NCBI RefSeq assembly: GCF_014692515.1 | Contig: NZ_JACOIK010000006.1 | Coordinates: forward strand, 1 to 64,000 | Direction of reading: 5' to 3' | Length of the DNA stretch: 64,000 nt | Origin: Sphingobacterium micropteri | GTDB lineage: Bacteria > Bacteroidota > Bacteroidia > Sphingobacteriales > Sphingobacteriaceae | Part shown: piece by piece, positions 1-64,000 of the stretch | Layout of the letters: each line of letters opens with the position of its first letter | Position numbering within the stretch: the stretch's first letter is position 1 | Notes under the pieces: model-generated | Seen by the model: the letters and a program-made list of their open reading frames with translations, nothing else | Databases searched by the model: none | Told to the model about the DNA's origin: nothing | Program-made: the position numbers and the translations under genes

Positions 1-104
1 CAAAAATTACATCGAAATGCTGTATGAAAGAATCATTGTGTAACTTTGCTTTAGCAAAAAATAGAATAACAGTAAATATTATCAAGAACTAACCGATAAA
101 GCTG

Positions 105-350
105 TCAAGTTTTTTTAGGAAGGTACAGAATATGGATACAGAGCCTGTGGCTGGACGCCGATTCCCCTGAACAACCGCTTTTGCACGGCCTCCGTGATGC
201 CGGTACAGTCTGCATACGCGCAAAGTTGTCCGACATAGCCCTATTGATGGTCATCATCCGCTTAAAGTTGTCTGTCACGCTGTTCATGTTGTCCATCAGA
301 CCGCTTATGTTGTGCGCCGTCCGGTCAAAGTACTTCGTCGCTGTGCTCAT
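105..350 (-). other. Short ORF or gene remnant of unknown function
   Basis: An 81-residue reading frame. Its first ~52 residues are polar and helical-looking, with repeated Met/Asn/Asp residues (pattern like MDNMNSV), as in coiled-coil segments of mobilization or phage proteins. The last ~30 residues (Cys/Ser/Arg-rich) look like random out-of-frame translation, which suggests a truncated 3' end. No family is recognised. It lies beside a truncated HTH gene, so this window edge may be the scar of a lost element. It could equally be a chance frame. Confidence 0.2.
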
Positions 351-462
351 GTTGTTGTGCGGAATGCAAACAAAACAACTAAAAAGTTCTCGGAATTCGT
401 TTTCCGGAGGGGTATTTCATGTTACGTTTTGTCTATACTTCTGCCACCCACATCTTATTTCC

Positions 463-570
463 GTTGGTAAGAATATTAGGGAAGCTAGAAAGAAAAAAAA
501 ATGGTCGCAGGACGATCTAGCAAGTCGATGCGAGACTCTGGGTACCAATGTATCAACGATTGTTAAATAG
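463..570 (+). pseudogene. Truncated XRE-family HTH regulator fragment
   Basis: Thirty-five codons from about V-G-K-N-I-R-E-A-R read like the first helices of an XRE/Cro-type HTH domain, including the typical W-S-Q-x-x-L-A signature (SQDDLA). The frame stops at TAG right after the recognition-helix region (TNVSTIVK), so the last helices of the roughly 60-residue domain are missing. No in-frame ATG lies close upstream. It is best read as a decayed gene or a piece left by recombination. The identification rests on the SQ-x-x-LA motif and spacing only. Confidence 0.45.
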
Positions 571-596
571 AGGAATAATATACAATTATATAAAGC

Positions 597-633
597 AAGA
601 AAGCCGAACAAAATGAAAATGTTCGGCTTTCTT
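597..633. terminator. Bidirectional intrinsic terminator
   Basis: A perfect 13-bp inverted repeat, AAGAAAGCCGAAC / GTTCGGCTTTCTT, with an 11-nt loop, is followed by T-rich sequence on the plus strand. On the minus strand the stem begins with A-rich sequence that gives a U-rich tail. It separates the HTH fragment from the convergent nuclease gene, whose stop lies at 657. Confidence 0.85.
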
Positions 634-656
634 TATTATTAATCTTTTAGCAGAGG

Positions 657-1580
657 TTATTTCAGCTTTTCGACTTGCTCAACGGTAAGTCCTAAATCTT
701 CGGCTATATCTTCTACAGGAAGCCCCCTCTTCTTTAAATTCAACGCATATTTGAGTTTTTCCGTCTCAGCTTTGGCGCGTTCTTCCAGGCGACCTTTCTC
801 TATCCCTTCTGCAATCCCTTGCTCTATTCCTTCTTGACGTCCCTGCTTAATTGCGGTAAGACGGACACTTTCCGCATCCCGCTTGTTCTTTAGACTTGAC
901 TCGTATAATTTCATCTCCAATTCCGTTAAACTTGCTACCTTTCCGATATCAAATATAAGCCCAAATACCCGATTATCCAAAAATTTCGGCATTTCATCCA
1001 GTTCCTCTATGTGTCTGAATATATACAGCCACATATCCATATAGCTCTTGATATCAGCCTGTTTCTTGTTAAAATTCGGCAATACCAGCATTTTGTAACC
1101 GAGCTTCTCGTAAAATACTGATCCGTAAACCTTATCGCACAAGGCCACATCGTAATAATACTGTCCGGATACAGACCGGTCCAGAACAAAGTTCAGTATA
1201 CCGATGAAGTAAACTTCCGGCAACTCATATGTATTGCCTTTGTGGCCACGCGGAACGAGCTTGTTGATCAGGCGGGAGGTATAATACACAGTCCGATCCT
1301 TGAAAAACTCCTGTGACAACTGCTGCATCTCGATAATGAGGTGACTGCCATCTTCACTGGTACAGTACAAATCGAAAACAACCTTGCGATCGGCCTCTTG
1401 CGTACCATTGTGCTCAGCAGGACGGTATTCGAGATCTTTGATGACCTTCTCCCCTTCAAAAAGGCCGTTAAGAAAATTGATGAGATTTGGCTTTCCACCA
1501 TCCGGTCCGAAATATAGCTTCATACCGAAGTCGGTACACATATCTACATACTTACCCAGAAAATTTTTGTTCTTTTTCAT
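657..1580 (-). CDS. Rpn/PDDEXK-family nuclease (putative transposase-like)
   Basis: A 307-residue protein of the Rpn (recombination-promoting nuclease) / PDDEXK_2 superfamily common in Bacteroidota. The nuclease core shows D70 in VVFDLYC and the E84-x-Q86 motif in IIEMQ, the usual catalytic layout of this family. A hydrophobic core (about residues 125-220) and a charged C-terminal repeat follow, with RQEGIEQGIAEGIEKG-type heptads (about 245-265). The end (about 280-307) is an HTH-like segment, LPVEDIAEDLGLTVEQVEKL. Families of this type are known or presumed DNA endonucleases tied to recombination. The gene stands alone with a minus-strand TATCTTTA promoter element at 1605-1612. Full length suggests it is intact. 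The in vivo role is unknown. Confidence 0.8.
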   Translation of the reverse strand: MKKNKNFLGKYVDMCTDFGMKLYFGPDGGKPNLINFLNGLFEGEKVIKDLEYRPAEHNGTQEADRKVVFDLYCTSEDGSHLIIEMQQLSQEFFKDRTVYYTSRLINKLVPRGHKGNTYELPEVYFIGILNFVLDRSVSGQYYYDVALCDKVYGSVFYEKLGYKMLVLPNFNKKQADIKSYMDMWLYIFRHIEELDEMPKFLDNRVFGLIFDIGKVASLTELEMKLYESSLKNKRDAESVRLTAIKQGRQEGIEQGIAEGIEKGRLEERAKAETEKLKYALNLKKRGLPVEDIAEDLGLTVEQVEKLK

Positions 1581-1604
1581 AACACTTACAATTGGATTCT
1601 GCTG

Positions 1605-1612
1605 TAAAGATA
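1605..1612 (-). promoter_or_regulatory. Candidate -7 promoter element of the PDDEXK gene
   Basis: On the minus strand this reads TATCTTTA, one mismatch from the Bacteroidota TAnnTTTG element, 25 bases before the ATG at 1580. No clear -33 TTTG is present. Confidence 0.35.
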
Positions 1613-1892
1613 AAAAAGAATCTAATAAAAACTAAAAATATTAGCTTTCAGCGCTTCGCGGTTAATAATTGGATGAAGTTGGAATACGCGAAGTCGACTC
1701 TAAACGCATTTCGATTTCTGGTAGTCTATAGAAGCCACGAACCTCCTTAATAGGCCACTTCGTTGCCCTTGCAACTCCCCCATCAGATCAAAGATAATCG
1801 TACGATCCGAGCGCACGATCCCTATCGTGTTAACCCATATTAAGCGTTCATTTTCCGAATTTGAATGTTTATTTTCCGAATGCGTCATTTTC
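1613..1892. other. Intergenic region without a supportable gene
   Basis: About 280 bases between the nuclease gene and the receptor promoter. A 62-codon minus-strand frame (1700-1888) has no recognisable domain, and I do not call it. The only structure seen is a direct repeat ATTTTCCGAAT at 1850-1860 and 1871-1881, 21 bases apart, just upstream of the receptor promoter. Confidence 0.5.
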
Positions 1893-1895
1893 TTA

Positions 1896-1943
1896 TTTAG
1901 AATAAATCTATATTTGCAGCGAATTATTTAGACCGGTTCTAAA
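1896..1943 (+). promoter_or_regulatory. Promoter and paired TTTAGA-N5-TCTAWA operators of the TonB receptor gene
   Basis: A TATATTTG element (1909-1916) matches the Bacteroidota TAnnTTTG consensus. Two inverted repeats of the same design flank it: TTTAGA-ataaa-TCTATA at 1896-1912 (overlapping the promoter element) and TTTAGA-ccggt-TCTAAA at 1927-1943, ending directly at the ATG. Both sit inside a shared 9-mer TTATTTAGA, exactly 31 bases apart (about three helical turns). This is the geometry expected for cooperative repression by a dimeric regulator. The iron-uptake context suggests a DtxR- or Fur-type metalloregulator (inference); none is encoded in this window. Confidence 0.65.
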
Positions 1944-4382
1944 ATGAAGTTAAGAGAATTCATACCATATACATTAATCTGCTTATTAACCTCGTTATCC
2001 ATTGCTGTATTTGGACAACAAAGTGTTGTAAAGGGAAAAGTCCATATAGAATCCGGAGAGCCAGTTAGCCATGCTACGATACGGGTGAAGGGTACGGATA
2101 TCAGCAGTATGTCCGATAAAGAAGGACGTTATTCCTTAAACAACGTGCCTTATGGTAGTCAGGAAATACAAGTGACGGCTATCGAGATTAAACCGACAAC
2201 TGTTCGGCTAAAAGTAGATAAACCCACACATAATTTTTCTATTGCGGTATCGGCAACCGGCGACGTAGCGCTAGAAGGTGTGGAAGTGAGCCGTATGACG
2301 GAAAAGAAACAAATGGAAACGAGTGGTTTTGCTGTTGCAGTTATTGAAACCAAGGAAGCTTCTCTTAGAAATCTCACGACAAATGAGTTGTTAGATCGTG
2401 CCGTCGGTGTGCGGGTGCGGCAGAATGGAGGAATTGGATCTCAAATAGAGTACAATCTGAACGGTATGTCAGGTAGTGCTGTCGGAATATTCTTGGATGG
2501 AACGCCCATATCGACCTTTGGATCTTCGTTTAATTTAAATAATATTCCCCCGGCAATGATCGAGCGTATAGAAGTCTATAAAGGTGTATTGCCATCGCAT
2601 TTGACGGGAGACTATGTGGGAGGAGCCATTAATGTCATCATGAAAAAAGATGCCTCAGCTAATAATATCACAGCGGCAATTTCTTATGGATCCTTTAATA
2701 CATTTCAGTCCGATTTAAGCGCTCTTTATAGGGATCAAAAAACGGGATTTACGTCCAGGGTTTCTGGTTTTTATACTTATACAGATAATAATTATGAGAT
2801 GTGGGGGAAGTTCGCTATGAAAACGGAGAATGATTTAACCTTGACGAGATATAACAGATTTAAGCGGTTCAATAATATGTATAAATCTGTTGGGGGGCGC
2901 TTTGAGCTTGGTTTCACGGACGTGAAATGGGCTGATCAGTTTTTTCTGGGATACAACATATCAGATACCTACCGAGATATCCCTCATGGAACAACTATGG
3001 CGCAACCATACGTAGGAAGATTTAATGAATATCAAGCTCATGTGTTTAGTTTGAACTATAATAAGGCAAATTTGCTTATAGATGGATTGGCACTGAATGT
3101 GAATGCAGTTTACAGCAACAGAAACACCTATTTACAAGATACGGCGAGAACGATGTATAACTGGGATGGAACCCCTATGACGCGGATATTTAATGGCGTA
3201 CCTACACCTTGGGTTAAAAGGTCTGGTCAGGGACAGCAAGGAGATGCAACTATTACTAACATAGATCGAAAGATCGTAAATGCTCGTACGAATCTATCAT
3301 ATACTATCGCACGAAAACATCGTTTATCGGTGAATCACAATCTAAATACGGCGCGTCTTGATGGCGAAGATTTGATAAACCCTAATGCGGCTATAAATTT
3401 GACAAATGATCGTAGGACAACAACCAATATTTTTGGATTTAATTATGAAGCACAAACGTTTGGGGATAAATTGAGAACGAACTTGTTAGCCAAATATACA
3501 ATTAATAGCAATCAGTATAATAATCGAGGTCAGGTGACCACATTAACGAACAGTAATCCTGGCTATGGTGCTACGGTTTCTTATAATGTAGTCCCTAAAT
3601 TATACGTAATTGCTTCTACCGAGAATTCATTTATTTCTCCTAGAGATGAACAGATATTTGGAAGCCCCGAGAACAACATATTAGAAAATCTAGACTTGAA
3701 ACCCGAACGAAATGTAAATTACAATGTGGGATTTAGGTACGTGGCTTTAGAGGGAGAGAATAATAGGTTGGCTCTATATACCAGTGCCTTTTGGAGGAAT
3801 GGGTATGATAAGATAGTGGTACAACCGGTCGATTCGGTAATTGTAGGGCGCGAAAGTGATGCTAATATAGAGACATCAAAGTTCATCAACTTGGGAAGAA
3901 CACAATCTAGAGGTTTTGAAGCGGAAATCACGTATGTGTATAAAAATAAGTTGAACGTACTATTTAACCTTTCCAGATTTAACTCGCTGATGAAGGTGGA
4001 ATTTGATAAAAATGGAGCGCCATATCGGTTTTATAACATGCAACTACCCAATGAACCCTATTTCATGTTCAACTCAAGTTTGCAATATCGGATAGACAAT
4101 CTCATTCAGAGAAAATCAACTTTTAATGTGTTTTATAGTTCTGGTTATGTAGCTCCTTTCCAAACAGTTTGGATTGATTCCGATGGGTGGTTTACCACGC
4201 CGACGCAATTTTATCATGACATAGGTGGGAGTTACCGCACACCGAATGGTCGAATAATAGTTAGTTTGGACTTAAAAAATATTACCAACGCGGAGGTGTA
4301 CGATAATTTTGGCGTCCAAAAACCGGGGCGTGGTGTATATCTAAAATTGAATTATATGATTAATAATTTCAACCGAAAGTAG
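1944..4382 (+). CDS. TonB-dependent outer-membrane receptor (XusA-like, probable ferric siderophore importer)
   Basis: An 812-residue outer-membrane receptor. A signal peptide (about 1-24, ending AVFGQQ) is followed by a CarboxypepD_reg-like beta-sandwich (about 28-110), a plug domain (about 125-235, with IERIEVYKGVLPS and GGAINVI motifs typical of the TonB plug) and a 22-strand barrel to the C-terminus. The length (about 800) and the absence of a SusC-type N-terminus point to the siderophore/heme receptor class rather than SusC. The next gene is a DUF4374 lipoprotein, the XusB family. In Bacteroides thetaiotaomicron XusA-XusB-XusC import xenosiderophores such as enterobactin, so the same role is inferred here. 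The ATG follows the second operator copy directly. The exact ligand cannot be read from sequence. Confidence 0.85.
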   Translation: MKLREFIPYTLICLLTSLSIAVFGQQSVVKGKVHIESGEPVSHATIRVKGTDISSMSDKEGRYSLNNVPYGSQEIQVTAIEIKPTTVRLKVDKPTHNFSIAVSATGDVALEGVEVSRMTEKKQMETSGFAVAVIETKEASLRNLTTNELLDRAVGVRVRQNGGIGSQIEYNLNGMSGSAVGIFLDGTPISTFGSSFNLNNIPPAMIERIEVYKGVLPSHLTGDYVGGAINVIMKKDASANNITAAISYGSFNTFQSDLSALYRDQKTGFTSRVSGFYTYTDNNYEMWGKFAMKTENDLTLTRYNRFKRFNNMYKSVGGRFELGFTDVKWADQFFLGYNISDTYRDIPHGTTMAQPYVGRFNEYQAHVFSLNYNKANLLIDGLALNVNAVYSNRNTYLQDTARTMYNWDGTPMTRIFNGVPTPWVKRSGQGQQGDATITNIDRKIVNARTNLSYTIARKHRLSVNHNLNTARLDGEDLINPNAAINLTNDRRTTTNIFGFNYEAQTFGDKLRTNLLAKYTINSNQYNNRGQVTTLTNSNPGYGATVSYNVVPKLYVIASTENSFISPRDEQIFGSPENNILENLDLKPERNVNYNVGFRYVALEGENNRLALYTSAFWRNGYDKIVVQPVDSVIVGRESDANIETSKFINLGRTQSRGFEAEITYVYKNKLNVLFNLSRFNSLMKVEFDKNGAPYRFYNMQLPNEPYFMFNSSLQYRIDNLIQRKSTFNVFYSSGYVAPFQTVWIDSDGWFTTPTQFYHDIGGSYRTPNGRIIVSLDLKNITNAEVYDNFGVQKPGRGVYLKLNYMINNFNRK

Positions 4383-4405
4383 TCACAATAAATTTATATA
4401 TAACA

Positions 4406-5800
4406 ATGAATAAAAAATTACTAAAATCCGTATTATTCGGTTCGGCTATTGTACTAGGTACCCTAGCATCCTGTGAAAAAAACGGTGGACCAAATGATTC
4501 TACTGATGCTGCTTCTGGGCCGGATAACAGTCCGAGAAAATATGTGACATTGACCGCAGCCTTTCCGGATTCAGAAACTAATACTGCAGGTAATGGAGGA
4601 ACACTGGGGTATGCTCTAACGCTGGAAGAAGCAGGTGATGCTTCAAAAGAATTGGATATCTACGCAAATGGATACGGACTTCGGTCTCAAAGAACGGCAC
4701 GTGTACAAGGATCCGTTAATGGGAATTTTTTGTACAATATACAATATACGGGTGTCAACGGAGGGATCTTTAATAAATACAGAGTCTTAGGTGGTAAGGA
4801 GTTTGAGGATACCAAAGAAGAGTTGAATGTTTCGGGAGTTTTAAGTACATCTCCACGCTGGGTAAAAGCTGCAGAAGGTATTGGTGTTGGTGTGAAGCTT
4901 GAAGGTGCGTCGGCACCTATTGATCCTGCGAAAGTAGAAGCAGGTACGCAAACGTATGAGTATGTAAGAGGAACGGTCAACATTGCGATCATTGATTTAG
5001 ATAACCCACGTGTACCTAACACGACCGAATTTGAATTCCCATTTACACAAGCAGAAAAAGAAGCGGGATATTCCGTAGGCCGTGTAGATGTTCCTGTTAT
5101 AAACGGGGATAAAATTTATATCGGATGTGCACTTAGTAAGGTTGACCCTACAAAAGCTCCTGTAAAAACGACGAACAGACAGGGGGAAACTGTATGGTCC
5201 TGGTCTAATGACGCGGCAAATATCAAAGGTACCGTGACACTGGTTGTTGATTATCCTTCTTTAGCCAATCCAAAATTAATTTGGTCTACACAAAGTAAAT
5301 CATCTAATAATAGCTACCGAACAATGACCCAGTATGTTGGTGCTGATGGAAATGTATACCAAGCAACTGCTACATCCGGATCACAAATTTTGCGTATAAA
5401 CAAATCGACAAGTGACTATGACAATTCATACAATTTTGATCTTAAAACAGCACTGGCTACTTCAAATCCGGTCGCTATAAAAGCGTGGACATATATCAAT
5501 GATGGTATCGGTATAGTTTTGTATACGGAGTCAGGTATTGAAGGTGGATATGTTGCGCTTGTGGACTTAAACGCGAAAACAGCGACAAAATTAACTACGG
5601 ACATTCAGTCTGACGTTGACTTCTCCACAACTTTTGGTCAGTTCCAAAATATTGGTATTGCAGGCGATAATGTGTACTTGCCATTGACCCCTTCAGGTAA
5701 AGATGGAAATGTTTATGTTATTAATTGGAAAAATAAAACAGTTACTAAAGGAATTAAATTAAAAGGACAGGCAGGAAGTCACTATATCGGGTCTTATTAA
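4406..5800 (+). CDS. DUF4374 surface lipoprotein (XusB-like siderophore-binding protein)
   Basis: A 464-residue protein with a lipoprotein signal (LGTLASC, lipidated Cys at residue 23) and a beta-propeller-like body matching DUF4374: repeated short strands such as DGNVYQATATSG, GDNVYLPLTPSG and GNVYVINWKNK. The family prototype, BT2064/XusB, is a surface-exposed lipoprotein that binds ferric xenosiderophores and hands them to the partner receptor. The start lies 23 bases after the receptor stop, so the two genes are co-transcribed. A strong terminator follows at 5831-5865, ending this two-gene unit. The siderophore role is inferred from family and context. Confidence 0.85.
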   Translation: MNKKLLKSVLFGSAIVLGTLASCEKNGGPNDSTDAASGPDNSPRKYVTLTAAFPDSETNTAGNGGTLGYALTLEEAGDASKELDIYANGYGLRSQRTARVQGSVNGNFLYNIQYTGVNGGIFNKYRVLGGKEFEDTKEELNVSGVLSTSPRWVKAAEGIGVGVKLEGASAPIDPAKVEAGTQTYEYVRGTVNIAIIDLDNPRVPNTTEFEFPFTQAEKEAGYSVGRVDVPVINGDKIYIGCALSKVDPTKAPVKTTNRQGETVWSWSNDAANIKGTVTLVVDYPSLANPKLIWSTQSKSSNNSYRTMTQYVGADGNVYQATATSGSQILRINKSTSDYDNSYNFDLKTALATSNPVAIKAWTYINDGIGIVLYTESGIEGGYVALVDLNAKTATKLTTDIQSDVDFSTTFGQFQNIGIAGDNVYLPLTPSGKDGNVYVINWKNKTVTKGIKLKGQAGSHYIGSY

Positions 5801-5830
5801 TCATCAAAGATTATAGATATTTATAAAATA

Positions 5831-5865
5831 AAATCAGGTGAGGTAGCAAATACCTTACCTGATTT
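5831..5865 (+). terminator. Intrinsic terminator after the receptor/lipoprotein unit
   Basis: A 15-bp stem, AAATCAGGTGAGGTA / TACCTTACCTGATTT (one G-T pair), with loop GCAAA and a short T run. Confidence 0.85.
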
Positions 5866-5893
5866 TGACGTAAAATAGATTACCATAACTTTA
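5864..5893 (+). promoter_or_regulatory. Candidate promoter of the ankyrin-DUF2271-PepSY-ApbE unit
   Basis: TTTG at 5864-5867, then 18 bases, then TAACTTTA at 5886-5893: close to the Bacteroidota consensus TTTG-N19-TAnnTTTG. It starts inside the tail of the preceding terminator and lies 33 bases before the ankyrin gene ATG. Confidence 0.5.
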
Positions 5894-5926
5894 CTGTTCA
5901 TTCAGAAAAAAACAAAATTCCGTACA

Positions 5927-7444
5927 ATGAAAAAAATATTTCTCGCATCACTTTTACTTGCATCCGTATATGCTACGGCACAGCAACGTGAAACCAATAC
6001 CTTGATGGATGCTGATTTTTGGAAAAGCAAACCAACGATAGAGCAGGTAAAAGCAGAAATTGCTAAGGGTCATAGCCCGTCGCAGCCGAATGCTGCTTCT
6101 TGGGATCCAACAGCAAGAGCCATCCTCAATGATGCACCTTTGGAAACCATCAAGTTTATGGTGGAACAAGAAGGTAATGGTGTCGCAAAAAAGACACACC
6201 ATAGTGCTTCCTACTTACATTGGGCGGCAGGAACAGGAAATGCAGACTTAGTTGCTTACTTAATCGAAAAAGGTTCGGATATACATTTAAGCGACAGTCA
6301 CGGGCGTGCTGTTATTGTAAATGCTGCAGTAAGCGCATCGGAAAACTTCGATGTGTTGGATGCCCTGTTCAAAGCTGGTGTAGACCCAAAGCAGCGGTTT
6401 GAAGATGGTGCTACATTGTTACTACTAGGTGTTTCCACAGATAATGATCTTTCTAAATCAGATTATTTCGTATCTAAAGGTCTGTCATACAATGATACCG
6501 ATGAATATGGAAGTACAGCTACTGATTATGCCGCAAAGCTGGGTAACAAGGCGTTGATGCTAAAATTAATCGCTAAAGGAATACAGCCAACAAATCGAGC
6601 CCTTTTCTTTGCAACACAGGGTTCCAGGATGTCTCAAAATGGCATCGAGACCTACCAATACCTCGTTGAAGAACTGAAATTAGACCCCCAAGCCATTAAT
6701 CCGAAGGATGGTGCCACAATCTTGCATACATTGGTGCGACGGCCAAATGCTGAAGTTATCAACTATTTCTTAGCAAAAGGTGTCGATGTCAATAAGAAAG
6801 ATCACGAAGGTAATACCGTGCTAATCAATGCTGCCGGTGGCAGAGACGCGGCGTTATTAACCACATTGATCGCAAAAACGACAGACATCAATGCTGCTAA
6901 CGTAAAAGGTGAATCGGCATTGACCAAGGCAGTTGAGACGGGTTCGGCAGAAACCGTAGATTTATTGTTGAAAAACGGAGCAGATATCAATGTAACCGAT
7001 AAGGATGGTCATAACTTGGCTTACTATTGGTTCAATTCATTTAGAGAAGGCAGACCGGGCGGACCTATGGGGGGAGCTCCAGCTCAACCGCAGACAGATG
7101 ATTTTGCTGAAAAACTAGCGGTATTAAAAAGCAATGGTCTTGACGTAACAGTTCCACAAGGAGACGGAAGTTCGCTGTTCCATTTGGCCGTTGCCAAAGA
7201 AAATGCTAACCTTGTCAAAAAGGCAGCTGAATTGGGTGCAGATATAAATGCACAGGATAGTGAAGGTACGACAGCCTTACATAAAGCGGCATTAATTGCG
7301 AAGGATGATCAAATCCTAAAAGAGTTGGTTGCTTTGGGTGCAAAAAAAGACCTGACAACCGAATTCGACGAGACTGCTTTTGATCTGGCGCAAGAAAATG
7401 ACTTTTTGAAAAGTAATAACATTGCCATTGATTTCTTAAAATAA
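5927..7444 (+). CDS. Exported ankyrin-repeat protein
   Basis: A 505-residue protein with a cleavable signal peptide (about 1-18, [20 protein letters not shown]) and about ten ankyrin repeats: [53 protein letters not shown] and [13 protein letters not shown] linker rich in Gly/Pro (about 365-380) interrupts the array. Ankyrin repeats are binding scaffolds, and the signal peptide places this one in the periplasm or outer-membrane space. The gene lies four bases before the DUF2271 gene and within a unit with PepSY and ApbE genes. It therefore probably scaffolds or stabilises that redox complex, or binds the imported chelate; this is inference. I do not know a characterised homologue. Confidence 0.8.
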
Positions 7445-7448
7445 GAAG

Positions 7449-7934
7449 ATGAAAGTATACATAAAGTTTATCGTAGTAATCTGTAGTTTGTTTTTATTTA
7501 CCAATTCGTCTTTTGCCCAAACGAGCAAATACAAATGCATGATCCAAATGGTTGGTTACCAAGGAGAGAAAGCCTATGTCATTATTTCGTTGATTAATCC
7601 CAAAGGTGAATACGAAAAGACCCTTTCTGTACTTGGACCAGACAAGCAATGGTTCAATACGTTAAAGGAATGGTATAAATTTCAAACGAAGACCAAAGAG
7701 AAAATTAGTGCGGTGACCGGTGCTTCGGTGGGCGGTGGCGACCGTGCCGTGCGTACTATCGAAATAGATGATTCCAAATTGAATAAAGGGTATAAATTAC
7801 GCTTTGAGTCGGCGGTAGAAGAGCAAAAATACCACTTAAAAGATGTAGAGCTTGCCGTAACACCCCAAGGATTGGTAGAACGTACGGAAGGTATGGGATA
7901 TATCCGTTTTGTGAAACTAAGCAAAGTTCAGTAG
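7449..7934 (+). CDS. DUF2271 periplasmic protein, candidate ApbE flavinylation substrate
   Basis: A 161-residue protein with signal peptide (about 1-23, ending SSFAQ) and a single compact domain of the DUF2271 type: W-F-N-T-L-K-E-W-Y-K-F-Q near 68-79, then AVTGASVGGGD at 88-98, then a beta-rich C-terminus (YHLKDVELAVTPQG). The T90-G91-A92-S93 segment resembles the S/T-G-A-T/S acceptor motif to which ApbE joins FMN (for example SGAT in NqrC/RnfG-type proteins). The gene sits nine bases before the PepSY electron-transfer protein and shares the unit with apbE. I infer a flavinylated periplasmic electron carrier. The flavinylation itself is not proven by sequence. Confidence 0.75.
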   Translation: MKVYIKFIVVICSLFLFTNSSFAQTSKYKCMIQMVGYQGEKAYVIISLINPKGEYEKTLSVLGPDKQWFNTLKEWYKFQTKTKEKISAVTGASVGGGDRAVRTIEIDDSKLNKGYKLRFESAVEEQKYHLKDVELAVTPQGLVERTEGMGYIRFVKLSKVQ

Positions 7935-7943
7935 ACTAAGAAA

Positions 7944-10124
7944 ATGACCTTATCCATTTGGAGATATGCCCATTTGGCTTTAGCCATCGTTTCTTCGCTG
8001 TTTCTGTTGATACTTTCGGTGACGGGCGTGATTTTAGCAATCGGGGCAGTCGACGAAAAGACACAAGGGTATAAAGTCCATGATTTTGATAAAGTAAACC
8101 TTGCACAGAGCATTCCGGCACTGTGGGAGGTTTATTCCGAAATAACCGAACTGACGGTAGATCATAATCAATTTACGACTATTGACGCTTTTGATGAAGA
8201 AGGTAATTCAATGAAAGCCTATGTCGATCCAAGAACCGGAGCCATTCTAGGAGAAATAAAACCGCAAAGCGACTTTATACAATGGAATATCGCGTTACAC
8301 CGTTCCCTTTTTTTAAAAGAACCAGGGCGTATTATCGTTGGTGTTGTTTCTTTTCTACTCCTTTTAATTACTATTTCGGGGATCGTATTAATTGCGAAAC
8401 GCCAACAGGGGCTGCGAAATTTCTTTGCTAAAATTAATAAAGATTTCTTTTCTCAATACTTTCACGTCGTTAGTGGACGGTTCTTTCTTATTCCCGTGCT
8501 GATGCTTGCCCTTACGGGTACGCATCTTTTTATGGTACGGATTGGTTTGGCAGGAGGTGAAAGCCGAACGATCGACCATGTGTCGGCGGAAGATGTGGAG
8601 CAGAAAGCTTTGGCCGATTTTCCCGTCTTTCAACAGACATTGCTAGCTGATGTGGAGAAGATAGAATTTCCGTTTATGCCCGACGATCCGGACGAATTTT
8701 ATGTATTGAAACTAAAGGATCGGGAACTGTATGTCCATCAGATTACAGGAGAAATCGTAGAAGAAACCCGCTACCCCTATAGTTTGCTGTTGGAAAAGCT
8801 GAGTTTCGATTTGCATACTGGGCGGACAAATGCTATTTGGGCCGTTATTTTGGGTTTTGCATCGTTAAATATCCTGTTTTTCATTTATACTGGTTTCGCG
8901 ATTACTTTTCGGAGGAAAGGAACAAAAGTGAAAAATAAGTTCCATGCATCCACGGCAGAACAGGTGATTTTGGTCGGAACGGAAAATGGTAGTACATTGG
9001 CCTTTGCCAACAAAATCCATCAGCAATTGCTGGCGCTTGGGCATAAATCTTTCCTGACGGAAATGAATCGCTTCACATCTTTTCCCAAGGCAACGCATCT
9101 GCTGGTTTTCAGCTCCACCTATGGTTTGGGTACAGCGCCGGCGAATGCTACACTCTTTGATAGGTTGCTCGCCAAGTATCCGCAAGATCAGCCGGTGCAA
9201 TATTCCGTTGTCGGGTTCGGATCAAAGGCTTATTCCGACTTCTGTGCTTACGCCAAACAGGTTGATGAGCTATTGGCGAAACAAAGCTGGGCGACGAGGC
9301 AACTGGATCTACATACCGTAAACGACCGTTCAGCAGAAGAATTTGTTGCCTGGGTGAAGGCTTGGAACGGAAAGTCATCCGGCGAATTGGGGGTCACTTC
9401 CGCCTTGTACGAAACAAAAATAACCGGATTGAAGAAATTTTCGGTATCGGATAAAAGTGAGGTTACGGAAGATAATGCAACGTTTGTCATTACCCTGCAG
9501 CCGCAGGGAAGGCAAGTGTTCCAATCTGGCGATCTGTTGGCTATATATCCGGCAAACGACGGACGGGAGAGGCTCTATTCGATTGGGAAAGAAGATGGAA
9601 AGATACAGCTCGTTGTCAAATTGCACCCGAACGGATTGGGTTCTGAATTCCTATATCGCTTAAAGAAGGGAGACAATATTGCTGCACGTATTGTTATCAA
9701 TAGAGGTTTTCATTTTCCGTCGAAGGCACCCTCGGTAGTGATGATTGCGAACGGAACCGGAATTGCTCCTTTCCTGGGTATGATTGCGGAAAACAAAAAG
9801 CAGGTGCCTGCTCGGCTATATGCTGGTTTTCGGAACAACAATAGCCTGGCGCAACAATATCGCCATTTTGCCGATGAGGCTATAACTTCGGGAAAACTAA
9901 CAGATTTTCAAATTGCTTTTTCGCGGGAGGAAAGCCGGCAATATGTGATGGATTTGATTCAAAACGATGCCCATTTTTTTTCCGACTTATTAGAAAATAA
10001 GGGTGTGATTATGATTTGTGGCTCGTTGGCGATGCAAAAGGACGTAGAGAAAATACTTTCTGAAATATGCCTAACCAAGGATTTGAGTCATTACAAACGA
10101 CAGATTTTAACGGATTGCTATTGA
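7944..10124 (+). CDS. PepSY-TM / flavodoxin / FNR-type NAD(P)H oxidoreductase (transmembrane electron donor, XusC-like)
   Basis: A 726-residue three-part inner-membrane protein. Residues about 1-325 are a PepSY-associated membrane domain with four or five TM helices (near 12-34, 128-151, 180-200, 295-321) and histidines H10, H119, H174, H194 and H291, suited to heme b ligation. Residues about 340-475 are a flavodoxin domain (VGTENGSTLAFA, SSTYGLGTAPAN). Residues about 490-726 are an FAD/NAD(P)-binding reductase (RLYSIG, ANGTGIAPFLGMI, ICGSLAMQKDVEKI). This layout would move electrons from cytosolic NAD(P)H through FAD, FMN and heme to the periplasm, most simply to reduce ferric chelates. Its stop overlaps the apbE start (TGATG), so translation is coupled. 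Confidence 0.85.
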   Translation: MTLSIWRYAHLALAIVSSLFLLILSVTGVILAIGAVDEKTQGYKVHDFDKVNLAQSIPALWEVYSEITELTVDHNQFTTIDAFDEEGNSMKAYVDPRTGAILGEIKPQSDFIQWNIALHRSLFLKEPGRIIVGVVSFLLLLITISGIVLIAKRQQGLRNFFAKINKDFFSQYFHVVSGRFFLIPVLMLALTGTHLFMVRIGLAGGESRTIDHVSAEDVEQKALADFPVFQQTLLADVEKIEFPFMPDDPDEFYVLKLKDRELYVHQITGEIVEETRYPYSLLLEKLSFDLHTGRTNAIWAVILGFASLNILFFIYTGFAITFRRKGTKVKNKFHASTAEQVILVGTENGSTLAFANKIHQQLLALGHKSFLTEMNRFTSFPKATHLLVFSSTYGLGTAPANATLFDRLLAKYPQDQPVQYSVVGFGSKAYSDFCAYAKQVDELLAKQSWATRQLDLHTVNDRSAEEFVAWVKAWNGKSSGELGVTSALYETKITGLKKFSVSDKSEVTEDNATFVITLQPQGRQVFQSGDLLAIYPANDGRERLYSIGKEDGKIQLVVKLHPNGLGSEFLYRLKKGDNIAARIVINRGFHFPSKAPSVVMIANGTGIAPFLGMIAENKKQVPARLYAGFRNNNSLAQQYRHFADEAITSGKLTDFQIAFSREESRQYVMDLIQNDAHFFSDLLENKGVIMICGSLAMQKDVEKILSEICLTKDLSHYKRQILTDCY

Positions 10125-11068
10125 TGAAAAAAGTAATAGTAGTTTTCTTTTTGATCTTGGTGAATATACCGATTAGCTTTTCCCAACAGCTATTCAAGAA
10201 GCAAACTACGCAGATGGGATCCGTTTTTGAATTTGTTTTGGTGGAAAATGATTCCCTTCAGGCGCAACAATATTTTCAGCTCGTCATGAATGAGATAGAA
10301 CGTATTGAAGACCTCATCTCCGAGTGGAGACCACATACGCAAATTTCACAGGTAAACCAAAACGCCGGTATCCGACCCGTGAAGGTTAACCGGGAAGTTT
10401 TTGAATTGACGAAACGTGCCATTCATTATGCTGGACTTACGGAGGGTGCTTTTGATGTAAGTATCGCTGCTTTGGATAAAATTTGGCTTTTTGACGGAAG
10501 TATGGAGCAATTGCCACCCGAGGATGTTATCCGCAACTCTGTGCAACACGTGGGCTACCAGCATATTATTCTAGATAGTATAAATTCGACCATTTTTTTA
10601 GAAAAAGAAGGAATGAAAATTGGTTTTGGATCTATTGGAAAGGGCTATGCGGCAGACAAAGGCAGAGAATTGCTAGAATCTTTGGGTGTTGTAGGTGGTA
10701 TAGTCAATGCTTCGGGCGATCTTTCGGCTTGGGGAACGCAACCCGACAAGCAGCCTTGGAGAATAGGTGTAAGCAACCCTTTTAAACCACATAAAATGAT
10801 AAAGGTCTTGAAATTACAAGATGGTGCTGTGGCCACATCCGGAAGTAACGAAAAGTTTGCAGAAATAGGTGGCAAACGCTATTCACATATTATAAACCCC
10901 AAGACAGGTTGGCCCTCGGTCGGGCTGACGAGTGTTACCGTATCCGGTCCGTCAGCCGAGTTTGCCAATTTTCTAAGCACATCCATTATGGTTTTAGGTA
11001 ACAAACAGGGAAAAAAATTAGTTGAAAAATTTCCCGGTTACAAAGCTATTCTTGTAAAAGATAGGTGA
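10124..11068 (+). CDS. apbE: FAD:protein FMN transferase
   Basis: A 314-residue ApbE-family flavinyltransferase with signal peptide (MKKVIVVFFLILVNIPISFS). It transfers FMN from FAD to Ser/Thr of periplasmic proteins. Conserved features seen are GSVFEF near the mature N-terminus, IGFGSIGKGYAADK, the GGIVNASGDLSAWG loop, VATSGS and the HIINPKTGWP motif that holds the metal and pyrophosphate. The start was chosen at the ATG in TGATG, overlapping the upstream stop; a longer frame from 10067 would put 19 residues before the signal peptide. Nearby substrates are probably the DUF2271 protein and possibly the PepSY protein. Confidence 0.9.
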   Translation: MKKVIVVFFLILVNIPISFSQQLFKKQTTQMGSVFEFVLVENDSLQAQQYFQLVMNEIERIEDLISEWRPHTQISQVNQNAGIRPVKVNREVFELTKRAIHYAGLTEGAFDVSIAALDKIWLFDGSMEQLPPEDVIRNSVQHVGYQHIILDSINSTIFLEKEGMKIGFGSIGKGYAADKGRELLESLGVVGGIVNASGDLSAWGTQPDKQPWRIGVSNPFKPHKMIKVLKLQDGAVATSGSNEKFAEIGGKRYSHIINPKTGWPSVGLTSVTVSGPSAEFANFLSTSIMVLGNKQGKKLVEKFPGYKAILVKDR

Positions 11069-11091
11069 GGTTTTGACTATAGAACACTTTA

Positions 11092-11466
11092 TCAGCGCCT
11101 TCTATTTTCTCCTGACGTGCTAAGGCTACCAAAGATCATTTCAATGATTGCTACAACGATAGCAAATAGCGTAGCTGTCCAAAAACCGTCGACTTCAAAT
11201 TTACTTCCCATAAGCTTATCACTCAGCAGGATCATTAATACGGTGATAATAAACGAGACGAGCCCAAATGTCAACCAATTTAAAGGGAAAGTAAATAACC
11301 GTAAAATGCCTCCTACAATGGCATTTACTAATCCGATAACCAAACCTGTTACAATAGCCCAACCAAAGCCGGCTACATGTGCTCCCGGCACTATATACGC
11401 TGCGATAGCAACGACGGCCCCTGTAAGTAATAAACTGATAATAAACTTCATCTGATTCTTTTTCAA
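11092..11466 (-). CDS. Small membrane protein of the phage-holin-4-2 (PF04020) type
   Basis: A 124-residue protein with four hydrophobic segments (about 7-27, 33-58, 64-84, 93-113), with GFGWAIVTGLVIGLVNAIV and LTFGLVSFIITV patterns typical of the PF04020 'phage holin family' proteins. These are widespread in bacterial chromosomes and not necessarily phage-derived. Function is unknown. The gene is convergent with apbE. An alternative start five codons in (MKFIIS) is equally possible. Confidence 0.75.
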   Translation of the reverse strand: MKKNQMKFIISLLLTGAVVAIAAYIVPGAHVAGFGWAIVTGLVIGLVNAIVGGILRLFTFPLNWLTFGLVSFIITVLMILLSDKLMGSKFEVDGFWTATLFAIVVAIIEMIFGSLSTSGENRRR

Positions 11467-11578
11467 AAGAACTCAAAAAAAGTGCCAAAGGGTGGAACTT
11501 TATTAATAGCGCTTATTCGTTTAGCGCTCATAAAAGATTAATATTGTAAATGGAGAATTAATTTCTTAAATTAAATAG
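11467..11578. other. Divergent intergenic region with two short repeats
   Basis: It holds TAGCGCTTAT (11507-11516) and TAGCGCTCAT (11522-11531), a direct repeat 15 bases apart. It also holds the inverted repeat TTAATTT-ctt-AAATTAA (11558-11574), which ends five bases before the Crp/Fnr-family start codon. The latter could be an autoregulatory site, but the sequence is AT-rich and chance cannot be excluded. Confidence 0.35.
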
Positions 11579-12262
11579 ATGAGCAAAAAGTTGAATAATT
11601 GTGATCATTCTTGCTTTATGTGCCGTTATGCAGGGCGAGATTGGTGGGAAAATATCGATATCCGGCGACAGGTTATCAAAGCAAAAAAGGGACAGCAAAT
11701 CATTGATGAAGGAGAGGAAGCTAAAGGTGTGTATTTTGTGCAAGAAGGATTGGTCAAAGTACATAAAAGACATGGAGATAAAGAAAGTATTGTACGTTTT
11801 GCTAACAAAGGAGAGATTATAGGACATCGTGGTATGCCGGGAGATAAACCTACTTTTCCGATATCGGCTACTTGTTTAGAAAATTGTGTACTGTGTTTTG
11901 TTCCCTTCGATTTTTTTAAAAAATTATTGAGAACGAATCCCGCATTAACATACGCCATGCTGATGTTTTATGCGGATGAACTACAGGTTTCTGAACGAAA
12001 AGCGACTAATCAGGTTCATTTGTCGGTTAAAGGAAGGCTTGCATGGAGTTTTTTTCAGTTGGAGGAGAAAATGGGTACGGATAACGAGGGATACATAAAA
12101 TTGATGTTGTCGAAAACAGATTTGGCGGCTTATGTGGGGGCAACTTACGAGACTGTGTACCGCATGATGACCGAGTTGGTGACGGAGGGCGTTATAGAGT
12201 CGGTTGATAAGTGTGTCAAAATAAAGGATAGGGCAAAACTTCTTAGTTATAGTAAATCGTAA
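11579..12262 (+). CDS. Crp/Fnr-family transcriptional regulator, candidate nitrate-pathway regulator
   Basis: A 227-residue Crp/Fnr regulator: cyclic-nucleotide-binding-like beta-roll (about 25-125; IIDEGEEAKGVYFVQEGLVKV), dimerisation helix (about 125-150) and a winged HTH (about 150-220; LSKTDLAAYVGATYETVYRMM). It carries N-terminal cysteines C8, C12 and C15, and C99, C103 and C106 later in the sensor domain. FNR proteins use N-terminal cysteines plus one central cysteine for a [4Fe-4S] cluster, so redox, oxygen or NO sensing is possible, although the spacing is not the E. coli FNR one. It lies next to and converges with the nitrate operon, overlapping mobA by 20 bases. An FNR-like TGAT-N4-ATCA box occurs at that operon's promoter. 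The assignment as its regulator is inferred. Confidence 0.8.
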   Translation: MSKKLNNCDHSCFMCRYAGRDWWENIDIRRQVIKAKKGQQIIDEGEEAKGVYFVQEGLVKVHKRHGDKESIVRFANKGEIIGHRGMPGDKPTFPISATCLENCVLCFVPFDFFKKLLRTNPALTYAMLMFYADELQVSERKATNQVHLSVKGRLAWSFFQLEEKMGTDNEGYIKLMLSKTDLAAYVGATYETVYRMMTELVTEGVIESVDKCVKIKDRAKLLSYSKS

Positions 12263-12917
12263 TAGATGCGGTTGACTTTATTTCAGTCTTTTGCCATTTA
12301 CGGATACTATCGGGCGTATTGTAGTTCCGGAAATCTTTCGCATTCCCCGAAGCAGGGAGTTTTACCGCGCAAAGATTTTTTATAGCACGTTTTACGGAAA
12401 AGCCAGTCAGGTACCCATGTTGGTAATCGAGGAATAATTTCTGTAGTCCGGAAGCGGTATAAATGGCACACAAGGGTTCGATCTGTTCATTTTTTGCATA
12501 CAGATATACGTCAGCTCCCACAATCTGCCGACGAATGTCCAACAATCGCTGTAATAATGACGTTTCCATATCGATCATATCACAGGGTAGCACGAAGAAG
12601 TCTGCTTTGGGGAACCGTTGGTGAGCGCTCAACAAACCGGCTAAAGGGCCTTTTACATCGACTTGATCGATGACCAATGTTTCGGAAGAAAATAGCTGAC
12701 GATAAGTGCTCTGCTGGAGCGGATTAATAGAGAAATAGGTTTCCAGGCCCAGACTTTCTAGCCTGTCGCTCATATGTTTGGCCCAGGTACAGCCATCCTT
12801 GAATAACTGTCCTTTGTCGGTTCCCATACGGCTGCTTTTACCTCCGCATAGCACTAATCCTAACAATGTGTGTGCTGTGTTTTCCATTGATAAATAGTAG
12901 ATTTCCATGTCGTCCAT
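12243..12917 (-). CDS. mobA: Molybdenum cofactor guanylyltransferase
   Basis: A 224-residue MobA nucleotidyltransferase that attaches GMP to Mo-molybdopterin to form the guanine dinucleotide cofactor used by nitrate reductases. It shows the N-terminal nucleotide-binding signature LVLCGGKSSRMGTDKG, then KGPLAGLLSA and VLPCDMIDMET. It is the last gene of the minus-strand Moco/nitrate run, and its ATG directly follows the moaE stop. A later ATG (12887, MENTAHT) is an alternative start that would remove a ten-residue leader. The length fits the family (about 190-200 core residues). Its 3' end overlaps the convergent regulator gene by 20 bases. Confidence 0.9.
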   Translation of the reverse strand: MDDMEIYYLSMENTAHTLLGLVLCGGKSSRMGTDKGQLFKDGCTWAKHMSDRLESLGLETYFSINPLQQSTYRQLFSSETLVIDQVDVKGPLAGLLSAHQRFPKADFFVLPCDMIDMETSLLQRLLDIRRQIVGADVYLYAKNEQIEPLCAIYTASGLQKLFLDYQHGYLTGFSVKRAIKNLCAVKLPASGNAKDFRNYNTPDSIRKWQKTEIKSTASITIYYN

Positions 12918-13346
12918 TTACTTCTGTTGACAGGAGCAATGTCCTCCCCAGACCCGCTCACCGTCCACGAAATGCTCACATTTCCATAGCGGTACATGAT
13001 GTTTGATACGGTCGATGATATACTGATTGGCTGCGTAGGCTTCCTCACGATGGGCAGCAGCAGTAATGACCACCACTGCTGTTTCCATGACTGAAACTTT
13101 GCCCAAACGATGGACGGCGATAGCAACTTGTAGCCCCCAACGTTGTTTTGCCTCATCCAGTAATGCCGCAATCATCTTGTTGGCCATCTGCTCGGCAGCC
13201 TCGTATGAAAGGTGCGAGACTTCCTTTCCTTGGTGGTTATTCCGTACTTCGCCACTAAACAGCACGACTCCCCCCGCTTCTGGATGATGAGCCTGTTTCC
13301 AAAGTGCCATTACATCAATTTTTTCGGTGCTAAGATGTGTCATCAT
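12918..13346 (-). CDS. moaE: Molybdopterin synthase catalytic subunit
   Basis: A 142-residue MoaE, the large subunit of molybdopterin synthase, which inserts the dithiolene sulfurs carried by MoaD into cyclic pyranopterin monophosphate. Diagnostic parts are GGVVLFSGEVRNNHQG near 27-42, SYEAAEQMA, VAIAVHRLGKVSVMETAVVV and the C-terminal PLWKCEHFVDGERVW with the catalytic-lysine region. Its ATG overlaps the moaD stop by one base, fitting a 1:1 complex made by translational coupling. Confidence 0.92.
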   Translation of the reverse strand: MMTHLSTEKIDVMALWKQAHHPEAGGVVLFSGEVRNNHQGKEVSHLSYEAAEQMANKMIAALLDEAKQRWGLQVAIAVHRLGKVSVMETAVVVITAAAHREEAYAANQYIIDRIKHHVPLWKCEHFVDGERVWGGHCSCQQK

Positions 13347-13582
13347 TAGCCTCCGCTACTAGGTGGAATGACTAAGATAAGATCGCCCTGACGAAGCTTG
13401 TAGTCCTCCTGCACAAACGTATCATCTACCGCAAACCGACATTGCTCCAGTAATGTTGTGGCAAATGATTGCTGATCAATCAGGTAACGTCGTAAACGAT
13501 TGATGTCTTTTGGGGTCTCTTGGACCTCCATAACGGAAGGGAAATAATCCTTCAATCCCGCAAAAAATTCCAAAGTAATCAT
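13346..13582 (-). CDS. moaD: Molybdopterin synthase sulfur carrier subunit
   Basis: A 78-residue ubiquitin-fold MoaD. It ends in SSGG, the C-terminal Gly-Gly that is adenylated (by the MoeB homologue at 23785-24534) and thiocarboxylated. The body matches the family: ITLEFFAGLKDYF at the start and LRQGDLILVIPPSSGG at the end. It lies between moaA (two bases upstream) and moaE (one-base overlap). Confidence 0.92.
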   Translation of the reverse strand: MITLEFFAGLKDYFPSVMEVQETPKDINRLRRYLIDQQSFATTLLEQCRFAVDDTFVQEDYKLRQGDLILVIPPSSGG

Positions 13583-13584
13583 AT

Positions 13585-14535
13585 TTATCCTCCAATTGTT
13601 AACATACTTATTTCGCTTCCGGAAAACTGCATTTGTTTTTGTCCGAGTGCTGCGTATAAACTCGTTTCCAATCCTTTCTGACTGCTGACCTCCCGAAGAG
13701 GTATGGGCGTATTACTACTTAAACAGCCATAAATATTTCCCTGAGCGTCTAATCGCAGACGATTGCAGTCGGCACAAAAAGGATGGCTTTCATTGGCAAT
13801 GATCCCGAAGCTATGGCCGCAAGCAGTGTTCCAGTACGTTGCGGTGTCTCCGTATTTCTTTGCCTGTTCGTCGATTGCATAGACACTACTTATTCTTTCC
13901 AGCATGGCTTGCCTCGAGAAAAACTTGCTGTCTGTATCGCCAAATAGATGGCCCATGCCCATCAATTCCAAAAAGCGTATTTTAATACCATGTCTAAAGG
14001 CAAAATCTAGTAAAGGCAGGATCTCCTTATCGTTTTCACTGGCCATAATCACCGTGTTAATTTTTACCTCCAACCCTGTTTTTTGGGCGGCTATTATTCC
14101 CTCGATCACCTGCTTTACACCCGCCCGTTTTGTAACCCTAAAGAAGGAAGTTTCGGATAATGCATCTAGCGAGACATTGATGGATCGAAGGCCGGCTTCT
14201 TGGAGAGAAGTAACTTTTTTCGCCAGTAAAAAGCCGTTTGTCGTCATCTTAATATCATGGATACCCAATTGTCGAATACCCGTTATTAATTTGGGGAGAT
14301 CGGGGTATAGCAGTGGCTCACCTCCTGTTAAACGGATTGTTTGTAGATGCAATACATCGTGCAAGCGACCTATGAGGTCAATGAGCTCATCGCTGGACAA
14401 CACAACCGGCCTTGGTATGGCTGAGGTGATTCCATCTTCACATACACAATAGGTGCACGCAAAGTTGCATCTATCGAGCAGGCTTACGCGCAGGACTTTG
14501 AATGATCTTCCGATAGGGTCTGTTAAGGTGCGCAT
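13585..14535 (-). CDS. moaA: GTP 3',8-cyclase (radical SAM)
   Basis: A 316-residue MoaA that, with MoaC, converts GTP to cyclic pyranopterin monophosphate. The N-terminal radical-SAM cluster is C23-x3-C27-x2-C30 (DRCNFACTYC), with LTGGEPLLYPDL as the SAM motif. The C-terminal second cluster shows HPFCADCNRLRL and, later, GNIYGCL. The chain ends in Gly-Gly (TIGG), as active MoaA proteins do. It shares its first base with the TauE-type permease stop and lies two bases before moaD. Confidence 0.93.
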   Translation of the reverse strand: MRTLTDPIGRSFKVLRVSLLDRCNFACTYCVCEDGITSAIPRPVVLSSDELIDLIGRLHDVLHLQTIRLTGGEPLLYPDLPKLITGIRQLGIHDIKMTTNGFLLAKKVTSLQEAGLRSINVSLDALSETSFFRVTKRAGVKQVIEGIIAAQKTGLEVKINTVIMASENDKEILPLLDFAFRHGIKIRFLELMGMGHLFGDTDSKFFSRQAMLERISSVYAIDEQAKKYGDTATYWNTACGHSFGIIANESHPFCADCNRLRLDAQGNIYGCLSSNTPIPLREVSSQKGLETSLYAALGQKQMQFSGSEISMLTIGG

Positions 14536-15263
14536 TACATGAAAAATAATAGTTTACAACAAGCGATCAGAAGCACTACGCTCAGCAAGGTGCGTACAGT
14601 TGCTATAGGAAAACGCGCACTACCAAAATATGCACCCGTAAATCCTCCGGCAGCTGCCGCCCAAAACCAGATGGCGAAGGATGTATCGATGTATATCGGG
14701 GTGGTATTACCCAACAGACCGCTGAAAGAATTTAACGTTATAAAAATGGCGGAGGTAGCTGCAGCTTCCTTGGCATTGGCCCAGCCCAATAAGATAAGCA
14801 ACGGGCTTAAAAAGATACCGCCACCGATATTGAGCATACCCGATAGGAGGCCGATAATGGCGCCTATGAGTAATGCCAGCGGTATATTTACCGTTTTGCG
14901 TTCTGGGCGCTCTTTGGGTGTTATCCCCAGCAGCCGGATGATAGGCAATATTAAGGCAAGTCCAAGTAGTACAAAATAGACTTTCCCCTCAAGCGCATAC
15001 CGTGCACCTAGGAATGCCGTTGGAATAGAGGTGATCAAAAATGGCCAACAGGTAGACCATCTGAAGTATCCGGCACGCCGAAACTGAAAGAATCCTGTGC
15101 CGGCAACGAGCATATTGAGCATTAATATAAGTGGTTTGTATTGTGCTACGGGAATGGAAAAGATGGAAAAGACAGCAATGTAGCCGCTGGCACCTCCGTG
15201 TCCAACCGAGGCATACAAAAAACCAACAACAAATAGGACGAATGTGATATAATAGAGTTCCAT
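14535..15263 (-). CDS. TauE/SafE-family anion permease
   Basis: A 242-residue membrane protein with seven or eight hydrophobic helices and the TauE/SafE signatures GHGGASGYIAVFS near the N-terminus and IGLLSGMLNIGGGIFLSPLL in the middle, forming two homologous halves. Family members export or import sulfite, sulfonates, thiosulfate or other small anions. Here it sits inside a nitrate-assimilation/Moco operon between the rubredoxin protein and moaA, with one-base spacings. Plausible substrates are nitrite or molybdate-related anions (inference). No classical ModABC molybdate transporter is present in the window. Confidence 0.85.
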   Translation of the reverse strand: MELYYITFVLFVVGFLYASVGHGGASGYIAVFSIFSIPVAQYKPLILMLNMLVAGTGFFQFRRAGYFRWSTCWPFLITSIPTAFLGARYALEGKVYFVLLGLALILPIIRLLGITPKERPERKTVNIPLALLIGAIIGLLSGMLNIGGGIFLSPLLILLGWANAKEAAATSAIFITLNSFSGLLGNTTPIYIDTSFAIWFWAAAAGGFTGAYFGSARFPIATVRTLLSVVLLIACCKLLFFM

Positions 15264-15264
15264 G

Positions 15265-16761
15265 TCAATGTTTTAAAGATGTGGTGTTGATTTGATCAAA
15301 TGCTATAAATTCTCTTTTGGGAGAACCGCATAGACCACAGGTATAATCTGCAGGTAGATCGTCGAAGGCGATACCTGGTTCTATTGACGCTAATACATCC
15401 CCATAAGCGGGATCATAAATACTGAGGCAATGTGGGCAGCGGAATAATGATTGCTGCGGGGCACTATGCGAAAACTCCGGTAAATCGGAGAGATGATGTT
15501 CAGGCTCCGGATTGCTGTTTTGTAATGTGGCATCGTAAAAGCAATCACAAAGTGTTTTTAGCGTCGCGGGTAACGATTTCTCTGTTACGCGTTGTTTATA
15601 GAGAACGAGGTTATAAGAGTTGGCCTTGAAATCTTGCGTGTGGAAAACATCGAAGTAAGGTTCACTGTTCCCATCGTTGATCTGTTTGATGATAATCGAA
15701 CCCCAGATGCCACTGTTTGATCCAATCTTAATGCCAAAACAAAGTCGGTAAGTTCGAATATTCCAGCGATCAAAATACCTGACGATGGAACGCTTCAACT
15801 TTAGCGCTGGTTCGCACCAGTCTTCGATTTGCCAATTTAGCTCGTTGGAGGCGTGGCGCAAGTTAATACGGTGTTTGTCGAGAATGATATCCCATTCTTT
15901 ACGATCTTGCTGTCGGATGTCTTTAATAATGAGTGACCGCCAGGGCGTCGTATATATCTGACCTACCCGAGATGTTTGGCAAACGTTGCAAACGTCCAGC
16001 AAAAAAGAAACGGTGTAACACTCGTCTGGCCGATAAATGCCTAGCCAATATTTATCGTCATATTGGTTAAAACCTTCATAATAGGGAAGACGGAAATCCG
16101 ATTCCGTTAGCGGTTCTTGGACTTGTTGAAAATGAAACGCACCCGACGCTTTTATTTTTAATTCCAGATCCGCACATACAGGAGTAATGTCGTCTTCTGC
16201 TATATCTTTGTTATCCATTATGGCGCTTTCCAGTTCCTTGCTGACGGCGGCAATATCCATGGAATAAATGAGTGATGACCAGCTTCTTACTTGATTTGTT
16301 TTGGGCCATCGGATATAGACATGCCAATAATTGCCTACTCCGGAGGATACAAAATTCAAATTACCGGTATAATAAGATACAAAAGACTGATTCGCATCTA
16401 CAATGTTGATCTTTAGTTTGGGCGTAAATTCAAAGGACGCTAAAATATCTTTATAAATTCCCTCTCTCAACCAATGCGGCTGATTGTAAAGACCATCGGC
16501 CACATAAGAACTGACGATATTTGGATAGTGATTTTCATTTACTTCATACAGCAGTTCTTGATTAAAGAGCTGATATTCGATATCTTCCATTTGTGTTGGA
16601 GTGGCTGAAAAAAGCAGTTGTTGGCGTGTGCCGATCTTCACGGTTTTAACTCCTGTTGCATGTGCTGCTTCCAGTATGGCCTTGAAATCACCCACCGATA
16701 CATAACCTCCAGGTAGATTGATTTTCACGCGTTTCCATTCCTGTTGTATCTGCTTAGCCAT
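15265..16761 (-). CDS. Siroheme-reductase-like protein with C-terminal rubredoxin domain
   Basis: A 498-residue protein. The N-terminus (about 8-80; KINLPGGYVSVGDFKAIL, GTRQQLLFSAT) and a middle segment (about 225-290; CNVCQTSRVGQIYTTPWRSL) look like the two ferredoxin-like half-domains of nitrite/sulfite reductases. The C-x5-C and C-x3-C cluster motifs of a working siroheme enzyme are not seen. The C-terminus (about 440-490) is a rubredoxin: RCPHCLSIYDPAYG and YTCGLCGSPKREF, with two C-x2-C pairs. It overlaps the nitrate-reductase stop by eight bases, so the two are tightly coupled. I infer an electron-transfer partner of nitrate reductase rather than a catalytic reductase. Confidence 0.7.
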   Translation of the reverse strand: MAKQIQQEWKRVKINLPGGYVSVGDFKAILEAAHATGVKTVKIGTRQQLLFSATPTQMEDIEYQLFNQELLYEVNENHYPNIVSSYVADGLYNQPHWLREGIYKDILASFEFTPKLKINIVDANQSFVSYYTGNLNFVSSGVGNYWHVYIRWPKTNQVRSWSSLIYSMDIAAVSKELESAIMDNKDIAEDDITPVCADLELKIKASGAFHFQQVQEPLTESDFRLPYYEGFNQYDDKYWLGIYRPDECYTVSFLLDVCNVCQTSRVGQIYTTPWRSLIIKDIRQQDRKEWDIILDKHRINLRHASNELNWQIEDWCEPALKLKRSIVRYFDRWNIRTYRLCFGIKIGSNSGIWGSIIIKQINDGNSEPYFDVFHTQDFKANSYNLVLYKQRVTEKSLPATLKTLCDCFYDATLQNSNPEPEHHLSDLPEFSHSAPQQSLFRCPHCLSIYDPAYGDVLASIEPGIAFDDLPADYTCGLCGSPKREFIAFDQINTTSLKH

Positions 16762-19700
16762 TCGTAACCTCCATTTCTTCTTTTTCTGCCAAAAAATTAT
16801 CCAAAATTGCCATCACTTGCGGACGACATGAACCGCATCCTGTTCCGGCACCACTGGTTTCGCATAATGTTTTTAGCTCCGTGCATCCGGATTGGATGAG
16901 CTTTTGCAGGTTCCCTTCTCCGACCTGGCTACAGCTGCAAATCAACTTACCGATAACCGGCTCTTTTGCACTGCCGCTACGCAACAATTGTAACCGTTTT
17001 TCACTGAGTTCTGTCTTGTTGGTGATCAGGTCTTTGAATTCTAGAAATTCATTCTTATCACCAATGAGTACAGCGCCTACTAAGCGATCTTGATGAATAA
17101 TACATTTTTTATAATAGCGCTTTGCCTTGTCAATAAATACAATCTCTTCATATTCCTCGTTCGGACAATCAACGATGCCAATACTACAAAGATCGAAGCC
17201 CTGTATTTTGATGATGTTCATAAAGACAGAACCTGGATATATACTGCCGATGTCGCCGTTATGATAACGGGCCACCACAGCGCTTTGCTGTTCGGCGGCA
17301 GCCGAAAAGCCGTACATTATCCCCTCAAATTCGGCAATTTCACCGATGGCGTAGATAGCTGGATCACTTGTTTGTAATCTATTGTTTACCACTACACCAC
17401 GCTGGCAGTACAATCCGGCGGCTTTTGCCAGCTCAATATTAGGCGTCGTACCGATAGCAACGATAACGGCATCGCATTTGATCTGTCGGCCACTCTTCAA
17501 TTCCACCTTATTGACCTTGTTTCTGCCGTAATAGAGCTGTACCTCATCGTTATAAAAGACATCACAGCCTTGGTCAATCATCTCTTCATGGAGCAATTGA
17601 CTACCGAGGACATCCAATTGCCGGTTCAAAAAACGCGAAACACGCTGGACAACCGTAACCTGTACGTCCATCTCCCGCAAACTCGCCGCCATCTCCAAGC
17701 CCAACAATCCGCCCCCGATAATGACTACAGAAGCGTCCTTACGGAGGAATTTACGGAGATTATCGGCATCCGACCGATGTCTGATGCTGAATATCCCCGG
17801 TAGCGATGGAATATCTTTGGGCATTGCCGACCGACTGCCGGTGCCTAGAATCAAGGTGTCATAAGGTGTTTTTATTCCTCTTGAATCTTCGACATATTTA
17901 TGCTCGCGATCGATACGGGTCACGGTAACGCCTCTGATATGGTTAATGTTGTAGACATTCTTTTCTTCCTCATCCCGCATTTTGACGAGTTCCTCCCATT
18001 GTTGGTCGCCGCTTACATAATGTGGTAGCATGACCCGGTTGTAAAAGGGCAGGTTTTCATTGCTGATCACGGTTATCTCATCCCTTGTATTGATTTCCCG
18101 AAAAGCTTTGACGAAACCGAAAGCTCCGGCACCGGCGCCGACAATCACAATGCGCTCAAACGGCTTCTCGTAAGGAACTACCTGAACGGCGCAGAATTTG
18201 AAATCCGGTTCTTTTGAAATGGGATCGAGCAGCGGGTTGGTGAGGTTATTTGCCCGATGTAAGTCCGTGTCACCGAGCTTTCCCCAGTGCATGGGTAAAA
18301 AGACACATCCCGGTTTTATGCTGGTGCTGAGGCTGGCCTTGACGCGTACATTACCGCGACGTGAGGTGATTTCGACCAGTTGTCCCTCCGTTACGCCGAG
18401 CCGGTCGGCATCCTCGCGATGGATTTCGAGCTGAGATTCGCTGATATGCTGTTTCAGCTTACTGACTTTGCCAGTCTTAGACATCGTATGCCATTGGTCT
18501 CGGATGCGTCCGGTGGTCAGAATAAAAGGAAAGGCCGCATCTGGTAATTCGCTACGCAGATCTGTATCCGGACTGTGGATAATGGCTTTCCGGGACGGCG
18601 TATAGAAGTCATGATCGGCAAATAAACGCGTTGTTCCTATTTTTCGCCGCTTATTGTAAGGCCATTGAATGGTTTTATGTTTGTCGATCTGTGCATAATC
18701 CAGACCTTCGATATGCAGATTTGTTCTGGCTGTGAGTCGCGTATGTTCTTTGTATATGGCTTCGGTGTTTGGATAATCAAAACCTGCAAAGCCCATTTTT
18801 TTGGCAAAACGACAGATAATTTCGGCGTCAGGAAGTGCTTCGCCCGGCGGGTCGATGATTTTGTGCAAATGAGTGATCCGGCGTTCGGAATTGGTCATCG
18901 TTCCTTCTTTTTCTGCCCAGGCAGCTGCGGGCAAAATGACATCGGCATAAGCTAAGGTTTGGGGCTTGTTACTGATCTCCTGCACCACGACAAATTTAGC
19001 CTTTTCCAAGGCCTGTTCTACTGTTCGCGTATCGGGTAGGCTTGTCAATGGATTGGTACATAATATCCAGACGGCTTTCAGCTTGCCGTCAGCCAATGCC
19101 TCAAACATTTCGGTAGCTGTAAGCCCCGGTTTGTCGGATAGGGTAGTTCCTCCCCAAAAATCAGCCACTTCCTGCCGGTGCGCCTCGTTTTTCAGATCAC
19201 GATGTGCGGGCAGCAAATTGGCCAGACCGCCGACCTCCCTGCCTCCCATAGCATTTGGTTGGCCCGTCAACGAGAAAGGTCCGGAGCCTGGTTTACCGAT
19301 TTTTCCGGTAATCAAGTTTAGATTAATGAGAGACAGATTTTTATCCACACCTTTCACACTTTGGTTAAGCCCCATTGTCCACATGGTCAATAGGGTTTTC
19401 GATTCGCCGATATAGGTTGCGGCTTGACGGATTTCATATTCAGGTATACGGCAGATATGTGCCGCTTCCGTTACGGTGCGCTCAAATACACGTGCTTCGT
19501 AATCTTCAAACCCCTCTGTATGGTGCGCTATAAAATGGTGATCAATAGCATCCTGCTCAATCAGAAGTCTGCCAATAGCATAATTCAAAACCATATCTGT
19601 ACCCGGTTGGATTTGTAGGTGTAGATCGGCAATAGCTGCCGAATCCGTTTTCCGGGGATCGACCACAATGATTTTTGTGTGTGGATGATTTGCTTTGTGT

Positions 19701-20266
19701 GCTTCTACCCGACGCCAGAGAATGGGATGGCACCAAGCGGGGTTGGCTCCTTCTACTAAAAAGCAATCGGAGAGCTCGATATCATCGTAGCAAATAGGCA
19801 CGGAGTCCTCCCCAAGAGCCATTTTATAGGCAGCAACGGCACTACTCATGCATAGGCGTGAATTGGTGTCTATATTGTTGCTGCCTATAAAGCCTTTTAT
19901 CAGTTTATTGATGACGTAATATTCTTCCGTGAGGCATTGACCGGATGCGTAAAAGGCGACCGCATCCGGACCGTATTTATCCATCATCGTACGGAATACA
20001 GCTGCTGTACGGGTGAGTGCATCTTCCCAGCTGACCCGTTGCATCGGCATATTGCGGTGATATCGCATTTGCGGATAAAGTAGACGGTCGGACTTATCGT
20101 TGACCGTGTACTGCAGATTCATGCCCTTGCTGCATAATTTCCCCCGATTAACCGGATGTTCTCCGTCGCCTATTACCGTTACCGCATTGTGCTTATCTAG
20201 CTGAATTTTCACACCGCATCCGACACCGCAATAACAACAGGTACTTGTTACTTCTGTTTCTTTCAT
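16754..20266 (-). CDS. nasA: Assimilatory nitrate reductase fused to FAD/NAD reductase and BFD [2Fe-2S] domain
   Basis: About 1170 residues, cytoplasmic. The N-terminus is a molybdopterin oxidoreductase: [4Fe-4S] cysteines C-x2-C-x3-C-x27-C starting at CCYCGVGC, and the Mo-ligand region NSRLCMSSAVAAYK. A C-terminal molybdopterin-dinucleotide domain ends near residue 700. About 705-1050 is a FAD/NAD(P)H reductase (VIVGAGAGAFG, VVIIGGGLLGLEMA, YAIGEIAEFEG) like NasB/NirB N-termini. About 1105-1160 is a bacterioferritin-associated-ferredoxin-type [2Fe-2S] domain (CSCSQVGEGN, GAGTGCGSC). One chain thus carries NAD(P)H-to-nitrate electron flow. The ATG at 20266 was preferred over an upstream TTG at 20287 because homologues begin just before the cluster motif. 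Confidence 0.9.
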   Translation of the reverse strand: MKETEVTSTCCYCGVGCGVKIQLDKHNAVTVIGDGEHPVNRGKLCSKGMNLQYTVNDKSDRLLYPQMRYHRNMPMQRVSWEDALTRTAAVFRTMMDKYGPDAVAFYASGQCLTEEYYVINKLIKGFIGSNNIDTNSRLCMSSAVAAYKMALGEDSVPICYDDIELSDCFLVEGANPAWCHPILWRRVEAHKANHPHTKIIVVDPRKTDSAAIADLHLQIQPGTDMVLNYAIGRLLIEQDAIDHHFIAHHTEGFEDYEARVFERTVTEAAHICRIPEYEIRQAATYIGESKTLLTMWTMGLNQSVKGVDKNLSLINLNLITGKIGKPGSGPFSLTGQPNAMGGREVGGLANLLPAHRDLKNEAHRQEVADFWGGTTLSDKPGLTATEMFEALADGKLKAVWILCTNPLTSLPDTRTVEQALEKAKFVVVQEISNKPQTLAYADVILPAAAWAEKEGTMTNSERRITHLHKIIDPPGEALPDAEIICRFAKKMGFAGFDYPNTEAIYKEHTRLTARTNLHIEGLDYAQIDKHKTIQWPYNKRRKIGTTRLFADHDFYTPSRKAIIHSPDTDLRSELPDAAFPFILTTGRIRDQWHTMSKTGKVSKLKQHISESQLEIHREDADRLGVTEGQLVEITSRRGNVRVKASLSTSIKPGCVFLPMHWGKLGDTDLHRANNLTNPLLDPISKEPDFKFCAVQVVPYEKPFERIVIVGAGAGAFGFVKAFREINTRDEITVISNENLPFYNRVMLPHYVSGDQQWEELVKMRDEEEKNVYNINHIRGVTVTRIDREHKYVEDSRGIKTPYDTLILGTGSRSAMPKDIPSLPGIFSIRHRSDADNLRKFLRKDASVVIIGGGLLGLEMAASLREMDVQVTVVQRVSRFLNRQLDVLGSQLLHEEMIDQGCDVFYNDEVQLYYGRNKVNKVELKSGRQIKCDAVIVAIGTTPNIELAKAAGLYCQRGVVVNNRLQTSDPAIYAIGEIAEFEGIMYGFSAAAEQQSAVVARYHNGDIGSIYPGSVFMNIIKIQGFDLCSIGIVDCPNEEYEEIVFIDKAKRYYKKCIIHQDRLVGAVLIGDKNEFLEFKDLITNKTELSEKRLQLLRSGSAKEPVIGKLICSCSQVGEGNLQKLIQSGCTELKTLCETSGAGTGCGSCRPQVMAILDNFLAEKEEMEVTNG

Positions 20267-20295
20267 GTCTGACAAAAGGCAAATCAATTCCTATT

Positions 20296-21618
20296 TTATT
20301 GTTGAAAGTCGAGCTTTCCTGTCTCTATACTATTCTTGATTGCTGGCTTTGGCTGGAATCTAGTCAGTGCAACTAACAAACCGATGAGTACGACCCCTGC
20401 GCCGATATATTGAAAGGCATCCGCATAGGTCAGGTTTTCGGACTTGAACAGAAAACCAACCAACATGGCGCCAATGTTTCCGCCGGCACCTACGATACCG
20501 CTGACGACACCAATATTATCTTTGTTGATAAAAGGTACGATCCCATATGTACAGCCATTGGCCATCTTCAGAAACAAGGCGAATATTAGCATGGAAACAA
20601 CGGCAAAAACCAATGTTCCTGAAGCAGCAAACAACGCGATACCCAGACCTTCCAAAACCAAAAGCAGCCCTAACAATGTCCCTTTTCCTTTTAGCCCGAA
20701 TCGCTTGCCGACTTTGTCACTTACGATACCTCCCAGTGCACGGGCAAAAATATTCATGCCGCCGAATATACCGGCCATTGCACCTGCTACAATGATACTC
20801 GTGCCAAAACGGTCTATAAAAAATATGGCCGCCACATTATCTACGGTAATCTCAATGCCGAAGCAGGCGGCGTAAGCGAGTGTCAATACCCATACACGAT
20901 AGTCTTGCAATGCTTCCACAAGTGATCCCTTGCTTTTTTTCTGATAAGCAGACACATCCTTTTTCTGTAAATCGCTAAAATTCCCTGCAGGTGCATCTGT
21001 CGTGTATCGGTAGTAAATAAAAGCCATGATCAGAAGGATGACGCCAGGAACAATCATGGCGAGTCTCCAGGAATCCGCTTCGCTAACAAAACCCATCGCG
21101 GCAAAACCCGCAGCAATTAATGGCATAACCAAATTGGTAACGCCACCACCGAGATTTCCCCATCCACCAGTTACGGCATTGGCGGTACCGACAATATTGG
21201 GCGCAAACATCATAGATGTATGAAATTGGGTGATGACAAAAGAAGCTCCAACAATTCCTATACAGAATCTGAATAGCAAAAAAGAGGCATAACTGTTGCT
21301 TAGGCCAATAAGCATGATCGGGATAGCACCCACAACTAATAAAATGGTATAAGTGAGGCGTGGACCCAGTGTGTCGCACAACTTCCCGATCAATAAGCGG
21401 GCAATAATGGTGGCGGAGACGGACGCTATAATGATATTACCGACCTCACTCTTGGTCAAATTCAGCTGATCGCGAATCATGGGCATCAGAGGCGCGACAC
21501 CAAACCATCCGAAGAAACAGAAAAAGAACGTTATCCAGGTGATATGGAATGTACGCATTTGAACGCCTTTGAATGAAAAGATGTTGAGCTTTGAAAGGGG
21601 GGATTGATTCTGTTGCAT
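20296..21618 (-). CDS. narK: NarK/NasA-type nitrate/nitrite MFS transporter
   Basis: A 440-residue major facilitator with about twelve TM helices. It carries NarK-family signatures: FFCFFGWFGVAPLMPMIRDQL, and the two nitrate-signature glycine-rich stretches ANAVTGGWGNLGGG (about 160-173) and GIVGAGGNIGAMLVGF (about 380-395). It imports nitrate and/or exports nitrite. It lies 12 bases after moeA and 8-30 bases before the nitrate reductase start, and is clearly part of the operon. Confidence 0.92.
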   Translation of the reverse strand: MQQNQSPLSKLNIFSFKGVQMRTFHITWITFFFCFFGWFGVAPLMPMIRDQLNLTKSEVGNIIIASVSATIIARLLIGKLCDTLGPRLTYTILLVVGAIPIMLIGLSNSYASFLLFRFCIGIVGASFVITQFHTSMMFAPNIVGTANAVTGGWGNLGGGVTNLVMPLIAAGFAAMGFVSEADSWRLAMIVPGVILLIMAFIYYRYTTDAPAGNFSDLQKKDVSAYQKKSKGSLVEALQDYRVWVLTLAYAACFGIEITVDNVAAIFFIDRFGTSIIVAGAMAGIFGGMNIFARALGGIVSDKVGKRFGLKGKGTLLGLLLVLEGLGIALFAASGTLVFAVVSMLIFALFLKMANGCTYGIVPFINKDNIGVVSGIVGAGGNIGAMLVGFLFKSENLTYADAFQYIGAGVVLIGLLVALTRFQPKPAIKNSIETGKLDFQQ

Positions 21619-21630
21619 CGTTAGTATGGT

Positions 21631-22839
21631 TTAAATGATATTAAAAAAAGGATGTAAAGAGAGTACCGGTATGCTGTCGTTTTCTGCAATTACGTGTTTG
21701 TTATGGACATGCCAGCCGATACCATCGCATCCGACAGTAGCTGTTATATCTCCGGAGCCATGGTGAGGCTTCCAGGTGTATCCATATTCCCCAGCATGCC
21801 GAAAAACAGGAAAAAACTCATCGAGCGAAGATTTCTTAAATCTGGGAATCGTTAATGTCGACGTTTGGAAGCGTTCGTTCGTAAACCCCAGACATCCGTG
21901 GAGATACTCCTCTACAAATAGTTTGAAGTTCATGAAACATGATAAGGGGTTTCCGGGCAACGCAAATATGATCTTGCCTTCTGGTAAGAATCCGACCAAA
22001 AGGGGTTTGCCGGGTTTAATGGAGACTTTATGAAATAGTATCTCTACGCCCAGTTCTCGTAAAATCTGGGGCACATGATCGGCATCGCCAGCAGAAACAC
22101 CTCCGTTGATCAGGATGAGTTGCTGCTGTGTGGCTTGTTTCAGGGCCGCTGATAACGCTTTGGGTTCATCAGACACATGCTGACAAGACCGAATGGGCAA
22201 TTGCCATTGTTCGCAAAGCGCACGCAATAGATATTGATTACTGTTGCGGATTTGAAAGTGTTCTGGTTGCTGATCGATATCTACCACTTCATTGCCTGTG
22301 GTGACAATCCCTACTGTGGGCATTTTATAAACGGGTGCTTGGTGGACGCCCAAAGCTGCTAATGTTCCGATTAGCGAGATATCACAAACGCGGGGCGCGG
22401 TAACGGCCAGTTCGTTTTTCTTTAGATCTTCGCCTCGTTGTGCGAGGTGTTGCCCACGCGAGATAGATTCACAGCGAATAAGAGCCGTACCATTTGGTGT
22501 AAAGGTAAGATCCTCTTTCCTGATAATGGTGTCCGCAGGAATAGGGCAGGCTGCACCGGTCATAATCTTATAGCATTCGCCGGTTGCAATAGTTGCAGGA
22601 GTTTCCATGCCGGCAAAAATTGTTGTCCGAATACGGAATTCCCGGATGCCGTTATTCCAGTCGTCGATGCATATGGCTATGCCATCCATCGCTGCACGAT
22701 GGAATGGAGGATAATCTCTATCCGCGAAAATGGGATAGGCCAGTATGCGATTTAATGCTTGGGCGAGAGGAATGCGCTCTGTGGGAAGCTGCTTTACCAT
22801 GCTTCGAATCTTATCCCGGGCTTCCAGATAGGTCAACAT
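21631..22839 (-). CDS. moeA: Molybdopterin molybdotransferase
   Basis: A 402-residue MoeA that inserts molybdate into adenylylated molybdopterin. Motifs include DYPPFHRAAMDGIAI at the N-terminus, IMTGAACPIPADTI, VGIVTTGNEVVD, INGGVSAGDADHV and FALPGNPLSCFMNFKLFVEEYL. Length and order are normal for the family. It starts one base after the moaCB stop. Confidence 0.93.
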   Translation of the reverse strand: MLTYLEARDKIRSMVKQLPTERIPLAQALNRILAYPIFADRDYPPFHRAAMDGIAICIDDWNNGIREFRIRTTIFAGMETPATIATGECYKIMTGAACPIPADTIIRKEDLTFTPNGTALIRCESISRGQHLAQRGEDLKKNELAVTAPRVCDISLIGTLAALGVHQAPVYKMPTVGIVTTGNEVVDIDQQPEHFQIRNSNQYLLRALCEQWQLPIRSCQHVSDEPKALSAALKQATQQQLILINGGVSAGDADHVPQILRELGVEILFHKVSIKPGKPLLVGFLPEGKIIFALPGNPLSCFMNFKLFVEEYLHGCLGFTNERFQTSTLTIPRFKKSSLDEFFPVFRHAGEYGYTWKPHHGSGDITATVGCDGIGWHVHNKHVIAENDSIPVLSLHPFFNII

Positions 22840-22840
22840 A

Positions 22841-23788
22841 TTAATGTCCTCCTCCCATTATCATTTTTCGGGCATGAAACAAGGCAGGCAAAATAGCTTC
22901 TAAACATTCCTTCACACCGTTGGTGCTTCCGGGTAACGTAACGATAAGTGAATTGCCGATTGTACCTGCAACAGACCGACTCATCATAGCCAATGGTGTG
23001 CGTTGCTGTCCGTGTCCGCGCATAGCTTCGACAATGCCATCTGCCCTTTTGTCTACCAATTCGGAAACAGCTTCCACGGTTACATCTCGTGGGCCCAATC
23101 CGGTTCCACCGGTCGTAAAAACAAACTGTATGTCTCGGTCAACCCAAGTTTTGATGGCTTGTTGGATACGTGGTTTCTCATCCGCAACGATTTGGTAATC
23201 CAATACTTGTGCGCCGGTGGTCAGCAACATTTCTTCGATTTTCCGACCACTGTTATCCTGCCGCTGTCCGTTGGCGGTGGCATCTGAACAGACCAAAATA
23301 GCGCAGGTGGCAAGGGGTGCTAAAAAGCGATTATGGTCAGATTTACCGCCTGTTTTATTTGCTAGGCGAATATGGCCAATCTCCAATTGATTGTCGACAG
23401 GCTTCAACATATCGTAAAGCTCGAGGGCTGCTATGGATGCAGCAGTAAGCGTCTCCATCTCTATACCGGTACGACCTATCGACTTGGCAGATACCGTAAT
23501 CAATATCCCGGCACTCAGCTGCGGTTCGGTAAAAAAATCTGGATGGGAGCTGGGATAGATATATTCGAAATCGACCTGCATCGCGTCAATATTAACTGGG
23601 TGACAGTGAGGCAATAGTTGTGGGGTGGCCTTTGCCCCCAAGAATGCTGCTGCGCGAGCAACATCAAACAGGTTTCCTTTGGGAAGTTCATCCCGTTGGA
23701 TTTTGACAGCTGTTAACTCGGTAATATAGATCACTGCATGAGCTAGAGCTGTGCGTAATGTGCTGATTTTATGGGTTATATCTCTCAT
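22841..23788 (-). CDS. moaCB: Bifunctional MoaC-MoaB/Mog fusion
   Basis: A 315-residue fusion. Residues about 1-150 are MoaC, cyclic pyranopterin monophosphate synthase (LPHCHPVNIDAMQVDF, SIGRTGIEMETLTAAS). Residues about 160-315 are a MoaB/MogA molybdopterin adenylyltransferase (VCSDATANGQRQDNSGRKI, FTTGGTGLGPRDVTVEAV, LPGSTNGVKECLEAILPAL). Together they provide two non-adjacent steps of Moco synthesis in one chain. Such fusions are known in Bacteroidota. The start overlaps the MoeB-type stop by four bases (ATGA). Confidence 0.9.
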   Translation of the reverse strand: MRDITHKISTLRTALAHAVIYITELTAVKIQRDELPKGNLFDVARAAAFLGAKATPQLLPHCHPVNIDAMQVDFEYIYPSSHPDFFTEPQLSAGILITVSAKSIGRTGIEMETLTAASIAALELYDMLKPVDNQLEIGHIRLANKTGGKSDHNRFLAPLATCAILVCSDATANGQRQDNSGRKIEEMLLTTGAQVLDYQIVADEKPRIQQAIKTWVDRDIQFVFTTGGTGLGPRDVTVEAVSELVDKRADGIVEAMRGHGQQRTPLAMMSRSVAGTIGNSLIVTLPGSTNGVKECLEAILPALFHARKMIMGGGH

Positions 23789-24534
23789 TCTTTCATTTCT
23801 AGGGTGGTCTCTGTTGGATCGGATTGCAAACTGGAAAAATTAATGACGCGTTTCTGAAGAGAAAGCACATCGAATAAAAGCAATTTACCCGTCAGTTTGT
23901 CTGGCAAATCCAATACTACTTTGATGGCCTCGTTTGCCATCAACATACCCGCTATCATACTGCCGATGACGTACGTGCCGGATACTTCACAACGCATGCC
24001 TTCCGCAGCTGGCGGCAGGGTGAATAAATCGTCTATGGCCAGGCGTTGCGCTTCATAGTTAAAAATGGTGATCTGCACTTCAGAACGAAAAATAGATCCG
24101 TAGATGACTGGTGTACCGAGCTGAATACCCGTATGGCCGATTAATAAGCGGGAAGGAAAGTTGTCCGTTGCATCGATGACGATGTCATATTCAGAAAATA
24201 TCGAATGGATATTGGTTTCGTTTGCAAAAAACGGATATGCGATGAAGAGGGTATCTTGATAACGTATCTTTAATTGGGTGATAGCAGCCGCAGTTTTCAA
24301 TGTTCCGACTTGTGCTGGCGTATAGAGATATTGGCGCGCCAGATTTTTGAGCTCAACTTTATCGCCGTCTAGTATTCCGATATATCCGATACCGCTAGCG
24401 GCTAGTGCGGAAATCACAGGGCAGCCCAGGCCTCCGGCACCAACCACCAGAACGCGGGTAGATTTTAATTTGTCAATACCTTTTTTGCCGATAAATGACA
24501 GCTGAAGATGATCACTGAAAAATCTGTTATCCAT
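23785..24534 (-). CDS. moeB: MoeB/ThiF-family adenylyltransferase
   Basis: A 249-residue E1-like enzyme that adenylates the C-terminal Gly of MoaD. The nucleotide-binding motif is VLVVGAGGLGCPVISALAASG near 29-49, followed by DGDKVELKNLARQYL and VIDATDNFPSRLLI. The zinc site of classical MoeB (two C-x2-C pairs) is not conserved; the equivalent place reads LPPAAEGMRCEVSGTYV, with one Cys only. HesA/MoeB-like proteins without zinc exist, so it is probably active. Context (moaD in the same operon) supports MoeB rather than ThiF. Confidence 0.85.
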   Translation of the reverse strand: MDNRFFSDHLQLSFIGKKGIDKLKSTRVLVVGAGGLGCPVISALAASGIGYIGILDGDKVELKNLARQYLYTPAQVGTLKTAAAITQLKIRYQDTLFIAYPFFANETNIHSIFSEYDIVIDATDNFPSRLLIGHTGIQLGTPVIYGSIFRSEVQITIFNYEAQRLAIDDLFTLPPAAEGMRCEVSGTYVIGSMIAGMLMANEAIKVVLDLPDKLTGKLLLFDVLSLQKRVINFSSLQSDPTETTLEMKE

Positions 24535-24547
24535 TTCTCTTTTCTTG

Positions 24548-24937
24548 TTATAGTTTATAGCCCAAGCCAGCTCCTAAAGTCCATTTGCCATTGTCGGCAT
24601 TTGTCTTGGGTATATAGAATGCTGGTAGCTGTAGCGCCAGATGCTTAAAAATCGTTAATGTAGCACCAAAGCCTAAAGTGGGGGTAAACGTAGCATTCTT
24701 TACGACGGAGGCATCTTCTTTAATTTTGATAGACGGTAAGAATCCTAACGTGAGATTCCATTTCTGTGTAGTATATTTCACGGCAGGTCCGGTACAATTA
24801 ATGTATGCGCCGTTGTCCGCATAACCCGCTACAATAATACCGTCAAAAGCTTGTGTGCTAATTTTTTTGTCTTGCGCATGTACAGCTGCTGTCAGCATGA
24901 TAGATGCTATCGTACAAAAGGTGCGGTTTGTCTTCAT
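24548..24937 (-). CDS. Small exported beta-rich protein of unknown function in the nitrite operon
   Basis: A 129-residue protein with a cleavable signal peptide (about 1-21, ending AAVHAQ). The mature part alternates hydrophobic and polar residues with glycine-rich turns (WNLTLGFLPSIKI, FTPTLGFGATLTIF, WTLGAGLGYKL), like a small outer-membrane barrel or part of one. It lies between nirD and moeB with spacings of 36 and 13 bases, so it is co-expressed with nitrite reductase. I do not recognise a family. A channel or envelope role in nitrate/nitrite handling is only a guess from context. Confidence 0.7.
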   Translation of the reverse strand: MKTNRTFCTIASIMLTAAVHAQDKKISTQAFDGIIVAGYADNGAYINCTGPAVKYTTQKWNLTLGFLPSIKIKEDASVVKNATFTPTLGFGATLTIFKHLALQLPAFYIPKTNADNGKWTLGAGLGYKL

Positions 24938-24973
24938 GTTTGCAAAGGATTATTTGTTGATCGCCATCTTATA

Positions 24974-25321
24974 TTAGTTCTGTAATGCAATATATACGAA
25001 CCCGTCTTCCACTTTTACCGGATAGGTCTTGATAGCGCATTCATCTCCAGAGAGGCATTCGCCGGTGTCCAGTGCGAATGTTTTCTTGTGAAAAGGGCAA
25101 GCGATCTTGGGTTTATCTCCTAATGATCCGATCATACCGCGACTAAGGATCATTTGTTTTTTATGAGGGCATTCGTTCTGTGTGGCGTACCATTCATTAC
25201 GGCGTTTGAAATAGAACAGCGCAACCTGCTGATCCTCTAGTTTTAAACAGATACCTCCATTCTCAATGGTGTCTTCTACGCGACAAGCTAATTTCCATGA
25301 AGTGGTTGTTAACATTTCCAT
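24974..25321 (-). CDS. nirD: Nitrite reductase small subunit (Rieske-type)
   Basis: A 115-residue NirD, a Rieske-fold protein that partners the siroheme nitrite reductase NirB. The two cluster-loop positions are NECPHKKQMILSRG and ACPFHKKTFALDTGEC; the Cys-x-His and Cys-x2-His pairs are complete (CPH and CPFH), so a [2Fe-2S] cluster may bind, unlike some NirD proteins that have lost the ligands. It sits 34 bases after nirB. Confidence 0.9.
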   Translation of the reverse strand: MEMLTTTSWKLACRVEDTIENGGICLKLEDQQVALFYFKRRNEWYATQNECPHKKQMILSRGMIGSLGDKPKIACPFHKKTFALDTGECLSGDECAIKTYPVKVEDGFVYIALQN

Positions 25322-25355
25322 AATGATATTGTGTTAAAGTTTCGTATTTATTTGA

Positions 25356-27875
25356 TTAATATGTTATTGGGGCATTCCAGTCGGCCGCTTTCTTTTGCCC
25401 GCGCATTTCTTCGAATTTCACTGTTTCATCTTTCTCGGAAGGAGCATTCACAAAATGAACAAAGCGCTTGCGTATATCAGGGTTGTTAACCGCAACCTTC
25501 CATTCACATTGATAGGCGTCTACTAATGCCTGCATCTCTTTTTCCCAAGTTTCCGCCATTCCAAGACTGTCTTCCACGACAACATTCCGGAGGTAATCGA
25601 CGCCGCCTTCCATTTTATTCAGCCAAGTGGCCGTACGTGTTAATGGATCGGCAGTGTGTATATAAAACATAAGGAACCGGTCTAGATAGCGTATACAAGT
25701 TTCACTATCGATGTCACTTACCAAGAGATGCGCATGTTGAGGTTTGCTGCCGCCGTTTCCGCATACATACAAATTCCAGCCTTTTTCCGTGGCAATGATT
25801 CCAAAATCCTTACTCTGCGCTTCGGCACATTCCCGGATACAACCGCTGACGGCGGATTTCAATTTGTGGGGAGATCGGATCCCACGATACCGTTCTTCGA
25901 TCTGAATAGCAAAGGATACACTATCGTGAAGACCAAAACGACACCACGTACTTCCTACACAGCTTTTTACCGTGCGTAAAGCTTTTCCGTAGGCATGTCC
26001 ACTTTCAAAACCAGCTGCAATTAACTCTTCCCATATAAAAGGAAGGTCATTGAGGTGCGCGCCAAACATGTCGATGCGTTGTCCGCCCGTGATTTTGGTA
26101 TAAAGCCCATATTTCTTAGCGACTTCTCCGATAACGATAAGTTTTTCGGGTTGGATTTCTCCTCCCGGTACGCGTGGTACAACAGAATAGGTTCCACCTC
26201 GTTGTATATTGGCCAAAAAGCGGTCATTGCTATCTTGGGCCACATCATTTCCCTTTCCCAGTATCATTTCGTTCCAAAGGCTGGCCAATAACGAAGAAAC
26301 TAGGGGTTTACAAACTTCACAACCGTGTCCTGTTCCGAGATTGTCCAGAACACTGTCGTAGGTTCTTAGATCATGAATCTTGATGAGATCAAATAGCTCT
26401 TGTCGGCTAAAATTGAAATGTTCACATATGGTATTGCGAATATATTTACCCTGTTTCTTCATGGTATATGCTACCAGGTCTTTGACCATAGGGACGCAGC
26501 CACCACAACCAGAACCGGCTTTCGTGCATTTCTTGATATCATCGGCATTCTCACATCCCTGCTGCGTAACCGCATCACATATTTGAGCCTTTGTAATGCC
26601 TTCGCAGCTACAGATCAAGGCTGTGTCGGGCAAAGCTTCCAGTCCTGCGCCGGCGGGTTTACTTTCGCTTTGTTCTCCTAAAAGGAGTGTTTCAGGGTGT
26701 TCGGGTAGCGGCATATTGTTATTTACAGTCTGTAATAACATATTGTAACTCGCTGCTTCACCCACCAAAATACCACCTAATAGCCTTTTGCCGTCCGGAC
26801 TGATATTGAGCCGTTTGTAAATGCCTTTATTCTTGTCTTCCAGAAGAATGGTCCGGGCATGAGGCTCCGTGATAAATGGATCTCCAAAACTAGCCACATC
26901 GACGCCCATTAATTTTAGCTTTGTGCTCATGTCGAAACCAACGAAAAGCTTCTGTTCGCCAGAAATAGTTGTTGCAGCGACCTCTGCCATTTCGTATCCA
27001 GGGGCTACCAAGCCATATATCATATCGTTATAAAGGGCGCATTCACCGATAGCGAAGGTGTGAGGGTCGGACGTACGCATGTTCTCATCGACTACGATTC
27101 CTCCGCGAGGTCCAATAGCTAGTCCCGCAGCTTTTGCTAACTCATCACGAGGTTTGATGCCTGCCGATATGATCAAGATATCGCTGTCCAATTGAGTGCC
27201 ATCAGCGAATGCAAGCCCTGTTATTTTATTTTTGCCTAGTATTTGGGTTGTGGATTTTTGCAGAAAGCAGGTCAATCCAAGTGCCTGTAGTTTGTTTTGT
27301 AATATGCTGCTAGCCATGTCGTCAATTTGTCTGGGCATTAGTCGTGGAGCAAATTCCACAACAGCTGTTTCTTTTATGCCGAGATCTACGAGTGCTTTTG
27401 CAGCTTCCAGACCTAACAATCCACCGCCAATGACCGAGCCTTTATTTGCGGCCGAGGCATATGCTTTAATTTGGTCAAGGTCTTCGATAGTGCGATATAA
27501 AAATACCCCTTCTTTGTCGACGCCGGGAATTGGGGGGACGAAAGCAGCCGATCCGGTAGCTAGGATTAGGTAATCATAATCAATTTGGATGTTCTTTTTG
27601 GAATGGATACGTTTTTTTTCAATATCAATGTCTACAATAGGGTCATGAAGATATAAATCGATGTTATTTTCTTCGTGCCACTCATTTTTTGACAAAAATA
27701 AATCATCTAATGTCTTATTTCCGAAATAATCAGTGAGATGTACACGGTCATAAGCCCTAATTGGTTCCTCACCGAACACTATTAGCTTAAAATTGTTGCT
27801 TTTTGTTATTAATTTTTCGCAAAACTTATGGCTAACCATTCCATTTCCGATTACGACAACTGTTTTTGTATTCAT
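25356..27875 (-). CDS. nirB: NAD(P)H nitrite reductase large subunit
   Basis: An 839-residue NirB, which reduces nitrite to ammonium with six electrons. Order: FAD/NAD(P)H reductase (about 1-390; VVVIGNGMVSHKFCEKL, SVIGGGLLGLEAAKAL, FAIGECALYNDM). Then two BFD-like [2Fe-2S] segments (about 420-475, CSCEGITKAQICDAV and GSGCGGCVP; about 475-530, GTGHGCEVCKPLV), a ferredoxin-like half-domain and the siroheme/[4Fe-4S] domain. The cluster cysteines there are C-x5-C (CVGSTWC, about 640) and C-x3-C (GCIREC, about 680). It is the first gene of the minus-strand run, and its upstream region holds the candidate FNR box. Confidence 0.95.
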   Translation of the reverse strand: MNTKTVVVIGNGMVSHKFCEKLITKSNNFKLIVFGEEPIRAYDRVHLTDYFGNKTLDDLFLSKNEWHEENNIDLYLHDPIVDIDIEKKRIHSKKNIQIDYDYLILATGSAAFVPPIPGVDKEGVFLYRTIEDLDQIKAYASAANKGSVIGGGLLGLEAAKALVDLGIKETAVVEFAPRLMPRQIDDMASSILQNKLQALGLTCFLQKSTTQILGKNKITGLAFADGTQLDSDILIISAGIKPRDELAKAAGLAIGPRGGIVVDENMRTSDPHTFAIGECALYNDMIYGLVAPGYEMAEVAATTISGEQKLFVGFDMSTKLKLMGVDVASFGDPFITEPHARTILLEDKNKGIYKRLNISPDGKRLLGGILVGEAASYNMLLQTVNNNMPLPEHPETLLLGEQSESKPAGAGLEALPDTALICSCEGITKAQICDAVTQQGCENADDIKKCTKAGSGCGGCVPMVKDLVAYTMKKQGKYIRNTICEHFNFSRQELFDLIKIHDLRTYDSVLDNLGTGHGCEVCKPLVSSLLASLWNEMILGKGNDVAQDSNDRFLANIQRGGTYSVVPRVPGGEIQPEKLIVIGEVAKKYGLYTKITGGQRIDMFGAHLNDLPFIWEELIAAGFESGHAYGKALRTVKSCVGSTWCRFGLHDSVSFAIQIEERYRGIRSPHKLKSAVSGCIRECAEAQSKDFGIIATEKGWNLYVCGNGGSKPQHAHLLVSDIDSETCIRYLDRFLMFYIHTADPLTRTATWLNKMEGGVDYLRNVVVEDSLGMAETWEKEMQALVDAYQCEWKVAVNNPDIRKRFVHFVNAPSEKDETVKFEEMRGQKKAADWNAPITY

Positions 27876-27935
27876 TTTTCAGATATTTAGAGGTAAAAAA
27901 TGATTTTTCGTTATTTATTTTGCTAATTTATGTTT

Positions 27936-27992
27936 TTGATATCAATAAATGAAATATTTTCATGATATATATCATATTATTTTCTATTTTTG
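27936..27992. promoter_or_regulatory. Divergent nirB/cobA control region with FNR-like box
   Basis: A perfect 14-bp palindrome, ATGATATATATCAT, at 27962-27975 contains TGAT-N4-ATCA, matching the FNR-type half-site layout TTGAT-N4-ATCAA. A second palindrome TTGATATCAA (27936-27945) lies 26 bases away but has no 4-bp spacer. On the plus strand TATTTTTG (27985-27992) matches TAnnTTTG and would drive cobA; the box covers the -33 area of that promoter. On the minus strand the box is about 94 bases before the nirB ATG. I find no clear -7 element for nirB. Confidence 0.6.
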
Positions 27993-28024
27993 AATGATTT
28001 GTAGTGAATTTTAATGATTTTTAT

Positions 28025-28786
28025 ATGGTAAGTAGATTAAAAGCTCTAAAAATAGTCGGTTCTGGTCCGGGTGATCCAGAATTATTGACGATAAAAGCGT
28101 ATAAAAGCATAAAAAATGCCGAGGTAATACTGTATGATAACCTAATTAATGAAGAAATACTTCATATTGCGTCGGAAAAATGTTTAAAAATATACGTAGG
28201 AAAGCATCCGTACGGAAAATACATGCCACAGGAAGATATAAATACATTAATAGCTTATTATTGTGGGCGTTTTTCCAATGTGGTAAGGTTGAAAGGAGGC
28301 GATCCGTATATATTTGGTAGAGGATTCGAAGAGTGGTTTGTTGCAAAGGAGTTGGAGATCGAGGTAGAATATATTCCAGGGATCAGCAGCATGCAAGGTG
28401 TAGGATTGAGTGATATACCGCTGACACATCGTGGTGTTAGTGAAGGAGTGTGGGTCTTGACAGGTATGAAAAGAAATGGTGATATCGCGACTGATCTTTC
28501 GTTAGCGGTTCGCTGTAATTCTACAGTTGTTATATATATGGGTATGCGTAAATTGGCAGAAATCGCACGGATCTATCTGATGAATGGTGAGGGAGATCGC
28601 CCGGCAGCGATCATACAGCGGGCTTCCAGGGCAGATGAAAAGAAAGTGATATGTAAGGTTAAAGACCTGGTGAAGGCGAGTCAGCAAGCAGGGATGTCTC
28701 ATCCTGCTATTATTGTTATCGGAGAAGTTGTCAATTTGCAGTATAATCTTTCTGCTTTATTGCAGCGAGAAAGAAATATTGTGTAA
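28025..28786 (+). CDS. cobA: Uroporphyrinogen-III C-methyltransferase
   Basis: A 253-residue SUMT that converts uroporphyrinogen III to precorrin-2, the first dedicated step to siroheme. Motifs are VGSGPGDPELLTIKAYKSI (N-terminal P-loop-like region), VVRLKGGDPYIFGRG, PGISSMQGVGLSDIPLTHRG and HPAIIVIGEVV. It is a stand-alone methyltransferase without the CysG dehydrogenase/ferrochelatase part. It is divergent from nirB, whose siroheme it supplies. The ATG at 28025 was chosen over a GTG at 28004 because it lies directly before the conserved start of the fold. Confidence 0.92.
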   Translation: MVSRLKALKIVGSGPGDPELLTIKAYKSIKNAEVILYDNLINEEILHIASEKCLKIYVGKHPYGKYMPQEDINTLIAYYCGRFSNVVRLKGGDPYIFGRGFEEWFVAKELEIEVEYIPGISSMQGVGLSDIPLTHRGVSEGVWVLTGMKRNGDIATDLSLAVRCNSTVVIYMGMRKLAEIARIYLMNGEGDRPAAIIQRASRADEKKVICKVKDLVKASQQAGMSHPAIIVIGEVVNLQYNLSALLQRERNIV

Positions 28787-28875
28787 TTGTTTTGATAGTC
28801 GAGCGTACTATATTGGATTTTCTGCATGCTTTTTGATAGCATTAATATAGTTAATAGTTATAAACTAGAAAAGAT

Positions 28876-29307
28876 ATGATGAAGATGCTGTTTGTGTGGC
28901 TAAGTATGCTGATTGGACTTCAGGCGATAGCGCAAAATAACCAAAATATAGTCGGGAAATGGAAAACTGTGGATGATGAAACGGGAGAGGCAAAATCCAT
29001 TGTGGAAGTTTTCCAAAAAGCAGATGGTAAGTATTATGGGAAAATTAGTAAACTCCTCATCAAACCAGAGAATGACAAATGTGTCCAGTGTAAAGATGAT
29101 CGTAAAAATCAACCCTTGTTAGGGCTGGAGATTATTCGTGGCATAACAAAAAAAGGAAACGAATTTTCTGGTGGTACAATCACGGACCCAAAAAACGGGA
29201 AGACGTATAAGTGTACCATTACCAGAGAAGGAAATAAACTTCTTGTGCGGGGATATGTGGGTTTTTCTTTAATTGGCCGAACCCAGACTTGGCAGCTAGC
29301 AAACTGA
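28876..29307 (+). CDS. DUF2147 periplasmic protein
   Basis: A 143-residue protein with signal peptide (about 1-19, ending AIAQ) and a DUF2147 beta-barrel domain: IVGKWKTVDDETGEAKSIVE, a central CVQCKDDRKNQPLLGLEI with a C-x2-C pair, and GNKLLVRGYVGFSLIGRTQTW at the end. The family has a lipocalin-like fold, and its function is unknown. It stands alone between cobA and the ABC permease. Confidence 0.85.
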   Translation: MMKMLFVWLSMLIGLQAIAQNNQNIVGKWKTVDDETGEAKSIVEVFQKADGKYYGKISKLLIKPENDKCVQCKDDRKNQPLLGLEIIRGITKKGNEFSGGTITDPKNGKTYKCTITREGNKLLVRGYVGFSLIGRTQTWQLAN

Positions 29308-29388
29308 TCGATTACTCCTTATGATTTTTCTCTCCGGAGTTCGTGAATGCTGCGCATTTTATGTAAGTTTGGATGAAACAAACGCGCC

Positions 29389-30636
29389 ATGTCCGTTAAT
29401 ATGTCTTACCGCGAGAATGTTAAACTTGCCTTACAATCCATTGTAAGCAATAAATTGCGTACTTTTCTTACGGCGCTGATCATTGCAATAGGTATCATGG
29501 CTCTTATCGGTGTATTGACTTCCATCGACGCCATGCAAAGTTCACTAACCAATTCCTTTTCATCTATGGGGTCAAATTCGTTCAATATCCGTAATCGCGG
29601 CGTAAATGTTCGTATCGGAGACTCGGGGAGTCAGGCAAAGGTTTTTCCGTCCATCACGTACCGGGATGCGATTCTTTTTAAAGAACGATTTGACTATAAT
29701 GCTATTATTTCACTCAGTGCAAATGTGACATGGGGAGCGACAGCCAAATATATGGCGGAAAAGACGAATCCCAATATTGGTGTTATTGGGGTGGACGATA
29801 ATTATTTACAGACATCGGGGTATAAGCTTTCAGATGGGCGTGATTTTACGATGCAAGATGTGGAAAATGCCAATAGCGTTGTGATTATCGGTGAGGAGGT
29901 TAAGGGTAAATTATTTAAAAACAGGAAGAATCCGATAGGTGAATATATTACCATAGGAGGGGAGCGGTTTACAGTTATTGGTGTATTGGAAAGCAAAGGT
30001 TCCAGCGCCGGATTCGGGTCGGATAAAACTTGTTTTATCCCCTTGTCGCGAGGAAGGGCTATGATGACACAAGGAAACCCTTCCTATGTCATTACTGTCA
30101 TGACTACGGATCCGTATAAAATGGAAGGAGCCGAGGGAGAGGCTATTGCAACGTTTCGTAAAATTAGGGGCTTGACGGCTAAACAAACGAACGATTTTGA
30201 AATTGTTAAATCCGATGCGGTAGCACAAATGCTTATGCAGAACCTTGCTTACGTGACTTTGGGTGCTGTTGTTATTGCTTTTATCACACTGGTTGGGGCC
30301 TCCATCGGGTTAATGAATATCATGTTGGTTTCTGTAACCGAACGAACGCGTGAAATCGGTGTTCGGAAAGCCATTGGTGCTACGCCGGCGGTCATTAGAA
30401 AGCAGTTCTTGATGGAAGCTATTGTAATTTGTGTATTGGGGGGGATTGTCGGGGTTATCGTTGGGATTGCTATAGGGAATTTATTGGCGTTGGCGTTGGG
30501 TGCAGACTTTATTATACCGTGGAAATGGATGGTTTTAGGGATGTCGGTTTGTGTTGGTGTGGGGATGCTATCAGGCTACTATCCGGCTTCAAAAGCTTCG
30601 AAATTAGATCCGGTCGACGCCTTGCGGTATGAGTAA
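29389..30636 (+). CDS. MacB/FtsX-type ABC transporter permease
   Basis: A 415-residue permease with an N-terminal TM helix (about 22-44, LRTFLTALIIAIGIMALIGV), a large periplasmic MacB_PCD domain (about 50-280) and three C-terminal TM helices (about 288-400) with the FtsX motif SVTERTREIGVRKAIGATP. Such permeases pair with a separate ATPase for export or for mechanical signalling in the envelope. No ATPase gene is adjacent, so its partner is elsewhere. Substrate unknown. Confidence 0.88.
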   Translation: MSVNMSYRENVKLALQSIVSNKLRTFLTALIIAIGIMALIGVLTSIDAMQSSLTNSFSSMGSNSFNIRNRGVNVRIGDSGSQAKVFPSITYRDAILFKERFDYNAIISLSANVTWGATAKYMAEKTNPNIGVIGVDDNYLQTSGYKLSDGRDFTMQDVENANSVVIIGEEVKGKLFKNRKNPIGEYITIGGERFTVIGVLESKGSSAGFGSDKTCFIPLSRGRAMMTQGNPSYVITVMTTDPYKMEGAEGEAIATFRKIRGLTAKQTNDFEIVKSDAVAQMLMQNLAYVTLGAVVIAFITLVGASIGLMNIMLVSVTERTREIGVRKAIGATPAVIRKQFLMEAIVICVLGGIVGVIVGIAIGNLLALALGADFIIPWKWMVLGMSVCVGVGMLSGYYPASKASKLDPVDALRYE

Positions 30637-30677
30637 AAATGAAATAGACGAAGGAAATATAGCACATAACTTTTAAC

Positions 30678-31868
30678 ATGTACAAAATATTAAAACCCGC
30701 ATTGGAAAAAGAGCTTGCAGCGATTAAAGAAGCAGGTTTATATAAGGAAGAGCGTGTTATCGTCACGCCGCAAGGAGCAGATATTAAAGTCAGTACAGGG
30801 CAGGAGGTTATCAATTTCTGCGCGAACAATTATTTGGGGCTGTCATCCCATCCGGAGGTAATAGAAGCGGCAAAGAAAGCGATAGACCGATATGGTTATG
30901 GGATGTCATCGGTCCGTTTCATCTGTGGAACACAAGATATTCATAAAGAATTAGAGCGTAAGATATCCGGATTTTTAGGTACAGAAGATACTATTTTGTA
31001 TGCAGCTGCGTTCGATGCAAACGGTGGTGTTTTCGAGCCGCTGTTAGGAGCGGAAGATGCCATCATATCCGATGAACTGAATCATGCCTCTATTATAGAT
31101 GGTGTGCGTTTGTGTAAGGCACAGCGCTTCCGGTACAAAAACTGTGACATGGGAGATCTGGAAGTCCAATTGAAAGCGGCTTCGGGAGCGCGCCATAAAA
31201 TTATTGTAACGGATGGCGCATTCTCCATGGACGGTTCGGTTGCGCCTTTGGATAAAATCTGTGACTTGGCAGACCAATATGAAGCCTTGGTGATGATTGA
31301 TGAATCACATTGTTCCGGTTTTATAGGAAAAACCGGTCGGGGAACACATGAGCTCTTTGATGTGATAGACCGTGTGGACATTATCACGGGAACTCTAGGC
31401 AAGGCACTGGGTGGTGCTTCCGGTGGTTTCACTTCAGGACGTAAAGAAATCATTGATATGTTACGCCAACGCTCACGCCCATATTTGTTTTCGAATACCC
31501 TAGCTCCCGCAATTGCAGGTGCGTCTGTCGCAGTATTAGATATGTTAAGCGAAACAACAGAACTCCGCGACAAACTTGAAAATAACACGAAATATTTCCG
31601 TGAAAAGATGACGGAAGCTGGTTTTGACATCAAGCCCGGTTTTCATCCGATTGTTCCAGTGATGTTATATGACGCTAAATTGGCACAGGAGTTTGCTGCT
31701 AAGATGTTAAGCGAAGGAATTTATGTGATTGGGTTTTATTATCCGGTTGTGCCTCAGGGGAAAGCTAGGATCCGCGTGCAGTTATCCGCCGCGCACGAAA
31801 GAGAACATCTGGACAAAGCGATTGCTGCTTTTACCAAAGTTGGTAAAGAACTCGACGTAATAAAATAA
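30678..31868 (+). CDS. kbl: Glycine C-acetyltransferase (2-amino-3-ketobutyrate CoA ligase)
   Basis: A 396-residue PLP-dependent alpha-oxoamine synthase that cleaves 2-amino-3-ketobutyrate with CoA to glycine and acetyl-CoA in threonine breakdown. Seen are [71 protein letters not shown] and the PLP-lysine motif [15 protein letters not shown]. Sequence and length match Kbl rather than BioF, since it contains the FICGTQ and IGFYYPVVP segments. A TAACTTTT promoter-like element lies three bases before the ATG. Confidence 0.9.
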
Positions 31869-31889
31869 TAATATAAAAAAATAAAATTT

Positions 31890-31918
31890 GAGGTGCAAAA
31901 TGATTAACTTTGCACCTC
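31890..31918 (+). terminator. Intrinsic terminator after kbl
   Basis: A 10-bp perfect stem, GAGGTGCAAA / TTTGCACCTC, with a 9-nt loop, extended by weak pairs and followed by ATTTTTATA. The right half of the stem also contains TAACTTTG (31905-31912), a full match to the TAnnTTTG promoter element 34 bases before the typA ATG. Confidence 0.75.
31905..31912 (+). promoter_or_regulatory. Candidate typA promoter element
   Basis: TAACTTTG matches TAnnTTTG. It overlaps the kbl terminator hairpin. No -33 TTTG at the usual spacing. Confidence 0.4.
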
Positions 31919-31945
31919 GAAATTTTTATAATACATTATCGCTCA

Positions 31946-33751
31946 ATGCAAAACATCAGAAATATTGCGATCATCGCACACGTTGACCACGGTAAAACAA
32001 CCCTCGTTGACAAAATCCTACATTATACAAATCAATTCAGAGATAACGAAAATACGGGAGAATTGATTTTGGATAACAATGACTTGGAACGTGAACGCGG
32101 TATCACAATTGTGTCCAAAAACGTATCCGTAAAATATAAAGATACTAAAATCAACATTATCGATACGCCAGGTCACGCCGATTTCGGTGGAGAAGTAGAG
32201 CGTGTATTGAAAATGGCCGATGGGGTAGTACTGTTAGTCGATGCGTTTGAAGGCCCCATGCCACAAACTCGTTTTGTTACAGGGAAAGCACTAGGACTAG
32301 GTATCAAACCGATCGTAGTCGTGAACAAGGTAGATAAAGAAAACTGTCGCCCAGATGAGGTCTACGAACAAGTATTCGATTTATTCTTCAATTTAGGTGC
32401 GACGGAAGAGCAACTGGATTTTCCAGTATTATACGGCTCGTCTAAACAAGGTTGGATGTCTACGGACTGGCAGCAACCCACGACAGATTTTACAGATTTG
32501 CTCGAAGCTATTATTACACATATACCGGCACCAAAAGTTTCTGAAGGCACGTTGCAAATGCAGGTCACGTCGTTAGACTACTCTACGTTTGTCGGCCGTA
32601 TCGCTATCGGTCGTGTAGCACGGGGTACAATCAAAGAAAATCAACCCGTTTCCTTGGTGAAGCGTGACGGAAAAGTTGTGAAATCCCGCGTAAAAGAATT
32701 GCAGATTTTTGAAGGTTTAGGACGCGCTAAAGTATCGGAAGTAAAAGCTGGCGATATCTGTGCAGTAGTAGGTATAGAAGGTTTTGATATTGGAGATACC
32801 ATCGCCGATTTTGAAAACCCAGAGCAATTGGAGGTTATCCACATCGATGAGCCAACGATGAACATGTTGTTCACGATCAATAACTCTCCATTCTTCGGTA
32901 AAGAAGGTAAGTTTGTGACCTCTCGTCATATCTACGACCGTTTGCAGAAAGAATTGGAGAAAAACCTTGCACTGCGTGTTGTTCCTACGGAATCTCCGGA
33001 TGCTTGGTTAGTGTATGGTCGTGGAATTCTGCATTTGTCGGTATTGATCGAAACAATGCGTCGCGAAGGATACGAATTACAAGTGGGCCAACCGCAAGTA
33101 ATCGTAAAAGAAATTGACGGCGTGAAATGTGAGCCGATCGAAGAGATGGTTGTCGATGTTCCTGCAGATGTGTCAGGGAAAGTAATCGAATTGGTTACGC
33201 AGCGTAAGGGAGAGCTATTGGTGATGGAAACAAAAGGAGAAATGCAACACTTGGAATTCTCTATTCCATCCAGAGGTATCATCGGATTGCGGAATAATGT
33301 TTTGACGGCTACTGCCGGTGAAGCAGTCATGGCACATCGTCTAAAAGGATATGAGCCTTGGAAAGGAACTATTCCAGGTCGTTTGGCGGGTGTATTAATT
33401 TCTTTGGATACCGGCACAACCACGGCTTATTCCATTGACAAGCTGCAAGACCGTGGACGTTTCTTCGTTGATCCGGGAGTAGATATCTATGAAGGTCAAA
33501 TCCTAGGAGAGCATATTCGGGATAATGACTTAACAATCAATGTCACCAAAGGCAAGCAATTGACAAATATGCGTGCTTCCGGTTCGGATGATAACGTACG
33601 TATTGCACCCGCTATCAAGTTTTCGTTGGAAGAATGTATGGAATATATCCAGGCAGATGAATATATCGAGGTGACACCACAGTCCATCCGTTTGCGTAAA
33701 ATTTACTTGACGGAAAACGAAAGAAAGATAAACGCGAAGAAATTCCAGTAG
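31946..33751 (+). CDS. typA: Translational GTPase TypA/BipA
   Basis: A 601-residue ribosome-binding GTPase. The G-domain motifs are [12 protein letters not shown] (G1), RGITI (G2), [15 protein letters not shown] (G3), [10 protein letters not shown] (G4) and the YGSSKQG region (G5). EF-G-like domain II, the domain III/V pair and the BipA-specific C-terminal domain follow ([34 protein letters not shown]). TypA acts in ribosome assembly and stress adaptation. The ATG at 31946 starts right at the conserved N-terminus ([12 protein letters not shown]); a longer frame would translate the upstream terminator. Confidence 0.97.
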
Positions 33752-33781
33752 ATAAGAATCGAACGATTTGTTATATTTTAT

Positions 33782-33809
33782 AGAGACGCCATCGGCGTCT
33801 CTTTTTTTT
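33782..33809 (+). terminator. Intrinsic terminator after typA
   Basis: A perfect 9-bp stem, AGAGACGCC / GGCGTCTCT, with loop ATC and a run of eight T residues. Confidence 0.92.
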
Positions 33810-33822
33810 GTTATCTTTAGAT

Positions 33823-34170
33823 ATGGATAAGGATAACATAGAATGGTTTGTTGTCAAGAAGCCTCGCGAAGAAGGAAAAATAGAAAAAGTTGAAGTCGGT
33901 GGTAAAAAGCTTTGCGTTGTTTTATGGAATGGAAAGCTTTACGCTACCTCCAGTCGCTGTCCACACGCGGGAGCTGATCTCAGTCTAGGTTGGTGTGAAG
34001 GAGAAAAATTAGTTTGTTCCTATCATCGACATCGATTTGATTTGCAAACCGGAAAAGGTGATGAAGGGCAAGGGAATTATATCGACGTATTTCCGTTAAA
34101 AGAAGAAAATAATCGGTGGTACGTGGGGATCAAGAAATCTTGGTGGAAGAGGTTAGGTAAATTTTTTTAG
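33823..34170 (+). CDS. Rieske [2Fe-2S] ferredoxin-like protein
   Basis: A 115-residue stand-alone Rieske protein. The ligand loops are RCPHAGADLSLGWCEGEKLVC, with Cys-x-His (CPH), and CSYHRHRFDLQTG, with Cys-x2-His (CSYH). The C-terminus is short, basic and aromatic (SWWKRLGKFF), perhaps a membrane or partner contact. The role is an electron carrier of unknown partner. It precedes ispH by 25 bases, so it could feed electrons to the [4Fe-4S] enzyme IspH (inference). The ATG at 33823 follows the terminator and a TATCTTTA element at 33812-33819. Confidence 0.85.
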   Translation: MDKDNIEWFVVKKPREEGKIEKVEVGGKKLCVVLWNGKLYATSSRCPHAGADLSLGWCEGEKLVCSYHRHRFDLQTGKGDEGQGNYIDVFPLKEENNRWYVGIKKSWWKRLGKFF

Positions 34171-34181
34171 AAAATAATCTT

Positions 34182-34189
34182 TACTTTTG
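34182..34189 (+). promoter_or_regulatory. Start-proximal promoter element of ispH
   Basis: TACTTTTG matches TAnnTTTG and ends six bases before the ispH ATG, implying a very short or absent 5' leader. The hemH element has the same geometry. No clear -33 TTTG. Confidence 0.4.
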
Positions 34190-34195
34190 TAACCT

Positions 34196-35044
34196 ATGGC
34201 TAAAGATCTGCAAGTAACGATTGATAAAGACTCCGGCTTCTGTTTTGGTGTTGTTTATGCTATTGATATGGCAGAAGAAATCTTGGAAGAGGATGGATAT
34301 TTATATTGTCTGGGCGATATTGTTCATAATGATGAAGAAGTGGCTCGTTTAAAAGCAAAAGGACTACGTATTATAGGGCATGCAGATTTAGCGAATTTAG
34401 AGAACGAAAAAGTATTGATTCGGGCACATGGAGAAGCCCCTGAAACTTATCGTACAGCTTTAGAGAACAATATCACGCTTATTGATGCCTCTTGTCCGGT
34501 GGTACTTAAGCTACAAAACAGAATCAAGACCTCCTATGACGGACAGGAAAAGATCTTAATTTTTGGCAAACACGGTCACGCAGAAGTAATCGGTTTACAA
34601 GGGCAAACAAACAATGAAGCCATTGTGTTTCAGGACTTAGAAGAATTGGATCACGTCGAACTTCCTTCGTCTTTTACCTTGTATAGCCAGACCACAAAAA
34701 GCGTCGATAAATTTTATGCTATTAAAGCGGAATTACAAAACCGAGGCTACGAAGTAAAAGCCAACGATACCATATGTCGGCAGGTCTCTAATCGCTATGA
34801 AGATTTAGGTGATTTTGCTCGTCAATATGACAAGATTGTATTTGTATCCGGTAAAAAGTCTTCCAATGGAAAAGTGCTTTACGATGTGTGTAAGCAAGCA
34901 AATCCACAGAGTTATTTTATCTCTGATCCGGCGGAATTAGATGAAGCGCTTTTCGACCCTCATAATACAGTAGGCATATGTGGTGCAACGTCAACTCCGA
35001 TGTGGCTTATGAAAAATGTAAAGCAAATGTTAGAGCGATTTTAG
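34196..35044 (+). CDS. ispH: 4-Hydroxy-3-methylbut-2-enyl diphosphate reductase
   Basis: A 282-residue IspH/LytB, the last enzyme of the MEP isoprenoid pathway. The three cluster cysteines are visible in DSGFCFGV, IDASCPVV and NDTICRQVSNR. The active-site Glu lies in KHGHAEVIGLQG, and the C-terminal ICGATSTPMWLM matches the family substrate-binding end. Length is typical for Bacteroidota. Confidence 0.95.
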   Translation: MAKDLQVTIDKDSGFCFGVVYAIDMAEEILEEDGYLYCLGDIVHNDEEVARLKAKGLRIIGHADLANLENEKVLIRAHGEAPETYRTALENNITLIDASCPVVLKLQNRIKTSYDGQEKILIFGKHGHAEVIGLQGQTNNEAIVFQDLEELDHVELPSSFTLYSQTTKSVDKFYAIKAELQNRGYEVKANDTICRQVSNRYEDLGDFARQYDKIVFVSGKKSSNGKVLYDVCKQANPQSYFISDPAELDEALFDPHNTVGICGATSTPMWLMKNVKQMLERF

Positions 35045-35103
35045 GCTCAGTCATGTGATTCTCATATTATCCGTGCTCTCGATACTTCCCTGTAATTTAT
35101 GGT

Positions 35104-35111
35104 TATTTTTG
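35104..35111 (+). promoter_or_regulatory. Start-proximal promoter element of hemH
   Basis: TATTTTTG matches TAnnTTTG and ends six bases before the hemH ATG, the same geometry as at ispH. Confidence 0.4.
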
Positions 35112-35117
35112 TAGCAA

Positions 35118-36143
35118 ATGAGTAAAAACGCTACAAAAGGAATTCTTTTGGTGCAACTAGGCACACCGGACAACCCTACAACAGCTGATGTACGCAGGTA
35201 TTTAACAGAGTTTTTGATGGATCCTCGGGTAATGGATATTCCATATCTGGGGCGTACCCTATTGGTAAAAGGAGTAATTGTTCCGAAGCGTTCGCCGCTG
35301 TCTGCAGCGACCTATCGCACGATATGGGACAACGAAACAGGATCTCCTCTGTTGTATTACAGTAAGTTACAACGGGATTTGCTGCAGCAGGAACTGGGAG
35401 AAGAATACCATGTGGAATTAGCAATGCGTTACCAAAACCCTTCTATTGCTTCAGCCCTTCAGAAAATGGAGGCTATGATGTTGGAATCTATTCGTGTGGT
35501 TCCTCTTTTCCCGCAATATGCTTCCGCGACAACCGGATCGGTTATCGATAAAGTAATGGAAATTATGCGAAGCTGGCAATACTTTCCACAGGTTACTTTC
35601 GTTAATAATTATTGTGACGATGAGGAAATGTGCGAGACATTTGCCGATCATGGACGTCAATATCCTATAGAAGAATATGACCATGTGCTGTTCAGTTATC
35701 ATGGACTACCGGTTAGGCAGCTTGGCAAGGTTGATCCGACCGGTAAACTCAAATGTCCCGATGCGGGGTGTGAATCTTGTAAAGAAACCAAGAAAACATA
35801 TTGCTATCTGTCGCAATGTTATGCTACATCACGCGCAATAGCCGGGAAAATGGGTCTTACAAAAGAGCAATATTCGGTTTGCTTTCAATCGCGACTAGGA
35901 AAAACGCCATGGATTCAGCCATATACTTCCGACACACTGCACCAGATGGCAGACCGCGGTTTTAAGAAACTGCTCGTCTTTAGTCCGGCTTTCGTGGCTG
36001 ATTGTATAGAAACGTTAGATGAGATTCAGGTCGAATATGCTAATGAGTTTAAAGCTTTAGGGGGAGAAGAAATTACCATGGTGGAGAGTTTGAATGATGA
36101 TCCTAAATGGATTAATGTGCTGAAACGATTGGCACAAGGATAA
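35118..36143 (+). CDS. hemH: Ferrochelatase
   Basis: A 341-residue ferrochelatase that inserts Fe(II) into protoporphyrin IX. It shows LVQLGTPDNPTTADVRRYL at the N-terminus, VVPLFPQYASATTGSV, LFSYHGLPVRQ with the metal-site His, a Cys-rich insert (CPDAGCESC), FQSRLGKTPWIQPYT, and FSPAFVADCIETLDEI with the second conserved acidic residue. It is 73 bases after ispH with its own promoter element, and is followed by a phosphoesterase gene nine bases downstream. Confidence 0.95.
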   Translation: MSKNATKGILLVQLGTPDNPTTADVRRYLTEFLMDPRVMDIPYLGRTLLVKGVIVPKRSPLSAATYRTIWDNETGSPLLYYSKLQRDLLQQELGEEYHVELAMRYQNPSIASALQKMEAMMLESIRVVPLFPQYASATTGSVIDKVMEIMRSWQYFPQVTFVNNYCDDEEMCETFADHGRQYPIEEYDHVLFSYHGLPVRQLGKVDPTGKLKCPDAGCESCKETKKTYCYLSQCYATSRAIAGKMGLTKEQYSVCFQSRLGKTPWIQPYTSDTLHQMADRGFKKLLVFSPAFVADCIETLDEIQVEYANEFKALGGEEITMVESLNDDPKWINVLKRLAQG

Positions 36144-36152
36144 AAAATTATT

Positions 36153-37427
36153 ATGTTAATATTTAACGCAATATTACTGCTTGTTTTTGATGTTTACATT
36201 TTCTTTGCCCTACGAGCAACGAAAATTAAGGTCGCGAAAACAAAATGGTTTTCACTGGTGTGGTGGGGCTATTCTATTGCCCTTTTGCTAGGGCTTTATA
36301 TTTCGGCGAAGTTTAATCTTCCGCTAGCGTATAGGTCTGTCATTTTAGTCGCTTTTTTCATGACGGCGGCCAGTAAGTTTATTTTTATTGTCATTTTGCT
36401 TCTTGACGATATCCGTCGTGGCGGAATCTGGATTGCTAAACTTTTTTCACCACCTCGTAGAAACGAAAGTTTACCAGAGCGGGTAGAGGAACTTTCGGAA
36501 CCTTTACCAGAAAAGCCAGTCAATGGAATCTCCCGTTCAGAGTTTTTAACCAAATCTGGAATAATCGTCGCATCTTTGCCCATATTTCCTTTGTCATGGG
36601 GGATGATTTCCGGTGGGTATGATTATAAAATCATTCGGCAAAAGCTGTATTTGCCCCATCTTCCTGCTTCCTTTCATGGTATGCGCATTGCACAAATATC
36701 AGATGTACATTCCGGATCTTTTTATAATAAGAAAGCGGTACTGGGGGGAATAGAAATGCTGATGGGCGAAAAGCCGGATGCTGTGTTTTTTACGGGCGAT
36801 TTGGTTAATAATGTTGCTTCTGAAATGCGGGATTATCAAGATATTTTTGCTAAACTACACGCCGATTTAGGGGTATATTCCGTCTTGGGTAATCATGACT
36901 ATGGAGATTACTATTTTGGTCGGGAAGATTCTGCGGCAAAGCGTAAAAACTTGAAAAACCTTAAAGAAACACATCAAGTAATGGGGTGGGACCTATTGTT
37001 GGATGAGAACAGGGACATCGAGGTGAATAACGAGAAAATATCCATTGTGGGGGTGGAAAACTGGGGCACAGGTCGTTTTCCGAAGAAAGGAGATTTGAAA
37101 AAAGCACTGACCGGAACGGAAGAATCTCCCGTGAAGTTGCTGCTATCACATGATCCATCACATTGGAGAGCACAAGTGTTGGATACGGATGTTGACGTCA
37201 TGTTTGCGGGACATACCCATGGTATGCAGTTTGGTGTCCGTGGAGAACACTTCCAGTGGAGCCCAGCTAAATATGTATATAAAGAATGGGCCGGGCTTTA
37301 TGAGGAACAAAACAAAAAACTCTATGTGAATGTAGGATATGGATTCTTGGGCTACCCTGGACGTGTAGGGATTTTGCCGGAGATTACTGTTTTCGAATTG
37401 ATAAAAGGAGAAAAGCCAAAAGCATAA
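36153..37427 (+). CDS. Membrane-anchored metallophosphoesterase (calcineurin-like)
   Basis: A 424-residue protein. Four hydrophobic helices (about 1-95) form an N-terminal membrane domain, then a linker, then a second hydrophobic patch near 140 (IIVASLPIFPLSWG, possibly a Tat-less anchor), then the catalytic domain. The dinuclear-metal motifs are complete: ISDVHSGSF (D,H), FTGDLVNN (D), GNHDYGDYYF (N,H), SHDPSHW (H) and AGHTHGMQFG (H-x-H). Bacteroidota YaeI/YkuE-type proteins act on phospholipid headgroups such as UDP-diacylglucosamine or on other phosphoesters. The substrate is unknown here. Co-transcribed with hemH. Confidence 0.9.
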   Translation: MLIFNAILLLVFDVYIFFALRATKIKVAKTKWFSLVWWGYSIALLLGLYISAKFNLPLAYRSVILVAFFMTAASKFIFIVILLLDDIRRGGIWIAKLFSPPRRNESLPERVEELSEPLPEKPVNGISRSEFLTKSGIIVASLPIFPLSWGMISGGYDYKIIRQKLYLPHLPASFHGMRIAQISDVHSGSFYNKKAVLGGIEMLMGEKPDAVFFTGDLVNNVASEMRDYQDIFAKLHADLGVYSVLGNHDYGDYYFGREDSAAKRKNLKNLKETHQVMGWDLLLDENRDIEVNNEKISIVGVENWGTGRFPKKGDLKKALTGTEESPVKLLLSHDPSHWRAQVLDTDVDVMFAGHTHGMQFGVRGEHFQWSPAKYVYKEWAGLYEEQNKKLYVNVGYGFLGYPGRVGILPEITVFELIKGEKPKA

Positions 37428-37471
37428 TCTGTCGCTATAATAGCTTGAAAGTCATGGTGTTTAATGTTAAT

Positions 37472-37497
37472 AAAGTGTATTATTGACACTTTTTATT
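37472..37497 (+). terminator. Probable terminator after the phosphoesterase gene
   Basis: A 7-bp stem, AAAGTGT / ACACTTT, with a 7-nt loop and a TTATTG tail in AT-rich sequence. Moderate strength. Confidence 0.5.
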
Positions 37498-37557
37498 GCT
37501 CTCCTATTTTGTTTTTCCAAAAAAAAGGTGATATTTATAAAAATATAACCTTAAACC

Positions 37558-38595
37558 ATGTTGGATTTTGCAGAACAACCACACAAACGTAAGAATCTTT
37601 TAACGGGAGAATATATTCTCGTTTCTCCCCATCGTAGTAAACGCCCTTGGCAAGGTCAAGTCGAGGATTTAGCACCAGACAGCCGTCCGCAGTACGATCC
37701 GAAGTGCTATTTGTGTCCAGGAAATTCGCGTGCGGATGGTACGCAAAACCCGGATTACAAGGACAGTTTTGTTTTTGTCAACGATTTTTCGGCTTTATTG
37801 GAAGACACATCGATAGAACAATTTGATGAGGAAAGTTTGCTTGTCGCCGAATCGGAGAGAGGGATATGTAAAGTTATTTCTTTTTCACCGCGTCATGATT
37901 TGACACTTCCTCAAATGGATTTGCCAGCAATTAAGGCGGTAGTAGATCTTTGGCAACGGGAATTCAAAGAGCTTGCAGAAAAGGAATGGATAAAATATAT
38001 TCAGATATTTGAAAATAAGGGCAGCATTATGGGGTGTAGTAACCCCCATCCACATGGTCAGATATGGGCGGAAAGTTCATTACCCGTAGAGATCGAAAAA
38101 GAGACTGTGCAACAAAAGACTTATTTTGAGCAGCATGGGCGTACACTTCTTCAAGATTATGTCGCACTCGAATTAAAAAAAGACGAACGTATTATCATCG
38201 ATAATGAACATTTTGTGGCGCTTGTTCCTTTTTGGGCAGCTTGGCCTTATGAAACGATGATTATCAGCAAACGCCCGGTACCGTCTATTCTAGCATTTAC
38301 GGAAGAAGAAAAAGAAGACTTTGCGCGTACATTGCAAGAACTAACGATTCGTTACGATAATATTTTTAAAACATCTTTTCCCTATTCGGCAGGGATGCAC
38401 CAATCGCCGGTAAATACTGGGGAACATCCGGAATGGCATTGGCATATGCATTTCTACCCACCGCTATTACGGTCAGCGACAGTAAAGAAATTTATGGTGG
38501 GCTATGAGATGTTGGCTACGCCGCAGCGTGACATTACCCCTGAACAAGCAGCGAATACCCTAAAACAACAATCTACGATTCATTACAAAGGATAA
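37558..38595 (+). CDS. galT: UDP-glucose--hexose-1-phosphate uridylyltransferase
   Basis: A 345-residue GalT of the Leloir pathway. A zinc-site-like CYLCPGN, the active-site HPHGQ motif in SNPHPHGQIWAESSLP with the covalent uridylyl-His, and a C-terminal HWHMHFYPPLLRS are all seen. It transfers UMP between glucose-1-P and galactose-1-P. It lies four bases before galK. Together they process galactose released from glycans, possibly by the neighbouring utilisation locus. Confidence 0.95.
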   Translation: MLDFAEQPHKRKNLLTGEYILVSPHRSKRPWQGQVEDLAPDSRPQYDPKCYLCPGNSRADGTQNPDYKDSFVFVNDFSALLEDTSIEQFDEESLLVAESERGICKVISFSPRHDLTLPQMDLPAIKAVVDLWQREFKELAEKEWIKYIQIFENKGSIMGCSNPHPHGQIWAESSLPVEIEKETVQQKTYFEQHGRTLLQDYVALELKKDERIIIDNEHFVALVPFWAAWPYETMIISKRPVPSILAFTEEEKEDFARTLQELTIRYDNIFKTSFPYSAGMHQSPVNTGEHPEWHWHMHFYPPLLRSATVKKFMVGYEMLATPQRDITPEQAANTLKQQSTIHYKG

Positions 38596-38599
38596 ATAC

Positions 38600-39754
38600 A
38601 TGATTTCTAAACAACAGATAGAAGAAAAATATACAACCGTTTTTGGATATGCCCCTACACATGTGGTACGCTCGCCCGGAAGAATTAATATCATCGGCGA
38701 ACATACGGACTATAATGAAGGTTTTGTGCTTCCCACTGCAATCGATAAAGCGATTTATGTAGGGGTCGGAAAGCGTGACGACAATATTATCCGTTTATAT
38801 GCGGAAGATTTTGCAGCATATTTTGAAATTCCGTTAACCGAAATACAACCTGTAGAGCAGGGTTGGCCGAATTATGTACTGGGTGTGGTGGATCAGCTGC
38901 AGTCGAGGGGAGCAAATCTGAAAGGATTTGATATGTATATTGATGGCGATGTGCCGTTGGGGGCCGGATTATCATCTTCTGCTGCACTGGAATGTGCAGT
39001 GGGATTTGCACTAAACGTACTCTTCGATTTAGAAATAGAACGCGTGGATATCGCTAAAATTGGACAGCTGGCAGAGCATACATATGCGGGCGTAAAATGT
39101 GGTATCATGGATCAGTTTGCATCGGTGATGAGTAAAGCCGACCATGTCGTGAAGCTGGATTGTCGTGACCTTTCTTTTTCCTACAAGCCGTTGGAATTAG
39201 ACGATTATGCTATTCTTTTGTTGAATACCAATGTAAAACATTCTTTGGCATCGTCTGCTTATAATGATCGTCGGGCTTCCTGCGAAGAAGGTGTACGATT
39301 GGTGCAGCAACAATTTCCGGAGGTGAAAAGCCTGCGCGATGTGACCCTAGATATGCTAGAAACGCATGTAAAACCAGTAGATTTGGATGTGTATACGAAG
39401 TGCCGATTTGTCGTGGAAGAGAATGAGCGATTGAATAAGGCGTGTGATGCATTAGAACAGGGCGATTTAGAAACAGTAGGACAACAGATGTTTTGCGCAC
39501 ACGAAGGATTAAGTGCAGCATATGAAGTAAGCTGCCCTGAACTAGACTTTTTAGTAGACTATGTGAAATCTTTTCCAGAAGTAATAGGTGCTCGAATGAT
39601 GGGAGGTGGTTTTGGTGGATGTACCATCAATTTAGTGAAAAAATCTTTTCAGGATTTATTGGTAGAACGCTTGGCACCGATTTATGAGAAACAATTCAAC
39701 CTGGAATTGACGGCTATTAAGGTTATTCCTTCTAATGGGACGGAATTGCTGTAG
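38600..39754 (+). CDS. galK: Galactokinase
   Basis: A 384-residue GHMP-family galactokinase. The GalK signature GRINIIGEHTDYNEGFVLP lies near 27-45, the ATP-binding GHMP motif VPLGAGLSSSAALE near 118-131 and the third motif GARMMGGGFGGCTINLV near 335-350. It phosphorylates galactose to galactose-1-phosphate. It follows galT in a two-gene unit and is closed by a strong terminator. Confidence 0.95.
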   Translation: MISKQQIEEKYTTVFGYAPTHVVRSPGRINIIGEHTDYNEGFVLPTAIDKAIYVGVGKRDDNIIRLYAEDFAAYFEIPLTEIQPVEQGWPNYVLGVVDQLQSRGANLKGFDMYIDGDVPLGAGLSSSAALECAVGFALNVLFDLEIERVDIAKIGQLAEHTYAGVKCGIMDQFASVMSKADHVVKLDCRDLSFSYKPLELDDYAILLLNTNVKHSLASSAYNDRRASCEEGVRLVQQQFPEVKSLRDVTLDMLETHVKPVDLDVYTKCRFVVEENERLNKACDALEQGDLETVGQQMFCAHEGLSAAYEVSCPELDFLVDYVKSFPEVIGARMMGGGFGGCTINLVKKSFQDLLVERLAPIYEKQFNLELTAIKVIPSNGTELL

Positions 39755-39773
39755 ATAATAAGGACAATATGAA

Positions 39774-39820
39774 GACCATCTTTATTCGGCTAGAAGAGAC
39801 AGTGTAGAATAAAGATGGTC
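39774..39820. terminator. Bidirectional terminator between galK and the Kelch regulator
   Basis: A 14-bp perfect stem, GACCATCTTTATTC / GAATAAAGATGGTC, with a 19-nt loop, followed by ATTGTTTTTATTG on the plus strand. The convergent regulator gene stops eight bases downstream. Confidence 0.8.
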
Positions 39821-39827
39821 ATTGTTT

Positions 39828-42368
39828 TTATTGAATTGTTCGCTGCCATATATCTTCAAAGGTATAAGCGTAATCTTCTCCCATCAAACGCCGATAGTTC
39901 TCCGCGAAACGCTTATAGAAAAGTGTTGCACGCGATTCGAGTTTTCCTTTATACAATGCGTAAAGCCCTTGTTCCAAGGCTAGCTCATTAACGGTGTCGA
40001 GCGTAAGTAAGGCGTCTGCTGCACGAAATAACGAAGACCAGTTTTTTTCCTCACGACTTTTGACTATATACTTTTGAAACCTTTCGATCAACATACTTTC
40101 GATATCGTATTTCGACTTATCGAAAATAGGATCGTCCATGCCCAATAGGAATTCCCCACGTTCCAGAATATGTAGAATCTCTGGAGAAAGGATATCGACA
40201 CCTTGCGTAAGAAGCTCCTTCAGGCGCCAATAATCACAATAGCAAATAGATTCGAATAGTACACGATAATGTCCCTCTTCATAAATAATTTCTATACCAT
40301 CCAATTCACTCAAGACCTTTCGTAGATTATTTATGGCTACCCCTCTAGAGGTCTTGGCCTTATCTTTCGGTTTGTCCGGCCATAGTAAGTGGGTAAGGAG
40401 ATTGGAACTGATGCCCGTATTGTAGCTATGGAACAGCACCAAACAGAAAACCTGTTGCAAGCGTGCGCTGAATAAATGGGAAATATCCATTCCTCGTCTA
40501 TCGACGACCGTGAAGTCTCCAAAAAGATAAATACAATTTGTCTGTGGTTGTTCGGGTAACGTTGGCTCATCGGGCAGCGGTACAGCAGATTCAGATTGCT
40601 TGGTACGACGAGAAATCTTGTATATTAAGGTTCCGATGCAGAGTACACTGAGTGCCAAAATGTAGAATCCTATGTTTTTTTGTGTACTAGGACCAGGAAA
40701 AGCATACAGTTGAGATTCACTGATAGCTGGAAAATCTAAACTGTATACGGTCAGCGTAGACCGGATATCATCGTCCGATTCCTGCACCAATGCGATCAGT
40801 TTCTTCAGATGAGGATCAAAATATAGATTCGCATGGGTACTAATCTTGTCGGAATAAATCGGAATGGAGTCACCCAATTCTTCATATTGGCCATCATGGA
40901 TGGCAAACCGGCGCAGTTTAATAAACGAGTGTGTTAAATGTTCGGGGTATCCGAGCATGTAAATCCAGTTGGAATCAGGGATGACTAAGCCGCGAGCTGG
41001 CACGAAAAGGTTTTCCTTCCGGTCTACGTCCCAGAGTTTTGTCGTTTTTCCGGTCGTCGGATCTAACATATAAAGGTCGTAGAAATATTTTCGTCCTACT
41101 ATATGCTGTCCAGACTCATTACCCATACCCCCAAAAATATAGATTTTTTGGTTCACCTCCGATCTACCTGCAGAGGTAAAATATCGAGGTAAAATAGAGT
41201 CTCCACGCATGTTCTCCGGTTTAGACCAATTTCCATCCGTTAAATTATAAAATAGCAAATCGTTACTATAAACCATGTTCCCGTATCCACCAAATAACAG
41301 TAGTTTGCGGCTATCGGTTAGAAAGTATGAAGCATGGTGGTTCAATTCTCGTTGTAGGTAGTCGTTGCTTTCGATTCTCCAGCTAAAATCATCTAAATCT
41401 AAGCTTACGACTGTGGGGCCAGTATAGGTTTCTTCATAGTAAGTTTCATAGACATACAGCCTATTTTCTTCGTGATCTATAAAACTGTTTCCGAGCTTAA
41501 GTTTCATCGGACAGGGGGTAAGGAAACGGATACTCCGTTTTACACCAGTTTGGATTTCGTAAATCTCTAAAGAATCTCGATTGAAGTAGCAGATAGATTT
41601 TCTTTTTGGATCATAGGTAGCTCCTGAAGGACTGGAGGAATGCATCACCGTGTGTTTATGCCAATGATAAGCATCGTTCAATAACCAAGTACCGTTTGTA
41701 ACCTTTCCCATCACTTCACCGGAAGCATTATGCAGTTTATTTCCCTCGCTTTCCCGTAGGGGGAAGACAATTTCCTTCTCTTTGTTCCCGATACGGAAAT
41801 TTCGAAGAGAGAATGAAGGGACATCAATCATGTAATCGCTACGTCCAAATGTGATGTTGGGAGAATATGGCGAATCGATTGGTACTGCGGCGGACTGTGG
41901 TGCCTCATTCGCAATCTGCAGCTTGATTTGCCCCTTCTGTAAATCATATTCCATACGTACCGGAAACCAATGCCTTTCAATTAGGTCTTCAAGCGGAATC
42001 CGCATCGTAATCAAGCTAGTTTTACCTTCTTCGTTTAGACGAAATACCGCTTGTCCTTCTTCTTTATCATAATGTAAATTGAAAATAGAACCCTGATTTT
42101 TCTCCTTAATCCGGACGATATAACCGATGGTATTATTATTAGGTAGCTGGAGATCAAAATTGATAGCAAACGCTTGGTGAAAAGTGGGTACTGCGTCCGA
42201 AAAGAAAGCTACAGAAGTACGTCCCTCAATAGGCTCATCACTCCCTGTAAACCGGATACCCTGTGCGAAAGCATAATTTGGAAAGATGAACGGCGTCATT
42301 AAAATGAAAAGACAAAGGAGGAGAGATTGTACTCGGTAAATGCACATGTTTCGGTTTATCACTGTCAT
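39828..42368 (-). CDS. Membrane-spanning Kelch/SARP one-component regulator (PUL-linked)
   Basis: 846 residues from the chosen start. Signal sequence (SLLLCLFILMTPFIFPNYAF), then a lectin-like beta-sandwich (about 30-215), then a Kelch/galactose-oxidase-type propeller (about 225-555; LLLFGGYGNMVYSNDLLFY, IYIFGGMGNESGQHIV, WIYMLGYPEHL). Then one TM helix (about 566-584, IGFYILALSVLCIGTLIYKI). The cytoplasmic part is a winged-helix SARP/OmpR-type DNA-binding domain (about 612-710; YLFGDFTVVDRRGMDISHLF, LTHLLWPDKPKDKAKTSRG) and a BTAD-like helical domain to the end. Such a chain could sense a ligand outside and bind DNA inside without a kinase. It is divergent from the mannan locus. ATG 42368 was chosen because TACCTTTG at 42400-42407 places transcription after an earlier ATG at 42422; 42347 is also possible. 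Confidence 0.8.
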   Translation of the reverse strand: MTVINRNMCIYRVQSLLLCLFILMTPFIFPNYAFAQGIRFTGSDEPIEGRTSVAFFSDAVPTFHQAFAINFDLQLPNNNTIGYIVRIKEKNQGSIFNLHYDKEEGQAVFRLNEEGKTSLITMRIPLEDLIERHWFPVRMEYDLQKGQIKLQIANEAPQSAAVPIDSPYSPNITFGRSDYMIDVPSFSLRNFRIGNKEKEIVFPLRESEGNKLHNASGEVMGKVTNGTWLLNDAYHWHKHTVMHSSSPSGATYDPKRKSICYFNRDSLEIYEIQTGVKRSIRFLTPCPMKLKLGNSFIDHEENRLYVYETYYEETYTGPTVVSLDLDDFSWRIESNDYLQRELNHHASYFLTDSRKLLLFGGYGNMVYSNDLLFYNLTDGNWSKPENMRGDSILPRYFTSAGRSEVNQKIYIFGGMGNESGQHIVGRKYFYDLYMLDPTTGKTTKLWDVDRKENLFVPARGLVIPDSNWIYMLGYPEHLTHSFIKLRRFAIHDGQYEELGDSIPIYSDKISTHANLYFDPHLKKLIALVQESDDDIRSTLTVYSLDFPAISESQLYAFPGPSTQKNIGFYILALSVLCIGTLIYKISRRTKQSESAVPLPDEPTLPEQPQTNCIYLFGDFTVVDRRGMDISHLFSARLQQVFCLVLFHSYNTGISSNLLTHLLWPDKPKDKAKTSRGVAINNLRKVLSELDGIEIIYEEGHYRVLFESICYCDYWRLKELLTQGVDILSPEILHILERGEFLLGMDDPIFDKSKYDIESMLIERFQKYIVKSREEKNWSSLFRAADALLTLDTVNELALEQGLYALYKGKLESRATLFYKRFAENYRRLMGEDYAYTFEDIWQRTIQ

Positions 42369-42399
42369 AAATCTGATGTACAATTTATAACTTTTAGTA

Positions 42400-42407
42400 C
42401 AAAGGTA
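42400..42407 (-). promoter_or_regulatory. Promoter element of the Kelch/SARP gene
   Basis: On the minus strand TACCTTTG matches TAnnTTTG. Transcription would start near 42393, 25 bases before the ATG at 42368. This argues against the longest possible reading frame. Confidence 0.5.
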
Positions 42408-42495
42408 GCTAATATAATACAAAAAAATTAGTGAAACATAGAAGAAAAAGGGTCGTTAGAAAGCTTCTTGGAACATAAATGTGAAAAATAAAAGG

Positions 42496-42539
42496 GGGGT
42501 TAATGTTTTTGTCTGCGGTTAAATCTTGTTTTTAACCCC
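42496..42539. promoter_or_regulatory. Inverted-repeat operator candidate in the PUL promoter region
   Basis: A perfect inverted repeat GGTTAAA-N7-TTTAACC spans 42517-42537. It is nested in the wider repeat GGGGTTAA (42496-42503) / TTAACCCC (42532-42539), giving three GGTTAA half-sites within 44 bases, two of them in direct orientation 19 bases apart. It lies about 100 bases before the first PUL gene and about 90-130 bases from the divergent regulator's promoter element. It is a good candidate site for the Kelch/SARP protein or another activator. Confidence 0.5.
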
Positions 42540-42638
42540 AGTTTTAATCCTTGCCTCCCTATTTTGGGGTATGAAATATGTCGAAAGACTATTCCGCCAA
42601 TTTTAAATTTTTTATTATAAACTTAACTAATCTCAAAC

Positions 42639-44114
42639 ATGAAGTTTTCCATTATTGCCATGTGTTGTACGATGCTATTGAGCTTTACTTCGATAACTGT
42701 CGTACTATCAGGAGTTGCCAGGAGCCCGTCACCCCCTGATATGATGGGGGAGCCAGGTACGGATGATTCTCAGGTTATAGCTATGCAGAACCTACAACGT
42801 TCTATAGATTTAATCGATGTAACCATCGAGCATTATTTTGACCCCGAAACTTTCGAAATGCGACGCTTTTATAATCCGTTTACCAACGTTAAATCTGATG
42901 AACGTGCTTCTGTTTGGATGTATACCGCCGGAATTGAAGCTGTCAATGCGGTGCTATTGGCGCTTAAGCATGCCCAGCATGTCGAGGGGAGCACGTTGTA
43001 TAATGATCATTACGATCGCTACGTGATATTGCTGGACAATCTGTATACGAATGCAGACTATTATCTAGGCACTTTTGAACTCGTTTCTTATACACAGACA
43101 AAAGAATGGTCTGTATATGCTGTTGATCGTGTCAATCAAAAAGGGCAAGCAAACGTTTCTGGTATACTGAATGTATATGATGATCAGATGTGGTTAATCC
43201 GTGAGTTATTGGATTCCTATAAACTAACGGGTAAAAATGAATATTTGAAAAAAGCAGAGTATTTAACGGCTTATGTGTTAGATGGGTGGGACGTAACTCG
43301 TGATAGCAATGGGAAAGAAAATGGTGGAATCCCTTGGGGACCTGGCTACACCACGAAGCATGCCTGTAGTAATGGACCATTAATCAGTCCGCTGGTTTGG
43401 CTACATGAAATTTACAAAGACAAATCTGATAAGGTTGCGCATCGCTATATAGATACAGACGGAAAAACCCGCCGAAGTGAACAATTGGAAAAACGACAAT
43501 ACTATCTTGACTATGCACGATCTATTTACGAATGGCAGAAAAGAAACCTACTTAATGCAGATGGTGTATACACGGATATGATGGGTGGTTGCGTGCCAAA
43601 TTGTGATATACGTTACGAAGAGGTGGACGGTATACGATACCGTGCAAACACACCATTGACGCAAGCTGTAGGAAAAGCGTATACCTATAACAGCGGAACG
43701 ATGCTGTCGGGTGCTGTGGACCTTTATCGCGTAACGGGAGATGAAGAATATGCAACGGATGGCCGGGAGCTGGCTAAGAACAGTTTCCAGCAGTTTGCTT
43801 CTTTGGGAAAGGATGTCCCGCAATATTACAGCTTCGAAACGAATGGCTTTAACAATTGGTTTAATGGTATCCTCATGCGCAGTTACGAAGAAGCGAGTCG
43901 GCTTGATACGCAAATAGGAAGTTATCTAAAGGCCTTCCAACGAAACCTAGATTATGGTTTTGAGCGATTTCATCAAGATGGTTTCCTCCCGACAAATTTA
44001 TTGAAAGGATGGGGGAAAGAAAAGGAGAAGCAGGGCGTAGAGGGGATGTTCATGTTTACATTTGCTGCACAATACGCTATATTAGGAAAGCATCAGTTGG
44101 AGGATGGATTGTAA
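42639..44114 (+). CDS. GH76-family alpha-1,6-mannanase
   Basis: A 491-residue exported glycoside hydrolase of family GH76 (endo-alpha-1,6-mannanase). A signal peptide (about 1-28) is followed by an (alpha/alpha)6 toroid. The catalytic Asp-Asp pair is visible in NVYDDQMWLIREL (D181-D182), with family landmarks ASVWMYTAGIEAVNAVL, GIPWGPGYTTKHACSNGP, DMMGGCVPNCDIRY and TYNSGTMLSGAVDLYRVTGD. It would cut the alpha-1,6-mannan backbone of fungal or related mannans. It is the first gene of the locus and close in sequence to the second GH76 at 46012. Confidence 0.9.
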   Translation: MKFSIIAMCCTMLLSFTSITVVLSGVARSPSPPDMMGEPGTDDSQVIAMQNLQRSIDLIDVTIEHYFDPETFEMRRFYNPFTNVKSDERASVWMYTAGIEAVNAVLLALKHAQHVEGSTLYNDHYDRYVILLDNLYTNADYYLGTFELVSYTQTKEWSVYAVDRVNQKGQANVSGILNVYDDQMWLIRELLDSYKLTGKNEYLKKAEYLTAYVLDGWDVTRDSNGKENGGIPWGPGYTTKHACSNGPLISPLVWLHEIYKDKSDKVAHRYIDTDGKTRRSEQLEKRQYYLDYARSIYEWQKRNLLNADGVYTDMMGGCVPNCDIRYEEVDGIRYRANTPLTQAVGKAYTYNSGTMLSGAVDLYRVTGDEEYATDGRELAKNSFQQFASLGKDVPQYYSFETNGFNNWFNGILMRSYEEASRLDTQIGSYLKAFQRNLDYGFERFHQDGFLPTNLLKGWGKEKEKQGVEGMFMFTFAAQYAILGKHQLEDGL

Positions 44115-44169
44115 AATCCAACGCTAAAAAATAAACCAACCTATTTAAAATGAATGAAGTATTACTTAA

Positions 44170-45993
44170 ATGAAAATTAATCAAATGAAAAACCTAAAAA
44201 AAGTATGCTATTTGGCATTGGCCACGCTGATGTTCATCTTACATTTCGGATGTAAAAAAGACCATGATCCTACGGATAACCGACGTGGACAAGTTGTTGG
44301 TACAGTAACCGATGCTAATGGAGAACCCATTTCAGGGATGAAAATTACCCTTTCGGGCATCAATGAAGAAGATCAGGTTACCACAAGTGGGAATGACGGG
44401 AAGTATTCTTTTGATAATGTGACCTACAGAACACATGCGGTCAAGTTTGAGAAAGATGGATGGCTGGCAGTTGGGTTAACGTTAACGGCGAATGATTTTG
44501 ATGACAATGGTGTCGCTACCGTGAATGTAGAAATGGTCAGTGCTTCCGCAAGAATTGTAGGAACGGTATTGGATGCACTCCAAGCAGGTGAGCCACTTTC
44601 AGGCGTTACTGTTTCTATTGGTGCGGTTGGCGGAACAGCAACTACCGATAACAATGGAGCTTTTGTGATTCCCAACCTGATTGAAAATAATTATAGTGTC
44701 ACTTTTACGAAAAGTGGATATGTCACGATTGTGAGAACGATATCGCCTGCTGATTTTGTGGATGGTATCGCTACCCTTAATATCCAAATGGGAAGTCAAG
44801 AATTGCTCCCCGGATTAACCACTATTGATTTGCAAAGTGCCGAAAAGTGGTATTATAACGAATACCGCGGAGGAAGGAATGCGGATGCCTATCCACATTG
44901 GGACTGGGCATGTAACTATATGAGTACCTTAGACTTCAGGGGTGCATGGCAAGAACAGAATGAAGGAACGACATTGCAGATCCGTAACAGCGGGGATGAT
45001 CGAAATAACCCGGCAGATATGGATGTTTTTGATTCGTTTGTGTATGGTAGTAAATTGATTACGGAAGACAACAAAATTCTTTCGCTGAGAGTTCAAACCC
45101 ACAATGCGGATGCCGCTGCACCGGTTTATTTCGGCGTACAGGTCATTGATTTAAATGCCGCCGAACCGAAAGCGGAGAAAGTAGGTCAAAACCGCACCTA
45201 TTCGGGAGGTTACACGGATTTTGATTTTGACCTGAGTGCTTATGTCGATAAGGAGGTAATCATTGCCATAGGAATATATAGGCAAGCGACCGGGGATTAT
45301 TGGAAACAACTCGTTTTGCGGGCGATCCGGTTTGCTGACAGAAAAGTCGAGAATTGGGACTGGCTTCCTGGAACCGAGGTTGTTGACGGATGGAAGCTCT
45401 CTCATGAAACCGTTCGGTCTACTATGCCACATACCAAAAAATCGTTTACCGGGATCAGTCCTGTAAGTGGTAACCGTGATAACTATGTGGATGCATATCG
45501 TGCTTGGCGGAATGTCGCTCACGTTGCCGCGGAATGGATGTTCATGCCGCTGAAAAAAGACCCCGAAGTATTTCCTTCGGAAGGGTATATCATTAAGACA
45601 CGAAATACACCAGAAGTAGACACGAAGGTACCCGAAGCGTATATGTATACCAAATTCTCTATCGCGGGAGGAAGTAACCGATTGACGCTCAGTACCCGTA
45701 ATTTCGGAAGTAACTTTACCTACTTTAAACTGACGGCGATTGACAACAACGGTGCGGTAACACATCTTTCACCCGCCTCTAATACAGCGCAAGAAGCGTC
45801 GGCTGCAAGTGATGGCTGTTGGAAATTCAAGCATGGCGACGGAGGAGCGGGTAATCCAGATGGATACGCTTTGTTTACCTATGACCTATCTTCATTCAAT
45901 GGTTCTGATGTCACGTTAGTGCTTGGTGTATATAATGGCGAGGCGAATACCGGAGAGAATAAATTGGTGCTGCACAATATTAAAATGGATTAA
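44170..45993 (+). CDS. Modular surface lipoprotein, candidate glycan-binding protein
   Basis: A 607-residue lipoprotein; the lipid Cys is C28 (LHFGCKKDHD), and the acidic/basic residues after it resemble a Bacteroidota surface-export signal. Two tandem CarboxypepD_reg-like Ig folds follow (about 40-125, VVGTVTDANGEPISGMKI; about 130-212, IVGTVLDALQAGEPLSGV). Then come two similar beta-sandwich modules (about 290-395, DFDFDLSAYVDKEVIIAIGI; about 500-607, FTYDLSSFNGSDVTLVLGVY) joined by a Trp-rich region. No catalytic motif is seen. Between two GH76 genes, it most likely binds mannan at the surface (inference). A start five codons later is possible. Confidence 0.7.
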   Translation: MKINQMKNLKKVCYLALATLMFILHFGCKKDHDPTDNRRGQVVGTVTDANGEPISGMKITLSGINEEDQVTTSGNDGKYSFDNVTYRTHAVKFEKDGWLAVGLTLTANDFDDNGVATVNVEMVSASARIVGTVLDALQAGEPLSGVTVSIGAVGGTATTDNNGAFVIPNLIENNYSVTFTKSGYVTIVRTISPADFVDGIATLNIQMGSQELLPGLTTIDLQSAEKWYYNEYRGGRNADAYPHWDWACNYMSTLDFRGAWQEQNEGTTLQIRNSGDDRNNPADMDVFDSFVYGSKLITEDNKILSLRVQTHNADAAAPVYFGVQVIDLNAAEPKAEKVGQNRTYSGGYTDFDFDLSAYVDKEVIIAIGIYRQATGDYWKQLVLRAIRFADRKVENWDWLPGTEVVDGWKLSHETVRSTMPHTKKSFTGISPVSGNRDNYVDAYRAWRNVAHVAAEWMFMPLKKDPEVFPSEGYIIKTRNTPEVDTKVPEAYMYTKFSIAGGSNRLTLSTRNFGSNFTYFKLTAIDNNGAVTHLSPASNTAQEASAASDGCWKFKHGDGGAGNPDGYALFTYDLSSFNGSDVTLVLGVYNGEANTGENKLVLHNIKMD

Positions 45994-46011
45994 CCAAATA
46001 AGTTTAATAAG

Positions 46012-47457
46012 ATGAAACTGAAAAAAAGTATAATTATCGCGGTTGGGAGTCTTCTATGCTTCTTTATCTATGCCTGTGATAAGGCCAATAGCGATGACAA
46101 GACAACACCGCCAGAAGAGAAGGATCTGGCGACGAGATCGCTGACCCGTGCTATGGAAATTACAGATAATGCGCTGGAAGCCTATTTTACGGGAAGCGGA
46201 ATGACCATGGCAAGATATTACAATCCCTATACCGATCAACGGTCGAATGAAATCGGAAGTATATGGATGTATACGAGTGCTATTGAGGCTGTTACGGCAA
46301 TTCTTCACGCCCTGGAGGCTGAAAAGGAGCAGGGAGACGCTGCACGCTATAATGCCCATTTCAATCGGTACGAACAAGAACTTATGAAGCTCTATGATGC
46401 AGCTGATTATTACTTGGGAACATTCACGCTTACCTCCTATACAGGTACCAACGAATGGACAGTATACGGTGTAAATCGTGGGAATTCTAAAGGTGGCGCT
46501 CGAGTAGAGGGGATTGAAAATGTTTATGATGATCAAATGTGGCTAATTCGAGAGTTTCTGGAAGCGTATAAAGTAACCGGCAACCAATTGTTTCTGGAGA
46601 AAGCGGAATACCTTACGGAGTATGTGCTCGATGGCTGGGACTGTACGTTTGATACGAACGGAAACGAGGTAGGGGGAATCGCCTGGGGACCTGGTTATGT
46701 GACCAAACATGCTTGTAGCAATGGCCCGATGATAAGTCCGCTAGTTTGGCTGCACGAACTCTATAAAGGGAAAAACGATGAGATAACACATCGCTATATC
46801 GATGCTGCCGATCGAAGAACTAGAAAGGCAATTCAAATGAAGAAAAGCGAATATTACCTCCTGTTTGCAGAGAAGATCTACGATTGGCAGAAACGCTCCC
46901 TTCTTCGAGGCGATGGTGTGTATGATGATATGATGGGGGGCTGCACGCCGGGATCTCCGCAGTTGGAGCAAATTGATGGTGTTAATTACCGCCGAGGTGT
47001 GAATTGTCGTGATAGAGTGGGGCCAGCTATAACCTACAATAGCGGCACGATGTTGTCGGGAGCAGCCGATCTCCACCGTGTTACCGGAGACGACAAATAT
47101 CGTGCGGATGGTGCGGCATTAGCAAACGCCAGCTTTTCTTACTTTGCAAAAAAAGGCGTGAATGTCGCAGATCATTACACCTTTGATATCAGTGGCTTTA
47201 GAAACTGGTTCAACGGCGTGCTGATGAGAGGGTATGTCGACTTGTATCCTTCGTACAAAGAGACGAATGAATATATCGATGCGTTTCAAAAAAATCTGGA
47301 TTACGCGTATGAGCGTTTTTTCTACAATGGGCTTCTACCTACAAACTTGTTAGTCGGATGGAACCGTGACCGTGGTAAAAACGATACAGAGGGGATGTTT
47401 ACCTTCGCCTTTGCAGCCGAATATGCGGTTTTGTCAAGATATGAATTAACAAAATAG
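46012..47457 (+). CDS. GH76-family alpha-1,6-mannanase (lipoprotein)
   Basis: A 481-residue GH76 with a lipoprotein signal (FIYACDK, C22), so probably on the cell surface. The catalytic pair is in NVYDDQMWLIREF (D173-D174). The same landmarks as the first GH76 are present: SIWMYTSAIEAVTAIL, GIAWGPGYVTKHACSNGP, DMMGGCTPGSP and TYNSGTMLSGAADLHRVTGD. A paralogue of the gene at 42639. The lipid anchor suggests it is the surface backbone-cutting enzyme and the other is soluble or periplasmic. Confidence 0.9.
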   Translation: MKLKKSIIIAVGSLLCFFIYACDKANSDDKTTPPEEKDLATRSLTRAMEITDNALEAYFTGSGMTMARYYNPYTDQRSNEIGSIWMYTSAIEAVTAILHALEAEKEQGDAARYNAHFNRYEQELMKLYDAADYYLGTFTLTSYTGTNEWTVYGVNRGNSKGGARVEGIENVYDDQMWLIREFLEAYKVTGNQLFLEKAEYLTEYVLDGWDCTFDTNGNEVGGIAWGPGYVTKHACSNGPMISPLVWLHELYKGKNDEITHRYIDAADRRTRKAIQMKKSEYYLLFAEKIYDWQKRSLLRGDGVYDDMMGGCTPGSPQLEQIDGVNYRRGVNCRDRVGPAITYNSGTMLSGAADLHRVTGDDKYRADGAALANASFSYFAKKGVNVADHYTFDISGFRNWFNGVLMRGYVDLYPSYKETNEYIDAFQKNLDYAYERFFYNGLLPTNLLVGWNRDRGKNDTEGMFTFAFAAEYAVLSRYELTK

Positions 47458-47486
47458 CTAATCAATAGTGTTAAAAAAGAACCCGT

Positions 47487-50400
47487 ATGATCAAGAATTT
47501 AATGATGGAAATGAGAATATTTATGCATACCATATGGTTTGCGTTTCTCCTGATTCCGGCGATGTCGTTTGCACAGCATATAAATGTGTCAGGGAGCGTA
47601 GCCAGCTCCGACGGCCAGCCGCTTATTGGCGTATCCGTATTAGTGAAGGGCTCATCACCCCAAATTGCTACTAGTACGGATGCCCAAGGACAATATACCA
47701 TTCAAGTGCCGCAAGGGGCGGTATTACACTATTCTTTTGTGGGCTTTTTAAGTGCAGAAGAAACAGTCGGCACGCGAAGCCGTATAGATGTTGTCTTACA
47801 AACAGATGAGGCCGCGTTGGAAGAGGTCGTTGTTGTCGGATACGGTACGCAGCGAAAAGTCACCTTAACAGGAGCTGTGTCGAATATCAAAGGGTCGGAA
47901 ATGATTAAAACTAAAAACGAAAACCCACAGAATATGCTCACCGGTCGTGTTCCGGGGGTAAGAGTTTGGCAGCGAAGCGCAGAACCAGGATCTTTCAATA
48001 ACAGTTTTGATATCCGAGGTTTAGGTAGTCCGTTGGTAGTTATCGATGGTATACCGCGAACGACAGCAGATTTTCAACGGCTTAATCCCAACGATATCGA
48101 AGATATATCGGTGCTGAAAGATGCCTCTGCTGCGATCTACGGGGTGCGAGCGGCTAATGGCGTAGTCCTTGTTACGACAAAAAAAGGAACGCGGACAGGG
48201 AAGGCGAGTGTCTCCCTGAGTAGTGCGTATACCTTTCAGCGACCGTCGGGATTGCCGGTATTGGCTGACCCCTATGAAACCATGACCATTTACAATGAAA
48301 TGGCACGGAACAATATCGGATCGCCTTATGATATTATTTATACGGAGGAGCGTTTTGAAGCTTTTCGAACAGGGGAGAGTCGTACGACAGACTGGACATC
48401 CCTGCTTTTTTCTGACTATGCGCCACAGACCCAGTCAGACTTGAGTATTACGGGGGGAAGTGATAAAACCCAATATTACATCGGAGTAGGCCACCTTTAT
48501 CAGGAAGGATTTTTCAAATCCGGAGATTTGAATTACAACAAAGTGAATCTTCGGTCGAATATCAGTGCGGAGATAGCTAACGGGCTCACCTTTGATCTAA
48601 ACTTAAGTGGAGTTATGGATCAGCGTAATAGCCCTTATTCCAGTTCCGTAGATATTATCCGGAATTATTGGCGGCAGGGGGTGCTCGTACCGGCGTATGC
48701 TGATCCAGGCAACACGATGCTTAATTACGAAGGACTGGATCTTGAGGAGAATACTGTAGCAAAGATGACATCCGATATTTCGGGTTATCGGAAGCATGCG
48801 CAGAGACATTTCCAATCTTCTGCCAGTTTGAATTATGATTTCGGTACGCTTACAGATGTACTCAAAGGTTTGTCGGCAAAGGCGTTGGTGAGTTACGATT
48901 ATCGTACGGATGATAACAATATCAATCGGAGAGAGTACTACCAATATGCTTATAACCAAGTGACCAACACGTATGATCCAAAACTGTATAACATCAGCTC
49001 GCCGAACCAGATACGAAGGGAAATGTTTAATAGACAACAAGTGTTGGGCCAGTTTATCGCGAATTACAACAGAACATTTAACAATACGCATCAGGTGACC
49101 GGTATGCTGGGATGGGAAGCGCAAAAACAAACCGGCGATAATTTTTATGCACAACGTAATCTCGCTTTTGCTATGGATTATCTCTTTGGTGGTGTCGCGC
49201 AGGATCAAGTGGGTGGAATGAGTAGCTCATTTGACGATATCTATGAGTTAACAAATTCCGCCGTTTTCGGAAGGGCCAATTATACCTTTGGTGATCGCTA
49301 TATTGCGGAAGCGCAATTCCGCTACGACGGGGGGTCAAAGTTTGTCCCTGGCCGCCGATGGGGTTTCTTTCCCTCAGGATCTGTGGGATGGCGTATATCG
49401 GAAGAGCCTTTCTTTAAGAATTGGGAACTGGCATCATTCGTAGATCAGTTGAAGCTGCGTGCAAGTTACGGTGTGCTGGGAGATGATGGATCCTTGGTAT
49501 ATGACTGGGCCATGGGTTATGAGTACCCAGCCACATCAGGAAATGCGGAAAACGGGTATTACAACCAATATGCTCCCGGATATATGTTTGGCAATGAGTT
49601 TATATATGGCGCCTCGCCGCTGGCGTTGCCTAATCAACTAAGCACCTGGTTTACGTCTCATACCTTAAACCTAGGTGTTGATTTTGAAGGATGGAACGGT
49701 CTTTTTGGCTTCGCCGTGGATTATTTCGAAAGATCCAGAAAAGGGCTTTTTGCCCGTCGCACGGGCGAACTTCCTACCGTGATCGGTGCTACCGCTCCCC
49801 GGGAAAATCTGGACAGCGATAAGCATTTCGGAATGGATGTCGAAATTTCGCATCGGAATAAAATTGGTGACCTATCTTACCGGGTGAAAGCCATTGGAAC
49901 AATTACGCGTCAAAAACGCCTTGTAGGCTCGGAGAAGGGACCATGGGGGAATTCCTATGACAGATGGCGTAACGACAACTTGAATAATCGTTTTCAAGGC
50001 ATGCAGTTTGGATATGAAGCTGCTGGGCGCTACACGGACTGGGACGATATCAGAAGTTTCCCGATATACAAAGGTCGCGACATCTTGCCGGGTGATTATA
50101 AATATGTCGATTGGAATGGTGATGGAGAGATCAACGGTTCAGATATGCATCCGCTCGCTTTTGATAGTACACCATGGCTAAATTTTAGTTTCAGTTTTGA
50201 TGCCAGCTACAAAAGATTTGATATGAGTTTCCTATTACAAGGCTCGGCGCTCGGCTCTATGCAGTATAGAGAACCGCTATATGCGATTTGGGGAAGCAAC
50301 GGTGGAGGAGTACTCGAACAATATACGGATCGATGGCGTCCTGTTGATCCATTGGCTGACCCTTGGGATCCTTCCCAGGAATGGATCAGCGGCTACTATG

Positions 50401-50666
50401 GATTCTCGGGTAACTATCCTTTGGAAGCCTCCACGTTTAACCGTGTGAGTACGACTTACCTGCGACTTAAAAGTGTTGAACTAGGGTATACCCTTCCGAA
50501 ACTCCGTGCACTGTCATCCATGAATTTGCGAGTCTTTGCAAATGCTTACAACATGTTGACATTCACGAAAGTTAAATTCGTTGACCCAGAGCATCCGGAA
50601 GATGATTTGGGACGACTCTATCCGTTGAACAAAACTATTACAGCGGGTCTTTCACTCGCCTTTTAA
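47487..50666 (+). CDS. SusC/RagA-family TonB-linked outer-membrane transporter
   Basis: A 1059-residue SusC homologue. A signal peptide ends AMSFAQ near 30, then a CarboxypepD_reg-like domain (about 33-115; VSGSVASSDGQPLIGVSVLV). The plug starts with the family hallmark EEVVVVGYGTQRKVTLTGAV and includes DIEDISVLKDASAAIYGVRAANGVVLVTT; the barrel runs to the C-terminus (ITAGLSLAF). It imports oligosaccharides captured by the SusD partner directly downstream (13 bases). Confidence 0.95.
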   Translation: MIKNLMMEMRIFMHTIWFAFLLIPAMSFAQHINVSGSVASSDGQPLIGVSVLVKGSSPQIATSTDAQGQYTIQVPQGAVLHYSFVGFLSAEETVGTRSRIDVVLQTDEAALEEVVVVGYGTQRKVTLTGAVSNIKGSEMIKTKNENPQNMLTGRVPGVRVWQRSAEPGSFNNSFDIRGLGSPLVVIDGIPRTTADFQRLNPNDIEDISVLKDASAAIYGVRAANGVVLVTTKKGTRTGKASVSLSSAYTFQRPSGLPVLADPYETMTIYNEMARNNIGSPYDIIYTEERFEAFRTGESRTTDWTSLLFSDYAPQTQSDLSITGGSDKTQYYIGVGHLYQEGFFKSGDLNYNKVNLRSNISAEIANGLTFDLNLSGVMDQRNSPYSSSVDIIRNYWRQGVLVPAYADPGNTMLNYEGLDLEENTVAKMTSDISGYRKHAQRHFQSSASLNYDFGTLTDVLKGLSAKALVSYDYRTDDNNINRREYYQYAYNQVTNTYDPKLYNISSPNQIRREMFNRQQVLGQFIANYNRTFNNTHQVTGMLGWEAQKQTGDNFYAQRNLAFAMDYLFGGVAQDQVGGMSSSFDDIYELTNSAVFGRANYTFGDRYIAEAQFRYDGGSKFVPGRRWGFFPSGSVGWRISEEPFFKNWELASFVDQLKLRASYGVLGDDGSLVYDWAMGYEYPATSGNAENGYYNQYAPGYMFGNEFIYGASPLALPNQLSTWFTSHTLNLGVDFEGWNGLFGFAVDYFERSRKGLFARRTGELPTVIGATAPRENLDSDKHFGMDVEISHRNKIGDLSYRVKAIGTITRQKRLVGSEKGPWGNSYDRWRNDNLNNRFQGMQFGYEAAGRYTDWDDIRSFPIYKGRDILPGDYKYVDWNGDGEINGSDMHPLAFDSTPWLNFSFSFDASYKRFDMSFLLQGSALGSMQYREPLYAIWGSNGGGVLEQYTDRWRPVDPLADPWDPSQEWISGYYGFSGNYPLEASTFNRVSTTYLRLKSVELGYTLPKLRALSSMNLRVFANAYNMLTFTKVKFVDPEHPEDDLGRLYPLNKTITAGLSLAF

Positions 50667-50709
50667 TCCCGTTTGTGTTATGGACTATATCAAGACAAAA
50701 AACAATCGT

Positions 50710-52770
50710 ATGAAAAAAATATATCAGTTGACACTGGCTATTTGTGTGTTATTCGCCTCGTGTTCAGATTTTTTCGATATCCCACCAAAGAACATTATTG
50801 GCGATGAAGATTTGCTTACCAGTGAATCGGGGATGGACGTTTACCTAGCAAGAATGTATAGTAATATGCCATTCGAAGATTTCAAGTACATGGCCCAATG
50901 GGGGGTGGAATTCAATGCATGGCTGGGAGCATTGGGAATTGAGGGGACGGGTGAGGCCCTGAATCGGGACGGGATCAGTTCGGCATTTACCAGTGAGCGA
51001 ACGCCGTATTGGGGGAAAGCTATGACCTTGCTGAGAGATGCGAATTATTTGATTGAAAATCTCCCGAAATACGAAGCTTCATTTCCGGAGAATATATATA
51101 ATCACTATCTCGGAGAGGCTTACTTTGTCCGAGCCATTGTATTTAATGCCATGGCCAGACGATTCGGCGGCGCACCATTGGTGACACAGGTTTTACACTA
51201 TCCTGCAGAGCTGTCAACGCTGGAGGTACCACGTGCCAGCGAGGAAGAGACATGGAATCAGGTGCTTGCCGATTTTGATCAGGCAGCGGAATTGCTATTG
51301 CCAGCCAGTCCGAAGAGAGGTTACGCCAATAAATATGTTGCCTTAGCATTTAAATCAGACGCCATGCTCTACGCAGGTAGTGTTGCAAAATATAATGAAA
51401 CGGTCCCCGGTCGTCTCACCGGATTGGGGGAGAAAACGGGCGTCCGGGTTATTGGCTTCGCCGAAAATGCATGGCAAGCGGCATCAAAGAAATATTTCAG
51501 AGAAGCCTATACAGCTGCTCGGGAGATCATGAATGATGGAAATTATGCGCTTTATAAAAAAAGATGGGCAGCAAATAATCCTGAAGCCCAATATCAGAAT
51601 ATGGTCGACATGTTCAGTGATGTGGAAAGTCCAGAAAACATTTACGTAAAGGAATACACTTTTCCTATTGCCACACATGGATATGATGCCTACAGTGCAC
51701 CTTTTATTTTTAAAGCACCACTAGCGTCAGGAACTTGTCCTACACTAGATTTTATGGAACTTTTCGAAGGATTTGACCGCTACCCAAATGGTACGATTAA
51801 GGTAACAACCGGAAATTCCAATACGCAGGGGGAATACCTGATGTATGACACACCTATGGATTTTTTCAAAGATGCTGAACCACGGTTGCGGGCGTACGTT
51901 ATTTTTCCCGGGGATCGATTTAAAGGCACGGATATTGAAATTCGGGCAGGTGTTTATACAGGCCCTACACCAATACAGCCGTTTTTTAATGATTATTCCT
52001 ATCAAGCGGCTGAAACAAGGTATCAGAACCTGAATGCTTACCGGGCAACTCCTAAAACACTCTACCTAAGCCCAAGAGAAGGCACCAGCCAAGAGTTGGT
52101 GAATTACAACGGAACACAAATGACGGCCGCTGGTGCGAACGGTCCGTTCTACGATAATGGAGAAGGGAACTTGACTGGTCTTTATGGTAGAAAATGGTTA
52201 AACACCGATCCATCCTTCGTCGCAGGTGAAGGGCGATCAGATCAGCACTTCGTGCTGATGCGTTACGCCGAAGTACTTTTGAATGCGGCGGAAGCTGCCG
52301 TTGAGTTATCGCTCGCAGGGGAGGGATCTCCTGACGGATCGGATCTGATGGAGGTGGCCACACAAGCGGTTAATGAGATCAGAGAGCGGGCTGGGGCGTC
52401 ACTGCTTACCAGTCCGATCACATCGACAGAAAGTGGCCGTAATATCGTACGAAAAGAGCGCCGGAAAGAGCTGGCATTAGAACATAAGTCTAAATGGGAT
52501 ATCCGAAGATGGAGGGTGCAGCATTATGAAGGAAGAAATGGCTTTTGGGGTGAAAACAGAAATAGGGATGCCTTTAGTAACAATACACGTTATCGCTTCC
52601 GCGGACTTTATCCTTTCTTTTCGACCAGTAGCGGGAAATATTTTTTCGATGCTAGGTTCCAGTGGGTGAGTTTGAAAACGTTTGAATACAATGTAATCGA
52701 CTATTATTTTGCTATTCCTGGAGGAGAAGTAGCAAAGAGTTCCGTCATAGATCAGCAGCCGAACAGGTAA
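50710..52770 (+). CDS. SusD/RagB-family outer-membrane lipoprotein
   Basis: A 686-residue SusD-like lipoprotein: lipobox LFASC (C16 from the chosen start), DFFDIPPKN, TPR-rich helical body (YNHYLGEAYFVRAIVFNAMARRFGG) and the C-terminal motif IVRKERRKELALEHKSKWDIRRW. It forms the lid over the SusC channel and binds the imported glycan. At about 690 residues it is longer than the usual 500-600. The ATG at 50710 was preferred because the signal peptide starts there; an ATG at 50680 adds a ten-residue charged leader. Confidence 0.93.
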   Translation: MKKIYQLTLAICVLFASCSDFFDIPPKNIIGDEDLLTSESGMDVYLARMYSNMPFEDFKYMAQWGVEFNAWLGALGIEGTGEALNRDGISSAFTSERTPYWGKAMTLLRDANYLIENLPKYEASFPENIYNHYLGEAYFVRAIVFNAMARRFGGAPLVTQVLHYPAELSTLEVPRASEEETWNQVLADFDQAAELLLPASPKRGYANKYVALAFKSDAMLYAGSVAKYNETVPGRLTGLGEKTGVRVIGFAENAWQAASKKYFREAYTAAREIMNDGNYALYKKRWAANNPEAQYQNMVDMFSDVESPENIYVKEYTFPIATHGYDAYSAPFIFKAPLASGTCPTLDFMELFEGFDRYPNGTIKVTTGNSNTQGEYLMYDTPMDFFKDAEPRLRAYVIFPGDRFKGTDIEIRAGVYTGPTPIQPFFNDYSYQAAETRYQNLNAYRATPKTLYLSPREGTSQELVNYNGTQMTAAGANGPFYDNGEGNLTGLYGRKWLNTDPSFVAGEGRSDQHFVLMRYAEVLLNAAEAAVELSLAGEGSPDGSDLMEVATQAVNEIRERAGASLLTSPITSTESGRNIVRKERRKELALEHKSKWDIRRWRVQHYEGRNGFWGENRNRDAFSNNTRYRFRGLYPFFSTSSGKYFFDARFQWVSLKTFEYNVIDYYFAIPGGEVAKSSVIDQQPNR

Positions 52771-52830
52771 TGATGAGGGAATAGGTGGTAAAGTAAATTA
52801 ATTGAATAAAGAAATTATAAAAATAATCAG

Positions 52831-53646
52831 ATGAAAAAGACAACCATTTTTATAGCGTTCGCGTCTCTTTTCTTTTTGGCTTCCTGTAGTATGTTTGAGC
52901 TGGATAATTATCCAGCTCCGGCCGAAACGCTACAAGGTGAAGTCGTTGATGTAGCTACCGGAGATCCGGTGCTGACCGACCAAGGAAGTGAAGGGATTCG
53001 GGTGCGTCTCATAGAAACCAGTTGGGGAGATAATGTTACGCCTAATCCTGACTTTTTCTGTATGCCCGACGGCACTTTCCAAAATACAAAAGTTTTTAAA
53101 GGAAGATATAACGTCCAGGTAGACGGTCCGTTCATTCCGTTGTTGCGGGAGGATGAGCGTGGTGTACCGATCGCTGATGAAACAAAGGACGTCGATATCG
53201 AGGGGGTAACGCAAGTTCGGTTTGAGGTACAGCCATTCCTGAAAGTCGAATGGATGGATGAGCCTAGGGTGATCAATGGCAAAATTCAAGCGAAAGTGCG
53301 CGTGACCAGAGGCGTTTCGGAAAGTGAATTCCGGGAAAAAATAGAACCCATGGGCGGATATAGTAGCAGCTTTCAAAATATAACCGATATACAGCTTTTT
53401 GTCAGCTATTCCTCTACGGTGGGCTATCGAGCACGGGATGAACGTTGGTCGAGTGTCCTTGAATACACAGGGTCATCATTTAATAGCCTGCTTGGAGAGA
53501 CAGTTACGATCGAGTCCAACGGAACGATACCGTCCGGACGTATCGTATTTATCCGTGCAGCTGCCCGTATCAATTACGATACACCTAAAGGTAGCGGAAC
53601 AAGACGCTGGAATTATACGGACGCGAAAGAGGTGTTGGTAAGATAA
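52831..53646 (+). CDS. DUF3823 lipoprotein (SusE-position glycan-binding candidate)
   Basis: A 271-residue lipoprotein (LASC, C19). Its DUF3823 N-terminal Ig-like domain is LDNYPAPAETLQGEVVDVATGDPVLTDQG..., followed by a second beta-sandwich (about 130-271; VEWMDEPRVINGKIQAKVRV). DUF3823 proteins usually follow SusD in mannan- and N-glycan-type PULs and are thought to bind glycan at the surface. No enzyme motif. 60 bases after susD. Confidence 0.85.
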   Translation: MKKTTIFIAFASLFFLASCSMFELDNYPAPAETLQGEVVDVATGDPVLTDQGSEGIRVRLIETSWGDNVTPNPDFFCMPDGTFQNTKVFKGRYNVQVDGPFIPLLREDERGVPIADETKDVDIEGVTQVRFEVQPFLKVEWMDEPRVINGKIQAKVRVTRGVSESEFREKIEPMGGYSSSFQNITDIQLFVSYSSTVGYRARDERWSSVLEYTGSSFNSLLGETVTIESNGTIPSGRIVFIRAAARINYDTPKGSGTRRWNYTDAKEVLVR

Positions 53647-53662
53647 TGGGCAGTAAAACAAA

Positions 53663-55852
53663 ATGGTTATGACAAACTGGAGAATATATATCGGAGTTGC
53701 TGGTCTGATCGGGAGTAGCGGGGCAGTCATGGCGCAGCAAACGACCGATAACGTGAAGACAACTTTCCAGACCTCCCGAGAGTGGCGTCCGACAATTGAT
53801 AACCGTGCGGACGCGGTTATGATCTACGGCGTAGGCGGAAATCCTTCGGATAAACATAAAAGGTTACCGTTTAACGAGCGAGTCAAATCTTGGAAAGATA
53901 GGGGCTATACGATTCATTTCATGACGGGGATTGCCTGGGGCGAATACCAAGATTATTTCACCGGTCAGTGGGATGGAGAATGGCATCTGGACGAGGGGCA
54001 GGTCACCCGGCAGCAGGATACCATATGGCATGGCTATATGGTTCCTTATATTGTGCCGACGGACAACTTCCTTGCGTATTTGAAAGAAAAGCATGTGAAG
54101 CCTGTCATCGATGCGGGAATTGACGCCATATTTATGGAAGAACCGGAATTCTGGGCAAGGGCAGGCTATAGCGAATCGTTTAAGCGGGAATGGAAGAAGT
54201 ATTATGGCTTTGATTGGCGTCCACAACACGAATCTCCAGAGAATACCTATCTTTCTAATAAGCTCAAGTATCACCTCTATTATAACGCATTGAACGAGAT
54301 ATTTACTTTTGCCAAGGAATACGGCAAATCCAAAGGGATGGATGTGAAATGCTACGTTCCCACGCATTCACTCGTCAATTATGCCCAATGGATGATCGTT
54401 TCTCCGGAGGCTAGTTTGGCATCCTTACCGGTAGTGGATGGTTATATTGCACAAGTTTGGACGGGGACCTCACGAGAGCCCAACTATTTTAACGGAAAAG
54501 AAAGGGAACGGGTGTTCGAAACAGCGTATCTGGAATATGGATCTATGGAATCGATGACCGCACCTTCTGGCAGGAAAATGTTCTTTCTGACCGATCCTAT
54601 TGAAGACCGTGCCAAAGACTGGGTGGATTATAAAACCAACTACCAGGCAACTTTTGTTGCGCAATTGCTGTATCCGAACATTGCTGACTACGAGGTTATG
54701 CCTTGGCCAGAGCGAATTTATGAAGGGTTGTACCGGACAAATCCGAATAGTGATCAAAAAGAACGTATCCCGCGTCATTATTCCACGCAGATGCAGGTCA
54801 TGATCAATACATTGAACCAAATGCCACTAAGTGAAAATAAATTGTCGGGAAGCGAAGGGATCTCCGTGTTGATGGCAAATTCGTTGATGTTCCAACGTTT
54901 CCCAACGCACGAAGGATACGACGATCCACAGCTGGCGAACTTTTATGGTCTTGCTCTTCCTTTCCTAAAACGCGGTGTACCGGTAAAAACAGTACATATC
55001 GAGAATTTAGGGTACAAAGAAGCACTGAAGGACACCAAAGTTTTGCTCATGACCTATGCGAATATGAAACCGCTTGATCCGATTGCACACGAGCATTTGG
55101 CTGCATGGGTAAAAGCAGGGGGACAGTTGATCTATAGTGGGACCGACAATGATCCGTTCCAGACGGTACAGGAATGGTGGAATACGAAAAGTAATACTTA
55201 TGCGGTTCCAGCGGATCATCTTTTTGAAAAAATGGGTATTCTGCCGGGAGCAGACGGCGGCGTATATACATATGGTAGGGGATCTGTACAGATTATCCGG
55301 GTGGATCCAAAAGATTATACCCTTAAAACAAACAACAGCCAGCAACTAATTAAGGTAACACAAGAGCGATACCAAGCCGCTGGTGGCGACACGTTGGTCT
55401 TCAAAAATAACTTTTATTTGCAGCGCGGACCGTTTGAGTTGATTGCGGTGATGGATGAAAGTGTCAGTGAAGACGGCTATGCGATTAGTGGTACATTGAT
55501 CGATCTATTTGATCCTGAATTACCAGTGTCTAAAAAGCGCTATATTGCCCCGGGTGCACAAGGTTATTTTTTAAATGTGGATTTGATCCCCGACAAGCAA
55601 AAACCACAAGTCTTAGCTGCAGCCAGTCGTGTTTACGATGAAAAAATCACGAAATCCACTTATGCTTATATAGCGAAGAGTCCGATAGAAACAACCAATG
55701 CTTCTCGGGTACTTCTTCCAAAACGGCCGAAAAGTGTAAAAGTCAATGGAAAAGAGGTATTCAACACACGAAATTGGCACGAGGAGTCAAAGACTTATCT
55801 GTTGGGATTTGAAAACGACCCGGACGGTGTCGACGTAAAATTTGTATGGTAG
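53663..55852 (+). CDS. GH42-like glycoside hydrolase of unassigned family
   Basis: A 729-residue exported protein (signal peptide about 1-24, AVMAQ). The N-terminal part (about 45-400) reads as a TIM barrel: GYTIHFMTGIAWGEYQDYF, then DAIFMEEPEFWARAGYSESF with E159, E160 and E162 in the usual acid/base strand position. Residues about 430-545 look like a Rossmann-type beta-galactosidase trimerisation domain (VLLMTYANMKPLDPIAHEHLAAWVKAGGQLIYSG). The C-terminus is a beta-domain. This three-part order is that of GH42-related families, of which GH164 beta-mannosidase is one possible match I cannot confirm. Context suggests action on mannan side chains or core sugars. Confidence 0.6.
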   Translation: MVMTNWRIYIGVAGLIGSSGAVMAQQTTDNVKTTFQTSREWRPTIDNRADAVMIYGVGGNPSDKHKRLPFNERVKSWKDRGYTIHFMTGIAWGEYQDYFTGQWDGEWHLDEGQVTRQQDTIWHGYMVPYIVPTDNFLAYLKEKHVKPVIDAGIDAIFMEEPEFWARAGYSESFKREWKKYYGFDWRPQHESPENTYLSNKLKYHLYYNALNEIFTFAKEYGKSKGMDVKCYVPTHSLVNYAQWMIVSPEASLASLPVVDGYIAQVWTGTSREPNYFNGKERERVFETAYLEYGSMESMTAPSGRKMFFLTDPIEDRAKDWVDYKTNYQATFVAQLLYPNIADYEVMPWPERIYEGLYRTNPNSDQKERIPRHYSTQMQVMINTLNQMPLSENKLSGSEGISVLMANSLMFQRFPTHEGYDDPQLANFYGLALPFLKRGVPVKTVHIENLGYKEALKDTKVLLMTYANMKPLDPIAHEHLAAWVKAGGQLIYSGTDNDPFQTVQEWWNTKSNTYAVPADHLFEKMGILPGADGGVYTYGRGSVQIIRVDPKDYTLKTNNSQQLIKVTQERYQAAGGDTLVFKNNFYLQRGPFELIAVMDESVSEDGYAISGTLIDLFDPELPVSKKRYIAPGAQGYFLNVDLIPDKQKPQVLAAASRVYDEKITKSTYAYIAKSPIETTNASRVLLPKRPKSVKVNGKEVFNTRNWHEESKTYLLGFENDPDGVDVKFVW

Positions 55853-55972
55853 AAATTAAATAAATAATCTTTAAATAACATTCAGGAAATGTCCACGACT
55901 ATCAACCATAAACAGTGATGAATTTATGCTGGATATTCCATATGGCCATAAAAAAATAAAATACAAACACAT
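55853..55972. other. 120-base gap inside the PUL without a gene
   Basis: AT-rich spacer, longest in the PUL apart from the promoter region. No convincing TAnnTTTG element, hairpin or reading frame. It may only reflect local transcript processing. Confidence 0.4.
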
Positions 55973-58270
55973 ATGAAACAACATTCTTTTTTTCTGTTAA
56001 TTCTATTATGGATGACGAGCCTTCCGCAAATCTTTGCACAATCGCAAGAGCCGGTAGATTACGTAAATCCACTAGTAGGTACCTTATCTAAATATGAACT
56101 TTCAACAGGGAATACCTATCCAGCTATCGCCCGTCCTTGGGGTATGAACTTTTGGACACCACAGACCGGAAATATGGGCGATGGATGGATATATACCTAT
56201 ACTGCAGATAAAATTAAAGGTTTTAAACAGACACACCAGCCTAGTCCATGGAATAACGATTACGGACAATTTTCGTTGATGCCTATAACGGGGCAGCCGG
56301 TGTTTGATCAGGATGCACGGGCGAGTTGGTTTTCACATAAGGCCGAAATTGCAAAGCCATACTATTATAGTGTATTTCTGGCGGACCACGATATCACGAC
56401 GGAGTTCAGTCCGTCGCAACGGGCTGTCGTGTTCAAATTTACTTTTCCGAAGACCGATAGTGCGTATGTTGTCATTGACGCTTTCGACAAAGGTTCTTTC
56501 ATCAAGGTTATACCGGAAGAAAATAAGGTTATCGGTTATAATACGCGCATTAGTGGAGGAGCACCGGATAATTTTAAGAATTATTTTATCATTGAGTTTG
56601 ATCAGCCGATGGACAGCCATTTTGCCGTGAATAATGGAAACATAAATTCGGATGGCTTGGAAGTAACGGCAGATCATGCGGGTGCGATTATTGGCTTCAA
56701 AGGATTAAAAAAAGGGCAACAGATAACAGCCCGGGTAGCCTCTTCGTTCATTAGTTTTGAGCAGGCGTCGTTGAACTTAAATGAGGTGCGCGAGAAATCT
56801 TTGGAAGAGGTTGCTAACGAAGGTCGTCAGCAATGGAATGAGGTACTTGGACGTATCCGCGTTAAAGATCAAGATATCGACCGCCTCCGCACTTTTTATT
56901 CCTGTCTGTATCGCTCCACACTCTTTCCACGCGATCTTTCGGAAATAGACGCCGCAGGAAACCGCGTGCATTATAGTCCATATAACGGACAGGTACTGCC
57001 AGGAGAGATGTTTACCGATACAGGGTTTTGGGATACATTTCGAAGTCTTTTTCCGTTGTTAAATCTGCTTTATCCTTCTATGAATGACCGTATGCAAGAG
57101 GGATTGGTGAATGCTTATAAAGAAAGTGGTTTTCTGCCAGAATGGGCATCTCCCGGACATCGTGCTTCCATGATCGGAAATAATTCCGCTTCTGTGGTGG
57201 CAGATGCTTATCTCACCGGTAGAAAAGGTTATGATCCCATGGTGCTATGGGAAGCGGTGCAATGGGGCGCAAATAATGTGCATCCAAAGAACACGTCGAC
57301 CGGACGGTATGGACATGAACTTTATAACAAATTAGGCTATATACCCGCTGATGCTGATATTTCGCAGAATGCTGCTCGGACATTAGAATATGCATACAAT
57401 GATTGGTGTATATATCAATTTGGGAAGGCTTTGGGGCGGCCGGATGCAGAAACCAGCATTTACGCCCAAAGAGCTCTTAACTATAAAAATCTCTATGACC
57501 CTTCAACAAAGCTTATGCGCGGAAAGAATAAGAATGGGGAATTTATCGCAAATTTTGACCCCAGCGCTTGGTCGGACGAGTTTACAGAAGGTAATTCATG
57601 GCATTGGAGCTTCTGTGTATTTCATGATCCACAAGGGTTGATTGACTTAATGGGGGGCAATGAGGCTTTTACCGGCATGTTAGATACCGTCTTTTTGGTG
57701 CCTAGTCTGGAGGGGATGAAAAGCCGCGGGATGATCCATGAAATGCGGGAGATGCAGATTATGAATATGGGACAATACGCGCATGGTAATCAGCCTATAC
57801 AACATATGCCTTATCTTTACAACTATTCCGCATCGCCATGGAAGGCGCAGTATTGGGTACGGGAGATTATGGATAAGCTTTACTCTGCTGCTCCTGACGG
57901 CTATTGTGGAGATGAGGACAATGGACAGACTTCCGCCTGGTACGTATTTTCTGCTATGGGTTTCTACCCGGTAGCACCAGGGTCTGGCGAATATGTGCTG
58001 GGATCTCCGTTGTTCGACGAGGTGACCTTGCAGCTGGAAAATGGGAAAAAAATCGTTATTTCGGCGAGCAACCAATCGAAAGAAAACGTATACGTCGACC
58101 AGTTACGTGTAAATGGAAAAAACTATACGCACAATTTCTTGCGTATCGCCGATTTATATAAAGGGGCTAAACTAAATTTCCGTATGTCTGCGCAGCCTAA
58201 TCTATCCCGAGGCACAGCAAGTGAAAATAAGCCGTATTCGTTTTCTGATGAATTACGGGAGAAGAAGTAA
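55973..58270 (+). CDS. GH92-family alpha-mannosidase
   Basis: A 765-residue exported GH92 (signal peptide about 1-23, ending QIFAQ). GH92 enzymes are calcium-dependent exo-alpha-mannosidases. Family motifs include DYVNPLVGTLSKYELSTGNTYP, GDGWIYTYTADKIKGFKQTHQP (N-terminal beta-domain), TGFWDTFRSLFPLL, EFTEGNSWHWSFCVFHDPQGLI (about 535-555) and the catalytic-base/calcium region CGDEDNGQTSAWYVFSAMGFYPV (about 644-666). It would remove alpha-mannose from side chains or from GH76 products in the periplasm. Confidence 0.93.
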   Translation: MKQHSFFLLILLWMTSLPQIFAQSQEPVDYVNPLVGTLSKYELSTGNTYPAIARPWGMNFWTPQTGNMGDGWIYTYTADKIKGFKQTHQPSPWNNDYGQFSLMPITGQPVFDQDARASWFSHKAEIAKPYYYSVFLADHDITTEFSPSQRAVVFKFTFPKTDSAYVVIDAFDKGSFIKVIPEENKVIGYNTRISGGAPDNFKNYFIIEFDQPMDSHFAVNNGNINSDGLEVTADHAGAIIGFKGLKKGQQITARVASSFISFEQASLNLNEVREKSLEEVANEGRQQWNEVLGRIRVKDQDIDRLRTFYSCLYRSTLFPRDLSEIDAAGNRVHYSPYNGQVLPGEMFTDTGFWDTFRSLFPLLNLLYPSMNDRMQEGLVNAYKESGFLPEWASPGHRASMIGNNSASVVADAYLTGRKGYDPMVLWEAVQWGANNVHPKNTSTGRYGHELYNKLGYIPADADISQNAARTLEYAYNDWCIYQFGKALGRPDAETSIYAQRALNYKNLYDPSTKLMRGKNKNGEFIANFDPSAWSDEFTEGNSWHWSFCVFHDPQGLIDLMGGNEAFTGMLDTVFLVPSLEGMKSRGMIHEMREMQIMNMGQYAHGNQPIQHMPYLYNYSASPWKAQYWVREIMDKLYSAAPDGYCGDEDNGQTSAWYVFSAMGFYPVAPGSGEYVLGSPLFDEVTLQLENGKKIVISASNQSKENVYVDQLRVNGKNYTHNFLRIADLYKGAKLNFRMSAQPNLSRGTASENKPYSFSDELREKK

Positions 58271-58294
58271 TATTGTAAATTATAAGAGAACAAT

Positions 58295-60769
58295 ATGGTA
58301 GAAGTTCAAAATTTTATAAGAAACGGGAAGTATGTCGGTGCAGGGTTATTCGTCTTTATTTTATGCATATTAACGACCTATGGACAGGTTAATCAAGTTC
58401 GAAAAGCACCGGCCTATCCCTTGATTACACATAATCCGAATTTCAGTATCTGGTCGACTAGCGATCTCTTGACAGATAAAGCCACTGAGCATTGGACCGG
58501 TGTTGCGCATGGATTAACAGGTTATCTTGAAGTGGATGGTGTCCTATACCGTTTTATGGGTAAGAACGCTCCCCGTTACCAAACGATAATACCCCACGCT
58601 ACAGCGGACGGTAAAACTCGGATAAAATATATAGAGAAAGCTCAAAATGGCGGATGGAGTGGATTGGCCTTTGAAGATGCGAATTGGAAGGAAGGCGTGT
58701 TGCCAATCTCAGACAATAAAGCTATATCGGGTACTTTTTGGGAATCAGATGATATCTGGGTAAGACGGGAATTCTCTCTTGGAAAAATAGATGAAAACGA
58801 ACCGCTATTCTTGAAATTACATCATGATGATAATGTTGAAGTATATTTAAATGGTACTCTTGTGTTTAAGAAAGACGGTTGGAATAATCGTTTCGAATAT
58901 TTCGATATTTCGTCTAAAGCGAAAGGACTTTTACGCGAGGGTAAAAATGTCCTAGCTATTCACTTGAAAAATACAGCAGGCGGTCGCTTCTTAGATGTTG
59001 ATTTGGTACACAGCGTGGCATCCGATAAGGCAGATGTAGCCGTTGCGAAGCAGATTTCAGTAGATGTGCATGCTACACAGACGATGTATAGATTTGATTG
59101 TGGGGGCGTTGAACTGGGCGTTACCTTCACGTCACCATTGTTAATGGATGATCTTGACCTTCTTGCGCGACCTGTCTCCTATGTCTCCTACGAAGTGCTG
59201 GCGAAGGATGGAAAAAAACATGACGTTAAGATACATCAGGAAGTATCGTCAGATATAGCGGTTTATATGGCTGATCAACAGGAAGTAAAAGGACAGGTCT
59301 ATAAAGACGGAACGCTCTCTATACTGAAAGTGGGTACGGTTGAGCAACCCATATTACAAAAGGGAGCTGACGATATGCGTATAGATTGGGGACACTTATA
59401 TGTGGCTGTACCCACAGACAGAAATGTCAAACAGTTTATATCTGGCTATGACAACGCCTATCAAGGAAAATCGTTGACGCTGCATACCGAAATTTCGTTA
59501 GATCAGGTAGGTGCTACTCCTGCCAATCGCTTTCTGACCATCGGATACGATGAAGTATATGCCATTCAGTATTTCCATGCGGATTTACGTCCTTGGTGGA
59601 ACAAAAATGGCAATCGTTCTTTCGAGACACAATTACATGCTGCGGTAAAGGACTATGAAAAATTGATACAGCGGTGCACGGTTTTTGACAGTACATTGCG
59701 ACGCCAGGTGGCACAAGCGGGTGGCGAAGAATATGCCCATCTTTGTGTTTTGGCCTATCGGCAAAGTATTGCAGCACATACGCTGGTTGAAAGTCCGACA
59801 GGAGAAGTACTATGGCTTTCGAAAGAAAATAATAGTGGAGGCTTTATTAATACGGTGGATGTAACCTATCCCTCATCACCATTATATTTAATATATAATC
59901 CTGTTTTGTTACAGGGAATGCTAAATGGTATTTTCTATTTCAGTGAAAGTGGGAAATATCCACACCCATGGGCGGCACACGATTTGGGAACCTATCCCTG
60001 GGCAAACGGACAGACATATGGCGAGCCGATGCCGGTAGAAGAATCTGGGAATATGTTGATTATGACAGCTGCAATAGCCCGTGCACAAGGAAATGCACAA
60101 TATGCCGAAAAACATTGGCAGGTTTTAACCCAATGGACCGATTATCTGGTGAAAGAAGGATTGGATCCGAAAACACAGCTCTGTACGGACGATTTCGCTG
60201 GTCATCTTGCACGCAATGCTAATCTTTCGTTGAAAGCTATTATGGGAATAGCAAGTTATGCCCGATTGGCTGATATGTTAGGAAAGAAGGATGTTGCCGA
60301 CCGTTACCGGAAGATCGCCGAGGAGATGGTGCCCAAATGGATGGACTTAGCAGATGGTGGCGATCACTATGCGCTAACGTTCGATGATCCAAATACCTGG
60401 AGTCAGAAATATAATCTAATTTGGGATAAAGTTTTGGGTTTTAATTTGTTTCCTAAAGAAGTTGCGGCTAAAGAGCTTGCCTATTATCTACCGCGTATGA
60501 ATCGCTTTGGCCTGCCCCTTGATAGTCGCAAAAATTATACTAAAAATGACTGGATTGTATGGACAGCAACCTTGGCAGATGATCGGAAAACTTTTGAAAA
60601 GTTTATCGATCCGCTACACCGTTTTATACTGGAAGCTCCTACACGTGTTCCGCTGAATGACTTCTATGATAGTACTACCGGTATCCGCGAAAACTTTAAA
60701 GCAAGAAGTGTTGTGGGTGGCTTTTATATGAAATTGCTCGCTGAGCAATGGGGAAGTAAGGGACATTGA
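58295..60769 (+). CDS. DUF4965/GtaA-like glycoside-hydrolase-fold protein with inserted beta-sandwich
   Basis: An 824-residue exported protein (signal region about 12-32). DUF4964-like start (YPLITHNPNFSIWSTSDLLTD), then a galactose-binding-like insert (about 118-235; WVRREFSLGKIDENEPLFLKLH, VEVYLNGTLVFKKDGWNNRF). DUF5127 (QTMYRFDCGGVELGVTFTSP), DUF4965 and a C-terminal (alpha/alpha)6 domain follow (about 540-810; WAAHDLGTYPWANGQTYGEP, CTDDFAGHLARNANLSLKAI). The families were first named for fungal glutaminase A, but in PULs they probably act on glycans. Function here is uncertain. Confidence 0.8.
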   Translation: MVEVQNFIRNGKYVGAGLFVFILCILTTYGQVNQVRKAPAYPLITHNPNFSIWSTSDLLTDKATEHWTGVAHGLTGYLEVDGVLYRFMGKNAPRYQTIIPHATADGKTRIKYIEKAQNGGWSGLAFEDANWKEGVLPISDNKAISGTFWESDDIWVRREFSLGKIDENEPLFLKLHHDDNVEVYLNGTLVFKKDGWNNRFEYFDISSKAKGLLREGKNVLAIHLKNTAGGRFLDVDLVHSVASDKADVAVAKQISVDVHATQTMYRFDCGGVELGVTFTSPLLMDDLDLLARPVSYVSYEVLAKDGKKHDVKIHQEVSSDIAVYMADQQEVKGQVYKDGTLSILKVGTVEQPILQKGADDMRIDWGHLYVAVPTDRNVKQFISGYDNAYQGKSLTLHTEISLDQVGATPANRFLTIGYDEVYAIQYFHADLRPWWNKNGNRSFETQLHAAVKDYEKLIQRCTVFDSTLRRQVAQAGGEEYAHLCVLAYRQSIAAHTLVESPTGEVLWLSKENNSGGFINTVDVTYPSSPLYLIYNPVLLQGMLNGIFYFSESGKYPHPWAAHDLGTYPWANGQTYGEPMPVEESGNMLIMTAAIARAQGNAQYAEKHWQVLTQWTDYLVKEGLDPKTQLCTDDFAGHLARNANLSLKAIMGIASYARLADMLGKKDVADRYRKIAEEMVPKWMDLADGGDHYALTFDDPNTWSQKYNLIWDKVLGFNLFPKEVAAKELAYYLPRMNRFGLPLDSRKNYTKNDWIVWTATLADDRKTFEKFIDPLHRFILEAPTRVPLNDFYDSTTGIRENFKARSVVGGFYMKLLAEQWGSKGH

Positions 60770-60866
60770 GACGATTTGATGCTATTTTGAATTAAAAGGT
60801 CAAGGTTTTGTTTTCTTTATATTGCATTTTTGGAATATAAACCGGGAAATCAAAATAGAAACAATA

Positions 60867-62711
60867 ATGAAGCGATTTTTTGCATTAGCATGTTTAGTCA
60901 CGACGAGCTGGTTCGCCGCACAAGCGCAGGATTGGAAACCAGCAGGGGACAAAATTTTAACCACCTGGGGTGAACACCTGGATCCAGCGAATCCGCATCC
61001 GGAATACCCCAGACCACAGTTGGAACGTAAGGACAATTGGAAAAATTTAAATGGATTATGGAAGTATACCATTGTAGACAAATCCGTTTCCGAAAAACCA
61101 ACATCTTGGGAGGGGGATATATTGGTACCCTTTGCAATTGAATCCGCCTTATCTGGTGTAGGAAAGGAAGTTGGAAAAGACAAAGCCTTATGGTACAGCC
61201 GAACGATATCCGTACCCAAGGCTTTTCGGAAAGGGCGTGCCTTGTTACATTTTGGTGCGGTAGACTGGCAATGTGATGTATATGTAAATGGACAGCATAT
61301 CGGTCAACACGAAGGGGGGTTCGATCCCTTCTCTTTTGATATCACAGACGCGTTAAAAAAAGGTGTGGATCAAGAAATTGTGGTACGCGTATGGGATCCG
61401 ACAAGCGAAGGACCACAGCCTCGTGGAAAACAGATCAATAATCCACATGGGATATGGTACACCCCTGTAACGGGGATATGGCAAACTGTCTGGTTGGAAA
61501 ATGTGCCCGAAAGTTATATTGTAAATACAAAACATACCCCTGATGTAGACCAATCGTTACTACATTTTGCTGCTGAAGTAGAAGGAGCAAAAGTAGGAGA
61601 TGAGTTGCTGGTGGAGATTTATGATGGCGCGCAGAAGATTGGCGAACAACAACTCGCTTTAAACCAAGAATCGGCTTTATCCGTGAACAATCTGACTTTA
61701 TGGAGTCCTACAAATCCGAAGCTTTATGACCTGCAAATCAAATTACTACGTGGTAAAAAGGTTATCGATCAGGTGAAAAGCTATTTCGCTATGCGAAAAA
61801 TAAGCATGAAGAAGGGGAGCGATGGTGTTCAGCGTATGTATTTGAATGATGAGTTTGTGTTCCATTATGGACCCTTAGATCAAGGTTGGTGGCCAGATGG
61901 CTTACATACACCTCCAAGTGATGAGGCCTTGAAGTTTGACGTTGTCAAAACGAAAGAGATGGGCTTTAACATGATCCGTAAACATATCAAAGTCGAACCT
62001 GCCCGCTGGTACCGTCATTGTGATAGCCTTGGTATTTTGGTTTGGCAAGATATGCCGAGTGGTGATCTTGGTGGAAATATCTGGGATATGCAGCCCGGTA
62101 AAATTTCCAATGGTATTCATGATAAGGATCGCACACCTGAATCCGAAGCGATCTATAAAAAAGAATGGAAGGCGATCATGGATGCATTACATAACTTTCC
62201 GAGTATTGTGATTTGGGTACCTTTCAATGAAGCATGGGGACAGTTCAAAACGAAAGAAATTACGGAATGGACGATGAACTATGATCCATCCCGTTTGGTG
62301 AATAGCGCCAGTGGGGGGAATTTCGCCTTTATCGGACATATTTTGGACATCCATAACTATCCAGGTGCTGCCATGCCCGATCCGAATCTTTTTGGCGACA
62401 AATTCATACTGGCGTTGGGCGAGTTTGGCGGGTTAGGGTTACCGGTAGAAGGTCATACTTGGCAGGAGAAAGACAACTGGGGTTATCAATCGTTTAAAAA
62501 TAAAGAAGAGCTTACCAAGCGTTATCAGGAATTGGTGACAGATCTGAATGAGCTAATTAAGCGCGGATTATCTGCCGGCGTCTATACGCAGACAACGGAT
62601 GTAGAAGTGGAAACAAATGGTTTGATGACGTACGATAGAAAAATTATTAAAATTCCAGAAGCAGAGCTTAAGAAAATGCATGAAGTGTTATATAATCATG
62701 TAGTTGAATAA
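60867..62711 (+). CDS. GH2-family glycoside hydrolase
   Basis: A 614-residue exported GH2 (signal peptide MKRFFALACLVTTSWFAAQAQ). Sugar-binding jelly roll (about 20-190), Ig-like domain (about 195-285) and TIM barrel (about 290-614). The acid/base Glu is in SIVIWVPFNEAWGQF and the nucleophile Glu in FILALGEFGGLGLPVEG. GH2 covers beta-galactosidases, beta-mannosidases and beta-glucuronidases. In this mannan-type locus beta-mannosidase or beta-galactosidase are both possible. The ATG at 60867 was taken over an upstream in-frame ATG because the signal peptide starts there. Confidence 0.9.
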   Translation: MKRFFALACLVTTSWFAAQAQDWKPAGDKILTTWGEHLDPANPHPEYPRPQLERKDNWKNLNGLWKYTIVDKSVSEKPTSWEGDILVPFAIESALSGVGKEVGKDKALWYSRTISVPKAFRKGRALLHFGAVDWQCDVYVNGQHIGQHEGGFDPFSFDITDALKKGVDQEIVVRVWDPTSEGPQPRGKQINNPHGIWYTPVTGIWQTVWLENVPESYIVNTKHTPDVDQSLLHFAAEVEGAKVGDELLVEIYDGAQKIGEQQLALNQESALSVNNLTLWSPTNPKLYDLQIKLLRGKKVIDQVKSYFAMRKISMKKGSDGVQRMYLNDEFVFHYGPLDQGWWPDGLHTPPSDEALKFDVVKTKEMGFNMIRKHIKVEPARWYRHCDSLGILVWQDMPSGDLGGNIWDMQPGKISNGIHDKDRTPESEAIYKKEWKAIMDALHNFPSIVIWVPFNEAWGQFKTKEITEWTMNYDPSRLVNSASGGNFAFIGHILDIHNYPGAAMPDPNLFGDKFILALGEFGGLGLPVEGHTWQEKDNWGYQSFKNKEELTKRYQELVTDLNELIKRGLSAGVYTQTTDVEVETNGLMTYDRKIIKIPEAELKKMHEVLYNHVVE

Positions 62712-62740
62712 TGATATAATCCCCCTTTACAACTTTTAAG

Positions 62741-62779
62741 AAGAAAGCTCGGATAGTAAAACTATTCGAGCTTTTTCTT
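62741..62779. terminator. Bidirectional terminator at the end of the PUL
   Basis: Stem AAGAAAGCTCGGATAGT / ACTATTCGAGCTTTTTCTT (one G-T pair, short bulge) with an AAA loop and T-rich tails on both strands. It lies between the convergent GH2 and response-regulator genes. Confidence 0.85.
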
Positions 62780-62789
62780 ATTTTGATAT

Positions 62790-63569
62790 CTATTTATGCT
62801 TTGCGGCGTAATCTTTGGGACTGATTCCAAATTGTTTTTGGAAGTTACGGGAAAAATGTGATGCAGTGCTGAACCCCAAAAGATTCGCGATCTCATAAAC
62901 TTTGTGCTCTCCATCCAACAATAGCTGAGAGGCCTTGTTTAATCGTGTTTGATTTATTAATTCATTTGGAGATAAATCTGATAACACCTTTATCTTTCGA
63001 TAGAGAGTCGGTCTACTCATATACAATCGATCCGCCAACATGTCGACGCAAAGTGTAGGATCCGCCATATTTTCTAAAATAAGCTTATTGAGCTTTTTTA
63101 AGAACGCTTGGTCAGACTTGTTGTGCCCGCTGACGTCCAGAGGACTGTTAGGTGTCCGTTGGAAATGATCTTTTACATGTTTTCTATTACGTAATAAGCT
63201 CGCTATCTGCGCCTCTAGAAAGTTAGGCGAAAAAGGCTTTTCAATATAGGCATCTGCTCCATATTCCAATCCTTCTATTTTAGATTGCAGACTGTTTTTT
63301 GCCGTTAGCATAATAAAAGGTATATGGCTGTATTTTTCGTCCTCTTTGAGTTTGGTGCAAAACTCGTAACCGTTTAATTGGGGCATCATGATATCGCTGA
63401 CAATTAAGTCAACATCATGCGCATAAACGTATTCTAAAGCCTCTTTTCCATTGTGGGCTTTTACCACTTCATACTTATCCTCTAAATCGTCCGCTATAAA
63501 GTCTAATATGTCCACGTGGTCATCCGCTAATAAAATAATAGACTTTCCTGTTTCCAAATCAATATGCAT
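62790..63569 (-). CDS. Response regulator with AraC-type DNA-binding domain
   Basis: A 259-residue two-domain regulator. Receiver domain (about 9-125) with acidic pair D16-D17, phospho-acceptor D59 (LIVSDIMMPQLNG) and K111 (IEKPF). AraC/XylS HTH domain (about 155-259; MADRLYMSRPTLYRKI, VYEIANLLGFSTASHFSRNF). It looks like the C-terminal half of a hybrid two-component system (HTCS) but is a separate gene. Its ATG lies five bases after the kinase stop, in a different frame. Probably activates the adjacent locus. Confidence 0.9.
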   Translation of the reverse strand: MHIDLETGKSIILLADDHVDILDFIADDLEDKYEVVKAHNGKEALEYVYAHDVDLIVSDIMMPQLNGYEFCTKLKEDEKYSHIPFIMLTAKNSLQSKIEGLEYGADAYIEKPFSPNFLEAQIASLLRNRKHVKDHFQRTPNSPLDVSGHNKSDQAFLKKLNKLILENMADPTLCVDMLADRLYMSRPTLYRKIKVLSDLSPNELINQTRLNKASQLLLDGEHKVYEIANLLGFSTASHFSRNFQKQFGISPKDYAAKHK

Positions 63570-63574
63570 AGCAT

Positions 63575-64000
63575 TTATAATGGTATCTCCAAAACAAATA
63601 TATTCAATTTTTCGGAATTCTTCTTATAAGCCAGCGTTCCACCGTGCAAAGAAGCAAACGAGAAAGCTAACGCCAGGCCTAATCCCGAACCCTTTACCCG
63701 ATAATGTGAACTGGCGCGTTGAAATGGCTCGAATATTTGCGTCATCTCTTCGTCGGAAAGCAAGATACCATCGTTTTTTATTTCGATACAGAAGTTTGCT
63801 TTTTCTGTTATTTTATAAAGATTTATATAGACCTCCTTTTCGGCATATTTGATAGCATTTGACAATAAATTAGAAAGAATCTTATACATGGCTTCAATAT
63901 CGACATCGGCATATAAGGTTTTGTCTAGTGATTTGGTCAATTTGATTTGCTTGCTTTCAATTAATGGGGCAAAATCTTGTAAACAGATTGAAATAAGGGA
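63575..64000 (-). CDS. Sensor histidine kinase, C-terminal part (runs off the window)
   Basis: 142 residues are visible, open to the window edge with no start. The end is an HATPase_c domain: N box YKILSNLLSNAIKYA, the region around IKNDGILLSDEEMTQIFEPFQR, and the G2 box GSGLGLALAFSFASLHGG. It then stops at 63575 (IFVLEIPL). Sensor and dimerisation domains lie beyond 64000. With the response regulator it forms a split HTCS-like pair next to the PUL. Confidence 0.9.
   Translation of the reverse strand, partial: SLISICLQDFAPLIESKQIKLTKSLDKTLYADVDIEAMYKILSNLLSNAIKYAEKEVYINLYKITEKANFCIEIKNDGILLSDEEMTQIFEPFQRASSHYRVKGSGLGLALAFSFASLHGGTLAYKKNSEKLNIFVLEIPL

Follow-up and report, generated by a model that had tools for sequence, protein, structure and literature searches.

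In Sphingobacterium micropteri, a mannan PUL faces an oppositely oriented gene whose product appears to join a periplasmic sensor to a DNA-binding domain within one polypeptide; the question is whether, and by what route, this protein controls the PUL. Regulation of PULs is usually split among HTCS, ECF/anti-sigma, and SusR-type systems, and the SARP fold is known from the control of antibiotics in actinobacteria. A preliminary description, made from sequence alone, had proposed that the protein combines a lectin-like domain, a Kelch propeller, one transmembrane (TM) helix, and a SARP output, and that it may govern the glycan locus next to it from across the membrane and without a kinase. The stretch analyzed here, called the window, comprises 64,000 nucleotides (NZ_JACOIK010000006.1, positions 1 to 64,000). 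The gene and the parts of its product are as follows.

39828-42368, minus strand: Kelch-TM-SARP regulator gene, 846 aa, start ATG at 42368, stop at 39828-39830
42400-42407, minus strand (that of the kelch gene): -7-like promoter box of the regulator gene, TACCTTTG, conserved in orthologues
42264-42368, minus strand: signal peptide, residues about 1-35, with a cleavage site between AFA and QG read from the sequence
41763-42257, minus strand: periplasmic β-sandwich, residues about 38-202, from the model; lectin-like by topology only
40734-41684, minus strand: Kelch β-propeller, residues about 229-545, from Pfam and the model fold
40599-40682, minus strand: single TM helix, residues about 563-590, ending in KISRR (positive inside)
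39831-40553, minus strand: cytoplasmic SARP module, residues 606-846, made up of an OmpR-type winged helix (606-705) and a BTAD helical domain (712-845)

An alternative in-frame start, TTG at 42422, would give a protein of 864 aa; the ATG at 42368 is favored because the conserved TACCTTTG box lies between the two. The regulator is present as a single copy in the window's genome. Homologues occur in 42 of 201 genomes of the same family, nearly all of them full length and with the same layout, and among the GTDB genomes scanned, 211 stretches code for a relative; the architecture is thus not a product of chance, and the open reading frame and layout first reported at this position are confirmed.

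A full-length AlphaFold model, built from an alignment of 62 homologues (pLDDT 89), places in order a signal peptide helix, the β-sandwich (38-202), the propeller (229-545), the TM helix (563-590), a flexible joint, the winged helix, and the helical domain. An N-terminal signal peptide and one TM segment (~563-590) are common to nearly all homologues, in agreement with the single TM helix first proposed, and the QG at the mature N terminus is conserved. A flexible linker of about 15 to 20 residues, with low pLDDT at 591-600, separates the TM helix from the SARP module. Kelch repeats were called by Pfam above the cut-off in the regulator (E = 9e-17) and in all 47 of 47 homologues, and the propeller of the full-length model aligned with the Kelch domain of LZTR1 (Z = 22.8) and with bacterial YjhT/NanM (2uvk; Z = 19.2), so this element of the preliminary description also stands. 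Neither Pfam nor the model placed a histidine kinase or receiver domain in the regulator; the TM helix leads straight into the SARP module. The N-terminal domain is designated here only as a β-sandwich because no sequence family was significant for it when its profile was searched against the PDB and Pfam; Laminin_G_3 was called in 1 of 47 homologues, at 5e-4. Of the earlier term "lectin-like", the model bears out only the β-sandwich; judged from the modeled topology, a lectin nature of this domain is plausible.

The C-terminal 241 residues were also modeled alone with AlphaFold (pLDDT 96). A Foldseek search of the PDB returned only AfsR (8hvr, 8k60) and EmbR (2fez, 2ff4) at E < 1e-3, and VIA-align matched the whole module to AfsR and EmbR over about 230 residues with Z scores of 13.0 to 14.8, among them 14.8 and 13.1, at an identity of only 18 to 19%. 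Winged helices of membrane-tethered proteins aligned less well (TcpP, Z = 8.3; CadC, Z = 7.3). On the window protein alone, Pfam and NCBIfam gave neither BTAD nor Trans_reg_C and so missed the SARP part; the C termini of homologues gave weak Pfam matches to BTAD (24 of 62) and Trans_reg_C (12 of 62). The DNA contacts of AfsR include Q48, W74, R94, and K95 (PMC10936776). Q639, W663, R683, and K684 of the regulator are invariant or nearly so among homologues, and the spacing from W663 to R683 is 20, as in AfsR; the four are candidate counterparts of the AfsR contacts. In the model, the C terminus is clearly a SARP module, a winged helix followed directly by a BTAD domain, as had been predicted. 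A PF03704 search of the organism's own genome had a sole match, a TPR protein (C34), which was set aside as unrelated.

The preliminary description had placed the regulator gene divergent from a PUL. The PUL is present on the opposite strand, spanning 42639-62711, and galT and galK lie on the regulator gene's other side. It contains the following genes.

42639-44114, plus strand: GH76, the first PUL gene (Pfam)
44170-45993, plus strand: secreted protein with CarboxypepD_reg-like repeats (Pfam)
46012-47457, plus strand: second GH76 (Pfam)
47487-50666, plus strand: SusC-type TonB receptor
50680-52770, plus strand: SusD (Pfam)
52831-53646, plus strand: DUF3823 protein (Pfam)
53663-55852, plus strand: conserved PUL protein of unknown family, 729 aa
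55973-58270, plus strand: GH92 α-mannosidase family (Pfam)
58295-60769, plus strand: DUF4964/DUF5127/GtaA hairpin protein, DUF4965 type (Pfam)
60822-62711, plus strand: GH2 (Pfam)

GH76, GH92, and GH125 act on α-mannosides, the last being an additional gene in several neighboring loci, and yeast-type α-mannan is for this reason the likely substrate of the PUL. The "mannans" named at the outset are accordingly narrowed: the GH76 and GH92 content supports α-mannan, not mannan in general. The 729-aa protein (53663-55852, plus strand) had no sequence match in Pfam, NCBIfam, or the PDB; 63 homologues were found in the loci examined, and it is present in most mannan PULs of the same type, making it a candidate for a new glycan-binding or enzyme family.

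Other regulator types were sought around the PUL. No sigma70/FecR-type genes (ECF/anti-sigma) occur in the window's PUL, and sigma and FecR genes each account for 3 of 72 flanking genes in 33 homologue loci. A split HTCS was observed at the far end, consisting of a response regulator-AraC gene (62790-63569, minus strand) and, encoded apart from it, a sensor kinase that carries Reg_prop-like propellers (L163:3576-6680). The response regulator was set aside as a candidate regulator of the mannan PUL: its partner is this kinase, whose gene faces a neighboring PUL of arabinan type.

We then surveyed the family and its neighborhoods. By record titles, the best 80 of the 211 relatives are all from Bacteroidota, and their genera include Sphingobacterium, Dysgonomonas, Bacteroides, Prevotella, Alistipes, Algoriphagus, Echinicola, Chryseolinea, Draconibacterium, Maribellus, and Chitinophaga, among others. 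A thin phylum-wide sample had a homologue in 11 of 395 genomes, so the family is widespread but not common; a scan of viral contigs found no relative. The immediate neighbor is a PUL gene in 69 of 79 homologue loci, from many genera, and GH76 or GH92 lies within the locus in 70 of the 79; for background, SusD genes in the genus number about 33 to 83 per genome, roughly one per 70 kb. Regulator and PUL are divergent in 49 loci, co-directional in 6, and convergent at the 3' end of the PUL in 14. The linkage thus outlasts changes in gene order and orientation, which favors function over mere shared descent. Among the flanking genes of the homologue loci, no other regulator recurred beside mannan PULs. 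The check suggested for the original proposal, a link between homologues and glycan loci, hence came out in its favor, and this survey supports its core claim, that the neighboring locus is under a regulator that spans the membrane and has no kinase. A distant subfamily, at about 25% identity, is near SusCD in 11 of 24 cases, a looser association than in the main family. One homologue in a congener (G178:C1:58089-59763) matches only as separate pieces of the periplasmic part and may be a decayed gene.

Alignment of the intergenic DNA of close orthologues revealed one block far more conserved than its flanks, and it lies within the region that had been singled out at the start (42423-42638). 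Distant relatives gave the form of the site: TTAACCC, 4 bp, TTAACCC, 5 bp, TTAAYC, with heptamers in steps of 11 to 12 bp. Its elements in the window are listed here.

42497-42550, plus strand: predicted operator, heptamers in 12-bp steps, with GGGTTAATG at 42497-42505
42520-42526, plus strand: first operator repeat, TAAATCT, degenerate, overlapping GGTTAAA at 42517-42523
42532-42538, plus strand: second operator repeat, TTAACCC
42544-42550, plus strand: third operator repeat, TTAATCC
42560-42566, plus strand: -7-like promoter box of the PUL, TATTTTG, 9 bp after the last repeat

Sites were scored against three TTAACCC units (maximum, 21). Of the 80 loci, 51 reached a score of at least 17/21; almost all of these sites lie immediately ahead of the first PUL gene and point towards it. 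Markov-shuffled DNA gave 2 matches at this threshold in 4.6 Mb. In a clade whose proteins are about 30% identical, 11 of 12 loci scored 18 to 21. TTTG or TTG follows 12 to 13 bp past the last repeat in most loci, and the last repeat ends 8 to 9 bp before the -7-like box. In published SARP operators, direct repeats recur every 11 or 22 bp, with the final repeat 8 bp from the -10 element, and SARP protomers sit on them side by side while also holding sigma region 4 (PMC10936776); the main operator of PimR consists of three heptamers with 4-bp spacers (PMC5930380). Judged by sequence, the predicted operator fits this layout closely. The same geometry bears on the sign of regulation. Because the operator extends into the stretch expected to hold a -33 element, the regulator might be imagined as repressing the PUL and coming off the DNA once ligand binds; SARPs are activators, however, and the 8 to 9 bp between last repeat and -7 box compare with the published 8 bp for SARP activators, so that repression strikes us as highly improbable. 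Activation is the direction of control that membership in the SARP family suggests.

The operator was next examined outside the loci from which it was derived, using the double heptamer TTAACCC-N4/5-TTAAYC. The first set comprised 14 genomes, mostly Cytophagales, in most of which the regulator sits at the distal end of the PUL, so that the PUL start had not been seen when the pattern was built; 12 of the 14 carried the double heptamer, 44 to 158 bp before the following SusC-labeled gene. It was found between regulator and PUL in 16 of 16 regulator-bearing genomes of the same genus or family. Among congeners without the regulator, taken irrespective of whether they carry a mannan PUL, it stood beside the PUL in 0 of 16; their matches were scattered, none of them beside GH76. 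In the window's genome the double heptamer is unique outside coding open reading frames, the other two matches lying inside such frames. From these three tests we conclude that the operator is dedicated and is not a general promoter feature.

The half-site itself is less restricted. In four congeners (L204, L224, L230, and L223; site near 1500), a histidine kinase gene and an outer-membrane-protein gene flank TTAACC repeats that follow one another in 11-bp steps, presumably an OmpR-type operator similar to that of the SARP. TTAACC is therefore not exclusive to the regulator, and assignment of the operator to the Kelch-SARP protein rests on covariation and layout. The repeats in these congeners, and the use of direct repeats about 11 bp apart by winged-helix response regulators as well, would fit a different reading, in which the operator is bound by some soluble response regulator of the OmpR type whose gene lies elsewhere, and the Kelch-SARP protein either modulates that regulator or has a different target. 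We regard this as very unlikely: no response regulator recurs among the genes flanking these PULs, the nearby response regulator/kinase pair of the window faces the arabinan-type PUL, and the site follows the presence of the Kelch-SARP gene (16/16 against 0/16).

In the distant subfamily (~25% identity) the TTAACCC triple is absent. A de novo search for heptamers in 11-bp steps gave a TTAATGC-type site there (11 matches against about 2.4 expected), which is suggestive only. The heptamer triples in 11-bp steps seen in intergenic regions of this subfamily (L060:13757, L064, L061, and L067) are of the TTAATGC type or, in L061, a perfect CCTTAAA triple. These sequences hint at diverged operator specificity.

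Taken with the linkage and the covariation, the anatomy of the protein makes it very probable, in our judgment, that it is a one-component activator tethered to the inner membrane and dedicated to the adjacent α-mannan PUL, sensing a mannan-derived signal and acting through the TTAACCC operator. From the architecture and covariation of the operator we infer that the SARP domains bind it. In the periplasm, the β-sandwich and Kelch propeller would respond to a signal that is presumably mannan derived. The signal would cross the single TM helix, probably via a changed dimer state or spacing. Paired SARP domains would then occupy the adjacent heptamers at 42520-42550, side by side on one face of the DNA, a short way ahead of the -7 box; the bound SARP would recruit RNA polymerase as AfsR does.

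Two steps in this scheme could run differently. The rest of the mechanism would be unchanged if the periplasmic part bound a PUL protein, by way of a SusC extension or the state of the transporter, rather than a glycan, which we consider a possible but doubtful variant. YjhT/NanM, the bacterial Kelch protein with a similar propeller, acts on a sugar, and some homologue loci contain GH76 or GH92 with no SusC nearby; on the other hand, the closest Kelch folds (LZTR1 and KLHDC2) bind peptides or proteins. The second step is the action of the SARP part. SusR, ToxR, and CadC function from the membrane, and the same would hold for this regulator; that its SARP part becomes active only after release by regulated intramembrane proteolysis is unlikely, no recurrent protease gene having been seen in homologue neighborhoods, although the flexible linker between TM helix and SARP would suit it. 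The literature offers some support to either variant, in that PUL anti-sigma factors sense SusC-like porins (PMC3878776) and the contacts of the SARP dimer with RNA polymerase are extensive (PMC10936776). The reading we prefer remains that of a glycan-responsive activator working from the membrane.

Compared with known systems, the regulator resembles several in part. Like ToxR, TcpP, and CadC, it has a membrane-tethered OmpR-type winged helix; their DNA-binding domain is N-terminal, whereas here it is C-terminal, and they possess neither BTAD nor Kelch domains. The winged helix of ToxR and CadC stands at the N terminus, and the analogy to ToxR drawn in the preliminary description thus fails on topology, the order here being signal peptide, periplasmic part, TM helix, and SARP. 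With HTCS it shares a large periplasmic sensor (often with propellers in HTCS), a TM segment, a cytoplasmic DNA-binding output at the C terminus, and a neighboring PUL, but it lacks kinase, receiver, and AraC HTH. Like AfsR, EmbR, and PimR, it combines a winged helix with BTAD and is associated with tandem heptamers in 11-bp steps near a -10 or -7 box; unlike them, its SARP is C-terminal and tethered through a TM helix to a periplasmic sensor, in Bacteroidota, at a glycan locus rather than antibiotic genes. SusR has been described as a membrane protein that senses in the periplasm and binds DNA through a cytoplasmic domain (PMC3878776), and kinase-free membrane sensing, earlier put forward as novel, is therefore not new. 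The likeness to SusR, a kinase-free membrane protein controlling a PUL, is one of working principle only, the sensor here being Kelch/β-sandwich and the output SARP. Since each part and the working principle were already known, the regulator is not categorically new. A search of the open-access literature for Kelch, SARP, or BTAD proteins tied to SusD or PULs returned nothing relevant, and two homologues in annotated plasmid records are labeled "hypothetical" or "LamG-like". In the literature searched, four things appear to be undescribed: the joining of Kelch, TM, and SARP in one protein, the use of SARPs to regulate PULs, the pairing of this protein with one PUL type across the phylum, and the predicted operator.

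A protein on a Parabacteroides distasonis plasmid (NZ_OY725768.1; L191:4252-6930) has the same TM-SARP end with a different periplasmic part, including LamG at 413-562, and is adjoined by Gfo/Idh and sugar isomerase genes. We read this, from its sequence, as a likely exchange of sensors on a common output module.

The regulator adds a one-component class to PUL regulation, with a defined predicted operator, and homologues reach Bacteroides, Dysgonomonas, Prevotella, and Alistipes. Because this SARP is anchored in the membrane and shares its chain with a Kelch sensor in the periplasm, the passage of a signal into a SARP may be studied in a single polypeptide, and the exactly defined operator renders the hypothesis directly testable. 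On balance we favor the broader view that membrane-tethered SARPs form a phylum-wide class, "Kelch-TM-SARP" with at least one relative bearing a different sensor, that serves as the standard switch of one type of α-mannan PUL through tandem TTAACCC operators, with heptamer specificity changed between subfamilies. If that change of specificity is real, target operators could be read from sequence.
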